DNA of 42,901 nt. Source: Euryarchaeota archaeon ADurb.BinA087. Lineage in GTDB: Archaea; Halobacteriota; Methanomicrobia; Methanomicrobiales; Methanospirillaceae. A program made the translations under genes and the position numbers. This document shows positions 1-42,901 of the stretch, in pieces. How positions within the stretch are numbered: the first letter of the stretch is position 1; the number at the start of each line of letters is the position of its first letter. The DNA lies in the NCBI GenBank assembly GCA_002068435.1, contig MVZQ01000002.1, forward strand, positions 1 through 42,901, written 5' to 3'. A model generated the notes under the pieces. It was not told the origin of the DNA. It ran no database searches and worked only from the letters and a program-made list of their open reading frames with translations.

Positions 1-2742
1 GTCGGGTATGTGCCGGAATACCAGTCCGGCATGCGGCTGGTCTGGCTGGCCGATACCAGTACCAATCTGCAGGGGTTCCATGCTTTCGGAAACTACGACT
101 GGCACGAGGCTGCAGAGCCGGAATACTGGTATTATTACCAATCGGGAGGTGAGAGGTACCCTACCACGACAGGGCTCTCGGGGAAGTACATCTCAGAACT
201 CCATATCCTGTCAAACCGGGAACCGGAAGGAGCGATCGAGGTAACCTCGAATCCTCCAGGGGCAAGGGTCTCCCTTGACGGTTCCGACAGCGGGTATGAG
301 ACCCCCTGCCGCCTCGAAGCACTCCAGGAGGGATTGTATTCCCTCACGGTCATGAAGGAAGGGTATCTCACCCCGGAAGAACAATCAGTGGAGGTAATCC
401 CTGGAAAGAGCCTGCCTGTGCATTTTGACCTTGTCCCTGCCCCTGCGGGGGGAGGAGATTCAGGCACGGACTCATCGGGAAGTAGCCCGCTCTCCCCTCT
501 CCCGGACCTGGCAATCCTCGAAGGAGGGCAGTTGGCGATGATGGAATTTCTCCGTATAAACGGCAGCTTTTCCGCCCATCCCTCCACTATTCTGCCGTTC
601 ACCCTCAAAGGCGGGGAAGAGGGGGCTGTTGCCTTTGACAAGAACATATCGGATTCCTCTCCAGAGCTTCTCCGTCTCTACCTGTTTTTCGATCGAAGCA
701 GTGCTGATCCCGGGATCGATGCTGATCCAGAGGTCGTTATTGCCACAGACCAGGGTGAAGTGACACCGATCAGGACCTGGGTTGAACGGGGCGAGGATGA
801 CCGGCCTTACTCCACGACGCTGGTATTCTTACTCCCGGTGGTGAACCCGGATGGCACGGTGATCGTGCGGAGCATGAATCACGCTTCCTGGAATGCTACG
901 GTAGCGGGAGGTCTGCTGCTGATGGGATACGAGGACCCGGGAGCAGGCACTAACGGGGTGTGGATCGCAGAAGGGGCGGATCTAATCGGGGAAGCCCCCG
1001 GCCTTGGGAGTCCCATGACCCTGGCAGAATTTACCGGGCCTTTCCCTGACCGGGAACCAAATGCCACCCTCGTCCTGGCAACCACCCCAAGCTCAGCAGC
1101 AGGCAATCTGAGCTTTTTTATCAACGGTGTCAGCATGCCGGGTCGATTGATTTCCGGCGAGAGCCCTGTTGCAGTCCACGAGATACTGCTTCAGGATGGG
1201 ACCGGATCCATGGTACGGTTTCATACCGGTGCCGATGATTCGGTAGTGACATGCCGGGTGGCAATCCTTTCAATGGATATTTCTGACCTTGCGGAGGATA
1301 CGGCAGGATCCATTCCGACCACGGGAACGATCACTCCCGGTACGACAACCCCTGCCGTTTCCCTCCCTGGGGAGTCGATACCTGCCCCGGAAGAAGCGAC
1401 ACCTCCCCTTACATCCACATCAGGTACAGAGAAGCTGCCTGGCTTCGACCCGATCGGAAGTTTCCTTTGCTGGCTTCATAATTTCGTTCTCTGGCTGCAG
1501 GGCATGCCTCCTGAATCCTGCTACCAGCGGACGGTCACGGTACCACCAGCAAGCGATAGTCCCCTCCCTCTGCAGGAAATCCCTGAAGAGCAAACTTTCA
1601 CGATTCAAGTCACTTCTACCCCGCAAGGTGCACTGGTCTCTCTTGATGGGCAGCCTACCGGATTGACAACACCGTGCGATCTCGTACTGCCATTAGATGG
1701 AGAACACACGATACGACTGACAAAGGAGGGATACCAGCCTGCTGAACAGGTCATAAGGGGTGATGAAGCTATTGAGGTGCACCTCCATCCGATGGTACCG
1801 GAACCGGTAATGACAACCATGCCTGCAGGTGCCCCTATCCCTGCCACCGGAACTGCACACCACGGAGGGGTATCCATCCGGACCTATCCTGAGCAGGCTG
1901 AGATTAAGATCGATGGGGTCGTAGTGGGCTCGAGATCTCCTCTCCTCGTCTATCCTCTGCGGGAGGGATTCCACACGATATCGGCAGGGATCCTGACAAC
2001 AGGGAACGCCTATGCATCGCAGGAGACGATCCGGGCATGGGTCTTCCCGGATGCGATCATGCCCATCGAGTTCAACCTGATGGATGCCGCCTCGTCCCGC
2101 TCTGTCACTATCGGTGGGGAGGCCTGGAAAGGTACGTCGTTCACCGTGAATGGCTATTACCCGCTCAAGAGGGTCCCTGAAAAGGTCGAGTTTGCAGAGC
2201 ATCCTTCGTTTGTCACCCTCATAAAGGACGCCGCCTATTATTCATTTACGATCCCACAAAGCAGCCGGGACAGCGGGCAGTTTCCTGTCCCGGCCAAAAC
2301 ACCCCTGGTCTGCAATCTCTCGATTGCGAGCGATCCAGCCGGTGCAGAAATTTTTATCGATGGTATTCGCACCGGACTCCTGACTCCTGCGATAATCCCC
2401 AATGTATCTGAGGGTTACCACCGGGTTTCGCTCACTGCAGAAAACCGGATCCCGGTGACTGAGCGCATTTTCCTCGCTGAAAGCCATTGCCTCATCGGGG
2501 ATTTCCAGGTAAAGTATTCACTTCCGTGGTACGCCTCGGGGAGTATCGTTCTCACCAGTGATCCCCCCAAGGCGGCGGTCTCCATCCGGGGTCTGAAGAC
2601 AGGAGAGGTGACACCCTGCACTATTGACGGGATCCCAATCGGGGTCTGGGAGGTGCTGCTCACCCTTGACAAGGGGAAACGATACCTTGATGTTACTGTC
2701 GAGCCGGGCCAGACCAGGAACTATTCGGTGGTGTTTGACTGA
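1..2742 (+). CDS. PEGA-repeat surface protein, 5' truncated by window edge
   Basis: The reading frame is open from base 1, so the gene begins upstream of the window; the first GTG/ATG codons are internal. The first ~65 residues (GMRLVWLADTS, then W-H-E-A-A-x-P-E-Y-W-Y-Y-Y) are the C-terminal part of the same head domain that opens the next two genes. PEGA domains (about 60 residues, small beta-rich repeats with the motif P-x-G-A-x-V-x-x-D-G, then G-Y or G-x-H) lie at about nt 235-430, 1600-1790, 1870-2080, 2318-2500 and 2540-2742. Between the first two is a region that resembles DUF3344-type archaeal surface domains (nt 535-1300) and a Thr/Pro-rich linker. No C-terminal membrane anchor is visible; the protein ends inside the last PEGA repeat. 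Role: probably an extracellular or envelope protein. PEGA assignment is firm, the rest is not. Confidence 0.85.
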   Translation, partial: VGYVPEYQSGMRLVWLADTSTNLQGFHAFGNYDWHEAAEPEYWYYYQSGGERYPTTTGLSGKYISELHILSNREPEGAIEVTSNPPGARVSLDGSDSGYETPCRLEALQEGLYSLTVMKEGYLTPEEQSVEVIPGKSLPVHFDLVPAPAGGGDSGTDSSGSSPLSPLPDLAILEGGQLAMMEFLRINGSFSAHPSTILPFTLKGGEEGAVAFDKNISDSSPELLRLYLFFDRSSADPGIDADPEVVIATDQGEVTPIRTWVERGEDDRPYSTTLVFLLPVVNPDGTVIVRSMNHASWNATVAGGLLLMGYEDPGAGTNGVWIAEGADLIGEAPGLGSPMTLAEFTGPFPDREPNATLVLATTPSSAAGNLSFFINGVSMPGRLISGESPVAVHEILLQDGTGSMVRFHTGADDSVVTCRVAILSMDISDLAEDTAGSIPTTGTITPGTTTPAVSLPGESIPAPEEATPPLTSTSGTEKLPGFDPIGSFLCWLHNFVLWLQGMPPESCYQRTVTVPPASDSPLPLQEIPEEQTFTIQVTSTPQGALVSLDGQPTGLTTPCDLVLPLDGEHTIRLTKEGYQPAEQVIRGDEAIEVHLHPMVPEPVMTTMPAGAPIPATGTAHHGGVSIRTYPEQAEIKIDGVVVGSRSPLLVYPLREGFHTISAGILTTGNAYASQETIRAWVFPDAIMPIEFNLMDAASSRSVTIGGEAWKGTSFTVNGYYPLKRVPEKVEFAEHPSFVTLIKDAAYYSFTIPQSSRDSGQFPVPAKTPLVCNLSIASDPAGAEIFIDGIRTGLLTPAIIPNVSEGYHRVSLTAENRIPVTERIFLAESHCLIGDFQVKYSLPWYASGSIVLTSDPPKAAVSIRGLKTGEVTPCTIDGIPIGVWEVLLTLDKGKRYLDVTVEPGQTRNYSVVFD

Positions 2743-2778
2743 TCAATGGTAATGAATACTGGCAAAATCATCATCAAG

Positions 2779-2787
2779 GTATATTTA
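2779..2787 (+). promoter_or_regulatory. Candidate TATA box for the dockerin-like gene
   Basis: TATATTTAC lies in an AT-rich intergenic stretch upstream of the GTG start at 2914. A second TATA-like run (TTTAAAAAC, about 2809) is closer. Either could serve; the leader would be 80-110 bases. Confidence 0.3.
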
Positions 2788-2913
2788 CTTGATTAAAAAT
2801 AATGAATGTTTAAAAACAAATAATTGTAAAGCCTGCAACAATTACCTAATTCCATCCCATACCAGGACTGTGATCAGATGGCTGAGTTATGTTCTCCTAA
2901 TCGAGGTGAAAAA

Positions 2914-3855
2914 GTGTCGGTTCATTCGAAAGGACGATGCCTGCTGACAATACTGTCTCTCATTTTTATCGTTACCAGTGTGTCAGCTGCAACCACCCAG
3001 GTAGAGATAGTGAAGTATGCAAACGATGGTAAGACTGTCATCAGCCAGAGAACGGTCAGTTACCAATGGATGATGAATAACCTCCCGGTTCTGGGTGATG
3101 GGGTGACCCATTACTATCACCAGGGGCCGGTCTTTAAAGATAACCCGGACCCTTTGGTACAGGAACAGCTCAGGTGGAATCCCGAAGAGGACACCAATGT
3201 CCTCGATAAAGACATGGGTGCCGTAAAGGGGACTAATATCAGGGATCTCTGCGACCTTGTGGGAGGAATGTCAACAGGAGAAGAGGTAAAGATACGGGCT
3301 GCTGACGGATGGAGTATGTGGTTTGGGTATAAAAATGTCTATGATTATTCGTCCCGTGAAGGTCCTATTGTCCTGTGTTGGTATCAGAATGGAAAATATC
3401 CTGATTCCGGGTATAATGATGGAATGAGACTGGTCTGGTTTGCGGATGATTCGGTCAATACCCTTGGGCCTGGCGGAACGGGTGTCCATGCGTTCGGGAA
3501 CTGGGACTGGCACGAGGCTGCAGCACCTGAATACTGGTATTATTACAATGGCGGATGGCCAACAACGACGGGTTTATCAGGGTTTACAATAAGTGACATT
3601 TCTCTTTACAGTGATGACCCAGTGCCGGTTATCCTGCCACTCCCCGGCCAGACATCAGTACCCACGGATCCGGACAAGGATGGACTCTACGAGGATATGA
3701 ACGGAAATGGGGCGATTGGATTCGGCGACGTCGTTCTGTTTTTCACTCATATTGAATGGATAAAGGAGAAAGAACCGGTAATAGCGTTTGATTTCAGCGG
3801 CAATGGTGTGATTGGCTTTCAGGATGTTGTGGTATTCTTCAACCAGGTGGGTTGA
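2914..3855 (+). CDS. Secreted protein: SUOX-like head plus dockerin-like pair
   Basis: I place the start at GTG 2914, not the upstream in-frame ATG 2878, because GAGGTGA (2903-2909) sits 4-5 bases before it and the signal peptide then begins normally (VSVHSKGRCLLTILSLIF, cleavage after VSA). That gives 313 residues. The body (about 26-250) is the same head domain as in the giant protein downstream: LPVLGDGVTHYYHQGPVF, DLCDLVGGM, then DGMRLVWFADDSVN and WHEAAAPEYWYYY. It looks like a cofactor-free relative of the sulfite-oxidase/molybdopterin-binding fold. The C-terminus holds two calcium-loop repeats, MNGNGAIGFGDVVLFF and FSGNGVIGFQDVVVFF, of the archaeal dockerin-like type, preceded by D-P-D-K-D-G. 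A partner cohesin is not seen here. Role unknown; extracellular location is likely. Confidence 0.85.
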   Translation: MSVHSKGRCLLTILSLIFIVTSVSAATTQVEIVKYANDGKTVISQRTVSYQWMMNNLPVLGDGVTHYYHQGPVFKDNPDPLVQEQLRWNPEEDTNVLDKDMGAVKGTNIRDLCDLVGGMSTGEEVKIRAADGWSMWFGYKNVYDYSSREGPIVLCWYQNGKYPDSGYNDGMRLVWFADDSVNTLGPGGTGVHAFGNWDWHEAAAPEYWYYYNGGWPTTTGLSGFTISDISLYSDDPVPVILPLPGQTSVPTDPDKDGLYEDMNGNGAIGFGDVVLFFTHIEWIKEKEPVIAFDFSGNGVIGFQDVVVFFNQVG

Positions 3856-4288
3856 GGTACATGGTCTTTTCAATTGTTGCCGGATAACGAACTGTCGGGA
3901 ACTAATTGAACCTACTCACTTTTTAGGAGGATTGGTGTAACGAGATTTTCCCACGAGAAGTAGAGGAAAAAAATTCCATTCATACCGCGCCGGGAGAATT
4001 GAACTGTTTATCAGTTGGTGTTTACTAAAACCATTTATTAATTTATTATTTATCGTTTAACTCATTTTTTATCATGAAAGTAAAAATAGGATTCATTTCT
4101 TCTCTGGATAGTGAAAAAAAAGTGTAATTGGTCCATAAAAAGAGGCAGGCCATTATTTTTTAAATAATTATAAACTTACTATTTTTTAAAATTCTCTGAA
4201 GTAAATAATAAATCTTTTAACAGCTCCTGTTGACCATTCCATTGTTTTTGTTGTACATTTGGAAATTTCATCCAAACGAGGTAGAACC
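3856..4288. other. AT-rich intergenic region before the giant surface gene
   Basis: No convincing gene is present. A good ribosome binding sequence (TTAGGAGGATTGGTG, about 3924-3938) is followed almost at once by a stop codon, so it leads nowhere. The segment from about 4020 to 4215 is very AT-rich and contains TATA-like runs (for example TTTAAATAATTATAAAC near 4159), which probably form the promoter of the 7.5-kb gene. Confidence 0.5.
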
Positions 4289-7200
4289 ATGGACAAGAAG
4301 AAGACGATATGGGCATATTCGCTCATCTTTATTGCAGTATTGCTGTTTGCCACACCAGCGATAGCTGCGACCACGACCGTGCACATTGTACGGTATGCAA
4401 ACGATGGAACAACGGTCCTGAACGAGACCAATATCACCTATCAATGGATGAGGGATAACCTCCCGGTGCTGGGTGATGGAGTTACCCACTATTACCACCA
4501 GGGACCGGTCTTCATCGATGATGATAACGAGACTCTCGAACAGGAGCTGAGGTGGAACCCTCAGGAAAATACCAATGTCCTCGAGAAGGATATGGGTGCG
4601 GTAAAGGGTACCAACGTCAAGGATCTCTGCGACCTTGTGGGAGGAATGGCTCCTGGCGAACAGGCAAAGATCCTTTCCTCGGATGGTTTTTCCAAATGGT
4701 TCGCTTACGAGAATGTATATGGGTACTCCTCGCGTGAAGGTCCAATTGGCCTTACCTGGTACATGAATGGGAATTATCCCGACTCGGGGTATTCAGATGG
4801 TATGCGTCTAGTCTGGTTTGCCGATGATTCGGTCAATACCCTTGGGCCGGGGGGGGCCGGGGTCCATGCATTCGGCAACTGGGACTGGCATGAGGCAGCT
4901 GCGCCTGAGTATTGGTACTACTACCAGCAAGGCGGTGAAAATTATCCGACCACTACCGGCCTCTCTTCCAAGTATGTGAATCGCATTTATATCTACAGCG
5001 ATGATCCAGCACCTTCATCTATCAAGGTGGAATCCCCTGATGGTGGAGAGATCTGGAGTCTGGGATCTGTCCAGACTATCCAATGGAGTTACCATGGTGA
5101 CCTTGGGTCAACAGTAAAAATTGAGGCGCTTCGGGGAGAAACTGTGATAGCGACGATTCCCGGTGTTTCCATCGGAGCCGGAGGATCAGGTTTCTTCAAT
5201 CTGACGGTACCTTCAGGTACACCATTGGGCACTGATTATCGTATCCGGGTTACGAGCACCAGTGTTCCTGCCATTACTGATACAAGCGATGCACCATTCA
5301 CCATCAGTTCTCCGATTACGGTAGTTTCACCTGATGGAGGCGAGGTCTGGCAGCTGGGTTCTGCCCAGGCCGTTCAGTGGACCTATACCGGCAATCCCGG
5401 TTCTGCGGTAAAGATCGAGGCACTCCGGGGAGAAACGGTTATTGCGACAATTCCGAGCGTTTCTATCGGATCGGGAGGATCAGGGTTCTTCAATCTGACA
5501 GTTCCTTTCAGTACACCGCTCGGAGATAATTACCGGTTCCGGGTGACCAGCATCAGCAATCCGGCGTATACCGATACCAGCAATGCACCATTCACCATCA
5601 GTGCCGATAGCGGATCATCGATCAGTATTGTGTCACCAAATGGTGGTGAGATCTGGACGCAGGGTTCCACACAGTTCATAAACTGGACCTCTGAAGGCAA
5701 CCCCGGGTCCATGGTAAAAATCGAATTCTTGAAAGGCTCCACCGTCCTGAAAACAGTCACTGACATTCCCACCACTTCAGGCTCTGGCAGTATACCGGTT
5801 CCCTATAGCACGCCTCTCGGTGATGACTATAAGGTCAGGATTACCAGCACCAGCAACCCGGCATATAGCGATACAAGCGCCGCTCCCTTCACGATTGGAT
5901 CTGCTATCACTGTCGTTTCGCCCAATGGCGGGGAGATCTGGCCGCCGGGGTCTACCCACCCCCTCCAGTGGACCTATCTCGGCAATCCCGGTTCTGCGGT
6001 AAAGATCGAGGCACTCCGGGGAGAAACGGTTCTGGCGGTTATATCGTCCAGCCACCCCATCGGATCGGCCGGGGCTGGATCGTTTAACCTCACCTTCCCC
6101 AATAGCACTCCGCTAGGTGATGATTACCGGATACGGGTTACGAGTACCACCTATCCCGCCTGCACTGATACCAGTAATGGATTCTTCAGTGTCGGTACGC
6201 CACCGACCATAGATGTGCTCTTTAACGGGACCGTGGCACTCACTCCCGGAGCGACGTTCAATGTTACCACTTACAATACGAACCTGACGTATACCGTGAA
6301 TCGGACCACCCCGTTAGGAGCCCTGGATGTGGCTGCCACCACGGCCGGGTTCACCTACGGCGTGACGGACAAGCAGTGGTCGGGATATGGCGTCCTGCTG
6401 CTGGACAACATCGATACGTATCTCTACCAGAAGACACCCCGGCAGGCATGGTATGCCTACGTCAACGATGTATACAAGGACGGATATAACAACCCTGCCG
6501 GCGGACTGAACCTCATTCCACTGAATGACGGCGACCGGGTGGAATACTACTTTGTTAATGGTACTGTGGCTGACCCGGCCAACCTGGCGGCGGTCAAGGC
6601 AAATGCCTCTGCTGCAGTACTGACCATCGCTGATATTGCATCCGGCCCGGTCATGGACGTGCTGTTTAACGGGACTGTGTCACTCACTCCCGGAGCGACG
6701 TTCAACGTTACTGCGTACAATACGAACCTGACGTATACCGTGAACCGGACCACCCCCTTAGGAGCCCTGGATGCGGCTGCTACCACGGCCGGATTCACCT
6801 ATGGCGTGACAGACAAGCAGTGGTCGGGATACGGGGTACTCCTGCTGGACAACATCGATACCTACCTTTACCAGAAGACGCCTAGGAAAGCCTGGTATGC
6901 GTATGTCAATGACGTCTTCAAGGATGGGTATAACAATCCTGCCGGCGGACTGAACCTCATTCCGCTGAATGACGGCGACCGGGTAGAATACTACTTTGTC
7001 AATGGCACTGTGGCGGACCCGGCTAATCTCGCTGCGGTCAAGGCAAACGCCTCTGCTGCAGTACTGACCATCGCTGATACTACCCCAGGCCCGGTCATGG
7101 ACGTGCTGTTTAACGGGACTGTGTCACTCACTCCCGGAGCGACGTTCAATGTTACCGCTTACAATACGAACCTGACGTATACCGTGAACCGGACGACCCC

Positions 7201-10200
7201 GCTGGGAGCGCTGGATGTAGCCGCCACCACAGCCGGGTTTACCTACGGTGTGACGGACAAGCAGTGGGCGGGATACGGTGTCCTGCTGCTGGACAACATC
7301 GATACCTATCTCTATCAGAAGACACCCCGGAAGGCCTGGTATGCGTATGTCAATGACGTCTTCAAGGATGGGTATAACAATCCTGCCGGCGGACTGAACC
7401 TCATTCCGCTGAATGACGGTGACCGGGTGGAATTCTACTTTGTCAATGGCACTGTTGACGATCCTTCCAACCTTGCCGCGGTCAAGGCAAATGCCTCAGC
7501 CGCGGTCATGACAATTGCTTCGACAGGGGTAATCCCTACTGACTGGAACCTCATCCTCGATGGTGCAAAGGTCGAGACGGTGACAAAAGCTTACTTCGAA
7601 TCTGGTCTTGCCTGCCCGAGCTCCGGTCACCAGGTATTCTGGACCGATGGCGAGGGAAACGAGTGGGGCGGTGTCCCACTCTGGTTGCTGGTCGGCATGG
7701 TAGATGATGATCCGGACGTAGGCCCGGACCATTACAACTTCAACGACGCCCTTGCCGCAGAGGGTTACTCGGTGAAGGTGACCGCGGGAGACGGGTATTC
7801 CATCAATTTCGAGAGCACCGATATCGCCCGCAACAATGACTACATCGTGGCAAATACCCTGAACGGGGAGCCTCTGCCACTGCTCCGTCCCAACAGCACC
7901 AAGCCCTGCTTCCCGCTCCAGATGATCGGCCCCGCGGTTACCTCCGGGAAACTGATAGGGAACATCAACTCGATCGAGCTCGTTGGACTTCCCGAGCCGC
8001 CTGAGGGATGGACGCTCAGTATGGAAGGTGATGTGGTGGATATCATCACGCAGCAATACTTCGAAGAGGGCATTGCCTGTCACCACAACACCACTTATAC
8101 CGATGGCAGCGGGAATGTATGGAGTGGCGTCCCTCTCTGGGAACTTTTGGGGGCTGTCGATGACACCGAGACCGCTTCCCACTGGACCTTCAATGATACC
8201 CGCGCTTCCACAGGTTACACCATTCGCGTGATCGCCGTTGACGGATTCAATCGGACCTTTGCGAGCGGGGATGTCGCGAGGAGCAGTAACTATATCGTGG
8301 CGAACAAGAAGAACGGCGAATCACTGAACGAAACTGAAGCTCCGCTCCGCCTGGTGGGCGCGAATGCCACCGGTGGGAAGAGCGTGAGCAAAATCTCAGC
8401 TATCCGGCTCGAAGGCCTGCCTGCATACCCCCCCGGTAACTGGAGCCTGCTGCTCGATGGTGCGATCAGTGATATCATCCCCCAGCCTGAGTTTGAGGAC
8501 TGGGCCGCCTGCCATCCGGCGGCATATACCGATGGGGACGGGAATGTCTATGAGGGTATACCCCTCTGGCGTCTCATGGGGTGGGTCGATGACAGGATCC
8601 CCCATGGATCGGATGGATTTAACAATGCTCTCGCCATTGCCGGATACAAGGTGATCGTTACTGCCGGGGATGGATACAGCAAGGAGTTCACGAGTCAGGA
8701 GATAGGAACGACGAACGGCTTTATCATCGCGAACAAGATGAACGGGCTGCCGCTTCCTGCCGATGGAGAGCACCCACCGTATCCATTACGCCTCGTCGGT
8801 GCAGGTCTCCCCTCCGTCCATTATAGCGTTGGCAACGTGGTCAAGATTGAGCTGACCGACTTCCAGGAACCCACCGAGATCCCGAAAATTACCATCATCA
8901 AGTATGCATCCGATGAGGTCACGATCATCAACCAGACCACGGTCGACTATGTCTGGATGGAGGCACACCTCCCGGTCATAGGCGATGGTGTGACGCACTA
9001 TCAATACCAGGGCCTCACCCTCGACCCGGACGATCTCTGGGACCCCACCGAGACCAAGGGGATGACTCCGCCCAAGATCGATAACGCGATCAAGGGAACA
9101 AAAGTGCAGGATCTCTGCAACCTGGTGGGCGGGATGGAGCCGGGCACCGAGATCACGTTTGTTGCTACCGACAATTGGGAGACCACGCTTCCCTACGACT
9201 GCATCTACCCCAATCCGCATGTTTATTCCCATCTTGGCGATACGATAATTGCCTGGTACGCTGACGGACAGTATGTCCCCAATTACACTGATGGGCAGCG
9301 GCTCTTCTTTACCCCTGAAGATCATGTAGCTGGGCAATGGAACATGCACGAAGCCCTTCCTGAGGAATACTGGCATTACAATTATCAAGATGGGGTCAAC
9401 TACCCGTCAGTTGCCGGTCTCTCGGCCAAGTGGATCACGACTATCAAGATCTACTCTTCCCCGGCAACTGACTGGACGCTTGTCCTTGACGGAGAGGAAA
9501 TCGGCGGGCTGAAACAGAATATCTCGCGTACCTACTTTGAATCTGCACTCACGTGCAGTTTCGGTGCAAACCACGAAGCAGAATATACTGATAGTCAGGG
9601 CAGAACCTGGGCAGGAATGCCTCTGTGGTTCCTTGCCGGTTTTGTTGATGACCAGGATCAGCACTCGGCAAATGCCTTCAACGAAACCCTGGCAGCAGCC
9701 GGGTATGATGTGATAGTGACTGCAGGTGATGGTACCTTCACTACCATTCCAAGCGACCAGATAATCCGGAACAACAACTACCTTGTTGCAAATACCCTGA
9801 ACGGGACAAGGATTCCTGAAGAGGACCCGAGCTGGCCGCTTCGCCTGGTTGGCCAGAACGTCACGGGTGCAATGAGTGTAAAGGGGATTGCATCGATTGA
9901 ATTACTCCCCTCCGGGATCGGGCCAACAGCCCCGACGGCAAACTTCACCGCTGATGTGACCTCTGGGGATGCCCCACTCACGGTGAACTTCACTGACTCC
10001 TCGACTGGTGACGGCATCACCGCGTGGGCATGGGACTTCGAGAACGACGGCACGGTTGACTCGACCGAGCAGAATCCGAGCCACGTCTACGACACGGCCG
10101 GCACCTTTACCGTGAACCTCACGGTGACGAATGCGGGTGGCAGTGACAGCGAGGTGAAAACGGATTATATCACCGTAATGACCCCCTGGTTAACAACGGT

Positions 10201-11746
10201 GACAATTATTGCCGATGCCGATAATCAACTCGATGAGCAAGCACCAGACTTAACTGGTGACATTTACCCTGAGTTGTTCGTTGCAACGTGGGATTCGAGC
10301 AGGAATATGCGAATCCTGATCCATTTTGACCTTTCCTCTATTCCCTCTGGTGTAACAATAAATTCTGCTATATTATCTTTAAGTCTGACAGCGGCGAGTG
10401 ACGACAGAATCCAGGATGTACACCGTGTGACTTCTGCTTGGGCGGAAAGTACTGCCAGTTGGCAAAACCAACCTTCATTTTCGCTGATATCTACTTCAAA
10501 CGCTCACACCGGTACGACTCCAGATTCATGGGTTAACTGGGATGTTAGTTCAGACGTCGGAGCATTTTTATCCGGCACTCAAAATTATGGTTGGTTGATT
10601 AAAGAACAGGTTGAGTCATCAGGGCCAGATCCTCTCTATGCATTGTACAAATCACGTGAGTTCAGTGGCGATAGTCTGTTAAGACCAAAGCTGTTTGTGA
10701 GTTATACTGCAGGCTCAGCTGCACCCGTTGCTGCTTTCACCTCCGACGTCCAGTCCGGTACCGCACCGCTGACCGTCCAGTTCATGGATCAGTCCACCGG
10801 CGACGGCATCACCTCATGGGCATGGGATGTCAACAACGACGGCACAGTGGACAACACCACCCAGAACCCGTCGTTCACCTACGACACTGCCGGCACCTAC
10901 ACCGTGAACCTCACGGTGACGAATGCCGGTGGGAGCGACAGCGAGGTGAAAACGGATTATATTACGGTGACCGGACCCGTCCTCCCGGTGCTGAATGTGA
11001 ACACCGGTATCCGGTATGACACTATCCAGTCGGCAGTGACTGCCGCGACTGCCGGTGACGAGATTATCGTCTCGGACGGTTCCTACACCGAGAACGTGGT
11101 TATCGACAAGGGGATTACCATTAGGAGCGAGAACGGCGCCGCAGCCACTACAGTGACGGCAGCGAACTCCCTGGTGCCAGTCTTTGATGTGAATGCTGCC
11201 GACTTCGTCACCATCAACGGATTCAGTGTCCGTGGAGCGACCGGGAGCAATATTGGCGGTATCGACTTCACGGATTCTGACTCCGGCACGATAACGAACA
11301 ATGACGTCGCCAATGGCTACAACGGCATCCACCTGGGCGGCACATCCACGAATAACACCATCTCCTACAACAACTGCCACGACAACTCGAAACGCGGCCT
11401 CTCGATGCGGAACGATGCATATGGCAACTATGCGTTCCGGAACACCTTCTCGGCCAATGCCGACAAGGACATCTGCATCAAGGACATGACCCATGACAAC
11501 GTCGTCTGGCTGAACAATCTCCTTGGAGGCACCCTCGACATCGGGACGGGGAACACCGAGAATTCAACCGCTCCGATTACCTACACCTACAATGGCAGCT
11601 CCTACACCAGCTACCTTGGGAACTACTACAGCTCCTATGTCGGGACTGATGCGGATGGGAATGGTGTCGGGGATACCGCGTTCACCTCCGGAGCATACTG
11701 GGCTGATGACTACCCACTGGTGGCACAGTCTGTGAATTACGTTTAA
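4289..11746 (+). CDS. Giant mosaic surface protein (2485 aa)
   Basis: ATG 4289 follows GAGGT (4278-4282) by six bases and starts a clean signal peptide (MDKKKTIWAYSLIFIAVLLF, cleavage after AIA at residue 26); the upstream TTG 4259 is less likely. Domains in order: SUOX-like head (27-243); four Kre9/KNH-like Ig repeats with SPxGGEIW (about 245-636); three nearly identical 148-residue DUF4430-like repeats (642-1080); three SUOX-like modules starting W-x-L-x-x-x-G (about 1085, 1239, 1384); a second head-type module (1533-1727); a further SUOX-like module (1728-1873); PKD (about 1880-1967); DNRLRE domain (1970-2140); PKD (2147-2229); and a right-handed beta-helix of NosD type to the end. Four SUOX-like modules keep a cysteine before G-[VIM]-P-L-W. 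No C-terminal anchor or sorting motif is visible. Likely an S-layer-associated or adhesive protein; ligand unknown. Confidence 0.9.
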   Translation: MDKKKTIWAYSLIFIAVLLFATPAIAATTTVHIVRYANDGTTVLNETNITYQWMRDNLPVLGDGVTHYYHQGPVFIDDDNETLEQELRWNPQENTNVLEKDMGAVKGTNVKDLCDLVGGMAPGEQAKILSSDGFSKWFAYENVYGYSSREGPIGLTWYMNGNYPDSGYSDGMRLVWFADDSVNTLGPGGAGVHAFGNWDWHEAAAPEYWYYYQQGGENYPTTTGLSSKYVNRIYIYSDDPAPSSIKVESPDGGEIWSLGSVQTIQWSYHGDLGSTVKIEALRGETVIATIPGVSIGAGGSGFFNLTVPSGTPLGTDYRIRVTSTSVPAITDTSDAPFTISSPITVVSPDGGEVWQLGSAQAVQWTYTGNPGSAVKIEALRGETVIATIPSVSIGSGGSGFFNLTVPFSTPLGDNYRFRVTSISNPAYTDTSNAPFTISADSGSSISIVSPNGGEIWTQGSTQFINWTSEGNPGSMVKIEFLKGSTVLKTVTDIPTTSGSGSIPVPYSTPLGDDYKVRITSTSNPAYSDTSAAPFTIGSAITVVSPNGGEIWPPGSTHPLQWTYLGNPGSAVKIEALRGETVLAVISSSHPIGSAGAGSFNLTFPNSTPLGDDYRIRVTSTTYPACTDTSNGFFSVGTPPTIDVLFNGTVALTPGATFNVTTYNTNLTYTVNRTTPLGALDVAATTAGFTYGVTDKQWSGYGVLLLDNIDTYLYQKTPRQAWYAYVNDVYKDGYNNPAGGLNLIPLNDGDRVEYYFVNGTVADPANLAAVKANASAAVLTIADIASGPVMDVLFNGTVSLTPGATFNVTAYNTNLTYTVNRTTPLGALDAAATTAGFTYGVTDKQWSGYGVLLLDNIDTYLYQKTPRKAWYAYVNDVFKDGYNNPAGGLNLIPLNDGDRVEYYFVNGTVADPANLAAVKANASAAVLTIADTTPGPVMDVLFNGTVSLTPGATFNVTAYNTNLTYTVNRTTPLGALDVAATTAGFTYGVTDKQWAGYGVLLLDNIDTYLYQKTPRKAWYAYVNDVFKDGYNNPAGGLNLIPLNDGDRVEFYFVNGTVDDPSNLAAVKANASAAVMTIASTGVIPTDWNLILDGAKVETVTKAYFESGLACPSSGHQVFWTDGEGNEWGGVPLWLLVGMVDDDPDVGPDHYNFNDALAAEGYSVKVTAGDGYSINFESTDIARNNDYIVANTLNGEPLPLLRPNSTKPCFPLQMIGPAVTSGKLIGNINSIELVGLPEPPEGWTLSMEGDVVDIITQQYFEEGIACHHNTTYTDGSGNVWSGVPLWELLGAVDDTETASHWTFNDTRASTGYTIRVIAVDGFNRTFASGDVARSSNYIVANKKNGESLNETEAPLRLVGANATGGKSVSKISAIRLEGLPAYPPGNWSLLLDGAISDIIPQPEFEDWAACHPAAYTDGDGNVYEGIPLWRLMGWVDDRIPHGSDGFNNALAIAGYKVIVTAGDGYSKEFTSQEIGTTNGFIIANKMNGLPLPADGEHPPYPLRLVGAGLPSVHYSVGNVVKIELTDFQEPTEIPKITIIKYASDEVTIINQTTVDYVWMEAHLPVIGDGVTHYQYQGLTLDPDDLWDPTETKGMTPPKIDNAIKGTKVQDLCNLVGGMEPGTEITFVATDNWETTLPYDCIYPNPHVYSHLGDTIIAWYADGQYVPNYTDGQRLFFTPEDHVAGQWNMHEALPEEYWHYNYQDGVNYPSVAGLSAKWITTIKIYSSPATDWTLVLDGEEIGGLKQNISRTYFESALTCSFGANHEAEYTDSQGRTWAGMPLWFLAGFVDDQDQHSANAFNETLAAAGYDVIVTAGDGTFTTIPSDQIIRNNNYLVANTLNGTRIPEEDPSWPLRLVGQNVTGAMSVKGIASIELLPSGIGPTAPTANFTADVTSGDAPLTVNFTDSSTGDGITAWAWDFENDGTVDSTEQNPSHVYDTAGTFTVNLTVTNAGGSDSEVKTDYITVMTPWLTTVTIIADADNQLDEQAPDLTGDIYPELFVATWDSSRNMRILIHFDLSSIPSGVTINSAILSLSLTAASDDRIQDVHRVTSAWAESTASWQNQPSFSLISTSNAHTGTTPDSWVNWDVSSDVGAFLSGTQNYGWLIKEQVESSGPDPLYALYKSREFSGDSLLRPKLFVSYTAGSAAPVAAFTSDVQSGTAPLTVQFMDQSTGDGITSWAWDVNNDGTVDNTTQNPSFTYDTAGTYTVNLTVTNAGGSDSEVKTDYITVTGPVLPVLNVNTGIRYDTIQSAVTAATAGDEIIVSDGSYTENVVIDKGITIRSENGAAATTVTAANSLVPVFDVNAADFVTINGFSVRGATGSNIGGIDFTDSDSGTITNNDVANGYNGIHLGGTSTNNTISYNNCHDNSKRGLSMRNDAYGNYAFRNTFSANADKDICIKDMTHDNVVWLNNLLGGTLDIGTGNTENSTAPITYTYNGSSYTSYLGNYYSSYVGTDADGNGVGDTAFTSGAYWADDYPLVAQSVNYV
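5021..6195 (+). repeat. Four tandem Kre9/KNH-like Ig repeats (coding)
   Basis: Units of roughly 290-305 bp start near 5021, 5314, 5621 and 5906, each opening with [IV]-x-[VI]-[ES]-SPxGGE[IV]W. Units 2 and 4 share a run of about 50 identical bases (GGCAATCCCGGTTCTGCGGT and following, at about 5391 and 5982), pointing to recent gene conversion or duplication. They match the Ser-Thr-rich Kre9/KNH family as I know it. Confidence 0.8.
6212..7525 (+). repeat. Three 444-bp tandem repeats encoding DUF4430-like domains
   Basis: The units begin at 6212, 6656 and 7100, exactly 444 bp apart (148 codons); the third ends with A-A-V-M-T-I-A-S near 7525. Long stretches are identical between units 2 and 3 at DNA level. 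Each encodes YGVTDKQW[SA]GYGVLLLDNI, WYAYVNDV and LNLIPLNDGDRVE. The W-x-Y-x-x-N pattern followed by a gap and G-D is that of the transcobalamin C-terminal-like DUF4430 family. High identity suggests recent amplification. Confidence 0.85.
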
Positions 11747-12065
11747 GCGATGGTGGGAGGACACAATCCACTCTCCCTCTTTTTGGATCTACTTGTTAGA
11801 AAAGACCATTTCACTGGGGTAATTCCGTAATTATTGGAATACCTATCGTAAAGAAGGATGCGCCAAGAACCCGGAGCCTTGTAATGAACGGATGAGGAGG
11901 TATTTTTCATGCTTTTCACAATTATGGGAAAGGATAGGTGTTGGATCTCAATTATAGTTCAGCCAGGAACAAAAGGTATGATCTAACTCCTTGGTAAAAC
12001 GATATCCTGCAAAAAAGAAGAGATCACAAGGGTGCCGATCGTAAAAACAGAGAGTGTTCTCGCAA
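11747..12065. other. Convergent intergenic region, giant gene versus tupC
   Basis: It separates two convergent transcription units. A T-run (11780-11784) follows a pyrimidine-rich stretch and may end transcription of the giant gene. The only coding candidate is a 25-codon open frame at 11909, listed separately. Nothing else is recognised. Confidence 0.5.
11909..11986 (+). CDS. Candidate 25-residue small ORF with strong RBS
   Basis: ATG 11909 is preceded by GATGAGGAGGTATTTTTC, one of the best Shine-Dalgarno matches in the window, with normal spacing. The frame encodes MLFTIMGKDRCWISIIVQPG and five more residues before TAA. The product is hydrophobic and unlike anything I recognise. It could equally be the remnant of a longer gene or chance. 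No coding statistics are possible at this length. Confidence 0.3.
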   Translation: MLFTIMGKDRCWISIIVQPGTKGMI

Positions 12066-13142
12066 TTACCGCTCAACCACATGGATCGCGCTCGCCTTGA
12101 AAGCCAGCTGGGTCTCCTTCCCGAGTCCAAGGTCGAGTTCTTCGAATGAACGCTGGGTGATCACTGCGGTCAGTGTTATGCCGGCATCGACCTTCAGTCT
12201 CGCATTCGGCCCCATTGGGAGGACCTTTGTGATCGTTCCGGTGAATTCGTTCCGGGCACTGCTCTTCACCCCATCCCTGACATGGAACGTGATATCTTCA
12301 GGGCGCATGTAGAGCACCACCGGTGTCCCGGGAGGAAACGCGGTTGTTGCGATGATGGAAGTGCCATCAACATCAATTGAAGCGAGCCCGCCCTCATTTT
12401 TGGCGATGACCCCCTCAAAGATATTCTCCACCCCGACCATGTTCGCCACCGCCCGGTTCATCGGGTGGTAGAAGATCTCCTTTGAGGTCCCGATCTGGCC
12501 GATCCTGCCATCGATGATCACCGCAATCCGGTCTGCAAGCCTCTGCCCCTGCACCATGTCATGGGTCGAGAGGACGACGGTGATCCCGAACCGTTCCTTG
12601 AGTGAGAAGATGAGGTTCTCAATCTTCTCGGTGGAGACGGGGTCAAGGTTCGCGGTGGGTTCATCCAGGAGCAGGATATCCGGTTTCGTGGAGATAGCAC
12701 GTGCAATAGCAACTCTCTGCATCTCCCCTCCGGAGAGTGTCCCTGCTTTCCGATCTTCGTAGCCCTTGAGCCCTACCAGCTCGAGCGCTTCCGGCACCCT
12801 GGCCTTTATCTCATCGTGACTGGTGCCCCTGAATAAAAGCCCTATAGCGACATTGTCAAAAACGGTTCCCCGGAGGGGTGACGGTTTCTGGAATACCATG
12901 CTCATCTTCCGGCGGAGGGGGATACGGTCCCGGTCTTTCAGGGAGGAGACATTGGTACCCTCAATTGCTATCGTTCCGCTGGTAGGTCGTTCCAGCATAT
13001 CGATCAGGCGGAGGATCGTGGTCTTCCCGGAGCCACTTGGCCCGATAAAGGTGAAGATCTCGCCCTTCTGTATGGTAAATGAATTATCCTTCAATACTTC
13101 TTTTTCGCCGAAATTCATCACCACGTGTTCGAATTCGATCAT
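12066..13142 (-). CDS. tupC: Tungstate/molybdate ABC transporter ATPase with TOBE domain
   Basis: The start at 13142 (MIEFEHVVMNFG) follows GGTGAG, giving 358 residues; the longer frame to 13163 overlaps the permease gene. An ABC ATPase domain is present: Walker A GPSGSGKTT, Q-loop MVFQKPSPLRG, signature LSGGEMQRVAIARA, Walker B ILLLDEPTANLDP, H-loop STHDM. Residues from about 235 to the end form a TOBE-type oxyanion-sensing domain (VENIFEG, YMRPEDITFH, QRSFEELDLG). TupC/WtpC/ModC are close relatives; TupC is chosen because the upstream partner is TupB-like. It energises oxyanion import from the cytoplasmic face. Stop and start of the two genes are four bases apart, so they are one operon. 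No substrate-binding gene is adjacent. Confidence 0.88.
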   Translation of the reverse strand: MIEFEHVVMNFGEKEVLKDNSFTIQKGEIFTFIGPSGSGKTTILRLIDMLERPTSGTIAIEGTNVSSLKDRDRIPLRRKMSMVFQKPSPLRGTVFDNVAIGLLFRGTSHDEIKARVPEALELVGLKGYEDRKAGTLSGGEMQRVAIARAISTKPDILLLDEPTANLDPVSTEKIENLIFSLKERFGITVVLSTHDMVQGQRLADRIAVIIDGRIGQIGTSKEIFYHPMNRAVANMVGVENIFEGVIAKNEGGLASIDVDGTSIIATTAFPPGTPVVLYMRPEDITFHVRDGVKSSARNEFTGTITKVLPMGPNARLKVDAGITLTAVITQRSFEELDLGLGKETQLAFKASAIHVVER

Positions 13143-13146
13143 GATC

Positions 13147-13833
13147 TCACCGCTCCTGGACAAGGAAGAGTATGCCGGTCACAACCGTGGCAATTGCAAG
13201 CAGGATCAGCCCCAGCGCAATGGAGAGGGAGAGGTTCCCCATCGATGTCTCAAGGGCGATGGCGGTGGTGAGAACCCGGGTGTATCCCCTGATATTACCC
13301 CCGATCATCATCGCAGCCCCTACCTCGGAGATCGCCCGGCCGAATCCCAGAATCACTCCGCCAAGAATGGCAAACCGCGCTTCCTTGACGATGGTGATCA
13401 CGGTCTGGGTCTCGGAGGCGCCGAGGGATATCACAGTATCCTGTTTGGTCCGGCTCACCCCTGAAAGGGCGATCAGGGTCATGCCGATCATCAATGGAAT
13501 AATCAGAACGATCTGGCCAATGATCATACCCGTCGGGGTGAACATCAGCCTGAGAAACCCGAACGGGCCGGAACGGGAGAGGAGCAGGAAAACCAGGAGG
13601 CCGGCAAGCACGGTCGGAAGTGCATAGAGCGCCTGGATGATGGTGACAAGCCCCCTCTTTCCGCCAAATTCTTTGAAGTGGATGAATCCCCCGATGGGGA
13701 TAGCAATCGCCGAACCGATAAGGGTTGCCGAGAGCGAAATAAGGAGAGACCGTGCCGTGATCTCAAGAACTTCCTCATCGAGAGATACAATCAGTTGAAC
13801 CGCCTGGATGATTCCTTCAATAACTTCATTCAT
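13147..13833 (-). CDS. tupB: Tungstate ABC transporter permease
   Basis: This 228-residue inner-membrane permease has an N-terminal amphipathic stretch and about five or six hydrophobic helices. The binding-protein-dependent transport motif appears as SLGASETQTVITIVKEARFA...GFGRAISEVGAAMMIGGN, with E-V-G-A-A-M-M-x-G-G-N typical of TupB. The start ATG 13833 has GAGGAG about ten bases upstream. It is co-transcribed with tupC directly downstream. In the usual tupABC order tupA would precede it; here the upstream side is a ~200-bp gap and an unrelated small gene on the same strand. The orphan binding protein at 34948-36879 is the obvious candidate partner (inference). Confidence 0.9.
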   Translation of the reverse strand: MNEVIEGIIQAVQLIVSLDEEVLEITARSLLISLSATLIGSAIAIPIGGFIHFKEFGGKRGLVTIIQALYALPTVLAGLLVFLLLSRSGPFGFLRLMFTPTGMIIGQIVLIIPLMIGMTLIALSGVSRTKQDTVISLGASETQTVITIVKEARFAILGGVILGFGRAISEVGAAMMIGGNIRGYTRVLTTAIALETSMGNLSLSIALGLILLAIATVVTGILFLVQER

Positions 13834-14037
13834 GCAGGGATACTCCTCAAGTGGTCATGGGGGGTGCTGTCTCAGAGCTATGATGAAATAAAGTGCCAGG
13901 TCACGGTCCTGAAATTACCCTGTTGGGAACCAGGACAATGCTGTGACGGGTATTTCAATAAATATCTAATTGGATTCTGGCAGAATATTAATGATATCCG
14001 TTTACTTACTGCTATGTCAACTGATATAGTGATTGGA

Positions 14038-14385
14038 TCAGAGCCCGGCCCGGTGCATGAGTTCCTTGTACACCTCCGGACCAAGAATTGCCTCTCCTTC
14101 TGCCGGGTATGACTTTTTCATCAGTGCGAGGTATCGCGCGGTCCCGGCAGGGGTGGTCATAATCCCAACCCGTTCCGCACGGGTGACAAGGGATTCCTGT
14201 TCCATCATGGCAAAATACGGGAGAACGTAGTAATGAGGAACAGCGAGGAACTCTGCAAGTCTCCGGGTGGTAGGTAATTTGATTCGGACGCCCTTCTCGG
14301 AAAAGATGACGGATATCTCGTGCTCTTCGAAGAGCTGGATGCGGAGCACGGCATCATAGATGATTTCAATTGAGAGTGTTGCCAT
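14038..14385 (-). CDS. Conserved-looking 115-aa protein, possible winged helix
   Basis: I do not recognise the family. The 115-residue product has an N-terminal beta-rich part (IIYDAVLRIQLFEEHEISVI) followed by RLAEFLAVPHYYVLPYFAMM, then T-R-A-E-R-V-G-I-M-T-T-P-A-G and a last helix. That layout (helix, recognition-like helix, beta wing, helix) resembles a small winged-helix protein, so a regulatory role for the neighbouring oxyanion transporters is possible but unproven. It stands on the same strand upstream of tupBC, separated by about 200 bp. A short AGTATACT palindrome lies at 14397-14404, close before the start. Confidence 0.6.
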   Translation of the reverse strand: MATLSIEIIYDAVLRIQLFEEHEISVIFSEKGVRIKLPTTRRLAEFLAVPHYYVLPYFAMMEQESLVTRAERVGIMTTPAGTARYLALMKKSYPAEGEAILGPEVYKELMHRAGL

Positions 14386-14715
14386 CGGAATCCTGTAGTA
14401 TACTCATCGACATTCTGGCACAAAAAGGATAGGGTGATCGTGTTTCCTTTATCAATGGCATCATCATGGTTCTGATCTCTTCAGTATGCATGGATTCATG
14501 AATTAAGGTAGAGGTATTACATAAACAACCAAAATAAGTGAAATTAATTATTCTCACTCCCCATTCTTATTGTTCGGATCATACCTGCCTGGTGTTTGTT
14601 CCTCCCTTGTCCTGAAAATGAGGGATGGTAAACTCGAGTCCAGGGGGTAGTGTATGGTTCTGAATCCTGCAGTCGGCTGCTATGAGGTACGACAACTGCA
14701 TAAGGGGTCTGTTGA
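14386..14715. other. Divergent intergenic region upstream of fdhD
   Basis: It separates the minus-strand 115-aa gene from plus-strand fdhD. The middle (about 14500-14555) is AT-rich, for example TTACATAAACAACC and GAAATTAATTATT, and probably carries promoters. No open frame with recognisable content is seen, and no clear ribosome binding site precedes fdhD. Confidence 0.45.
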
Positions 14716-15534
14716 ATGAAACAGCGAGGCACTACTCTGATGAATTCGGATAACGTCATGACACGTGACCATGAGATTCTCGCCATAAGCGAAGATACTG
14801 CTGAGCGGAAAACGGTACCAGTCTGTATTGAAGACACCGTCACCATCACCCTCAATGGGATTCCGGTTACCACTCTGAAGATCACACCGCTTGATCTGGA
14901 CAGTTTTGCGGTCGGTTTTCTCATTTGTGAAGGGATACTAGGCAATCCTGGTTGCATCACATCGATCGATATCAATCCCCCGTTCCTCTCGGTTACCGCG
15001 GAAGAGTGCACTCTGGAAGGACACGCACCTGCTGTCGAGATCCGGAGTGCAGGAGTTGGCATCAGTCCCCGGCAGGAACTGTCAGGTCCGGCCATTGCGG
15101 ACGGCTTTACCATAGAGAGAAACATCCTCTTTGAAGGGACAAGGCAGGTCCATGAGGCTGCAACAGTATGGCGGTCAACCGGAGGGACGCATTGTACAAT
15201 CCTGGTTGATAACCGGGGGCACATCCTCTCGGCAGCTGAAGATATCGGGCGGCATACCTCGGTCGACAAGGCGGTGGGAAAAGCACTGTTGTCAGGGATA
15301 GATCCTGGTCATTCCTTTCTGGTCTGTACCGGCAGGCTCCCCGGTGACATGGTGGCAAAAGCATACCGCGCCGGAATCCCGATTGTCGTCAGCAACAATG
15401 CCCCGTTCTCATCAGGAATCTCTTTGGCAGAACGGATGAACATGACACTGGTGGGATTCGCACGGCCACCACGGATGAGTATCTACACACATCCCGAAAG
15501 AATAGATCTGTTGGAGTGTAGATCAGATGAATGA
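14716..15534 (+). CDS. fdhD: Formate dehydrogenase accessory protein FdhD, CxxC lost
   Basis: The 272-residue protein carries FdhD family landmarks: TPLDLDSFAVGFLICEGIL (58-76), TGGTH (155-159), AEDIGRHTSVDKAVG (174-188), CTGRLPGDMVAKAYRAGIP (204-222) and SNNAPFSSGISLAE (226-239). Known FdhD proteins pass sulfur from a cysteine desulfurase to the Mo/W cofactor of formate dehydrogenase through a CGxCG-type loop. Here the matching loop reads SAGVGI (111-116), with both cysteines replaced; the remaining seven cysteines are scattered singly. It either works without persulfide transfer, as a cofactor-binding chaperone, or obtains sulfur from a partner. Its stop overlaps the next gene (DUF2703) by eight bases. 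An in-frame ATG at 14740 is an alternative start. Confidence 0.9.
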   Translation: MKQRGTTLMNSDNVMTRDHEILAISEDTAERKTVPVCIEDTVTITLNGIPVTTLKITPLDLDSFAVGFLICEGILGNPGCITSIDINPPFLSVTAEECTLEGHAPAVEIRSAGVGISPRQELSGPAIADGFTIERNILFEGTRQVHEAATVWRSTGGTHCTILVDNRGHILSAAEDIGRHTSVDKAVGKALLSGIDPGHSFLVCTGRLPGDMVAKAYRAGIPIVVSNNAPFSSGISLAERMNMTLVGFARPPRMSIYTHPERIDLLECRSDE

Positions 15535-15937
15535 AACAACGAGACTCCACATAGAATGGCGCCACCTTGACCTGGGACAGTCCTTCTGCGGCCACTGCTC
15601 CGATACCGGGGTAAATCTCTGGGAGGTGATCACCACGCTCGGGCAGGAGCACCTGCTTGACGGGGTGGAACTGGAACTCGAAAATATCATCCTCCCGCCG
15701 GAACAATTTGAGGAATCAAATGTGGTGCTCATAAACGGAGTTCCTGTCGAAGAGATCGTAGGCACAGAAGTCCCATTCCCTGGCTGCACCGATTGCCGGG
15801 ATTTGGATGAGGAGCCTTGCCATGTCCACAGGGCTCCACCCGGACGAGAGAACATCTTTAAAGCAATACCTGTGGCGTTGCTTCGCGCAGCCATCCTGAA
15901 GAGTCTGGAACAGGCCCGACCAGGATTTGATACATAA
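15527..15937 (+). CDS. DUF2703-family cysteine-rich protein
   Basis: This 136-residue protein begins TRLHIEWRHLDLGQSFCGHC, the characteristic opening of DUF2703 as I know it: I-E-W-R-H-L-D then C-x-x-C (21 and 24). A second cysteine group, GCTDCRDLDEEPCHVH, lies near residues 86-101. The middle predicts a thioredoxin-like alpha/beta arrangement (LENIILPPEQFEESNVVLIN, GVPVEEIVG). Biochemical function of the family is not established. The start overlaps the fdhD stop by eight bases, so translation is probably coupled and the proteins likely act together. A decayed copy lies downstream of modC (19303-19690). A thiol or sulfur-carrier role for FdhD is inference. Confidence 0.85.
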   Translation: MNETTRLHIEWRHLDLGQSFCGHCSDTGVNLWEVITTLGQEHLLDGVELELENIILPPEQFEESNVVLINGVPVEEIVGTEVPFPGCTDCRDLDEEPCHVHRAPPGRENIFKAIPVALLRAAILKSLEQARPGFDT

Positions 15938-15944
15938 TCACCCC

Positions 15945-15951
15945 TTTTTTT
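15945..15951 (+). terminator. T-run terminator after fdhD-DUF2703
   Basis: CCCC followed by seven T, eight bases after the DUF2703 stop codon. Archaeal RNA polymerase commonly terminates on such T-tracts. Confidence 0.5.
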
Positions 15952-16032
15952 GGAATTTCATGGTATTACCTCTACGCTCTGATTATTGAGCAGCCACTGT
16001 GATGAGAAAATGTGGTAGACCTCCCCGGGCAG

Positions 16033-16046
16033 ATTAAATATTTAAT
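16033..16046. promoter_or_regulatory. 14-bp perfect palindrome in molbindin promoter
   Basis: ATTAAATATTTAAT is its own reverse complement and lies about 40 bases before the molbindin start, next to a TATA-like TTATATGG. It may be an operator, a TATA element, or both; AT-rich palindromes arise easily by chance. Confidence 0.35.
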
Positions 16047-16086
16047 GTTATATGGTGCAGATAATCAATTAAACAAGGTGAATTTC

Positions 16087-16296
16087 ATGAAGATCAGTGC
16101 TCGCAATCAGATCCCGGGAACGGTGAAAATGATTAAGAAAGGTCCGGTCACGACAGAGGTAGTGATGTCTGTCGGGGGCGGACTGGAGATTGTGTCGACC
16201 ATAACCACCCACTCTGCCGAAACAATGAAGCTCAGGGAAGGATCGAAAGTATACGCCGTGATGAAAGCTTCCGAAGTGATGGTGGGAATCGATTAA
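16087..16296 (+). CDS. mop: Molbindin (single Mop/TOBE domain, 69 aa)
   Basis: ATG 16087 is chosen because GGTGA sits six bases upstream; the frame further upstream is not needed. The product MKISARNQIPGTVKMIKKG...TEVVM is a single Mop domain: S-A-R-N-Q, G-x-V, the K-G-x-V-x-T-E-V stretch, and K-L-R-E-G-S-K-V-Y-A-V-M-K-A-S-E-V-M-V-G-I-D at the end. Family members form hexamers that bind molybdate or tungstate between subunits and buffer it in the cytoplasm. The gene sits alone between fdhD and modABC, which fits a role in Mo/W homeostasis. Length is the usual one for molbindins. Confidence 0.92.
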   Translation: MKISARNQIPGTVKMIKKGPVTTEVVMSVGGGLEIVSTITTHSAETMKLREGSKVYAVMKASEVMVGID

Positions 16297-16321
16297 GTAC
16301 TTTTTGCCACGTTCGTTCTCT

Positions 16322-16606
16322 CTAAAATCGCGTGGAAAGGAGCGCATCAAGGTATTCAGAAGCATACGATCCCTTGTCCGGATTGTACCAGACCTCAATA
16401 CTTTTCCTGCCGACGAGAGCGTGAATCTCCAGAAGGCCGTATTTATGGATGATATGTACCGGACCTGATACGGTATCCCGGATATATAATTCCTCATCTC
16501 CTAAAAATGCCTGTATATCGTTCATACTGACTGGGCGGGGGAGCCGGTATATATGCCGTTCCCAGCCTGGATAAGGGCAGGCAGGATCTGCATGCGTGGA
16601 ACTCAT
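16322..16606 (-). CDS. Small hypothetical protein
   Basis: A 94-residue product is read from ATG 16606, which has GGTG six bases upstream (ATG 16618 is also possible). It contains GWERHIYRLPRPVSMNDIQA, then YIRDTVSGPVHIIHKYGLLE and VGRKSIEVWYNPDKG. The composition is that of a real folded alpha/beta protein, with four short strands after a helix. I do not recognise the family. It converges with molbindin, whose stop is 25 bases away. Confidence 0.6.
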   Translation of the reverse strand: MSSTHADPACPYPGWERHIYRLPRPVSMNDIQAFLGDEELYIRDTVSGPVHIIHKYGLLEIHALVGRKSIEVWYNPDKGSYASEYLDALLSTRF

Positions 16607-16805
16607 GTGGCACACCATTGTTGATACGATTTATGGGGTTCTGGTCAAAGGGTGGAGCCGGCAGATCACGTGATTGACCATGGACATGAAGTGCAACAGG
16701 TGAGCTGCCGGCAACCGGAAAACAATTCTATCGGCTCTAAAGCTGGACTTCCCTGCACCAATTATGATGCATAGTACCAGTAAGCTTCGATTGTGATAAA
16801 TATTT

Positions 16806-16826
16806 CTATTTAATTAATTGAAATAG
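16806..16826. promoter_or_regulatory. Inverted repeat just upstream of the modA TATA region
   Basis: CTATTT (16806-16811) and AAATAG (16821-16826) are inverted arms around a nine-base spacer that contains AATTAATT. TAAATATAC follows at about 16831-16839 and could be the TATA box, placing the transcript start near the ATG at 16861 (leaderless or nearly so). The position suits an operator for molybdate-dependent control. Unproven. Confidence 0.4.
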
Positions 16827-16860
16827 TCAACTAAATATACTTCATTCGCTCATTAGTATT

Positions 16861-17667
16861 ATGAAGTTTTCATGGATCATTCCCGTAACCGTAGTTTTCC
16901 TTGCTGCAATCCTCCTTACGGGCTGTACCGGAAACCAGGCGGAACCAGGAAAAACCGAACTCACGGTCTTTGCTGCCGCATCTCTCACCGGTGCATTGAC
17001 CGACATGGCAGAGACCTATGAGACCAGTCATCCCGGTATCCACGTTGTCCTCAATTTTGATGGTTCGCAAGCGTTGAGAACACAGATTGAACAGGGCGCC
17101 TATGCTGATGTGTTCCTCTCAGCCAATACGAAACACCTGTATGCACTCCGTGATCAGGGCCTCATGGAGAACAGCAGCATCGGTTTGTTTGCGAAGAACA
17201 AGCTGGCAGTCATCACCCCGGCATCCAACCCCGGGAATATTACGACCCTGGCTGATCTCACACGCCCTGGCACAAGACTTGTCATCGGTACAAAAGATGT
17301 CCCGGTCGGGGATTATGCCCGCCAGATCCTGAAAAAGATGGGGAACGACTCCACGTATGGCCCCTCCTATAATGCATCGGTCCTTGCCAATGTCATATCA
17401 GAAGAGACAACGGTGACCGGGGTTGTCACCAAAGTCCAGCTCGGTGAAGCAGATGCGGGTATCGTGTATGAATCGGACATTACCCCGGAAAACCGTGACA
17501 GGTTCCTGGTGATTTCCATCCCCGATCAGTACAATGTTATCGCTGAGTACCCGGCAGGGATTGTGGGATCATCGGCACACAAGGACGAGGCAGCAGGGTT
17601 CCTTGCCTACCTGAAAGGTGAACAGGGCAGGGCAATCCTGGCGAAATACGGATTTGCGTTACCCTGA
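16861..17667 (+). CDS. modA: Molybdate ABC transporter substrate-binding protein
   Basis: The 268-residue lipoprotein has an N-terminal hydrophobic segment and lipobox (AAILLTGC, Cys21). The mature part opens with LTVFAAASLTGALTDMAETY, the classic ModA signature in which A-A-S-L contributes to oxyanion binding. NFDGSQALRTQIEQGAYADV and FAKNKLAVITPASNPGN follow, and the protein ends with KYGFALP. It captures molybdate (or tungstate) outside the cell and delivers it to ModB. Length is normal. It begins the modABC operon, whose likely TATA and inverted repeat lie just upstream. Confidence 0.93.
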   Translation: MKFSWIIPVTVVFLAAILLTGCTGNQAEPGKTELTVFAAASLTGALTDMAETYETSHPGIHVVLNFDGSQALRTQIEQGAYADVFLSANTKHLYALRDQGLMENSSIGLFAKNKLAVITPASNPGNITTLADLTRPGTRLVIGTKDVPVGDYARQILKKMGNDSTYGPSYNASVLANVISEETTVTGVVTKVQLGEADAGIVYESDITPENRDRFLVISIPDQYNVIAEYPAGIVGSSAHKDEAAGFLAYLKGEQGRAILAKYGFALP

Positions 17668-17680
17668 GCTCTGGGATCGG

Positions 17681-18496
17681 ATGATGGGAAGAAGATATTT
17701 CCAGGGGAAGAATCCTCTTTTTCTCACCATTGGGGCAGGGGTACTGATCACCCTGCTCGTTATTTTTATCATCACTCCGATCCTTGGACTCTTTTTCCGA
17801 ATCTCATTCGAACAATTCCTGGCTTCGCTCTCCGACCCGGTAGTTTGGAATGCCCTTGTACTCAGCCTTGTTACTGCCAGTATTTCCACGCTTGTGATCA
17901 TCCTTGTTGGCACTCCGGTGGCATGGGTCAATGCCCGCCACCATTATCCCGGGCGCGAGATTGTGGATACCCTGATCGACCTCCCGCTCGTGCTTCCTCC
18001 AACCGTAGCGGGTCTCGCCCTTCTCCTGGCATTTGGCAGGATGGGCCTGATCGGGAGTTTCTTCTATGATTATGGTATCAGCATCGCCTTCACCACCCTT
18101 GCGGTAATCATTGCCCAGATATTTGTTTCCATCCCGTTCTACATCAGGCAGGCTCGGGCAAGTTTCGAGCAGCTTGATACAATGTACGAACATGCGGCTA
18201 AGAGTCTCGGATCCCCCTCCGTCCCAACCTTTTTCACCATCATCCTGCCGCTCGTGAAAGCAGGCCTGATCGGGGGGGCCATCATGTCCTTTGCACGGGC
18301 ACTTGGTGAATTTGGTGCGACTATCATGTTTGCCGGGAATTTCCAGGGCCGGACCCAGACGATGCCCCTCGCCATCTATACGGCCATGCAGGGTGATCTG
18401 ACTGCAGCTATCACGCTCTCGGTTATTCTCATCATCATCTCATTTCTCATTATCGCGTTCGTGAAATTCAAGCTCAGGGGGTATGGAGAACGTTAG
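17681..18496 (+). CDS. modB: Molybdate ABC transporter permease
   Basis: I start at ATG 17681, 13 bases after the modA stop, rather than the GTG at 17618 that would overlap modA by 50 bases. The 271-residue protein has a long first helix (ITLLVIFIITPILGLFFRIS) and about six membrane segments. The cytoplasmic EAA loop appears as EHAAKSLGSPSVPTFFTIIL followed by P-L-V-K-A-G-L-I-G-G, and RALGEFGATIMFAGNFQG is the usual ModB C-terminal signature. It forms the membrane channel for the oxyanion and pairs with the ATPase encoded immediately downstream. Confidence 0.92.
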   Translation: MMGRRYFQGKNPLFLTIGAGVLITLLVIFIITPILGLFFRISFEQFLASLSDPVVWNALVLSLVTASISTLVIILVGTPVAWVNARHHYPGREIVDTLIDLPLVLPPTVAGLALLLAFGRMGLIGSFFYDYGISIAFTTLAVIIAQIFVSIPFYIRQARASFEQLDTMYEHAAKSLGSPSVPTFFTIILPLVKAGLIGGAIMSFARALGEFGATIMFAGNFQGRTQTMPLAIYTAMQGDLTAAITLSVILIIISFLIIAFVKFKLRGYGER

Positions 18497-18498
18497 AG

Positions 18499-19224
18499 GT
18501 GGCGGTTCGGAGAGACCTGCGGGAGTATCTCCTTGAAGCAGAGTTCACCGTCAGGCAGGGCGAGATCATGGTACTGATAGGTGAGAACGGTTCCGGGAAA
18601 TCGAGCCTGCTCCATCTTATAGCCGGACTCCTTCCACCTGGTGCAGGGCATATAAGGATCGGAGAGCAGGTGCTCTACGACAGCATGAATGGGATCCATG
18701 TACCAGCCGAATACAGGGAGATCGGGCTGGTCTTCCAGAACCACGCCGTCTTCCCTCACCTGACCGTCTTTGAGAATGTTGCATTTGGCCTGCGGAGAAG
18801 AAAGGTACCAGAGCCCGAGATCCGTGAACGGGTTGGGGAGCTCCTCGCCAGGGTCTCTCTCGAAAACCTTTCAGGAGTCCGGGGGGACCAGCTCTCCGGG
18901 GGAGAGCGGCAAAGAACAGCCCTTGCACGCGCACTTGTCATCTCCCCAACACTGCTTCTCCTCGATGAGCCGGTCAGTGCCCTTGATGCAGCCGCCCAGG
19001 AGCGTATGCGGTCTTACCTCCATACGTATGTCAAAACATCCAATATTCCCTGTATTGTCGTGACTCATTCGTTCAGGGATGCTGCATCACTTGGTGACCA
19101 GATGGGGGTCATGGAACGAGGCCGGATTATCCAGAATGGAGATCTTGAAGAGATCAGGGGAAACGGAAGTCATTTCCTGCACCAATTTTTTTGTGGGTGC
19201 CGGAAGGATTCATGCCACTTGTAG
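18499..19224 (+). CDS. modC: Molybdate ABC transporter ATPase, no TOBE domain
   Basis: GTG 18499 lies two bases after the modB stop, with GGAG about ten bases upstream inside modB. The 241-residue ATPase has Walker A GENGSGKSS, Q-loop LVFQNHAVFPH, signature LSGGERQRTALARAL, Walker B LLLLDEPVSALD and H-loop VVTHS. ModC proteins are often about 350 residues because of a C-terminal Mop/TOBE domain; this one stops at the end of the ATPase (HQFFCGCRKDSCHL), so regulation by bound oxyanion on the ATPase is absent. The separate molbindin gene 2 kb upstream may handle oxyanion sensing or buffering (inference). The tail has three cysteines in eleven residues. Confidence 0.9.
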   Translation: MAVRRDLREYLLEAEFTVRQGEIMVLIGENGSGKSSLLHLIAGLLPPGAGHIRIGEQVLYDSMNGIHVPAEYREIGLVFQNHAVFPHLTVFENVAFGLRRRKVPEPEIRERVGELLARVSLENLSGVRGDQLSGGERQRTALARALVISPTLLLLDEPVSALDAAAQERMRSYLHTYVKTSNIPCIVVTHSFRDAASLGDQMGVMERGRIIQNGDLEEIRGNGSHFLHQFFCGCRKDSCHL

Positions 19225-19302
19225 GAATGATTCGTTCTTGGGGAAGGTTCCAATTCCCTCCTCCTTAAAAAATGATACCAGTGCTCAAATGACGGGGACG
19301 AC

Positions 19303-19690
19303 ATGAATCGTCATAGATCTGCGCCACCTTGATTTGGGCCAGTCCTTCCGGGGCCACTGATCAGACACCGGGCAGCCATGGGAGGTGATTACCATACGTG
19401 GGCAGAGGTGCACCTGCCCGATGATGTGGAACCGGAACTCGAAAATACTAGTCTGGATCTGGAACAGACGAATGGATCGAATCGGCGCTCATACCACGGA
19501 GTCGCAATGAGAGCGATTCTCGATCAAGAAGATTGATCCCCGGGAGCACCGAGAGGCAGGAGAAAGATGGAGAAGGCTGGTATCTTTCCCGGACTGCGTC
19601 CGGGGGTGATGGTATGAAGGGGATCGCCGCTTGAGGTGCTGCATGAGGCTATCCCGAACGTTCTGGAAGAGAGGGGAGAAAAAGCGAATC
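19303..19690 (+). pseudogene. Decayed copy of the DUF2703 gene
   Basis: Plus-strand DNA from about 19310 aligns base by base with 15551-15740 of the intact DUF2703 gene: both contain GCGCCACCTTGA, CAGTCCTTC, GGCCACTG, TGGGAGGTGAT and GGAACTCGAAAAT. Translated, it reads L-R-H-L-D-L-G-Q-S-F-R-G-H-stop-S-D-T-G: the first cysteine is Arg and the second is a TGA stop. A later one-base insertion shifts frame (GGCAGAGGTGCACCTG versus GGCAGGAGCACCTG). Weaker similarity (GTTCTGGAAGAGAGG) continues to about 19690. It is a non-functional duplicate beside modC. Confidence 0.85.
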
Positions 19691-19879
19691 AATACTTCCA
19701 GGTTTGTTATTACACGGGCATCTCATCAAACCTTTAAAAGGCACAGACTGATTTCAGAGAACTGAAGAGAGAACCCCGCTGTTTTCATAAGGGACCGGCG
19801 AGACCGGTTTCAGAATGACAAGGGCCAGTATTCCGGTGTTCGGGGGGGTAAGAAAATTTCCTTTTCCTGAATCAGTCGT

Positions 19880-19888
19880 AAAAAAAAA
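19880..19888 (-). terminator. T9 terminator after fdhA-fdhB-ferritin-like operon
   Basis: Nine A on the plus strand read as nine T on the minus strand, 15 bases past the stop of the ferritin-like gene. Confidence 0.6.
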
Positions 19889-19903
19889 TTGTTGAGGATA
19901 GTA

Positions 19904-20365
19904 TTACACCCAGACGTTTTCAGGGAACGCCATATTGGTGTAAATATCCTCGAGCCGTGCCTTGTGGCTCCGCTCCATGTTTGCGAGCTGGGAAAAGAGC
20001 AACTGCGTCTCGGTGTCCTTGGAAAGCTTTGCAAGCTGGGTGTACATCTGCATCGCCTGCAGCTCTTTCTTGATTGCCACAACAAGACCTTCCAGTGGTT
20101 TCATGTCGACTTTCAGGTCAGGGGTCGGCAGGTTATCTCCTACCTTGTAGTCATGGGATGGATCAAATTTCATCCTTGATACATCCTTGTCAAGCACTCC
20201 CTGCAAAAACTCCCGGTGTTTCTTCTCTTCCCCGGCAAGTTCGGTGAACAGGTCCTTCAATACCTTGTCCTTCACCTTGCCGGCAATGCCATGGTAAAAC
20301 GTATATGCCTCGATCTCTTTGTCTATGGCATCTTTTATGATCTTCTTTGCATCTTCTGATTTCAT
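19904..20365 (-). CDS. Ferritin-like diiron protein (rubrerythrin-type, no rubredoxin)
   Basis: ATG 20365 has AGGAGAGATG shortly upstream, giving 153 residues; longer frames into fdhB are artefacts. The four-helix pattern shows paired iron-ligand motifs: D-K-E-I-E-A-Y-T-F-Y and LAGEEKKHREFL in the first half, K-K-E-L-Q-A-M-Q-M-Y and LANMERSHKARLEDIY in the second (two E-x-x-H sites). A C-terminal rubredoxin zinc/iron knuckle, seen in full rubrerythrins, is missing. Such proteins protect anaerobes by reducing peroxide or handling iron. It is the third gene of the fdhA-fdhB operon, 49 bases after fdhB, so protection of the oxygen-sensitive dehydrogenase is a reasonable guess. The second fdh copy has no such gene. 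Confidence 0.85.
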   Translation of the reverse strand: MKSEDAKKIIKDAIDKEIEAYTFYHGIAGKVKDKVLKDLFTELAGEEKKHREFLQGVLDKDVSRMKFDPSHDYKVGDNLPTPDLKVDMKPLEGLVVAIKKELQAMQMYTQLAKLSKDTETQLLFSQLANMERSHKARLEDIYTNMAFPENVWV

Positions 20366-20414
20366 GGTTTTTTCATCTCTCCTTAAGATTTGTGCTCCGT
20401 TCCGCCAGGAAAAA

Positions 20415-21590
20415 TTAATTGGTATAGGCTGGCTTCCCGAGCTTCGGCTCAAAGAACTTGTCTGCCTCTGTCCTGATCGCATGCGAGAAGAGCGCCAGCG
20501 GTATCTCCGACGGGCAACCCTCTTCGCACTGCCCACAGTTGATACAGGAGTCGGAGATGTGCGCGAAGCGGCGCAGGTGGAACATTGGGTCGGCCGGGAT
20601 GAAACCGGCGCGGACCATCTGGTCAGGCTGTTTCCACTTGTCTGCAATGGTGACGCAGACCGGGCAGTGGTCGATGCAGGCGTAACACTTCATGCAACGT
20701 CCCGTCTCCTTGGCAATGGTCTCCCAGAGGGTGGGAGCGAGGGCGTCAAAATCTTTCTTCCGCCACTTGTCGCCGAGCTTATACATCGAATTTTCTACCT
20801 TGGACCGGAGTTCGACGCCCTTGGGGTTTGCCGGTTCGGTGGCGAGTTTGTTGGCTTTGATGGCCGCATTGAGAAGTTTGGCACCCTTGTCGGAGCATAC
20901 CTCGACAAACGTTGCCTTGCCTGCCTTGTCGCCGATGACCCCCCAGTTCCCACATGCAATGTCCGCCTGGCGGGGAACCTTCAGCTTGCAGCGGCGGCAG
21001 TTGCTCCTCCGCCCGTACCCGGCCTCTTCCAGCTCATCCATGGAGATGCCCTTGTGGCCTCCCTCATATTCGATGATGAACTGGCCCTTGTCGATCTCTT
21101 CCTTGGTGACCGTGTTTGGATCAACGCCAAACTTTTCCTTTATCATCTTCCGGGCAGTGACAGGACTGACCGATCCACCGCAATTGACCCCGACCATGAG
21201 GATGTTGTCCAGGTTGACCAGTTTGCGTTTCGAAAGCTCAAGGAGGCCCATCAGGTCGCAGCCCTTGACAACCATCCCGAGCTTCTTCCCGGACATCTTG
21301 GGTACGTATTCCATCACCAGCTTGGAGAGGAGGAGGGTACCGCAGTGGAGAGACCCGGCACATGCATCAAGGTCCTTGGGATTGGTGACGATGGTCGGTA
21401 CCGCATCGTACAGGTCAACACCGCGCTTGACGGCAAGGACGGCATCCACCGTCTTGCTCTCGAGTGCATACTTGAGAAGCTCGGTCACTGCACCGCCGCA
21501 TTCTGCCTTCTTCGCGAGATCCGCATCATTGGTCCATGCATAGAGCATATCGCCTTTCTTTGCATCGGCTTTTCCGCCAAAGAGTGCCAT
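20415..21590 (-). CDS. fdhB: F420-dependent formate dehydrogenase beta subunit, copy 1
   Basis: The 391-residue protein is the FrhB/FdhB-family subunit that binds FAD and coenzyme F420 and passes electrons from FdhA. Family features visible: AWTNDADLAKKAECGGAVTE near the N-terminus, GSLHCGTLLLSKLV, VKGCDLMGLLEL, VGVNCGGSVSPVTARKM and NCRRCKLKVPRQADIACGNW, then two ferredoxin clusters, CMKCYACIDHCPVC and CINCGQCEEGCP, near the end. ATG 21590 follows the fdhA stop without a gap (TAAATG), so the subunits are translationally coupled. It is very similar to copy 2 at 24645-25880; the most divergent parts are the last ~35 residues and the segment after the first ferredoxin cluster. Confidence 0.95.
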   Translation of the reverse strand: MALFGGKADAKKGDMLYAWTNDADLAKKAECGGAVTELLKYALESKTVDAVLAVKRGVDLYDAVPTIVTNPKDLDACAGSLHCGTLLLSKLVMEYVPKMSGKKLGMVVKGCDLMGLLELSKRKLVNLDNILMVGVNCGGSVSPVTARKMIKEKFGVDPNTVTKEEIDKGQFIIEYEGGHKGISMDELEEAGYGRRSNCRRCKLKVPRQADIACGNWGVIGDKAGKATFVEVCSDKGAKLLNAAIKANKLATEPANPKGVELRSKVENSMYKLGDKWRKKDFDALAPTLWETIAKETGRCMKCYACIDHCPVCVTIADKWKQPDQMVRAGFIPADPMFHLRRFAHISDSCINCGQCEEGCPSEIPLALFSHAIRTEADKFFEPKLGKPAYTN

Positions 21591-23660
21591 TTACTTCGCC
21601 TCCGTAAACTTTTCAACCTTCACGGCACAGTGTTTCAGCTCCGGCATCTTTGAGAGAGGATCAAGGGCGGTATTGGTGAGGTTGTTTACCCCCTGGTTGA
21701 AGTGCATTGCCATGTACAGTACTTTCGGCGCAACGTCTTCTGAAACCCTTGCCTTGGTGATGGTTTCCCCACGTCGGCTCGTCACCTTAACCTTGTCTCC
21801 TTCCTTGATACCCAGCTCCTTTGCATCCTGTGTGTTGATCTGGATGTAGGACTCGGGCACTTCATAGTGCAGTTGTTTGGCACGGTCGGTCTGTGTCCTC
21901 GTGTGGTAGTGGAAGATCACACGCCCGGTCATCAGCGAGAACGGGTATTGTGCGTCTGCTACTTCCGCAGGTGGTCGGTACTCGAGGCCGAACATGGTAC
22001 CCTTCCCATCTGCTGCCGAGAACTTTCCGATGTGAAGGATCGGGGTCCCGGGGTGTTCGATGGTCGGGCAGGGCCAGTGGACTGACTCGGGCTTCTCCAT
22101 CTTCTCGTATGTCACACCGAACTGACCCGGGGTGGTTGCACGCATGTCGTCCCAGACGTCCTTGGCACTCTTCCAGTCAAAGCCCTTGAGGCCCATCTTT
22201 TTCGCGAGCAAGGAGATAATCTCCCAGTCGTATTTCGACTGACCGGGTCCGTCGACGGCCTTCCTGACACGGTTGACACGCCGCTCGCCACTGGTGAACG
22301 TTCCGTCCTTCTCGGCAAAACAGGTGCCTGGCAGGACAACATCAGCATAGTCGCAGCTCTCGTTCCAGAAGATATCCTGCATGACACAGAAGTCGAGTTT
22401 CTCAAGCTGCCTCTTGACATGGTTCGAATCTGGGTAGGAGACCGTCGGGTTCAGGCCCATGAAATACATTGCCTTGACAACGGTGCCGGCATCGTTGATC
22501 TGCTCGGTAAGGGTCGAACCGTACCAGTCAGGGAGTGAACCCTCCTTCAGGTGCCAGGCCTTCTCATGTTTGGCACGGTTCTCAGGGACTGCAACTGCCT
22601 GGTATCCGGCGAAGACGTTCGGATAGGCGCCCATATCGCAGGCACCCTGCACGTTGTTCTGGCCCCGGAGCGGGTTGACACCAACACCCGGGCGGCCGAT
22701 GTTACCGGTGACCAGCGAGAGATTACCCATGGAACGGACATTATCGGTTCCGGTAGTGAGTTCGGTGATGCCGAGACAGTAGATGATGACCGCGTTCTTA
22801 GCGGTGGCATACTTGCGGGCAAACTCCTTGACCGTCTCCTGCGGGACACCGTGGATATTCGTGGCATCAGCATACTTCTGGACCATCGCTTTCAGGTCAT
22901 CGAATCCTTTCGTCCGTTCTGCGATGAACTCCTTATCCTCGAGGCCTTCCTTGATGATGTAGTACATCATGTTATTGGCGAGCGCTATGTGGGTTGACGG
23001 GTTGAACCGGATCCACTGGTCGGCAAGGCGTGCCGTTGCACTGTAGCGCGGGTCAACCACGATGATCGGGATGCCCTTCTTCTTGGCCTGCATGACGCGG
23101 CGCCCGGCAAGCGGGTGAGCCTCGACTGCATTAGACCCCCACATCACGATCAGGTCGGAGTTGAGGACATCCTCGAACGGGTTCGTAGCTGCACCGGACC
23201 CGAAGGAGAGCGAGAGCCCTGCAACGGAAGGTCCGTGACAGATACGTGCGCAGTTGTCAACGTTGTTGGTGAGGAATGCACACCGTGCAAACTTCTGAAG
23301 GGCATAACAGTCTTCGTTGACGGTACGGCACGACGTCTGGAAACCAAGCGCTTTAGGCCCGTGCTGTTTGTGAATCTCCGTGAACTTCTTGACGATCAGG
23401 TCAATGGCTTCATCCCAGGAAGCATCCACGAACTTGCCATTCTTCTTGATCTTTGGTGTCGTAAGCCGGTCGGGGCTCTGGACATGTTCCCAACAGGTCA
23501 TTCCCTTGGGACAGAGCTTGCCTTCATTGATCGGGGACCGCTTGTAGGGTTCTACTCCTACCAGCTTTCCGTCGCTGACAACAAGGTTCAATCCACAACC
23601 AACCCCGCAATACGGGCAGGTTGTGGGTACATACTTTAACGCTTCATTACTCATATTCAT
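21591..23660 (-). CDS. fdhA: Formate dehydrogenase alpha subunit, copy 1 (Cys type)
   Basis: This 689-residue molybdopterin oxidoreductase oxidises formate to CO2. An N-terminal 4Fe-4S cluster is bound by Cys15, Cys18, Cys22 and Cys50 (CPYCGVGCGL and CPKGMTC). The metal ligand is Cys141 in DNCARICHGPS; its codon is TGT, so selenocysteine is not used. WGSNAVEAHPLAGRR, CLGITELTTGTDNVRS and GVNPLRGQNNVQGACDMGA are bis-MGD-binding signatures. ATG 23654 (two codons later) is an alternative start. Promoter: a TATAAAC on the minus strand lies inside an inverted repeat at 23702-23724, and another inverted repeat sits in the leader. Operon: fdhA, fdhB, ferritin-like gene. Confidence 0.96.
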   Translation of the reverse strand: MNMSNEALKYVPTTCPYCGVGCGLNLVVSDGKLVGVEPYKRSPINEGKLCPKGMTCWEHVQSPDRLTTPKIKKNGKFVDASWDEAIDLIVKKFTEIHKQHGPKALGFQTSCRTVNEDCYALQKFARCAFLTNNVDNCARICHGPSVAGLSLSFGSGAATNPFEDVLNSDLIVMWGSNAVEAHPLAGRRVMQAKKKGIPIIVVDPRYSATARLADQWIRFNPSTHIALANNMMYYIIKEGLEDKEFIAERTKGFDDLKAMVQKYADATNIHGVPQETVKEFARKYATAKNAVIIYCLGITELTTGTDNVRSMGNLSLVTGNIGRPGVGVNPLRGQNNVQGACDMGAYPNVFAGYQAVAVPENRAKHEKAWHLKEGSLPDWYGSTLTEQINDAGTVVKAMYFMGLNPTVSYPDSNHVKRQLEKLDFCVMQDIFWNESCDYADVVLPGTCFAEKDGTFTSGERRVNRVRKAVDGPGQSKYDWEIISLLAKKMGLKGFDWKSAKDVWDDMRATTPGQFGVTYEKMEKPESVHWPCPTIEHPGTPILHIGKFSAADGKGTMFGLEYRPPAEVADAQYPFSLMTGRVIFHYHTRTQTDRAKQLHYEVPESYIQINTQDAKELGIKEGDKVKVTSRRGETITKARVSEDVAPKVLYMAMHFNQGVNNLTNTALDPLSKMPELKHCAVKVEKFTEAK

Positions 23661-23677
23661 CCCACTCTAACGGAGAT

Positions 23678-23696
23678 ATCCGGCGGAATACCGGAT
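23678..23696 (-). promoter_or_regulatory. Inverted repeat in the fdhA1 leader
   Basis: ATCCGG (23678-23683) and CCGGAT (23691-23696) flank seven bases, 18 bases before the fdhA start. It could fold as a small RNA hairpin near the ribosome site or act as DNA operator. The seven-base spacer equals that of the neighbouring repeat. Confidence 0.4.
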
Positions 23697-23701
23697 TTCT
23701 G

Positions 23702-23724
23702 ATTAACTAGTGTTTATAGTTAAT
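23702..23724. promoter_or_regulatory. Inverted repeat overlapping the fdhA1 TATA box
   Basis: ATTAACTA (23702-23709) and TAGTTAAT (23717-23724) are perfect eight-base arms around GTGTTTA. On the minus strand the repeat contains TATAAAC, which is correctly placed to start transcription about 30 bases before fdhA. A repressor bound here would block TBP. It is the best operator candidate in the window. Confidence 0.55.
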
Positions 23725-23829
23725 GACTCAACCTTCATGTTATTTAAACATTAATAAATTCAGTTTATTTGTAAATATATATTAATTAACTTACCATCCT
23801 ATAACGAGGGAATGGGACCTACACAACCC

Positions 23830-23836
23830 TTATAAA
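23830..23836 (+). promoter_or_regulatory. TATA box for fmdE-like gene 1, leaderless transcript
   Basis: TTATAAAAG is centred about 25 bases before ATG 23858, the distance from TATA to transcription start in archaea, so the message probably begins at or within a few bases of the start codon. Confidence 0.55.
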
Positions 23837-23857
23837 AGCAGGCATCATTCGCTGTTT

Positions 23858-24499
23858 ATGCAGTTTCCGAGCCACTCCCGCGCTTCCAGCGAAATGCGGG
23901 AGAGTATGGAGGCCTATGGAATCAGTCCTGCCCTGCAGGAACAATTTACCCGGTGCATCAGTTTTCACACGGTCACGGCACCGGGCCTCTTTATTGGTGT
24001 CTTCATGGTGGATTACGCACTTGAGCTCCTTGGCGCCCGCCACGGGGAGAAACTCTACGCTGTTGCAGAGACGTACAAGTGCATTCCCGATCCTGTTCAG
24101 GTTGTGGCGGGCTGTACCTTTGGAAATCACCGCCTCCAGGTGGTCCCGATAGGAAAATTTGCCCTGACGATGAACCGAACCTCCGATAAAGATGCGATCG
24201 AAGGCATAAGAGTCTTTGTTGACGCTCAAAAGCTGAAAAAATACCGGATTATCAACGCATGGTATACCCATAGTCCCGGGTTTGACAGTGGGACGATGAT
24301 CTACCCGCTTATCGATGAAATTCTGAAAGCCGGCCGTGATATCCTCTCGTACCAGCGCGTTATTGTCAGGGTGCCCCCAAAGAGTTCGTGGAGGTCAGTC
24401 ATGTGCAACGACTGCGGAGAGATGGTCCCGGATATTGCTCTGGAAGGGGATCACTGCAAGGGGTGCGGTTCACAGTCCTATTATGATGTCCTCTCGTGA
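23858..24499 (+). CDS. FmdE-family protein with C-terminal zinc ribbon, copy 1
   Basis: The 213-residue product matches the FmdE domain (subunit E of formylmethanofuran dehydrogenase and relatives): FHTVTAPGLFIGVFMVDYAL (36-55), C75-I-P-D-P-V-Q-V and GCTFGNHRL (85-93). Canonical FmdE proteins usually carry F-H-G-H-x-C-P-G; here the cysteine is Ala41. A C-terminal zinc ribbon is formed by CNDCGEMVP and CKGCG. FmdE-like proteins bind metal, and their exact role is unsettled. The gene is divergent from fdhA1 across a 197-bp promoter region. The same arrangement is repeated 4.3 kb away, which ties this family to formate dehydrogenase rather than to formylmethanofuran dehydrogenase (inference). 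Confidence 0.85.
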   Translation: MQFPSHSRASSEMRESMEAYGISPALQEQFTRCISFHTVTAPGLFIGVFMVDYALELLGARHGEKLYAVAETYKCIPDPVQVVAGCTFGNHRLQVVPIGKFALTMNRTSDKDAIEGIRVFVDAQKLKKYRIINAWYTHSPGFDSGTMIYPLIDEILKAGRDILSYQRVIVRVPPKSSWRSVMCNDCGEMVPDIALEGDHCKGCGSQSYYDVLS

Positions 24500-24536
24500 A
24501 CATGAGAGAGATCGTACATAAACGAGACCGCCCCAC

Positions 24537-24541
24537 TTTTT
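24537..24541 (+). terminator. Short T-run after fmdE-like gene 1
   Basis: CCCCACTTTTTAAAAA lies about 40 bases past the stop. A matching A5 (24622-24626) would serve the convergent fdhB2 on the minus strand. Both are weak. Confidence 0.3.
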
Positions 24542-24644
24542 AAAAATATCCCAGATCTCACGATCTCTTTCTTGAATAATAAGAATAAGGTGATATAGAC
24601 GATTAAACCGGTATTTTCAAGAAAAAGGATTGTATGGAGTACCA

Positions 24645-25880
24645 TTATTTGAAGATATCAAAGATCTGGTCGCTTCCGGTTGCTGAAAGCCGGTCACGCT
24701 CCTCGCGTTCTTCGACAAGCGCAAGGAGGGGAAGCGACATGTCAACGCCCGGGACATGCCCAAACATCTTCTCAAGTTCGACCTGCTGGGCATGCATGAA
24801 CAAGGCATTGGGGATATCCATCGCACAGAGTTCCTGGCACTGGCCACAGTTCACGCATGAGTCGGCGATGTGTGCAAACCTGATCAGATGGAACATGAAA
24901 TTCGGTGGGACTTCCCCTGGCTTCACGAGGTACGGCTTTTTCGTGCTGCATTCGACGCAGTAGCAGATCGGGCAGTTCTCGATGCAGGCATAACACTTGA
25001 TACATCGTGACGTCTCCTTCACGATCTTCTTCAGCCGCTCCCTGCCTTCTCCCAGGCCTTCAAAGTCCTTTTTCCGCCACTTGTCGCTCAGCTTGTACAT
25101 TGCATTCTCGACTTTGGCGCGGATCTCAAGCCCCTTCGGGTTCGGGGCTTCGGTCTTGATTACCCCTGCCTTGACGGCTCCGTCAAGGAGGTCAGCTCCC
25201 TTGGCACTACAGACTTCGACAAACGTTGCTTTCCCTGCCTTGTCCCCGATGACACCCCAGTTTCCGCAGGCAAGGTCTGCCTGGCGGGTCACCTTCAACT
25301 TGCACCGGCGGCAGTTGCTCCTCCGCCCGTAACCCTGCTCTTCGAGTTCGTCAATGGAGATGCCCTTGTGGCCTCCCTCGTACTCGATGATGAACTGGCC
25401 CTTGTCGATCTCTTCCTTGTGGACCGTGTCCGGGTCCACTCCGAACTTTTCGGCGATCATCTTCCGGGCCGTGACCGGGGAGACCGTGCCCCCGCAGTTC
25501 ACCCCGATCATGATGATGTTGTCAAGGTTAACCTGCTGGCGCTTCGCCAGCTCGTAGAGCCCCATCATATCGCAGCCCTTGACCGTCATTGCGATCTTCT
25601 GGTTAGTGGCACCGTCCAGGTACTTCTTGACGAGCTTGGACAGAAGGAGTGTTCCACAATGGAGTGAACCGGCGGTTTTATCGATATCTTTGGGATCGGT
25701 GATGATCACCGGGACTGCATCGTAGATATCCTGCCCCCGTGTGACGGCGAAAACTCCATCGACGATCTTTTTCTCGAGCGCATACTTCAGGAGGCCGCTC
25801 ACTGCTCCCCCGCACTCCGCCTTCTTTGCGAGGTCAGCATCGGTGGTCCATGCATAATACATGTCACCTTTCTTTGACAT
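24645..25880 (-). CDS. fdhB: F420-dependent formate dehydrogenase beta subunit, copy 2
   Basis: A 411-residue FAD/F420-binding subunit closely related to copy 1 (identical stretches include GRRSNCRRCKLKV and RQAD[IL]ACGNWGVIGDKAG). Ferredoxin motifs CIKCYACIENCPICYCVEC and CVNCGQCQELCA are near the C-terminus; the first contains extra cysteines (YCVEC) that copy 1 lacks. The tail (FGHVPGVDMSLPLLALVEER and on) is about 20 residues longer. ATG 25880 lies two bases after the fdhA2 stop. Being a paralogue in tandem, it probably arose by duplication of the whole fdhA-fdhB/fmdE block. It may differ in electron partner, for example heterodisulfide reductase instead of free F420 (inference). Confidence 0.95.
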   Translation of the reverse strand: MSKKGDMYYAWTTDADLAKKAECGGAVSGLLKYALEKKIVDGVFAVTRGQDIYDAVPVIITDPKDIDKTAGSLHCGTLLLSKLVKKYLDGATNQKIAMTVKGCDMMGLYELAKRQQVNLDNIIMIGVNCGGTVSPVTARKMIAEKFGVDPDTVHKEEIDKGQFIIEYEGGHKGISIDELEEQGYGRRSNCRRCKLKVTRQADLACGNWGVIGDKAGKATFVEVCSAKGADLLDGAVKAGVIKTEAPNPKGLEIRAKVENAMYKLSDKWRKKDFEGLGEGRERLKKIVKETSRCIKCYACIENCPICYCVECSTKKPYLVKPGEVPPNFMFHLIRFAHIADSCVNCGQCQELCAMDIPNALFMHAQQVELEKMFGHVPGVDMSLPLLALVEEREERDRLSATGSDQIFDIFK

Positions 25881-25882
25881 GC

Positions 25883-27955
25883 CTACTTCGCCTCCGCAAT
25901 CTTCTCAACAGCAACGGCACAGTGCTTCAGCTCGGGCATCTTGGACATCGGATCAAGGGCCGTGTTGGTGAGGTTGTTTGCACCATTCGGGAAGTGCATG
26001 GCCATATAGAGCACACCGGGGGCTACCTCATCCGTAACCCGGGCAAGTGGCGTGGTCTCTCCCCTGCGACTGCGCACCTTGATATGGTCACCCTCATTAA
26101 TCCCGAGTCTCTTCGCATCCTCGGTATTGATCTGGACGAAGTTCTCTGGCACCTCGTAATGGAGCACCTTTGCACGGTCGGTCTGGGTCCTCGTGTGGTA
26201 ATGGAAGATCAACCGTCCGGTCATCAGGGTAAACGGGTATTCCGCATCTGCTACCTCAGCGGGTGGGCGGTATTCGATACCAAAGAAGGTGCCAAGGCCG
26301 TCAGGTGAAGCAAATTTTTCTTTGTGCAGGATAGGTGTCCCGGGGTGCTCAACAGTCGGGCAAGGCCAGTGGACAGATCCTGGGATGTCGATCCGTGCAT
26401 TGGTAGCACCGAACATGGACGGAGTGACCGACCGCACGTCATCCCAGATCTCCTGGGGAGATTTGAAGTCGAATCCTTTCAGCCCGAGTTTCTTTGCAAG
26501 CAGGACGAAGATCTCCCAGTCCTCCTTTGCTTCGCCAGGGGGATTGACGGCTTTCCGGACCCTGTTGATCCTCCGCTCCCCGCTGGTGAATGTCCCATCC
26601 TTCTCTGCAAAGGATGCTCCGGGGAGGATTACGTCCGCATACTCGCAGGTCTCGGTGAAAAAGATATCCTGTACGACCAGGAAGTCGAGCTTATCGAGAG
26701 ACCGTTTTACATGGTTCGAGTCCGGGTAGGAGACTGCCGGATTCAGGGCGAAGATATACATTGCCTTGATTGGATCGCCACACTGGGAGATCTGCTCAGT
26801 CAGGGTCGACCCGTACCACTCCGGCAGCGATCCGGCCGGCATGCCCCAGGCATCCTCCATCTTCTTCCGCATCTCCGGGAGCTCGCACTTCTGGTATCCT
26901 GAGTAGACATTCGGGTAGGCCCCCATGTCGCAGGCACCCTGCACGTTGTTCTGGCCACGGAGTGGATTGACACCGACACCAGGGCGCCCGATGTTCCCGC
27001 AGAGCATCGAGAGGTTCCCGAGCGACCGGACGTTGTCGGTCCCGGTCGTGAGTTCGGTGATGCCAAGGCAGTAGATGATGACGCCATTCTTTGCAGAAGC
27101 GTACTTCCGTGCCATGTCCTTCACCGTCTCTACAGGAACCCCGGTGATCTTCTCAACATCCGCGTAGTTCTCGACGGTCTTTTTCAGGTCCTCGAATCCC
27201 TTGGTCCGTTTCTCGATAAACTCCTTGTCGTGGAGGTTCTCCTTGATAATCCAGTACATTATCGAGTTGATAAGGGCAATGTGAGTCGAGGGGTTGAACC
27301 GGATCCAGTCATCAGCCAGCCTTGCAGTAGGACTGTATCTGGGATCGACGACCATGATAGGAATCCCTTTCATCTTCGCCTGGGCAATACGCCGGCCGGC
27401 GAGTGGGTGTGCTTCCACCGCGTTCGAACCCCATATAAGAATGAAGTCAGAGTTCAGGACATCCTCGAATGGATTGGTTGCAGCACCGGACCCAAACGAG
27501 AGCGAGAGTCCTGCGACGGAAGGGCCGTGGCAGATGCGGGCGCAGTTGTCGACATTGTTGGTCTTAAATCCCACCCGGGCAAGCTTCTGCATGATGTAGC
27601 ATTCTTCATTCGGCGTCCGGCAGGAGACCTGGAATCCTAGGGACTTCGGGCCGAACTTGTCGGAGGTCTCTTTGAATTTCTTTGCTACCAGGTCAAGCGC
27701 CTCGTCCCAGCTTGCCTCTTCGAACTTCCCGTTCTTTTTGATCAACGGTTTGGTCAACCGGTCGGGGCTGTGGATGAACTCCCAGCAGGTCATGCCTTTC
27801 GGGCAGAGTTTTCCTTCGTTGATAGGACTCCTCTGCCAGGGGGCGACGCCAACTGCTTTCCCATCTTTAACGATGAGGTTCAGCCCGCACCCTACTCCAC
27901 AGTAGGGGCATGTTGTGGGCACATATTTCAGGGTTTCTGGTTTGGCATTAGTCAT
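25883..27955 (-). CDS. fdhA: Formate dehydrogenase alpha subunit, copy 2 (Cys type)
   Basis: I start at ATG 27955 (MTNAKPETLKYVPTTCPYC), which aligns with copy 1; the longer frame begins with a TTG at 28009 and adds residues without family similarity. The product is 690 residues. Cluster cysteines are 16, 19, 23 and 51; the Mo/W ligand is Cys142 in DNCARICHGPS, codon TGC. Signatures WGSNAVEAHPLAGRR, CLGITELTTGTDNVRS and GVNPLRGQNNVQGACDMGA are as in copy 1. It catalyses formate oxidation with fdhB2. No clear Shine-Dalgarno precedes the start, so the transcript may be short-leadered; the upstream region carries TATATAAAA-like sequence and a perfect palindrome. Confidence 0.95.
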   Translation of the reverse strand: MTNAKPETLKYVPTTCPYCGVGCGLNLIVKDGKAVGVAPWQRSPINEGKLCPKGMTCWEFIHSPDRLTKPLIKKNGKFEEASWDEALDLVAKKFKETSDKFGPKSLGFQVSCRTPNEECYIMQKLARVGFKTNNVDNCARICHGPSVAGLSLSFGSGAATNPFEDVLNSDFILIWGSNAVEAHPLAGRRIAQAKMKGIPIMVVDPRYSPTARLADDWIRFNPSTHIALINSIMYWIIKENLHDKEFIEKRTKGFEDLKKTVENYADVEKITGVPVETVKDMARKYASAKNGVIIYCLGITELTTGTDNVRSLGNLSMLCGNIGRPGVGVNPLRGQNNVQGACDMGAYPNVYSGYQKCELPEMRKKMEDAWGMPAGSLPEWYGSTLTEQISQCGDPIKAMYIFALNPAVSYPDSNHVKRSLDKLDFLVVQDIFFTETCEYADVILPGASFAEKDGTFTSGERRINRVRKAVNPPGEAKEDWEIFVLLAKKLGLKGFDFKSPQEIWDDVRSVTPSMFGATNARIDIPGSVHWPCPTVEHPGTPILHKEKFASPDGLGTFFGIEYRPPAEVADAEYPFTLMTGRLIFHYHTRTQTDRAKVLHYEVPENFVQINTEDAKRLGINEGDHIKVRSRRGETTPLARVTDEVAPGVLYMAMHFPNGANNLTNTALDPMSKMPELKHCAVAVEKIAEAK

Positions 27956-28060
27956 AGAAATCGTTCCGGAAATCTTGATTCCTGGGGTCCTCGATAAATT
28001 GCTGTACAATAGAATAAGCAGGGCTTGAAGGTATATAAAATATAAACAATTATAATTAAC

Positions 28061-28072
28061 AATTGGCCAATT
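28061..28072. promoter_or_regulatory. 12-bp palindrome between fdhA2 and fmdE-like gene 2
   Basis: AATTGGCCAATT is a perfect palindrome in the divergent promoter region, flanked on both sides by TAATTAA-like sequence. It lies upstream of the TATATAAAATATAA stretch (28031-28045) that probably serves fdhA2. Different in sequence from the copy 1 repeat. Confidence 0.4.
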
Positions 28073-28189
28073 TAATTAAATATTATTTCTTAACCCTACT
28101 ACAGTGTGTGGTATTAAATTGGAAAAGCGCGCAAATTTGTTCATATCATATGATTGATATGGCAATAATAATAAGATAATAAAGTTATC

Positions 28190-28834
28190 ATGTCAAAGAT
28201 TGAGAGCGAGATACAACCCCTGATGGACTCTCACGCCATCTCACCGCGTTTACAGGACTATTTCAAGCGTTGCATCGAATTCCATACCTATCCTGCACCA
28301 GGTCTCCTTATCGGAGTCTTCATGGTCGATTATGCGGTGGAACTTCTCGGTGCTGTTCCTGGTGAAAAATTGTATTCAGTCTGCGAAACTCAGAAATGTG
28401 CCCCCGATCCCCTGCAGGTCATCCTCCATTGCACCTCAGGGAACCACCGGCTCCGGATCATTCCCATGGGAAGATTTGCATTGACCCTGAACCGTCCCTC
28501 CACAGAACCCTTCACGGATGGTTTCAGAATCTTTATCGATCCCGGGAAATTGGAAAAGTATCCCCTCATCAAGGCCTGGTTTTCCAACGACCCTGCGTTC
28601 AATCAGAGGGCAAAGGCAGTACCCCTGATCGATGAGATATTCAGGGCAGGTCGTGATATCCTCTCTCCTGAAAAAGTCCGTGTGAAGGTGACTCCCAAGC
28701 AGAAGTGGCAATCGGGAACATGCCGTGTCTGTGGTGAGTTGGTTCCTTCTGACCTGCTGGATAAGGGGGTCTGCATTGGCTGTGGCCCGAATGCGTATTA
28801 TCAAAAAGATCTTAGCTCTCCACAGCGGCAATAA
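28190..28834 (+). CDS. FmdE-family protein with C-terminal zinc ribbon, copy 2
   Basis: The 214-residue paralogue of the gene at 23858 has FHTYPAPGLLIGVFMVDYAV (31-50), K-C70-A-P-D-P-L-Q-V and HCTSGNHRL (80-88), and zinc-ribbon cysteines CRVCGELVP and CIGCG. As in copy 1, Ala36 occupies the position of the usual H-x-x-x-C-P-G cysteine, while His32, Cys70 and Cys81 remain. The shared substitution shows it is a stable subfamily trait rather than damage. Divergent from fdhA2 with a shared AT-rich promoter region. Function unknown; association with formate dehydrogenase is supported by the duplicated layout. Confidence 0.85.
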   Translation: MSKIESEIQPLMDSHAISPRLQDYFKRCIEFHTYPAPGLLIGVFMVDYAVELLGAVPGEKLYSVCETQKCAPDPLQVILHCTSGNHRLRIIPMGRFALTLNRPSTEPFTDGFRIFIDPGKLEKYPLIKAWFSNDPAFNQRAKAVPLIDEIFRAGRDILSPEKVRVKVTPKQKWQSGTCRVCGELVPSDLLDKGVCIGCGPNAYYQKDLSSPQRQ

Positions 28835-28857
28835 CCCAGAAGAGTCTGGAGTATCTG

Positions 28858-29299
28858 GGATGAGTGAGATGCACCTGGTCCAGATGGTGGGTGAGCCACT
28901 CACCGGTCCGCTCCCCCAAAGAGATGCCATCACTTGGTGTAGATAGGGAGATTGAACTCTTCCCCCGATGCCGATCCCCTCGAAGGGATGGATGGACATT
29001 CCCCTCTTATTGTTTACTGATGGAGGCACCGGGCGGACCGTACCATACCACTGGCCGTCCCAAGAAAGATCTCACCGGATCTTCCGGTAAAGGGGGTATT
29101 TTCACTCCGATCTCCTTCAAGACCAAATCCCCTCTCGCTCACCATGGTAAAAATCGCGGAAATAAGAGAAGATCGTATACTTGGTGTCTTGTTCCTCGAT
29201 CTCATCGATGATACCCCTGTGATCCACCAGAATCCCTACCAGCCCGGGAGGGACAGTATCTTCTCTGCAAGGAATCCTGACCGTTGGAGAGAAGATTGA
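28858..29299 (+). pseudogene. trmO: Decayed trmO-like gene
   Basis: Read across frames, this stretch encodes a TrmO/TsaA (COG1720) relative: VSHSPVRSPKEMPSL, then DREIELFP, a one-base insertion in a C5 run (28962-28966), then DADPLEGMDGHSPLIVY, an in-frame TGA (29018-29020), KGVFSLRSPSRPNPL, and LFLDLIDDTPVIHQNPYQPG before the natural stop at 29297-29299. These correspond in order to the intact TrmO at 34143-34643 (IHTPFAEPTGMPIQ, VEIYPEFADGLMDIEGF, HGVFSTRAPNRPNPIG, VDMLDETPLLDIKPYLP). One frameshift and one stop make it non-functional. It probably derives from duplication of the island or from a second ancestral copy. Confidence 0.85.
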
Positions 29300-29621
29300 T
29301 AGCTATCAATGGAACGGTAGCGCGAGGATCTCATCTGGGAAGCACTCGGATTCCACGGAGAATATTGTCTAACCTCTGCAGGTGCGGTGAGAAAAGACCA
29401 GTTTACCGGCAATCAGACCGTGGAATATCGCTCGAATTCCAGGATATGGTTATACGTCGATATTCCTTCCGTACATTCCGCAGCTGCCAGTGGCTTATTC
29501 TCCCTGAAGGTTAATACTAAATAATTTACATATCAAACAAGTAAACATTGAATACCTTTCAGTACGGATCCGGGACGATGTTCCATGCCTGTGAACCCAT
29601 ATCCCACCATGAAGGTTGGAG
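29300..29621. other. Unassigned region before moeA, possible gene remnant
   Basis: A plus-strand frame without a start codon is open from 29321 to TAA 29522-29524 and reads REDLIWEALGFHGEYCLTSA, later VEYRSNSRIWLYVDIPSVHS and GLFSLKVNTK. It looks protein-like but I do not recognise it; it follows the trmO pseudogene and may be another fragment. The part after 29510 is AT-rich and probably holds the moeA promoter. Confidence 0.35.
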
Positions 29622-31526
29622 ATGATGAAGAAGCGTTACCTTACCCTCCGGACCCTCGGTGATGCCCTCACCATAATGAAGACAACCTTCCCTCCATCAG
29701 GAGGATCCATGACCATCCCTATCGCCGAATCAGAAGGGAGGGTTGCATCAGAACCGGTCTATGCCCGGTATACTGTACCGGATTCTTCCATTGCCGAGAT
29801 GGATGGTATAGCGGTGAAGAGCAGTACCACCATAGGGGCAGGAGAGCAGCGTCCCCTCGCTCTCACCGACTTTGTCAGGGTAGATACGGGGAACATGATC
29901 CCTCCGGACTACGATGCAGTCATCATGATTGAGGATGTCAGCCTGGAGGAATCCTCCTGTATTGTCCGGAAAGCAGCCCGTCCGGGGCAGCATATCCGTC
30001 CTCCCGGCCAGGATATCACGAAAGGGGACCTGATCATCCCACGGGGTCACCAGATCCGATTCTCTGATATCAGTGCCCTTGCGACCTATGGATATGATAC
30101 CGTTACCGTAAGAATCGTGCGTGTCGGCATTCTCCCCACTGGCAATGAGCTGGTTCCGATTGGAACGGTACCAGGACCCGGCCAGGTGATCGAGACCAAC
30201 AGTCTCTTTGCTGCCTCATTCCTCTCTCGCCTCGGCGCTCTCTGCACAACCTATCCGCTTGTGCGTGATAATCCTCTTCAGATCGCACAGGCGCTGGAAA
30301 AAGCGGTTTTTGAAAACGATCTTGTACTCATATCCTCAGGGACCTCGGCGGGAAGACATGATTATTCGGCCGAGACCATCATGCAGCTGGGCAGGCTTCT
30401 CTTTCACGGAGTCGCAATATTGCCAGGAAAACCGGCAATGCTCGGAGCAATCAGGGGAAAGCCAGTAGTGGGGTTACCAGGATATCCTGTGGGCTCCCAG
30501 ACCGTGCTCCGCGAGATCGTTGCTCCGTTCCTCGTCTCGTGGGGGCTTGCCCCCCTCGACGAATGGATTATCAGGGGAAGGCTCGCACGGGACATGCCCT
30601 CCGATCTCGGGTTCGATGAGTATGTACCGGTATCGGCTGGAGCAGTCAACGGCACGTCCTGGATCTTTCCCCATCCCCGCGGTTCAGGTCTCCAGATGAA
30701 CCTGATCCGGGCGAACGGCTATCTCCATATCCCCCTTGCCAGTGAAGGATGGGAGGCTGGTGCGTGGGTCGACATCCATTGCACCTCTCTTCCTCACCAG
30801 ATTGAGCGCACTCTTCTTTGTATCGGGGCAAAAAATCCTGGCACCCGGCAGCTTGCCTATGCCCTTGCGAACCATTCCGTTATGCTGCAGACCTTTGATG
30901 ACCTCTCTTCGCGGGCACTCCTTGCACTCCGGAAAAATTCCTGTCATCTTGTTGCCCTTACTATTCCGGATCTGTATGGGGACATCGGGGCAGGGTATCC
31001 ATGGAACGATACTCATGCCGTCGTTATTCATCTTGGAAAGATACCGGTCGGTATCGTCTCGCATACCGGTGCAGGTATTGCCGACCTTGATCATCTTCGG
31101 GTGGTACATTCTCCCAAAGGTTCAACCGGAAGAATTCTGATTGATAGGCTGATTGCTGCAAAGGAAATTGGTCACGACCAGATGGTAATGAACAGCACTG
31201 CGGTAAAAACAGAGCATGCAGTGATATCGGCGGTGAAAACTGGTATTGCGGATGCAGGAATCAGCTCGGCAGTCCATGCAAAGGAAGCAGGACTGGCGTT
31301 TGTTCCCCTCACCCATGAATTCCATGTTCTGGTTGCCCGGAGGGAGTCACTTGAGGATGAGAGAATACAAGTCCTCCTGCAGATCATCCAGTCTCAGGAA
31401 TTCAGGAGTTCTCTTGAGGAGTGGTATACTACGTCTTGTACCGGAAAGGTCGAGGAATGTACCGCTGAATCCTTCCAGGGAAGTGCTTTATTACGGGAAG
31501 GGATTGTCGATCCTGGAACAGAATAA
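29622..31526 (+). CDS. moeA: Molybdopterin molybdenumtransferase MoeA fused to PBP-like domain
   Basis: I start at ATG 29622 (or 29625), beside GGAG; the TTG at 29616 is less likely. About 634 residues. MoeA part: IPIAESEGRVASEPVYARYT and PDSSIAEMDGIAV, VDTGNMIPPDYDAVIMIEDV, RPPGQDI, then the MoCF nucleotide-binding core with LPTGNEL, ETNSLFAASFLSRLGA, SSGTSAGRHDY and GIAILPGKPAML-type sequence, and the C-terminal barrel to about 395. MoeA inserts molybdate or tungstate into adenylated molybdopterin. The last ~230 residues (from TLLCIGAKNPGTRQLAYAL, through HSPKGSTGRILIDRLIAAKE, to LVARRESLEDERIQVLLQII) form a periplasmic-binding-like domain of the PF12727 type, often fused to MoeA in archaea and thought to bind oxyanion or regulate. 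It heads the moeA/mos/MOT1 stretch. Confidence 0.92.
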   Translation: MMKKRYLTLRTLGDALTIMKTTFPPSGGSMTIPIAESEGRVASEPVYARYTVPDSSIAEMDGIAVKSSTTIGAGEQRPLALTDFVRVDTGNMIPPDYDAVIMIEDVSLEESSCIVRKAARPGQHIRPPGQDITKGDLIIPRGHQIRFSDISALATYGYDTVTVRIVRVGILPTGNELVPIGTVPGPGQVIETNSLFAASFLSRLGALCTTYPLVRDNPLQIAQALEKAVFENDLVLISSGTSAGRHDYSAETIMQLGRLLFHGVAILPGKPAMLGAIRGKPVVGLPGYPVGSQTVLREIVAPFLVSWGLAPLDEWIIRGRLARDMPSDLGFDEYVPVSAGAVNGTSWIFPHPRGSGLQMNLIRANGYLHIPLASEGWEAGAWVDIHCTSLPHQIERTLLCIGAKNPGTRQLAYALANHSVMLQTFDDLSSRALLALRKNSCHLVALTIPDLYGDIGAGYPWNDTHAVVIHLGKIPVGIVSHTGAGIADLDHLRVVHSPKGSTGRILIDRLIAAKEIGHDQMVMNSTAVKTEHAVISAVKTGIADAGISSAVHAKEAGLAFVPLTHEFHVLVARRESLEDERIQVLLQIIQSQEFRSSLEEWYTTSCTGKVEECTAESFQGSALLREGIVDPGTE

Positions 31527-31679
31527 AGAATGTGAACAGAGATCGGACCATCGTATCGACTCTTACTGCAAGGATTCAATACCGATACTCTTGTTTTATC
31601 GGGGCAAGGAAATGCCTATCACATAGTGGAGTACCAGCGTTCTGGTTCGAAAATCTTGAAAATGAGAAAGGTAGAATGA

Positions 31680-31895
31680 TCAGTGTTTCTGTTTCTCCTT
31701 CGCGTCATCGGGTATCTCTTCGAAGTAAATGACTTCTGCCCCGACATCCTTTGCGATCTGCTCGATCTCAAACTTCCTGAAGTGGGTCAGCTCGATCTGG
31801 ACGGTTCCGCCAGTGATTGCAACAATCCGGAACATCGGCTGCTTGACCCCTTCGCGGACTTTCATCCGTTCCCTGACATAGATCTTCATCTTCAT
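31680..31895 (-). CDS. Small conserved-looking protein (71 aa)
   Basis: ATG 31895 has AGGTGA seven bases upstream. The product has an unusually ordered beta pattern: KIYVRERMKVREGVKQPMFR, then IVAITGGTVQIELTHFRKFE and QIAKDVGAEVIYFEEIPDD. I do not know the family; the size and strands suggest a small single-domain protein. It is divergent from the Mos-like gene and shares its 91-bp promoter region, which includes a 14-bp palindrome, so a link to molybdenum storage or sensing is possible. Confidence 0.65.
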   Translation of the reverse strand: MKMKIYVRERMKVREGVKQPMFRIVAITGGTVQIELTHFRKFEIEQIAKDVGAEVIYFEEIPDDAKEKQKH

Positions 31896-31949
31896 TACGA
31901 TTCACCTGCCAGCGTTGGTTAACCAGAGCATCTGTTATACCAACTGGTT

Positions 31950-31963
31950 TACAGTATACTGTA
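31950..31963. promoter_or_regulatory. 14-bp palindrome between small gene and mos-like gene
   Basis: TACAGTATACTGTA is perfectly symmetric; GGTT on the left and AACC on the right extend it with one extra base. It lies midway between the divergent starts (31895 and 31987) and just upstream of GATATAAATC, the likely TATA box of the mos-like gene. The inner AGTATACT also occurs at 14397-14404 before the 115-aa gene. Candidate operator. Confidence 0.5.
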
Positions 31964-31986
31964 TTAACCATTGATGATATAAATCT

Positions 31987-32811
31987 ATGGGATACTGCAT
32001 GAAACGGGACCGGTTCGAAGTCGCCAGTAAGCTCCAGGGAGAGTCATTGGTACGGAAGGGGTTGCTGAAAAGATACGAAGGCAGGAGCCTCCTCAGGATG
32101 ATGCCCGATCTGAATGTGGTAAAGATCGGGGGTCATGGGATCATCGATTATGGAAAGGACGTTTTAATACCCCTTCTGACCGAGATTGGAGAACTATCAC
32201 GGGAACACCAGATCCTTGTGGTGACTGGGGGCGGGGTCAGGGTGCGCCATATTCTTGATCTCGGACTTGACCTCGGGATGCCGACCGGGGTCCTTGCAGA
32301 GCTTGCCGGAAAGATCAGCGAGCAGAACGCGATCATGGTATCAATCCTGCTCTCCCCATATCACGGTACGCGGATCCATACGGCAGACCTCCTGGAACTG
32401 CCGATGCTGATGAACCTTGGCGTACTTCCCGTGATTCATGGCACCCCTCCCTACGGCCTGTATGAACAACCGGCTGCGATCGGTTCGATCCCCCCGCACC
32501 GGACCGATACCGGAGCGTTCCTTGCTGCCGAGGTTCTCGGGGCAAAGAACCTGATACTCGTAAAGAACGTTGACGGACTTTTTACCGCTAATCCTTTCAC
32601 GGATAAGGATGCGACCCGGATACCGGATATCACCGCAGGCGAACTCCTGGCCATGGAGATGGAGGATATGGTCCTCGAACCGAAAGTGGTCGAGCTGATG
32701 ATGAATGCCAAGCACATCCGGGAAGTGAAGATCGTCAATGGATTCGGGCCAGGAAATGTAAGGCGAGCTATTGCAGGTGAACGGATCGGTACGATAATCC
32801 GTGCTGAATGA
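31987..32811 (+). CDS. Molybdenum storage protein (MosA/MosB)-like amino acid kinase
   Basis: The 274-residue protein belongs to the amino-acid-kinase fold and matches the Mo-storage branch: LRMMPDLNVVKIGGHGIIDY, VVTGGGVRVRHILDLGLDLG, MPTGVLAELAGKISEQNAIM, PPHRTDTGAFLAAEVLGAKN, LILVKNVDGLFTANPFTDKD, and the ending EVKIVNGFGPGNVRRAIAGE then RIGTII. As I recall Azotobacter MosA/MosB, these motifs align almost throughout. Those proteins form an ATP-driven cage that stores about a hundred Mo or W atoms as polyoxometalates. Only one gene is present here, so the cage would be homomeric. A TATA-like GATATAAATC (about 31975-31984) places transcription near ATG 31999, an alternative leaderless start. 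Flanked by moeA and the MOT1 transporter. Confidence 0.85.
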   Translation: MGYCMKRDRFEVASKLQGESLVRKGLLKRYEGRSLLRMMPDLNVVKIGGHGIIDYGKDVLIPLLTEIGELSREHQILVVTGGGVRVRHILDLGLDLGMPTGVLAELAGKISEQNAIMVSILLSPYHGTRIHTADLLELPMLMNLGVLPVIHGTPPYGLYEQPAAIGSIPPHRTDTGAFLAAEVLGAKNLILVKNVDGLFTANPFTDKDATRIPDITAGELLAMEMEDMVLEPKVVELMMNAKHIREVKIVNGFGPGNVRRAIAGERIGTIIRAE

Positions 32812-32837
32812 GTCCATCCTCTGACTGACAGAAGATC

Positions 32838-33959
32838 ATGCCCAAGGATTCCAGACCCCCGCTCCGGTTTGGTATCGGTGAACTGGCTGGCAGCCTTGGC
32901 GATTTCGGGACCATCCTCCCTCTCTCCCTCGCCCTTGCCGCAACCGGTGCCCTTGGGATCGGTCCTGTTCTCCTTTTTCTTGGGATCTGGTTCATCGTAA
33001 CAGGGTATTATTACCGGTACCCCGTTCCGGTGGAGCCGATGAAGGCGATTGCCGTCATCGCAGTTGCTGCGGGGATGTCGGGAGGAGAGATCGCCGCTGC
33101 CGGGCTCATCCTTGGGGGAATCTTCCTCATCTTCGGATGTACCAATATTCTTGAAATAATTGAACGATACATTCCGCTCCCCGTGGTCCGTGGTATCCAG
33201 CTGGGACTGGCCCTCCTCCTCCTCAGGACCGCTGCAGGGTACATTCTTCCCGATCCCGGGTTTTTCCTGCTCGGTGCCCTCATCATCATAGCGGGATTTC
33301 TCGTAGCAACCCACTTCCGTGTCCCGGACCTCTCATCCATTGCCGTGATTGCCGTCGCGATTGTTGCCGGCATAATCATACAGGGCTTCCCCCCCATCAG
33401 TACCCTCTCCCTCACCCTCATTGCCGTCCCTTCCTGGTCTGAAATAATCGCTTCACTTGCCGACCTGGTTCTTCCCCAGGCTATCCTTACCATTACCAAT
33501 GCAATTCTCGCGACCTCGCTCCTCGCAAAGGACCTTTTTTCTGCGGATATCCGGCCAAAAAAGCTCTCCCTCACCATCGGGCTCATGAACCTCACCTCGA
33601 TTCCCTTTGGGGGGATGCCCATGTGCCACGGCGCCGGGGGGATGGCAGGACAGTACCGGTTCGGGGCAAGGACCGGGGGGGCGAACATCTATGCAGGAAT
33701 CATCCTTATCGGGGCTGCACTGCTCTTTGCAAGCACTGCATGGCTCGGACTGATCTCACCCGGGTTCTATGCTGCCCTCCTGATCTTTGTCGCGATAGAA
33801 CTGGCACGGCACGGGGTGAAGACCAGTTCCTACCTCGTAACCATCACCACGGCAGTCCTCTCGTTAGTCGCCTCAATGACCGTGGCCTTTATCGCAGGAA
33901 TGTGCCTTGCATATGGTATTCCTTATCTCATGAAACAGATCGGAGAAAAAAACAGGTGA
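32838..33959 (+). CDS. MOT1-type molybdate transporter
   Basis: The 373-residue protein is almost wholly hydrophobic, with about ten membrane segments, and carries the two MOT1 (putative sulfate/molybdate transporter) motifs: GELAGSLGDFGTILPLSLAL near the N-terminus with PVPVEPMKAIAVIAVAAGMS, and IPFGGMPMCHGAGGMAGQYR with FGARTGG in the second half. MOT1 proteins are high-affinity molybdate permeases known from plants, algae and some prokaryotes. The gene begins 26 bases after the mos-like stop and is probably co-transcribed with it, linking import directly to storage. It provides a non-ABC uptake route alongside ModABC and TupBC. Confidence 0.9.
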   Translation: MPKDSRPPLRFGIGELAGSLGDFGTILPLSLALAATGALGIGPVLLFLGIWFIVTGYYYRYPVPVEPMKAIAVIAVAAGMSGGEIAAAGLILGGIFLIFGCTNILEIIERYIPLPVVRGIQLGLALLLLRTAAGYILPDPGFFLLGALIIIAGFLVATHFRVPDLSSIAVIAVAIVAGIIIQGFPPISTLSLTLIAVPSWSEIIASLADLVLPQAILTITNAILATSLLAKDLFSADIRPKKLSLTIGLMNLTSIPFGGMPMCHGAGGMAGQYRFGARTGGANIYAGIILIGAALLFASTAWLGLISPGFYAALLIFVAIELARHGVKTSSYLVTITTAVLSLVASMTVAFIAGMCLAYGIPYLMKQIGEKNR

Positions 33960-34142
33960 TAGGTGTGCCGGAAGAATCCCACTCATATTGACCATGGACA
34001 TGGGGGTTCCGGCATGACTCCTGGTGTTATCACAGAGCGATGTACAGGGTCACACATGTTCCTGGGATGCATGACCATTAATGGATATGAAGAGGAAATA
34101 TATAAAATTATTTTATGAAATTCAAAAATTAATTGAATTCAT

Positions 34143-34643
34143 TTAATCACTCTTCGTTCCCGAGAACCGGTCATCAGACCGGGTGGTGGTGAAATGGGCT
34201 CCCTCCGATGGAAACCACCCGGTCCGTTCCGAGCAGAAGGCATCACATTCGGGAAGGTAGGGCTTTATGTCAAGCAGGGGAGTCTCATCGAGCATGTCCA
34301 CTCCGCTGATCTGCAGGCAGGTTCCTTCCCTTCCCATGAGGGAGACGATGGATATCCCAATCGGGTTGGGACGATTGGGTGCCCTTGTAGAAAAGACTCC
34401 GTGCGGGCGGGTGTCAAGAAAAGGTACCAGCTGAAGTCGGCACGTCCTGGAACGGTGAAAATGGTAGATGAGCATGATACGCGAGAATCCCTCGATATCC
34501 ATCAGCCCATCAGCAAATTCGGGGTAAATTTCGACGGTGCCTGTTATCTCTCTGCCCCCGTCCGGCTGGATGGGCATTCCTGTCGGTTCCGCAAAAGGGG
34601 TATGGATAATACCGATAGGTTCGAACCAGATCTTTTGTCTCAT
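34143..34643 (-). CDS. trmO: tRNA (m6t6A37) methyltransferase TrmO-like
   Basis: ATG 34643 follows AGGTGAG. The 166-residue product has the family order: FEPIGIIHTPFAEPTGMPIQ, TVEIYPEFADGLMDIEGFSR, the PHGVFSTRAPNRPNPIGIS signature, and GVDMLDETPLLDIKPYLPE. TrmO (YaeB/TsaA, COG1720) methylates the threonylcarbamoyl-adenosine at position 37 of tRNA in E. coli using SAM. Archaeal COG1720 members vary and their targets are less certain. It converges with MOT1 and lies in a molybdenum cluster, and a broken relative sits at 28858-29299 near moeA, so a role tied to the cluster cannot be excluded. Confidence 0.88.
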   Translation of the reverse strand: MRQKIWFEPIGIIHTPFAEPTGMPIQPDGGREITGTVEIYPEFADGLMDIEGFSRIMLIYHFHRSRTCRLQLVPFLDTRPHGVFSTRAPNRPNPIGISIVSLMGREGTCLQISGVDMLDETPLLDIKPYLPECDAFCSERTGWFPSEGAHFTTTRSDDRFSGTKSD

Positions 34644-34947
34644 CGTATCTCACCTTCATAACCGGTGATCAGGTGGAATGAGGTATGGCATCCGCCCTTC
34701 GCAACCCGAAATGGCTGATTTGAAGGCACACACGACCTCCCATGCCAACGATGGGTGCAATCACGTGAATCTGACCGATCGGATCGCTCTGTTTTTGCAA
34801 TCCCGGATTCGATCGACAGCAATAGCACCCTCCCCTCAAAATCCCTCACTATTCAGCGAATCTCCATCTTGCCAACTAAAAAACCTGTACTGCTTGTAAA
34901 GTAACCTTGATTACTGCAAAACAGGGTAAAACAAAAAAAGAAGATAT
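34644..34947. other. Intergenic region, no gene recognised
   Basis: Between the trmO start and the tupA-wtpA stop, both on the minus strand. Short open frames exist on both strands but show no motif, good start or ribosome site. The minus-strand poly-T at 34933-34939 ends the upstream gene; the trmO promoter must lie in the remainder. Confidence 0.4.
34933..34939 (-). terminator. T7 terminator after tupA-wtpA fusion
   Basis: A7 on the plus strand (T7 on the minus strand) about ten bases after the stop codon at 34948. Confidence 0.5.
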
Positions 34948-36879
34948 CTAGGCCATCACCACGCCGCTCTCCTTTAATGCTGCCGGGACATTCCCATAAC
35001 CGAGTGGCGGACTGATGACTTCCTGGCCGTCAGCGGTGAGGATATCCTGGCCTGTCTGGCTGATCAGGATCTTGATGAATTCGAGTCCAAGGTCCGGGCT
35101 CCGAGCATTCTTTGGAACGGTAACAGCATAGATGATAGGTGTACCTGTCTCCGTTGCAGTAGTGGTTCCGCTGACACGTTTTACTTTGACTGTTGCGTAC
35201 GAATCCGCGTTCTCCTGGGCGGAGAGGTCCATTCCCACTGGGAGTTCGATATACGGCAGACCGTTCTGGATTGCTACGCTGCTGTATTCGATCGCATAGT
35301 CAGCCTTCCCCTCTTTTAAGATGGCAACCACATCAGGACCGGATTTTCCAATCACGAGCTTTCCATCAGGGGTGGGCTTGGTCACATCAATGGTGTACTT
35401 CCCATCAGAGAATGTCCTCGTCATCTTGCTGTGAGAAGCAAGGAGGCTCGAAAAGATCGTGTCAACGCCATAGACGCGCTCCGCAAGCTGTACCGACATG
35501 ACCGCACGGTATCCCGCAGGATCGGTGTTTGGATCGCTGATCACGTACTTGACATCCGGGGTGTTCAGGATCTCGTACCAATTGTCAGCAGTGATCTGAT
35601 CGTTGTACTTGCTCTGGTTGGTATACACCACGACCATGTGGTTCTTTGCAAACGTCACATAGTAATCGGCGTAGGTCGGGTACATCAGGGTCGGGATGAG
35701 GTAGGCATCGGCTGAAGCGAGCACATCTGCCTTCTTGCCCTGTTTTGTGATCTTCTCGATCATGGTGACACTGCCTCCCCCAAAGAGCTGGGCATCGACC
35801 AGCGGGAACTGGCTCTCATATGCCGTCTCAATCTTTGCGAAGGGTGCATTGAGGCTTCCGGCATTGAAGACCGTCATCGGTTCGATTGCGGTTGCTTCTC
35901 CGGTACAGACACAGTTGAACTTGGCGCAGTCACCGTTCATTGCAGAGAAGAGGTTCTTCCCGTACTTATCCTTGCCATAATTCTCAATATCGGCCTGGGT
36001 CTGTGGTGAGATCAGGAAGTTCACGAAGTTGTTCGCCATCTCGATCTTTTCTGTTGTCGTCTTGTCGTTGTATACCGTGATTACGGAATAGACGTTGAGC
36101 AGGATAGCGCCTTCACTCACAACAGGTTGCAAGTCGAGATCGCCCTGGTAGGCAAGATAGGTCCCTTCATCGGTCAGGGTGTAGGCTCCTTTCTCTGATG
36201 CGAGCTGGAGCGTCTCGCCCATCCCTCTGCCAGCCTCGATATACCAGTTGCCTGATTTCTGGACATCCTTGGTATAATTGTACTTTGCAGAGGCCCAGAC
36301 GGCCTTTTCAGCAGAATGAGTCCCCGAATTGTCACCACGCGAAACGAACATCACACCGGGGGTGTTTGCCTTCCCCTTGGTAAGGATGGTCGTGAATGCC
36401 TGCTCGGGGGTCATTCCCTTCACACCGGCGGGATCACTTTCAGGCCCGACAATGATAAAGTAGTTGTAGGCAAAGCAACGCCTGTTCAACCCGGCACCAT
36501 CCTCCATGTAGGTAACCTCCTGTGAGGGAGAGTGGACGGCCAGGATATCACAATCGCCTTTCTTTGCGACTTCGATGGCCTTCCCGGTACCCTGTGAGGT
36601 GATCAGGAGTTCGGCGTTATACTGCTCCTCAAACTTCGGTTTCAGGTAGTCAAGGAGCCCCGTATCGTAGAGACTCGTTGTGGTTGCAAGGAGCACTTTT
36701 GTTTTTGGTCCGACGGGAGTTGTCGGAACAGTGGTCATATTGCCAGTCTCACTGGGGGTAGGGGTCACGGTAGGAGTGCCACTGCCCGGCTCGGTTGTTG
36801 TGCAGCCTGCAAAGGTTGCAAAGCCAACAACCAAGAGAGTAAGGATTATGAAAATGCTGATCTGCTTCTTCAATGCCAT
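34948..36879 (-). CDS. Fused TupA-WtpA substrate-binding lipoprotein
   Basis: One uninterrupted 643-residue frame. A signal peptide with lipobox (ATFAGC, Cys28) and a Thr/Pro-rich linker lead into a TupA-like domain (about 58-325): VLLATTTSLYDTGLLDYLKP, ITSQGTGKAIEVAKKGDCDI, VSRGDNSGTHSAEKAVW. A second, WtpA-like domain (about 335-635) follows: TVFNAGSLNAPFAKIETAYE, KITKQGKKADVLASADAYLI, DNWYEILNTPDVKYVISDPN, DPAGYRAVMSVQLAERVYG and YAIEYSSVAIQNGLPYIELP, keeping the Asp and Glu that complete octahedral oxyanion coordination in known WtpA proteins. Both halves are tungstate/molybdate binders of different families. No permease adjoins; TupBC at 12066-13833 lacks a binding protein and could be the partner. 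The two halves may load one transporter or bind different oxyanions. Confidence 0.9.
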   Translation of the reverse strand: MALKKQISIFIILTLLVVGFATFAGCTTTEPGSGTPTVTPTPSETGNMTTVPTTPVGPKTKVLLATTTSLYDTGLLDYLKPKFEEQYNAELLITSQGTGKAIEVAKKGDCDILAVHSPSQEVTYMEDGAGLNRRCFAYNYFIIVGPESDPAGVKGMTPEQAFTTILTKGKANTPGVMFVSRGDNSGTHSAEKAVWASAKYNYTKDVQKSGNWYIEAGRGMGETLQLASEKGAYTLTDEGTYLAYQGDLDLQPVVSEGAILLNVYSVITVYNDKTTTEKIEMANNFVNFLISPQTQADIENYGKDKYGKNLFSAMNGDCAKFNCVCTGEATAIEPMTVFNAGSLNAPFAKIETAYESQFPLVDAQLFGGGSVTMIEKITKQGKKADVLASADAYLIPTLMYPTYADYYVTFAKNHMVVVYTNQSKYNDQITADNWYEILNTPDVKYVISDPNTDPAGYRAVMSVQLAERVYGVDTIFSSLLASHSKMTRTFSDGKYTIDVTKPTPDGKLVIGKSGPDVVAILKEGKADYAIEYSSVAIQNGLPYIELPVGMDLSAQENADSYATVKVKRVSGTTTATETGTPIIYAVTVPKNARSPDLGLEFIKILISQTGQDILTADGQEVISPPLGYGNVPAALKESGVVMA

Positions 36880-36945
36880 AGGCGTTCGGGTTAACTTTTC
36901 GATTGGGAATAAATGAATATTGTTATTGCTTAGGGATCAGTAAAC

Positions 36946-36963
36946 CAATTGTATTATCAATTG
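36946..36963. promoter_or_regulatory. Repeated CAATTG pair upstream of tupA-wtpA
   Basis: CAATTG at 36946-36951 and again at 36958-36963, six bases apart, each self-complementary. They lie 67-84 bases before the start. Could be an operator; weak evidence in AT-rich DNA. Confidence 0.3.
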
Positions 36964-37107
36964 ATTATACCAGGTAATCCATCTCCCTTAATCATCCAAT
37001 CTCTCTTTTCAATCAGAAAGGAGAGAGAACAGGATGAAGAGGATGTTTTTCTGTCCTATTATCGTACTCTTATCTCCGACACTCGGTTTTGGCTAATTAC
37101 ATGAGAA

Positions 37108-37626
37108 TTATCCTTTTCTCCTGCGAACCAGGATGAGACCTGCACCTAACATTCCTGCCAGGCAGAGTGGAATCACATCGGTCCCGAGTCCCGGATCTGA
37201 CATCCGGGTGAATGTTACGTTGGTCTTAGCAAAAGATACCGATCCTGAATGAGGAAGGCCGAGAGGGAGGTTCACAACATATACGGTATAGGTCCCGGGG
37301 ATCAGCCTGCCTGCAAGGTAATTGGTGTCCCAGATATATCGCCAGGTTCCATCGGGGTTCACGTATGCCGAGGTGAAGTACCCATGACCCGCGGGGAGAT
37401 TCAGGTTCTCCAGACAGACCCCGCGTTTGTCAAGACTTGGTCCGGACACCAGCAGGAATACTGCGATAGTGCCCTTTGCATCAGTGCTCCCGTTCAGTTC
37501 GAGCCGTTCACCGATCGCGGATAACTCTGGAAGTGCCGAGATGGTTAGGTGATCTGCTGTACAGCCCTGGATCAGGAGCGCGGACACGAGCACTGAGAGG
37601 AGAACCAGATACTGCCTTCCCTGCAC
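37108..37626 (-). CDS. Small secreted/lipoprotein-like protein with C-terminal anchor
   Basis: The 172-residue product begins with a signal sequence and lipobox-like LLIQGC (Cys22). The body is a beta-sandwich type: LSAIGERLELNGSTDAKGTI, then VNPDGTWRYIWDTNYLAGRL and IPGTYTVYVVNLP. A C-terminal membrane helix (DVIPLCLAGMLGAGLILV) is followed by RRRKG, so the protein should be tied to the cell surface at its C-terminus. Similar domains occur in archaeal S-layer-associated proteins, but I cannot name the family. The neighbours give no clue: tupA-wtpA lies about 230 bases downstream on the same strand. Confidence 0.75.
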   Translation of the reverse strand: MQGRQYLVLLSVLVSALLIQGCTADHLTISALPELSAIGERLELNGSTDAKGTIAVFLLVSGPSLDKRGVCLENLNLPAGHGYFTSAYVNPDGTWRYIWDTNYLAGRLIPGTYTVYVVNLPLGLPHSGSVSFAKTNVTFTRMSDPGLGTDVIPLCLAGMLGAGLILVRRRKG

Positions 37627-37906
37627 AGAGAAGTGTCTCTTGTCATTCCGGGTTCAAGATTTCGCTCGTGAATGCGATTCGAGGTACTATTTACAATTTT
37701 TCGAAAATAAATGGGGAACAGCAGAAATAACCGATGATGTTCACCAGTCAAGGGTAGGAAAGGAATCTTCTGAATAGTGGAGGAATCCCAAAAATATCAC
37801 TTGCTCAGAGGTGGAAAACCGGCACCCCCTCTTGGAAAGGATTCACAAAGTACTTCAGGCTCTGCTGTTGATAAGATGATGTTATCAGGTGTATTTTCGG
37901 GTTTCT

Positions 37907-39205
37907 TCAGAACTCAACCACCATCACCGCTTCTTCTTCCTCCCGAAGTTCCCCTTTCAGGTGCCTGGCGTCGAACTGGTAGCTCTCCCAGGGATCATAC
38001 TCCTCATACAGTTCGCATTTGTCCAGCACATCGACCAGCTCTTTGAGGAATATCCGGGGAATGACATCGATCCGCCCCCCGAATTTCCCCGTAAGCCTGT
38101 TGATCATGGCCCTGATGAACCGGTGTGAGACCCTGGTTCGGTCAACCTCGCCATACGCCTCTGAATAGATGGTAATAACCTTTGAGGCCACCTGCTCGAG
38201 TTTCTTTGCATCGAACTTGGAGAGCGAGATCTGGGGCTGGCGGGGATTTCTGAATTCACCGCTCTCAGTAACACCGATCCGGTCAGCGAGAGGCGGGATC
38301 GAACGAATACCCCTCGGTCCTTCAAAAAAGGCCGGAGTACCGGTGAAGAAGAAGTAACAGTAGGGCATCTCGCCACGATCAAGGGAATCAATGATCAACC
38401 GGAGGGTGGTATATCCCTTCTCACGCTGATTCCTCGGGAGCGTCTGCGTCGTCTCAAGCTCGTCGATTGCGACCGCAAGCCCCGCATAACCGGCGTTCAC
38501 GATGATCCGGACGAGTGCACGGAGGAAGACGAGCGCAAACGTCTCATCGACATCACCCTTTATCCCTGCCTTGGCCTTGAAATCCCTGCCGATGTTCGGC
38601 TCTGCAGAGATCCAGCCGATAGCAGACTGCGCCGTCTGGAAATCGCCTGCATTGTTTGCCCGGTAGTAGGTCCGGAGAGCCGCAGCAAGGGACGAATTCA
38701 TCTCTGATATCCCGGCAAGAGCGGTTTCTATCTCCTTGAGTGTGGCAATCTCGAGACTGTCTTCCGGAAGGGGGTGGTCGCTCACTTTCAGGAGACGTTC
38801 CTCAATGGAGAAGAGCCATGTGTCGATTACTGCCTTCATGGCGTGCTCTTCTTCCCGTGTCCGGAGGGTCGCGCAGATCTGCTGGTACATCCCTTTCAGC
38901 TTATAGAGGGGGGATGCTGGGGAGATCACCACATGGGCAGTGACAAAGTTCTTCTCCCGGGCTATCTCAAGGGCTCTCGCGACAAGAAAGGTCTTGCCGC
39001 TCCCGTAATCACCGCGAATAAACTTCAGGTCTCCTCCGCCATCTGAGACATAATCGAGCTGGGAGGCGATAACCCCCTCCTCAACATCAATCCCGACCGC
39101 AATCCGTTCAAGGCCGCCAGCCGGCACCGTTCCACGCCGGAGTGCATTGATAATGTTGACACTCCCGGTCTTCCTCTTGTCCCCATGGTCAGCCAGTATA
39201 GGCAT
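37907..39205 (-). CDS. BREX-type P-loop ATPase (DUF2791, BrxD-like)
   Basis: ATG 39205 has GGGGTGAG five bases upstream and overlaps the stop of the TPR gene by 17 bases; 432 residues. N-terminal NIINALRRGTVPAGGLERIA and VGIDVEE precede Walker A (GDYGSGKTFLVARALE, 65-80); AVAIDELETTQTLPRNQREK is the Walker B region with its downstream Q-R segment; FFFTGTPAFFEGPRGI looks like sensor 1. This order is that of the DUF2791/BrxC-BrxD superfamily of BREX ATPases, AAA-like proteins used in phage defence and related conflict systems. No other BREX gene (methylase, phosphatase, BrxC, helicase) is present. Its partners here are the TPR and glycosyltransferase genes, so its job may be different. Confidence 0.85.
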   Translation of the reverse strand: MPILADHGDKRKTGSVNIINALRRGTVPAGGLERIAVGIDVEEGVIASQLDYVSDGGGDLKFIRGDYGSGKTFLVARALEIAREKNFVTAHVVISPASPLYKLKGMYQQICATLRTREEEHAMKAVIDTWLFSIEERLLKVSDHPLPEDSLEIATLKEIETALAGISEMNSSLAAALRTYYRANNAGDFQTAQSAIGWISAEPNIGRDFKAKAGIKGDVDETFALVFLRALVRIIVNAGYAGLAVAIDELETTQTLPRNQREKGYTTLRLIIDSLDRGEMPYCYFFFTGTPAFFEGPRGIRSIPPLADRIGVTESGEFRNPRQPQISLSKFDAKKLEQVASKVITIYSEAYGEVDRTRVSHRFIRAMINRLTGKFGGRIDVIPRIFLKELVDVLDKCELYEEYDPWESYQFDARHLKGELREEEEAVMVVEF

Positions 39206-41006
39206 ATATCTCACCCCCTTTTCCTGAACCCTTCTTTACAATTATGGGAAACCCGGATAAAGCACCTTTCTGCATAATCCGGTTCATGATTCCGACCACC
39301 CTCCGGGTGTTCAGGAGCTGACGGAGATCCATTTCGCTCGCTTCACGGTGGGTTCTGAGGAACTCGATGATCACCTTCTCCTGTTCATCGCATGAATCTA
39401 TGAAGTTCTGGAGTGCCTCATCCCTTTCATCTTTTACGGGATCTGCCCTTCTCGGGGTAAGGGCAGGGGTGTCGGAGAGCGTCTGCTCTTTGCAGGTTTT
39501 GATCAGCTCGAGAAAATCTTCCGGCCTTATATGAGAAGAACCGGATGGAACGATATCGAGGCCTCTCAGGCAGTACTCCTTGCAGCTCTGGTAATCCCTG
39601 CATTTCAACGCCTCACTCGCAGAGAGAAGGTATGCGACCGAAAGGTATTCGAATCCGTCCGAACCCAGGGTCGGAATATGTCCCTCAAGCACGCTGACGA
39701 GACGGTCAAGGATCCTCTGTTGCGAGAAAAACCTCCATTCCTCTTCGAGGATGAATCCGGCGAGCGATTCAAGATCCCTGGTTTTCCGCACATTGTTCAG
39801 AATGTAAAGGAGAACCTTCTCGCCCTCCCTCCGTTCAGCCTGCCTGGCAAGGTAACGGGCATACGCAATGCCGCCGGACAGGTAATCGCTCCTATATGCC
39901 CGGTAATAATATGACTGCGCCTCGGCATGATCGCCGATATCCTCATACAGCTTTGCAGACTCGATGAGGCAGACCACATGGGGGGTCGCTGATACCTGCA
40001 GAAGGAATCGGGCGACTGCATCCCTGACCGGGTAATACGTCAGGAGATATTCACGGTATCCGGCCAGAAGGTCAGACAGGAATCCTGGATCATCGATATC
40101 TGACAGTGTCTCCCTGATCAGGTACTCAAAACAACCGAGGGCTTTCTCTCGCTCCCCGGCCATCGCGTTCAGCCTGCAGAGGAGGAGCCGTATACGCGGG
40201 TGTGAACCTGATCGGTCATCATCGAGGAGATCCCTCACTACTTGGAGCGCATCAGCAGGCTTCCCTGCAGAGAGGAGCAGTTGAGCATAATCGTATCCGA
40301 TTCCCGTATCTCCCAGGGCTGAGAAGAATTCGCGATATTCCTGCTCCGCAGATCCGGGATAGTCCCGTGAAAGAGCCTGCAGGTACAGCCGGGCAGATTC
40401 AAGAGACCCAGTCTTCCGGTGTGCCCCCAGTGCTTCGCGGGCGGCTTCGGAAAAAATACCCGCACCCATGAGGGCAGCGATATGGTCCATGTCAGCATCG
40501 GTATGCCTGATGGAAGACTGGTATACCACAAGTGCTTCCCGTGCCTGGCCGGCAGAAGTGAGCGCCTGTATCAACAGGCGTTGGTCTTCTTCTTTTCCGG
40601 AGAGTTGTGCAATTTTTTTAAGGACCGGGATGGCACGCCGGTAGTCGCGCTGTGCCATGAGGCAGGCAGCATAGCTCCTGAGTGCCTCCAGGTTGCCGGG
40701 ATCGAGCGTGATAGCCCGGATGTATTCGGCAACCGCGGCGTCTTCATGTTTTCGTTCCAGTATCTTTCCAAGAAAACTGTGGAGGTAAGACGAATCAGGC
40801 ATCCCGTGGAGCAGGTCCCGCACCAGTACCTCTGCCTCGTCCATCCGGTCGAGATTGAACAGGTTTCTCGCTGCCAGAATGGGGATCTGGGTGTCGGTAC
40901 CCTGCTCCCCGGCAGCACGGCAAATCTCGAGGGAGTCGGGATATTTTCCCTCTTCAAAGAGCCTGAAGGCCTGCCTGACGGACTCCTCCCGATACTCCTT
41001 ATCCAT
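39189..41006 (-). CDS. TPR protein with C-terminal winged-helix-like domain
   Basis: ATG 41006 follows AGGGGG by eight bases and overlaps the glycosyltransferase stop by eight bases. Of 605 residues, about 1-490 are helical tetratricopeptide-type repeats (AFRLFEEGKYPDSLEICRAA, AAVAEYIRAITLDPGNLEAL, YRRAIPVLKKIAQLSGKEED, SAKLYEDIGDHAEAQSYYYR). After a charged linker (PRRADPVKDERDEALQNFID) the end is EQEKVIIEFLRTHREASEMD, LRQLLNTRRVVGIMNRIMQK and IVKKGSGKGGEIYAY, a pattern of helices and a beta wing like an archaeal winged helix. The protein likely docks partners by its repeats and may touch DNA or another protein by its tail. It links a glycosyltransferase and a BREX-type ATPase in one operon. 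Confidence 0.8.
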   Translation of the reverse strand: MDKEYREESVRQAFRLFEEGKYPDSLEICRAAGEQGTDTQIPILAARNLFNLDRMDEAEVLVRDLLHGMPDSSYLHSFLGKILERKHEDAAVAEYIRAITLDPGNLEALRSYAACLMAQRDYRRAIPVLKKIAQLSGKEEDQRLLIQALTSAGQAREALVVYQSSIRHTDADMDHIAALMGAGIFSEAAREALGAHRKTGSLESARLYLQALSRDYPGSAEQEYREFFSALGDTGIGYDYAQLLLSAGKPADALQVVRDLLDDDRSGSHPRIRLLLCRLNAMAGEREKALGCFEYLIRETLSDIDDPGFLSDLLAGYREYLLTYYPVRDAVARFLLQVSATPHVVCLIESAKLYEDIGDHAEAQSYYYRAYRSDYLSGGIAYARYLARQAERREGEKVLLYILNNVRKTRDLESLAGFILEEEWRFFSQQRILDRLVSVLEGHIPTLGSDGFEYLSVAYLLSASEALKCRDYQSCKEYCLRGLDIVPSGSSHIRPEDFLELIKTCKEQTLSDTPALTPRRADPVKDERDEALQNFIDSCDEQEKVIIEFLRTHREASEMDLRQLLNTRRVVGIMNRIMQKGALSGFPIIVKKGSGKGGEIYAYTG

Positions 41007-41700
41007 CTCCAATACCCCCTGAAAACCTGATGGAGACCAGGCTTTTGAGCATCCGGAAGGAATCCCTCCCCCTGACCCGGGATCCTCCCTTGTTCTGCCA
41101 GGTGATCGGATACTCTTTTATGATATACCCCTTCATCGAGAGGCGCCATAACAATTCCACATCGAATTCAAATCCGGTCGCTGCCATTTCCCCTATCACT
41201 GCATCGATGGCTGTTTTTTTAAATACTTTCGCCCCGCACTGTGTATCTGTCAGGGAGAGACCAAAGAGCAGCCGTATCAGCAGGTTGAATCCCCGGCTCT
41301 CCAATCTCCGGGCAATTCCCTGGCGCTCGGGAACAACGGACCCCGGGAGCCAGCGTGAACCCACAACACAGTCGGCATCCCCCAGTTCTTCAAAGAGGGA
41401 GACCATCTGTGCAACCGAAGTCGAGGCATCGGCATCCATGAAGCCCACATACGCCGTATCGGCGTTGATAAATCCCTCTTTCACTGCCCCTCCTTTCCCG
41501 AGTCGGTGGGGATATACCAGGCACCGAAGGTCTGTTTCCGGATGGGATCTGGCACATTTCCTGACAATTGCAGGGGTGGAATCGCTGCCATCGCAGATGA
41601 TAAGATAATGGCCTCCTTTGCCGGGTATCTGTGAGAGGAGGTTCCCTATCCGGTGCTCTTCATTATATGCCGGGATGATGATGCTGAAATCCGGTTTCAA
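40999..41700 (-). CDS. Family 2 glycosyltransferase, dolichyl-phosphate glucosyltransferase-like
   Basis: Start is TTG 41700: a stop codon (TGA) directly precedes it and FSIIIPAYNEE must be included, so no other start is possible. The 233-residue enzyme shows the GT-A fold of the ALG5/DPM1 type: IIPAYNEEHRIGNLLSQI, the HRLGKGGAVKEGFINADTAY segment, the metal-binding FMDADAST, and GLSLTDTQCGAKVFKKTAI. No membrane helix is visible. Such enzymes move a sugar from UDP- or GDP-sugar to a lipid phosphate carrier for protein glycosylation. It is the second gene of a tightly packed run; its last codons overlap the TPR gene, so translation is probably coupled. Confidence 0.88.
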   Translation of the reverse strand: MKPDFSIIIPAYNEEHRIGNLLSQIPGKGGHYLIICDGSDSTPAIVRKCARSHPETDLRCLVYPHRLGKGGAVKEGFINADTAYVGFMDADASTSVAQMVSLFEELGDADCVVGSRWLPGSVVPERQGIARRLESRGFNLLIRLLFGLSLTDTQCGAKVFKKTAIDAVIGEMAATGFEFDVELLWRLSMKGYIIKEYPITWQNKGGSRVRGRDSFRMLKSLVSIRFSGGIGDG

Positions 41701-41721
41701 TCAGAATCGCCGTTGTCTGTT

Positions 41722-41952
41722 TTATTGGTGTCCGGTGAGGTGCTCGCGAAGTCCGGTCCCGGGGTGGCACTTTTCAGCGATCCTGAGCGCCTCTTCCCGC
41801 AGCCTGTTATGATCCCTTATGCAGGACTCCGGCGGAGGGGACTGGCGAAGTATTGATGAGACATTCTCGGTTATCTGGATCAGCTCCGTGGCAATCACTG
41901 CATTGAGCCAGACCAGATCCTTCAGCAGTGTGGTTGTCTCCTCATTATCCAT
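41722..41952 (-). CDS. Small helical hypothetical protein
   Basis: ATG 41952 gives 76 residues, MDNEETTTLLKDLVWLNAVI onward, with two helices (LKDLVWLNAVIATELIQITE and RDHNRLREEALRIAEKCHPG). I do not recognise it. The stop lies 21 bases before the glycosyltransferase TTG, so it probably opens that operon. A TATATA sequence (about 41959-41964) lies only ten bases upstream, too near to be its own TATA box in the usual geometry; it may serve the divergent thioesterase gene. Confidence 0.6.
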   Translation of the reverse strand: MDNEETTTLLKDLVWLNAVIATELIQITENVSSILRQSPPPESCIRDHNRLREEALRIAEKCHPGTGLREHLTGHQ

Positions 41953-42041
41953 GAAGGGTATATAGGATGCCTGACGGTTAAATGATGACGGCGGTTCTGC
42001 AGGCAACCATTATCGGTTTTCAAAAAAAACGTATCTCATCC

Positions 42042-42452
42042 ATGCCTTATATCGAGAGAATCCGGTCTTGTGGAAGAGATGCCAATCCATTTTTTACCCT
42101 CATGGGAATTGAGCTGGGGGTTATCGGCAACGGCTGTGCCACCCTCCGCATGCCGATACGACCTGACATGTTGAACGGAGAGGATTTTTTGCAGGGAGGC
42201 CTCTTTACAGCCCTCGCCGATGAAGCGATGGTCCTTGCCATCTATCCTCTCCTGCTCCCGGAAGAGCGGATCGCCACCATTTCTGAAAGCACGACGTTCA
42301 TGAGCGGGGCGCAGCGCGGAGTCCTTGTCGGGACCGGCAGGGTGATCAAGAAAGGCCGGAGGGTTATATTTGCCGAGGGGGATGTCATGCTTGAAGGATC
42401 TGACCGTATACTCTCCCGCAGCACAGCCACGTTCATGGTCACGAAGGTCTGA
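42042..42452 (+). CDS. PaaI-type hotdog thioesterase
   Basis: From ATG 42042 the protein is 136 residues, the usual size; an in-frame ATG at 41982 would add 20 residues. It has the hotdog layout: N-P-F-F-T-L-M-G-I-E-L, GCATLRMPIRPDMLN, then LQGGLFTALADEAMVLAIYP (the helix that follows the catalytic turn, with Gln, Gly-Gly and Asp-Glu), STTFMSGAQRGVLVGTGRVI and KKGRRVIFAEGDVM. The family hydrolyses acyl-CoA thioesters; the substrate here is unknown. It stands alone, divergent from the small minus-strand gene. Confidence 0.85.
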   Translation: MPYIERIRSCGRDANPFFTLMGIELGVIGNGCATLRMPIRPDMLNGEDFLQGGLFTALADEAMVLAIYPLLLPEERIATISESTTFMSGAQRGVLVGTGRVIKKGRRVIFAEGDVMLEGSDRILSRSTATFMVTKV

Positions 42453-42532
42453 CATGCGCCTTTCCCCAGCCACTCTTCAAAAGAAAAAGGGAATGAATGG
42501 TGTGGGGAATAAAAATATCTCCCGATCCGGCG

Positions 42533-42540
42533 TATATTTA
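42533..42540 (+). promoter_or_regulatory. TATA box for pyrG
   Basis: GCGTATATTTAAGA is 41 bases before the TTG start, giving a leader of about 12-15 bases. Confidence 0.55.
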
Positions 42541-42573
42541 AGACAGAATAGTGCATCCGGCGGGTAGTTTTCT

Positions 42574-42901
42574 TTGAAGTATATTTTTGTTACAGGGGGG
42601 GTGATGAGTGGACTTGGTAAAGGGATCACCGCTGCATCCATAGGGCGTATCCTCAAAAACCGGGGCTACACGGTCACCGCGGTGAAGATCGATCCCTACC
42701 TCAACATAGACGCGGGGACAATGAATCCAGGGCAGCACGGAGAAGTTTTTGTGCTCTCCGATGGCGGTGAAGTTGACCTTGATCTCGGGAATTATGAGCG
42801 GTTTCTTGATATCGATCTCTCATCCATGCACAACATCACCACGGGAAAGATTTACCGGAGTGTCATTGAAAAAGAGCGGAGAGGCGACTACCTTGGTGAG
42901 A
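42574..42901 (+). CDS. pyrG: CTP synthase, N-terminal part (runs off window)
   Basis: The start is TTG 42574, since an in-frame TAG lies at 42565-42567 and the family begins M-K-Y-I-F-V-T-G-G. The 109 codons present encode [20 protein letters not shown] (synthase P-loop), [40 protein letters not shown] and [20 protein letters not shown], all CTP synthase signatures. The enzyme makes CTP from UTP, ATP and glutamine. The glutaminase half lies beyond the window. A TATA box sits at 42533. Confidence 0.96.

Follow-up and report, generated by a model that had tools for sequence, protein, structure and literature searches.

A lipoprotein that joins a TupA-like domain to a WtpA domain is a genuine, conserved variant of a known tungstate uptake system and not an error, and it most simply acts as the substrate-binding protein of the TupBC importer, occupying the place that TupA holds in tupABC. 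Its gene lies in the window, by which we mean the whole stretch of 42,901 nucleotides analyzed here; this is contig C2 in the assembly of Euryarchaeota archaeon ADurb.BinA087, which is 76% complete. Because a single assembly of this completeness is insufficient on its own to exclude an artefact, relatives were needed, and we looked for the fusion at the levels of family, order, class and phylum. The two domains and the importer have been described before, as has the principle of binding domains in tandem. Our literature search (subscription journals lay outside its coverage) found no described TupA-WtpA fusion and no description of the joining of these families, its conservation, its pairing with TupBC or the exchanged carboxylate reported below.

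Results

Two families of binding protein in one reading frame

The original prediction placed a natural fusion of TupA-type and WtpA-type domains at 34948-36879. Those coordinates are correct, with the reading frame on the minus strand, and every motif it quoted (TTTSLYDTGLL, VFNAGS, KKADVLASAD, DPAGYRAVM and YAIEYSSVAIQ) is present in the frame, which is organized as follows.

34948..36879, minus strand, stop included: TupA-WtpA fusion lipoprotein, 643 aa (ORF, profiles, PDB matches, 29 full-length fusions in the family)
36802..36879, minus strand: signal peptide and lipobox (FAGC) with predicted lipidated Cys26 (sequence; Cys aligned in all complete fusions)
36706..36801, minus strand: Thr/Pro-rich tether, residues 27-58 (sequence; length varies among relatives)
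35947..36705, minus strand: TupA domain, residues 59-311 (Pfam, NCBIfam and PDB matches)
35884..35946, minus strand: inter-domain linker, residues 312-332 (alignment)
34951..35883, minus strand: WtpA domain, residues 333-643 (Pfam, NCBIfam and PDB matches)

Pfam assigns residues 59-292 to PBP_like_2 (3.9e-36) and residues 336-618 to SBP_bac_11 (1.6e-39). The sole TupA-specific match of the N-terminal half is to the NCBIfam model NF041772 (residues 60-311, 1e-51, 176 bits); because this score is under the equivalog cut-off of 400, we call the half a TupA-like domain and not an NCBIfam TupA equivalog. The C-terminal half matches the WtpA model TIGR03730 at residues 335-605 with 307 bits, above the curated cut-off of 243, and scores 336 bits with NF003196, narrowly missing the cut-off of 355. 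The sets of solved structures matching the two halves do not overlap: the TupA structures 5my5, 3lr1 and 3muq match residues 57-311, and the WtpA structures 3k6u, 2onk, 3cfz and 3cg3 match residues 332-636, with 3cg1 a further match of this second half. The Pfam, NCBIfam and PDB matches rule out that both halves belong to one family. A profile search of the whole protein sends one half to TupA-type and the other to WtpA-type profiles and, with the distinct structures matched by each half, bears out the predicted fusion. An AlphaFold2 model of the fusion, built from a 9-sequence alignment, was uninformative (mean pLDDT 53).

Conservation and selection

Counting genomes with both domains in one ORF, as had been proposed, gives full-length fusions in 29 of the 108 genomes of the family, distributed over eight genera, the window's own genome being one of the 29. 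Named relatives are Methanoregula, Methanolinea and other Methanoregulaceae; in a second family there are only pieces of the fusion, cut by contig ends (L022, L077). The junction had been guessed near 35890-35910, close to the actual linker at about 35884-35946, and it is open in all 29 full-length homologues. These intact fusions exclude a sequencing error, hidden stop or frameshift between the halves. Both halves are maintained by strong purifying selection, with dN/dS (Nei-Gojobori, 12 pairs) of 0.019-0.100 in the TupA half and 0.030-0.161 in the WtpA half. Distant fusions are about 60-78% identical to the window protein in the TupA half and about 43-70% in the WtpA half.

Association with TupBC

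Two genes elsewhere in the window encode the proposed transporter partner.

13147..13833, minus strand: TupB permease, proposed partner (TupB NF041773 7e-45, under cut-off; WtpB only 5e-10)
12066..13163, minus strand: TupC ATPase, proposed partner (orthologue behind fusion-tupB in L038-L041 and L044)

TupB is the best equivalog for this permease, and its WtpB match is weak. The window contig holds no other TupA; tupBC (12066-13833) lies on it 21 kb from the fusion, a distance that counts against the pairing. In most relatives, the fusion is adjacent to tupBC: in L038, L039, L040, L041 and L044 the fusion, tupB and tupC follow one another in the same direction (gap about 120-135 bp), L046-L050 have the fusion adjoining tupBC in divergent orientation, and L064-L069 provide further cases of both layouts. 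A near relative (G073) carries the fusion, TrmO, MOT1, a MoSto-like gene and tupBC all within 8 kb. The closed genome G011 has no TupA or WtpA match besides the fusion, TupB is encoded beside it, and a WtpB query gave 0 matches, so that neither WtpB nor ModB was found there; in the window genome the same query detects ModB at 3e-33. A WtpB relative is missing from 15 of the 29 fusion genomes, nine of which also lack ModB (all drafts, except G011 and G069). It is because of the adjacency to tupBC, the gene content of the closed genome and these absences that we consider the fusion to be the TupBC binding protein. Being encoded with tupB and tupC, it has the gene company of a TupA; the genomic partner of its WtpA half is TupBC instead of WtpBC. 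The window genome also has modABC (16861-19224) and, on contig C42 (L052), a separate wtpABC, so WtpBC in this organism does not depend on the WtpA half of the fusion.

Ligand residues and an exchanged carboxylate

The tungstate site of Desulfovibrio alaskensis (DaG20) TupA is formed by TTTS, His59, Arg118, Thr124 and Asp170 (PMC5517513), and by alignment the window protein, like every complete fusion, keeps TTTS and the equivalents of the other four residues. WtpA contributes Asp160 and Glu218 to a distorted octahedral coordination (PMC4139814, PMC10221389); we located these two residues in AF_0094 from the alignment and their spacing. The corresponding positions in the window protein are as follows.

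36673..36684, minus strand: TTTS tungstate motif, residues 66-69 (alignment; motif role from PMC5517513)
36319..36339, minus strand: R181 to T187, the DaG20 TupA Arg118 and Thr124 equivalents (alignment; PMC5517513)
36169..36171, minus strand: D237, the DaG20 TupA Asp170 equivalent (alignment; PMC5517513)
35521..35523, minus strand: D453, the PfWtpA Asp160 equivalent, a carboxylate ligand kept in all fusions (alignment)
35338..35340, minus strand: G514, at the PfWtpA Glu218 position, ligand lost (alignment)
35287..35289, minus strand: E531, preceding the conserved Tyr, proposed to replace the lost carboxylate (WtpAs exchange this Glu with Glu218)

The Asp160 equivalent is retained in 32 of 32 fused WtpA halves. 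The window protein has Asp453 and, at position 218, Gly514, and so departs from the Asp160 and Glu218 pair of WtpA. We revised a reading of this change as simple loss of the Glu ligand because of a strict exchange among 39 standalone WtpAs: nine have Glu218 with Ile before the conserved Tyr, 30 have Ser or Ala at 218 with Glu before the Tyr, and none has both carboxylates or neither. The alternative positions are 17 residues apart (for example in the standalone WtpAs L117-L136, L059, L071 and L113). A carboxylate occupies one of the two in 27 of the 32 fused halves, as Glu before the Tyr in 21 and as Asp or Glu back at 218 in six, and is found at neither in five. On this sequence pattern, Glu531 probably stands in for the lost Glu218 and may reach the metal. 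The earlier statement that TupA and WtpA coordinate the oxyanion differently consequently needs qualification for this protein: the Asp ligand of WtpA is kept, Glu218 is lost and Glu531 is its likely substitute.

In the tree, each of the two sites changes four times, and three independent pairs of changes run in opposite directions and none in the same direction (p 0.25), a pattern that is suggestive of paired switches and too small in number for significance. In a comparison in which one probe was an ad hoc consensus-like peptide, the solved WtpAs AF, MA and MJ were of the full Glu218 type and PH showed only the Ile; the Glu-before-Tyr type was absent from the WtpA structures checked (PDB matches). 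The exchanged second carboxylate is thus a structural prediction in its own right.

Two genomes of one genus, G121 and G199, share an in-frame deletion of the central part of the WtpA half (lobe B) that leaves a single lobe.

L051:23-1480 and L096:35-547, plus strand: fused WtpA halves with lobe B loss (two genomes sharing the deletion)

Sister sequences of these fusions lack both candidate Glu ligands. Because the carboxylate is missing in five halves and the lobe is deleted in two genomes, some lineages have altered the WtpA half or can dispense with it.

Origin of the fusion

The fused WtpA halves form a single clade (100/100), whose sister group consists of standalone WtpAs from within the order. 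In another family (L078, L079, L085), such a standalone wtpA lies directly behind tupA-tupA-tupB-tupC, with no wtpB after it in L078 and L079, and because a related standalone wtpA directly follows tupABC in these relatives, the joining of neighboring genes would be the simple origin for the fusion. The TupA halves of fusions interleave with standalone TupAs (six changes), and at the syntenic position a member of the same genus (L086) encodes a standalone TupA, as several near relatives likewise do, from which it follows that loss or exchange of the WtpA half happened more than once, in several separate events. The standalone wtpA genes at L078:4846-5883 and L079:4437-5525, which have no adjacent wtpBC, may encode orphan TupBC binders.

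Discussion

The reading that we consider probable is a tandem substrate-binding protein whose membrane-proximal TupA domain and distal WtpA domain both serve TupBC. The N-terminal lipid anchor would set the TupA domain beside the membrane, where it would dock on TupB, and the WtpA domain would keep a second site for catching oxyanions close to that permease; it would either dock on TupBC directly or raise the local substrate concentration for the TupA domain. We infer that tungstate or molybdate is a ligand of both domains; the sequence of steps, improved affinity, use of molybdenum and any hand-off between the domains are likewise putative, as are the wider affinity range and the discrimination of Mo from W that the original prediction raised. 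Because some fusion genomes have no other ABC importer for these metals, our data suggest that the added WtpA domain may broaden what TupBC can collect. Against the tandem reading count the TupA score under the equivalog cut-off, the 21 kb between the fusion and tupBC in the window, the fused WtpA halves that lack a second carboxylate or a lobe, and the standalone TupA that several near relatives keep at this locus.

The fusion resembles known systems in part. It shares its proposed ligand residues and its TupBC partner with TupA of TupABC (Eubacterium acidaminophilum, Desulfovibrio alaskensis, Campylobacter jejuni), from which it differs by a C-terminal WtpA domain of about 310 aa and by being an archaeal lipoprotein. 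Its WtpA half matches WtpA/archaeal ModA (AF_0094, MA_0280, MJ1186, PF0080) over the whole length and keeps the Asp ligand, but has Gly for Glu218 and a Glu 17 residues later, and is fused and paired with TupBC instead of WtpBC. In GlnPQ, two different tandem substrate-binding domains serve one ABC importer (PMC8025302); for the fusion, genomics supports the two domains and the single importer, and ligand binding by both domains is putative. Unlike the fusion, a separate lipoprotein made of two oxyanion-binder families, GlnPQ has its domains linked to the transmembrane domain and binds amino acids. Another likeness is AdcA, a two-domain zinc lipoprotein whose accessory domain is ZinT-like. The main binder of AdcA suffices for uptake and the accessory domain recruits zinc (PMC7858048), whereas both domains of the fusion are periplasmic-binding-protein folds for oxyanions.

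A relay is a possibility that we hold only tentatively: the distal WtpA domain, with its relocated carboxylate, would catch the oxyanion and either hand it to the TupA domain or take turns with that domain on the single TupBC. If true, organisms without ModABC and WtpABC would cover both metals, or wider concentrations, with one pump. That the WtpA half is a scavenger handing the oxyanion to a TupA half that alone docks appears unlikely. In its favor, the TupA half lies next to the membrane and is the slower-evolving of the two in this family, a reversed WtpA-TupA protein in one other genome has a C-terminal anchor that again places TupA beside the membrane, and the accessory C-terminal domain of AdcA, which aids zinc recruitment, offers a precedent (PMC7858048). 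However, published WtpA affinities exceed those of TupA (PMC10221389), so that passing the oxyanion on to TupA would run uphill, and the reversed-order case may be an assembly artefact.

The original prediction also proposed that one lipoprotein feeds two permeases, the TupA half serving TupBC and the WtpA half WtpBC or ModBC, and WtpB is indeed present in 14 of the 29 fusion genomes, the window's included. This is very unlikely, as the fusion occupies the TupA slot, the other 15 genomes, among them the closed G011 with its TupB, lack WtpB, nine of them ModB too, and WtpBC of the window genome has its own WtpA. Least credible of all is a WtpA half that is a non-binding remnant serving as a spacer or interaction domain, for which the loss of Glu218, the five halves without either candidate carboxylate and the lobe B deletions speak, but against which stand the low dN/dS of this half, its invariant Asp ligand and the second carboxylate retained or relocated in most fusions.

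There is continuing debate on how cells discriminate between tungstate and molybdate, for which TupA and WtpA have been studied as alternatives. Because the fusion is conserved and carries both on one permease, it allows a direct test of how they divide the labor; where it alone gives these metals an ABC route into the cell, the genome offers a clean case for such a test.

Neighboring genes and a reversed-order protein

The surroundings of the fusion include the following genes.

29616-31526, plus strand: MoeA fused to a PBP_like domain (window annotation)
31987..32811, plus strand: molybdenum storage protein homologue, amino acid kinase fold (MoSto beta 1e-65)
32838..33959, plus strand: MOT1-type molybdate transporter, recurrent neighbor of the fusion (PF16983 5.5e-47)
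37907-41012, minus strand: BrxC/BrxD-type ATPase (1.7e-125) with an adjoining TPR protein, keeping its place next to the fusion in many relatives
4259-11746, plus strand: repeat-rich predicted surface protein, 2,495 aa (sequence)

This methanogen carries a MoSto homologue, and many relatives again have the gene next to the fusion, together with MOT1 and tupBC. MoeA-PBP, encoded in a Mo/W cluster that also holds two fdhAB sets, FdhD and modABC, represents an archaeal fusion proposed to insert tungsten (PMC11733289). There, too, a molybdate/tungstate-type PBP domain is joined to another Mo/W protein, but the product is a cytoplasmic cofactor enzyme and, unlike the fusion studied here, no transporter part. 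No other BREX genes were noticed near 37907-41012, and Rfam gave no RNA family in the window.

The reversed-order protein and a related one are encoded in G245, a genome of another class in the same phylum.

L101:4052-6238, minus strand: reversed-order WtpA-TupA protein, 728 aa, with C-terminal PGF-CTERM anchor
L112:4045-6159, minus strand: second copy of the WtpA domain, fused to a different periplasmic-binding domain

The WtpA part of the reversed protein is an exact 1,048-nt repeat of the second gene, 9 kb away. Because of this repeat the reversed case may be artefactual, and we keep it as a lead only and not as proof of convergence. Its gene lies directly upstream of tupBC. The L112 protein has the same C-terminal anchor sequence, and its gene is followed by those of a ModB-like permease and an ATPase.
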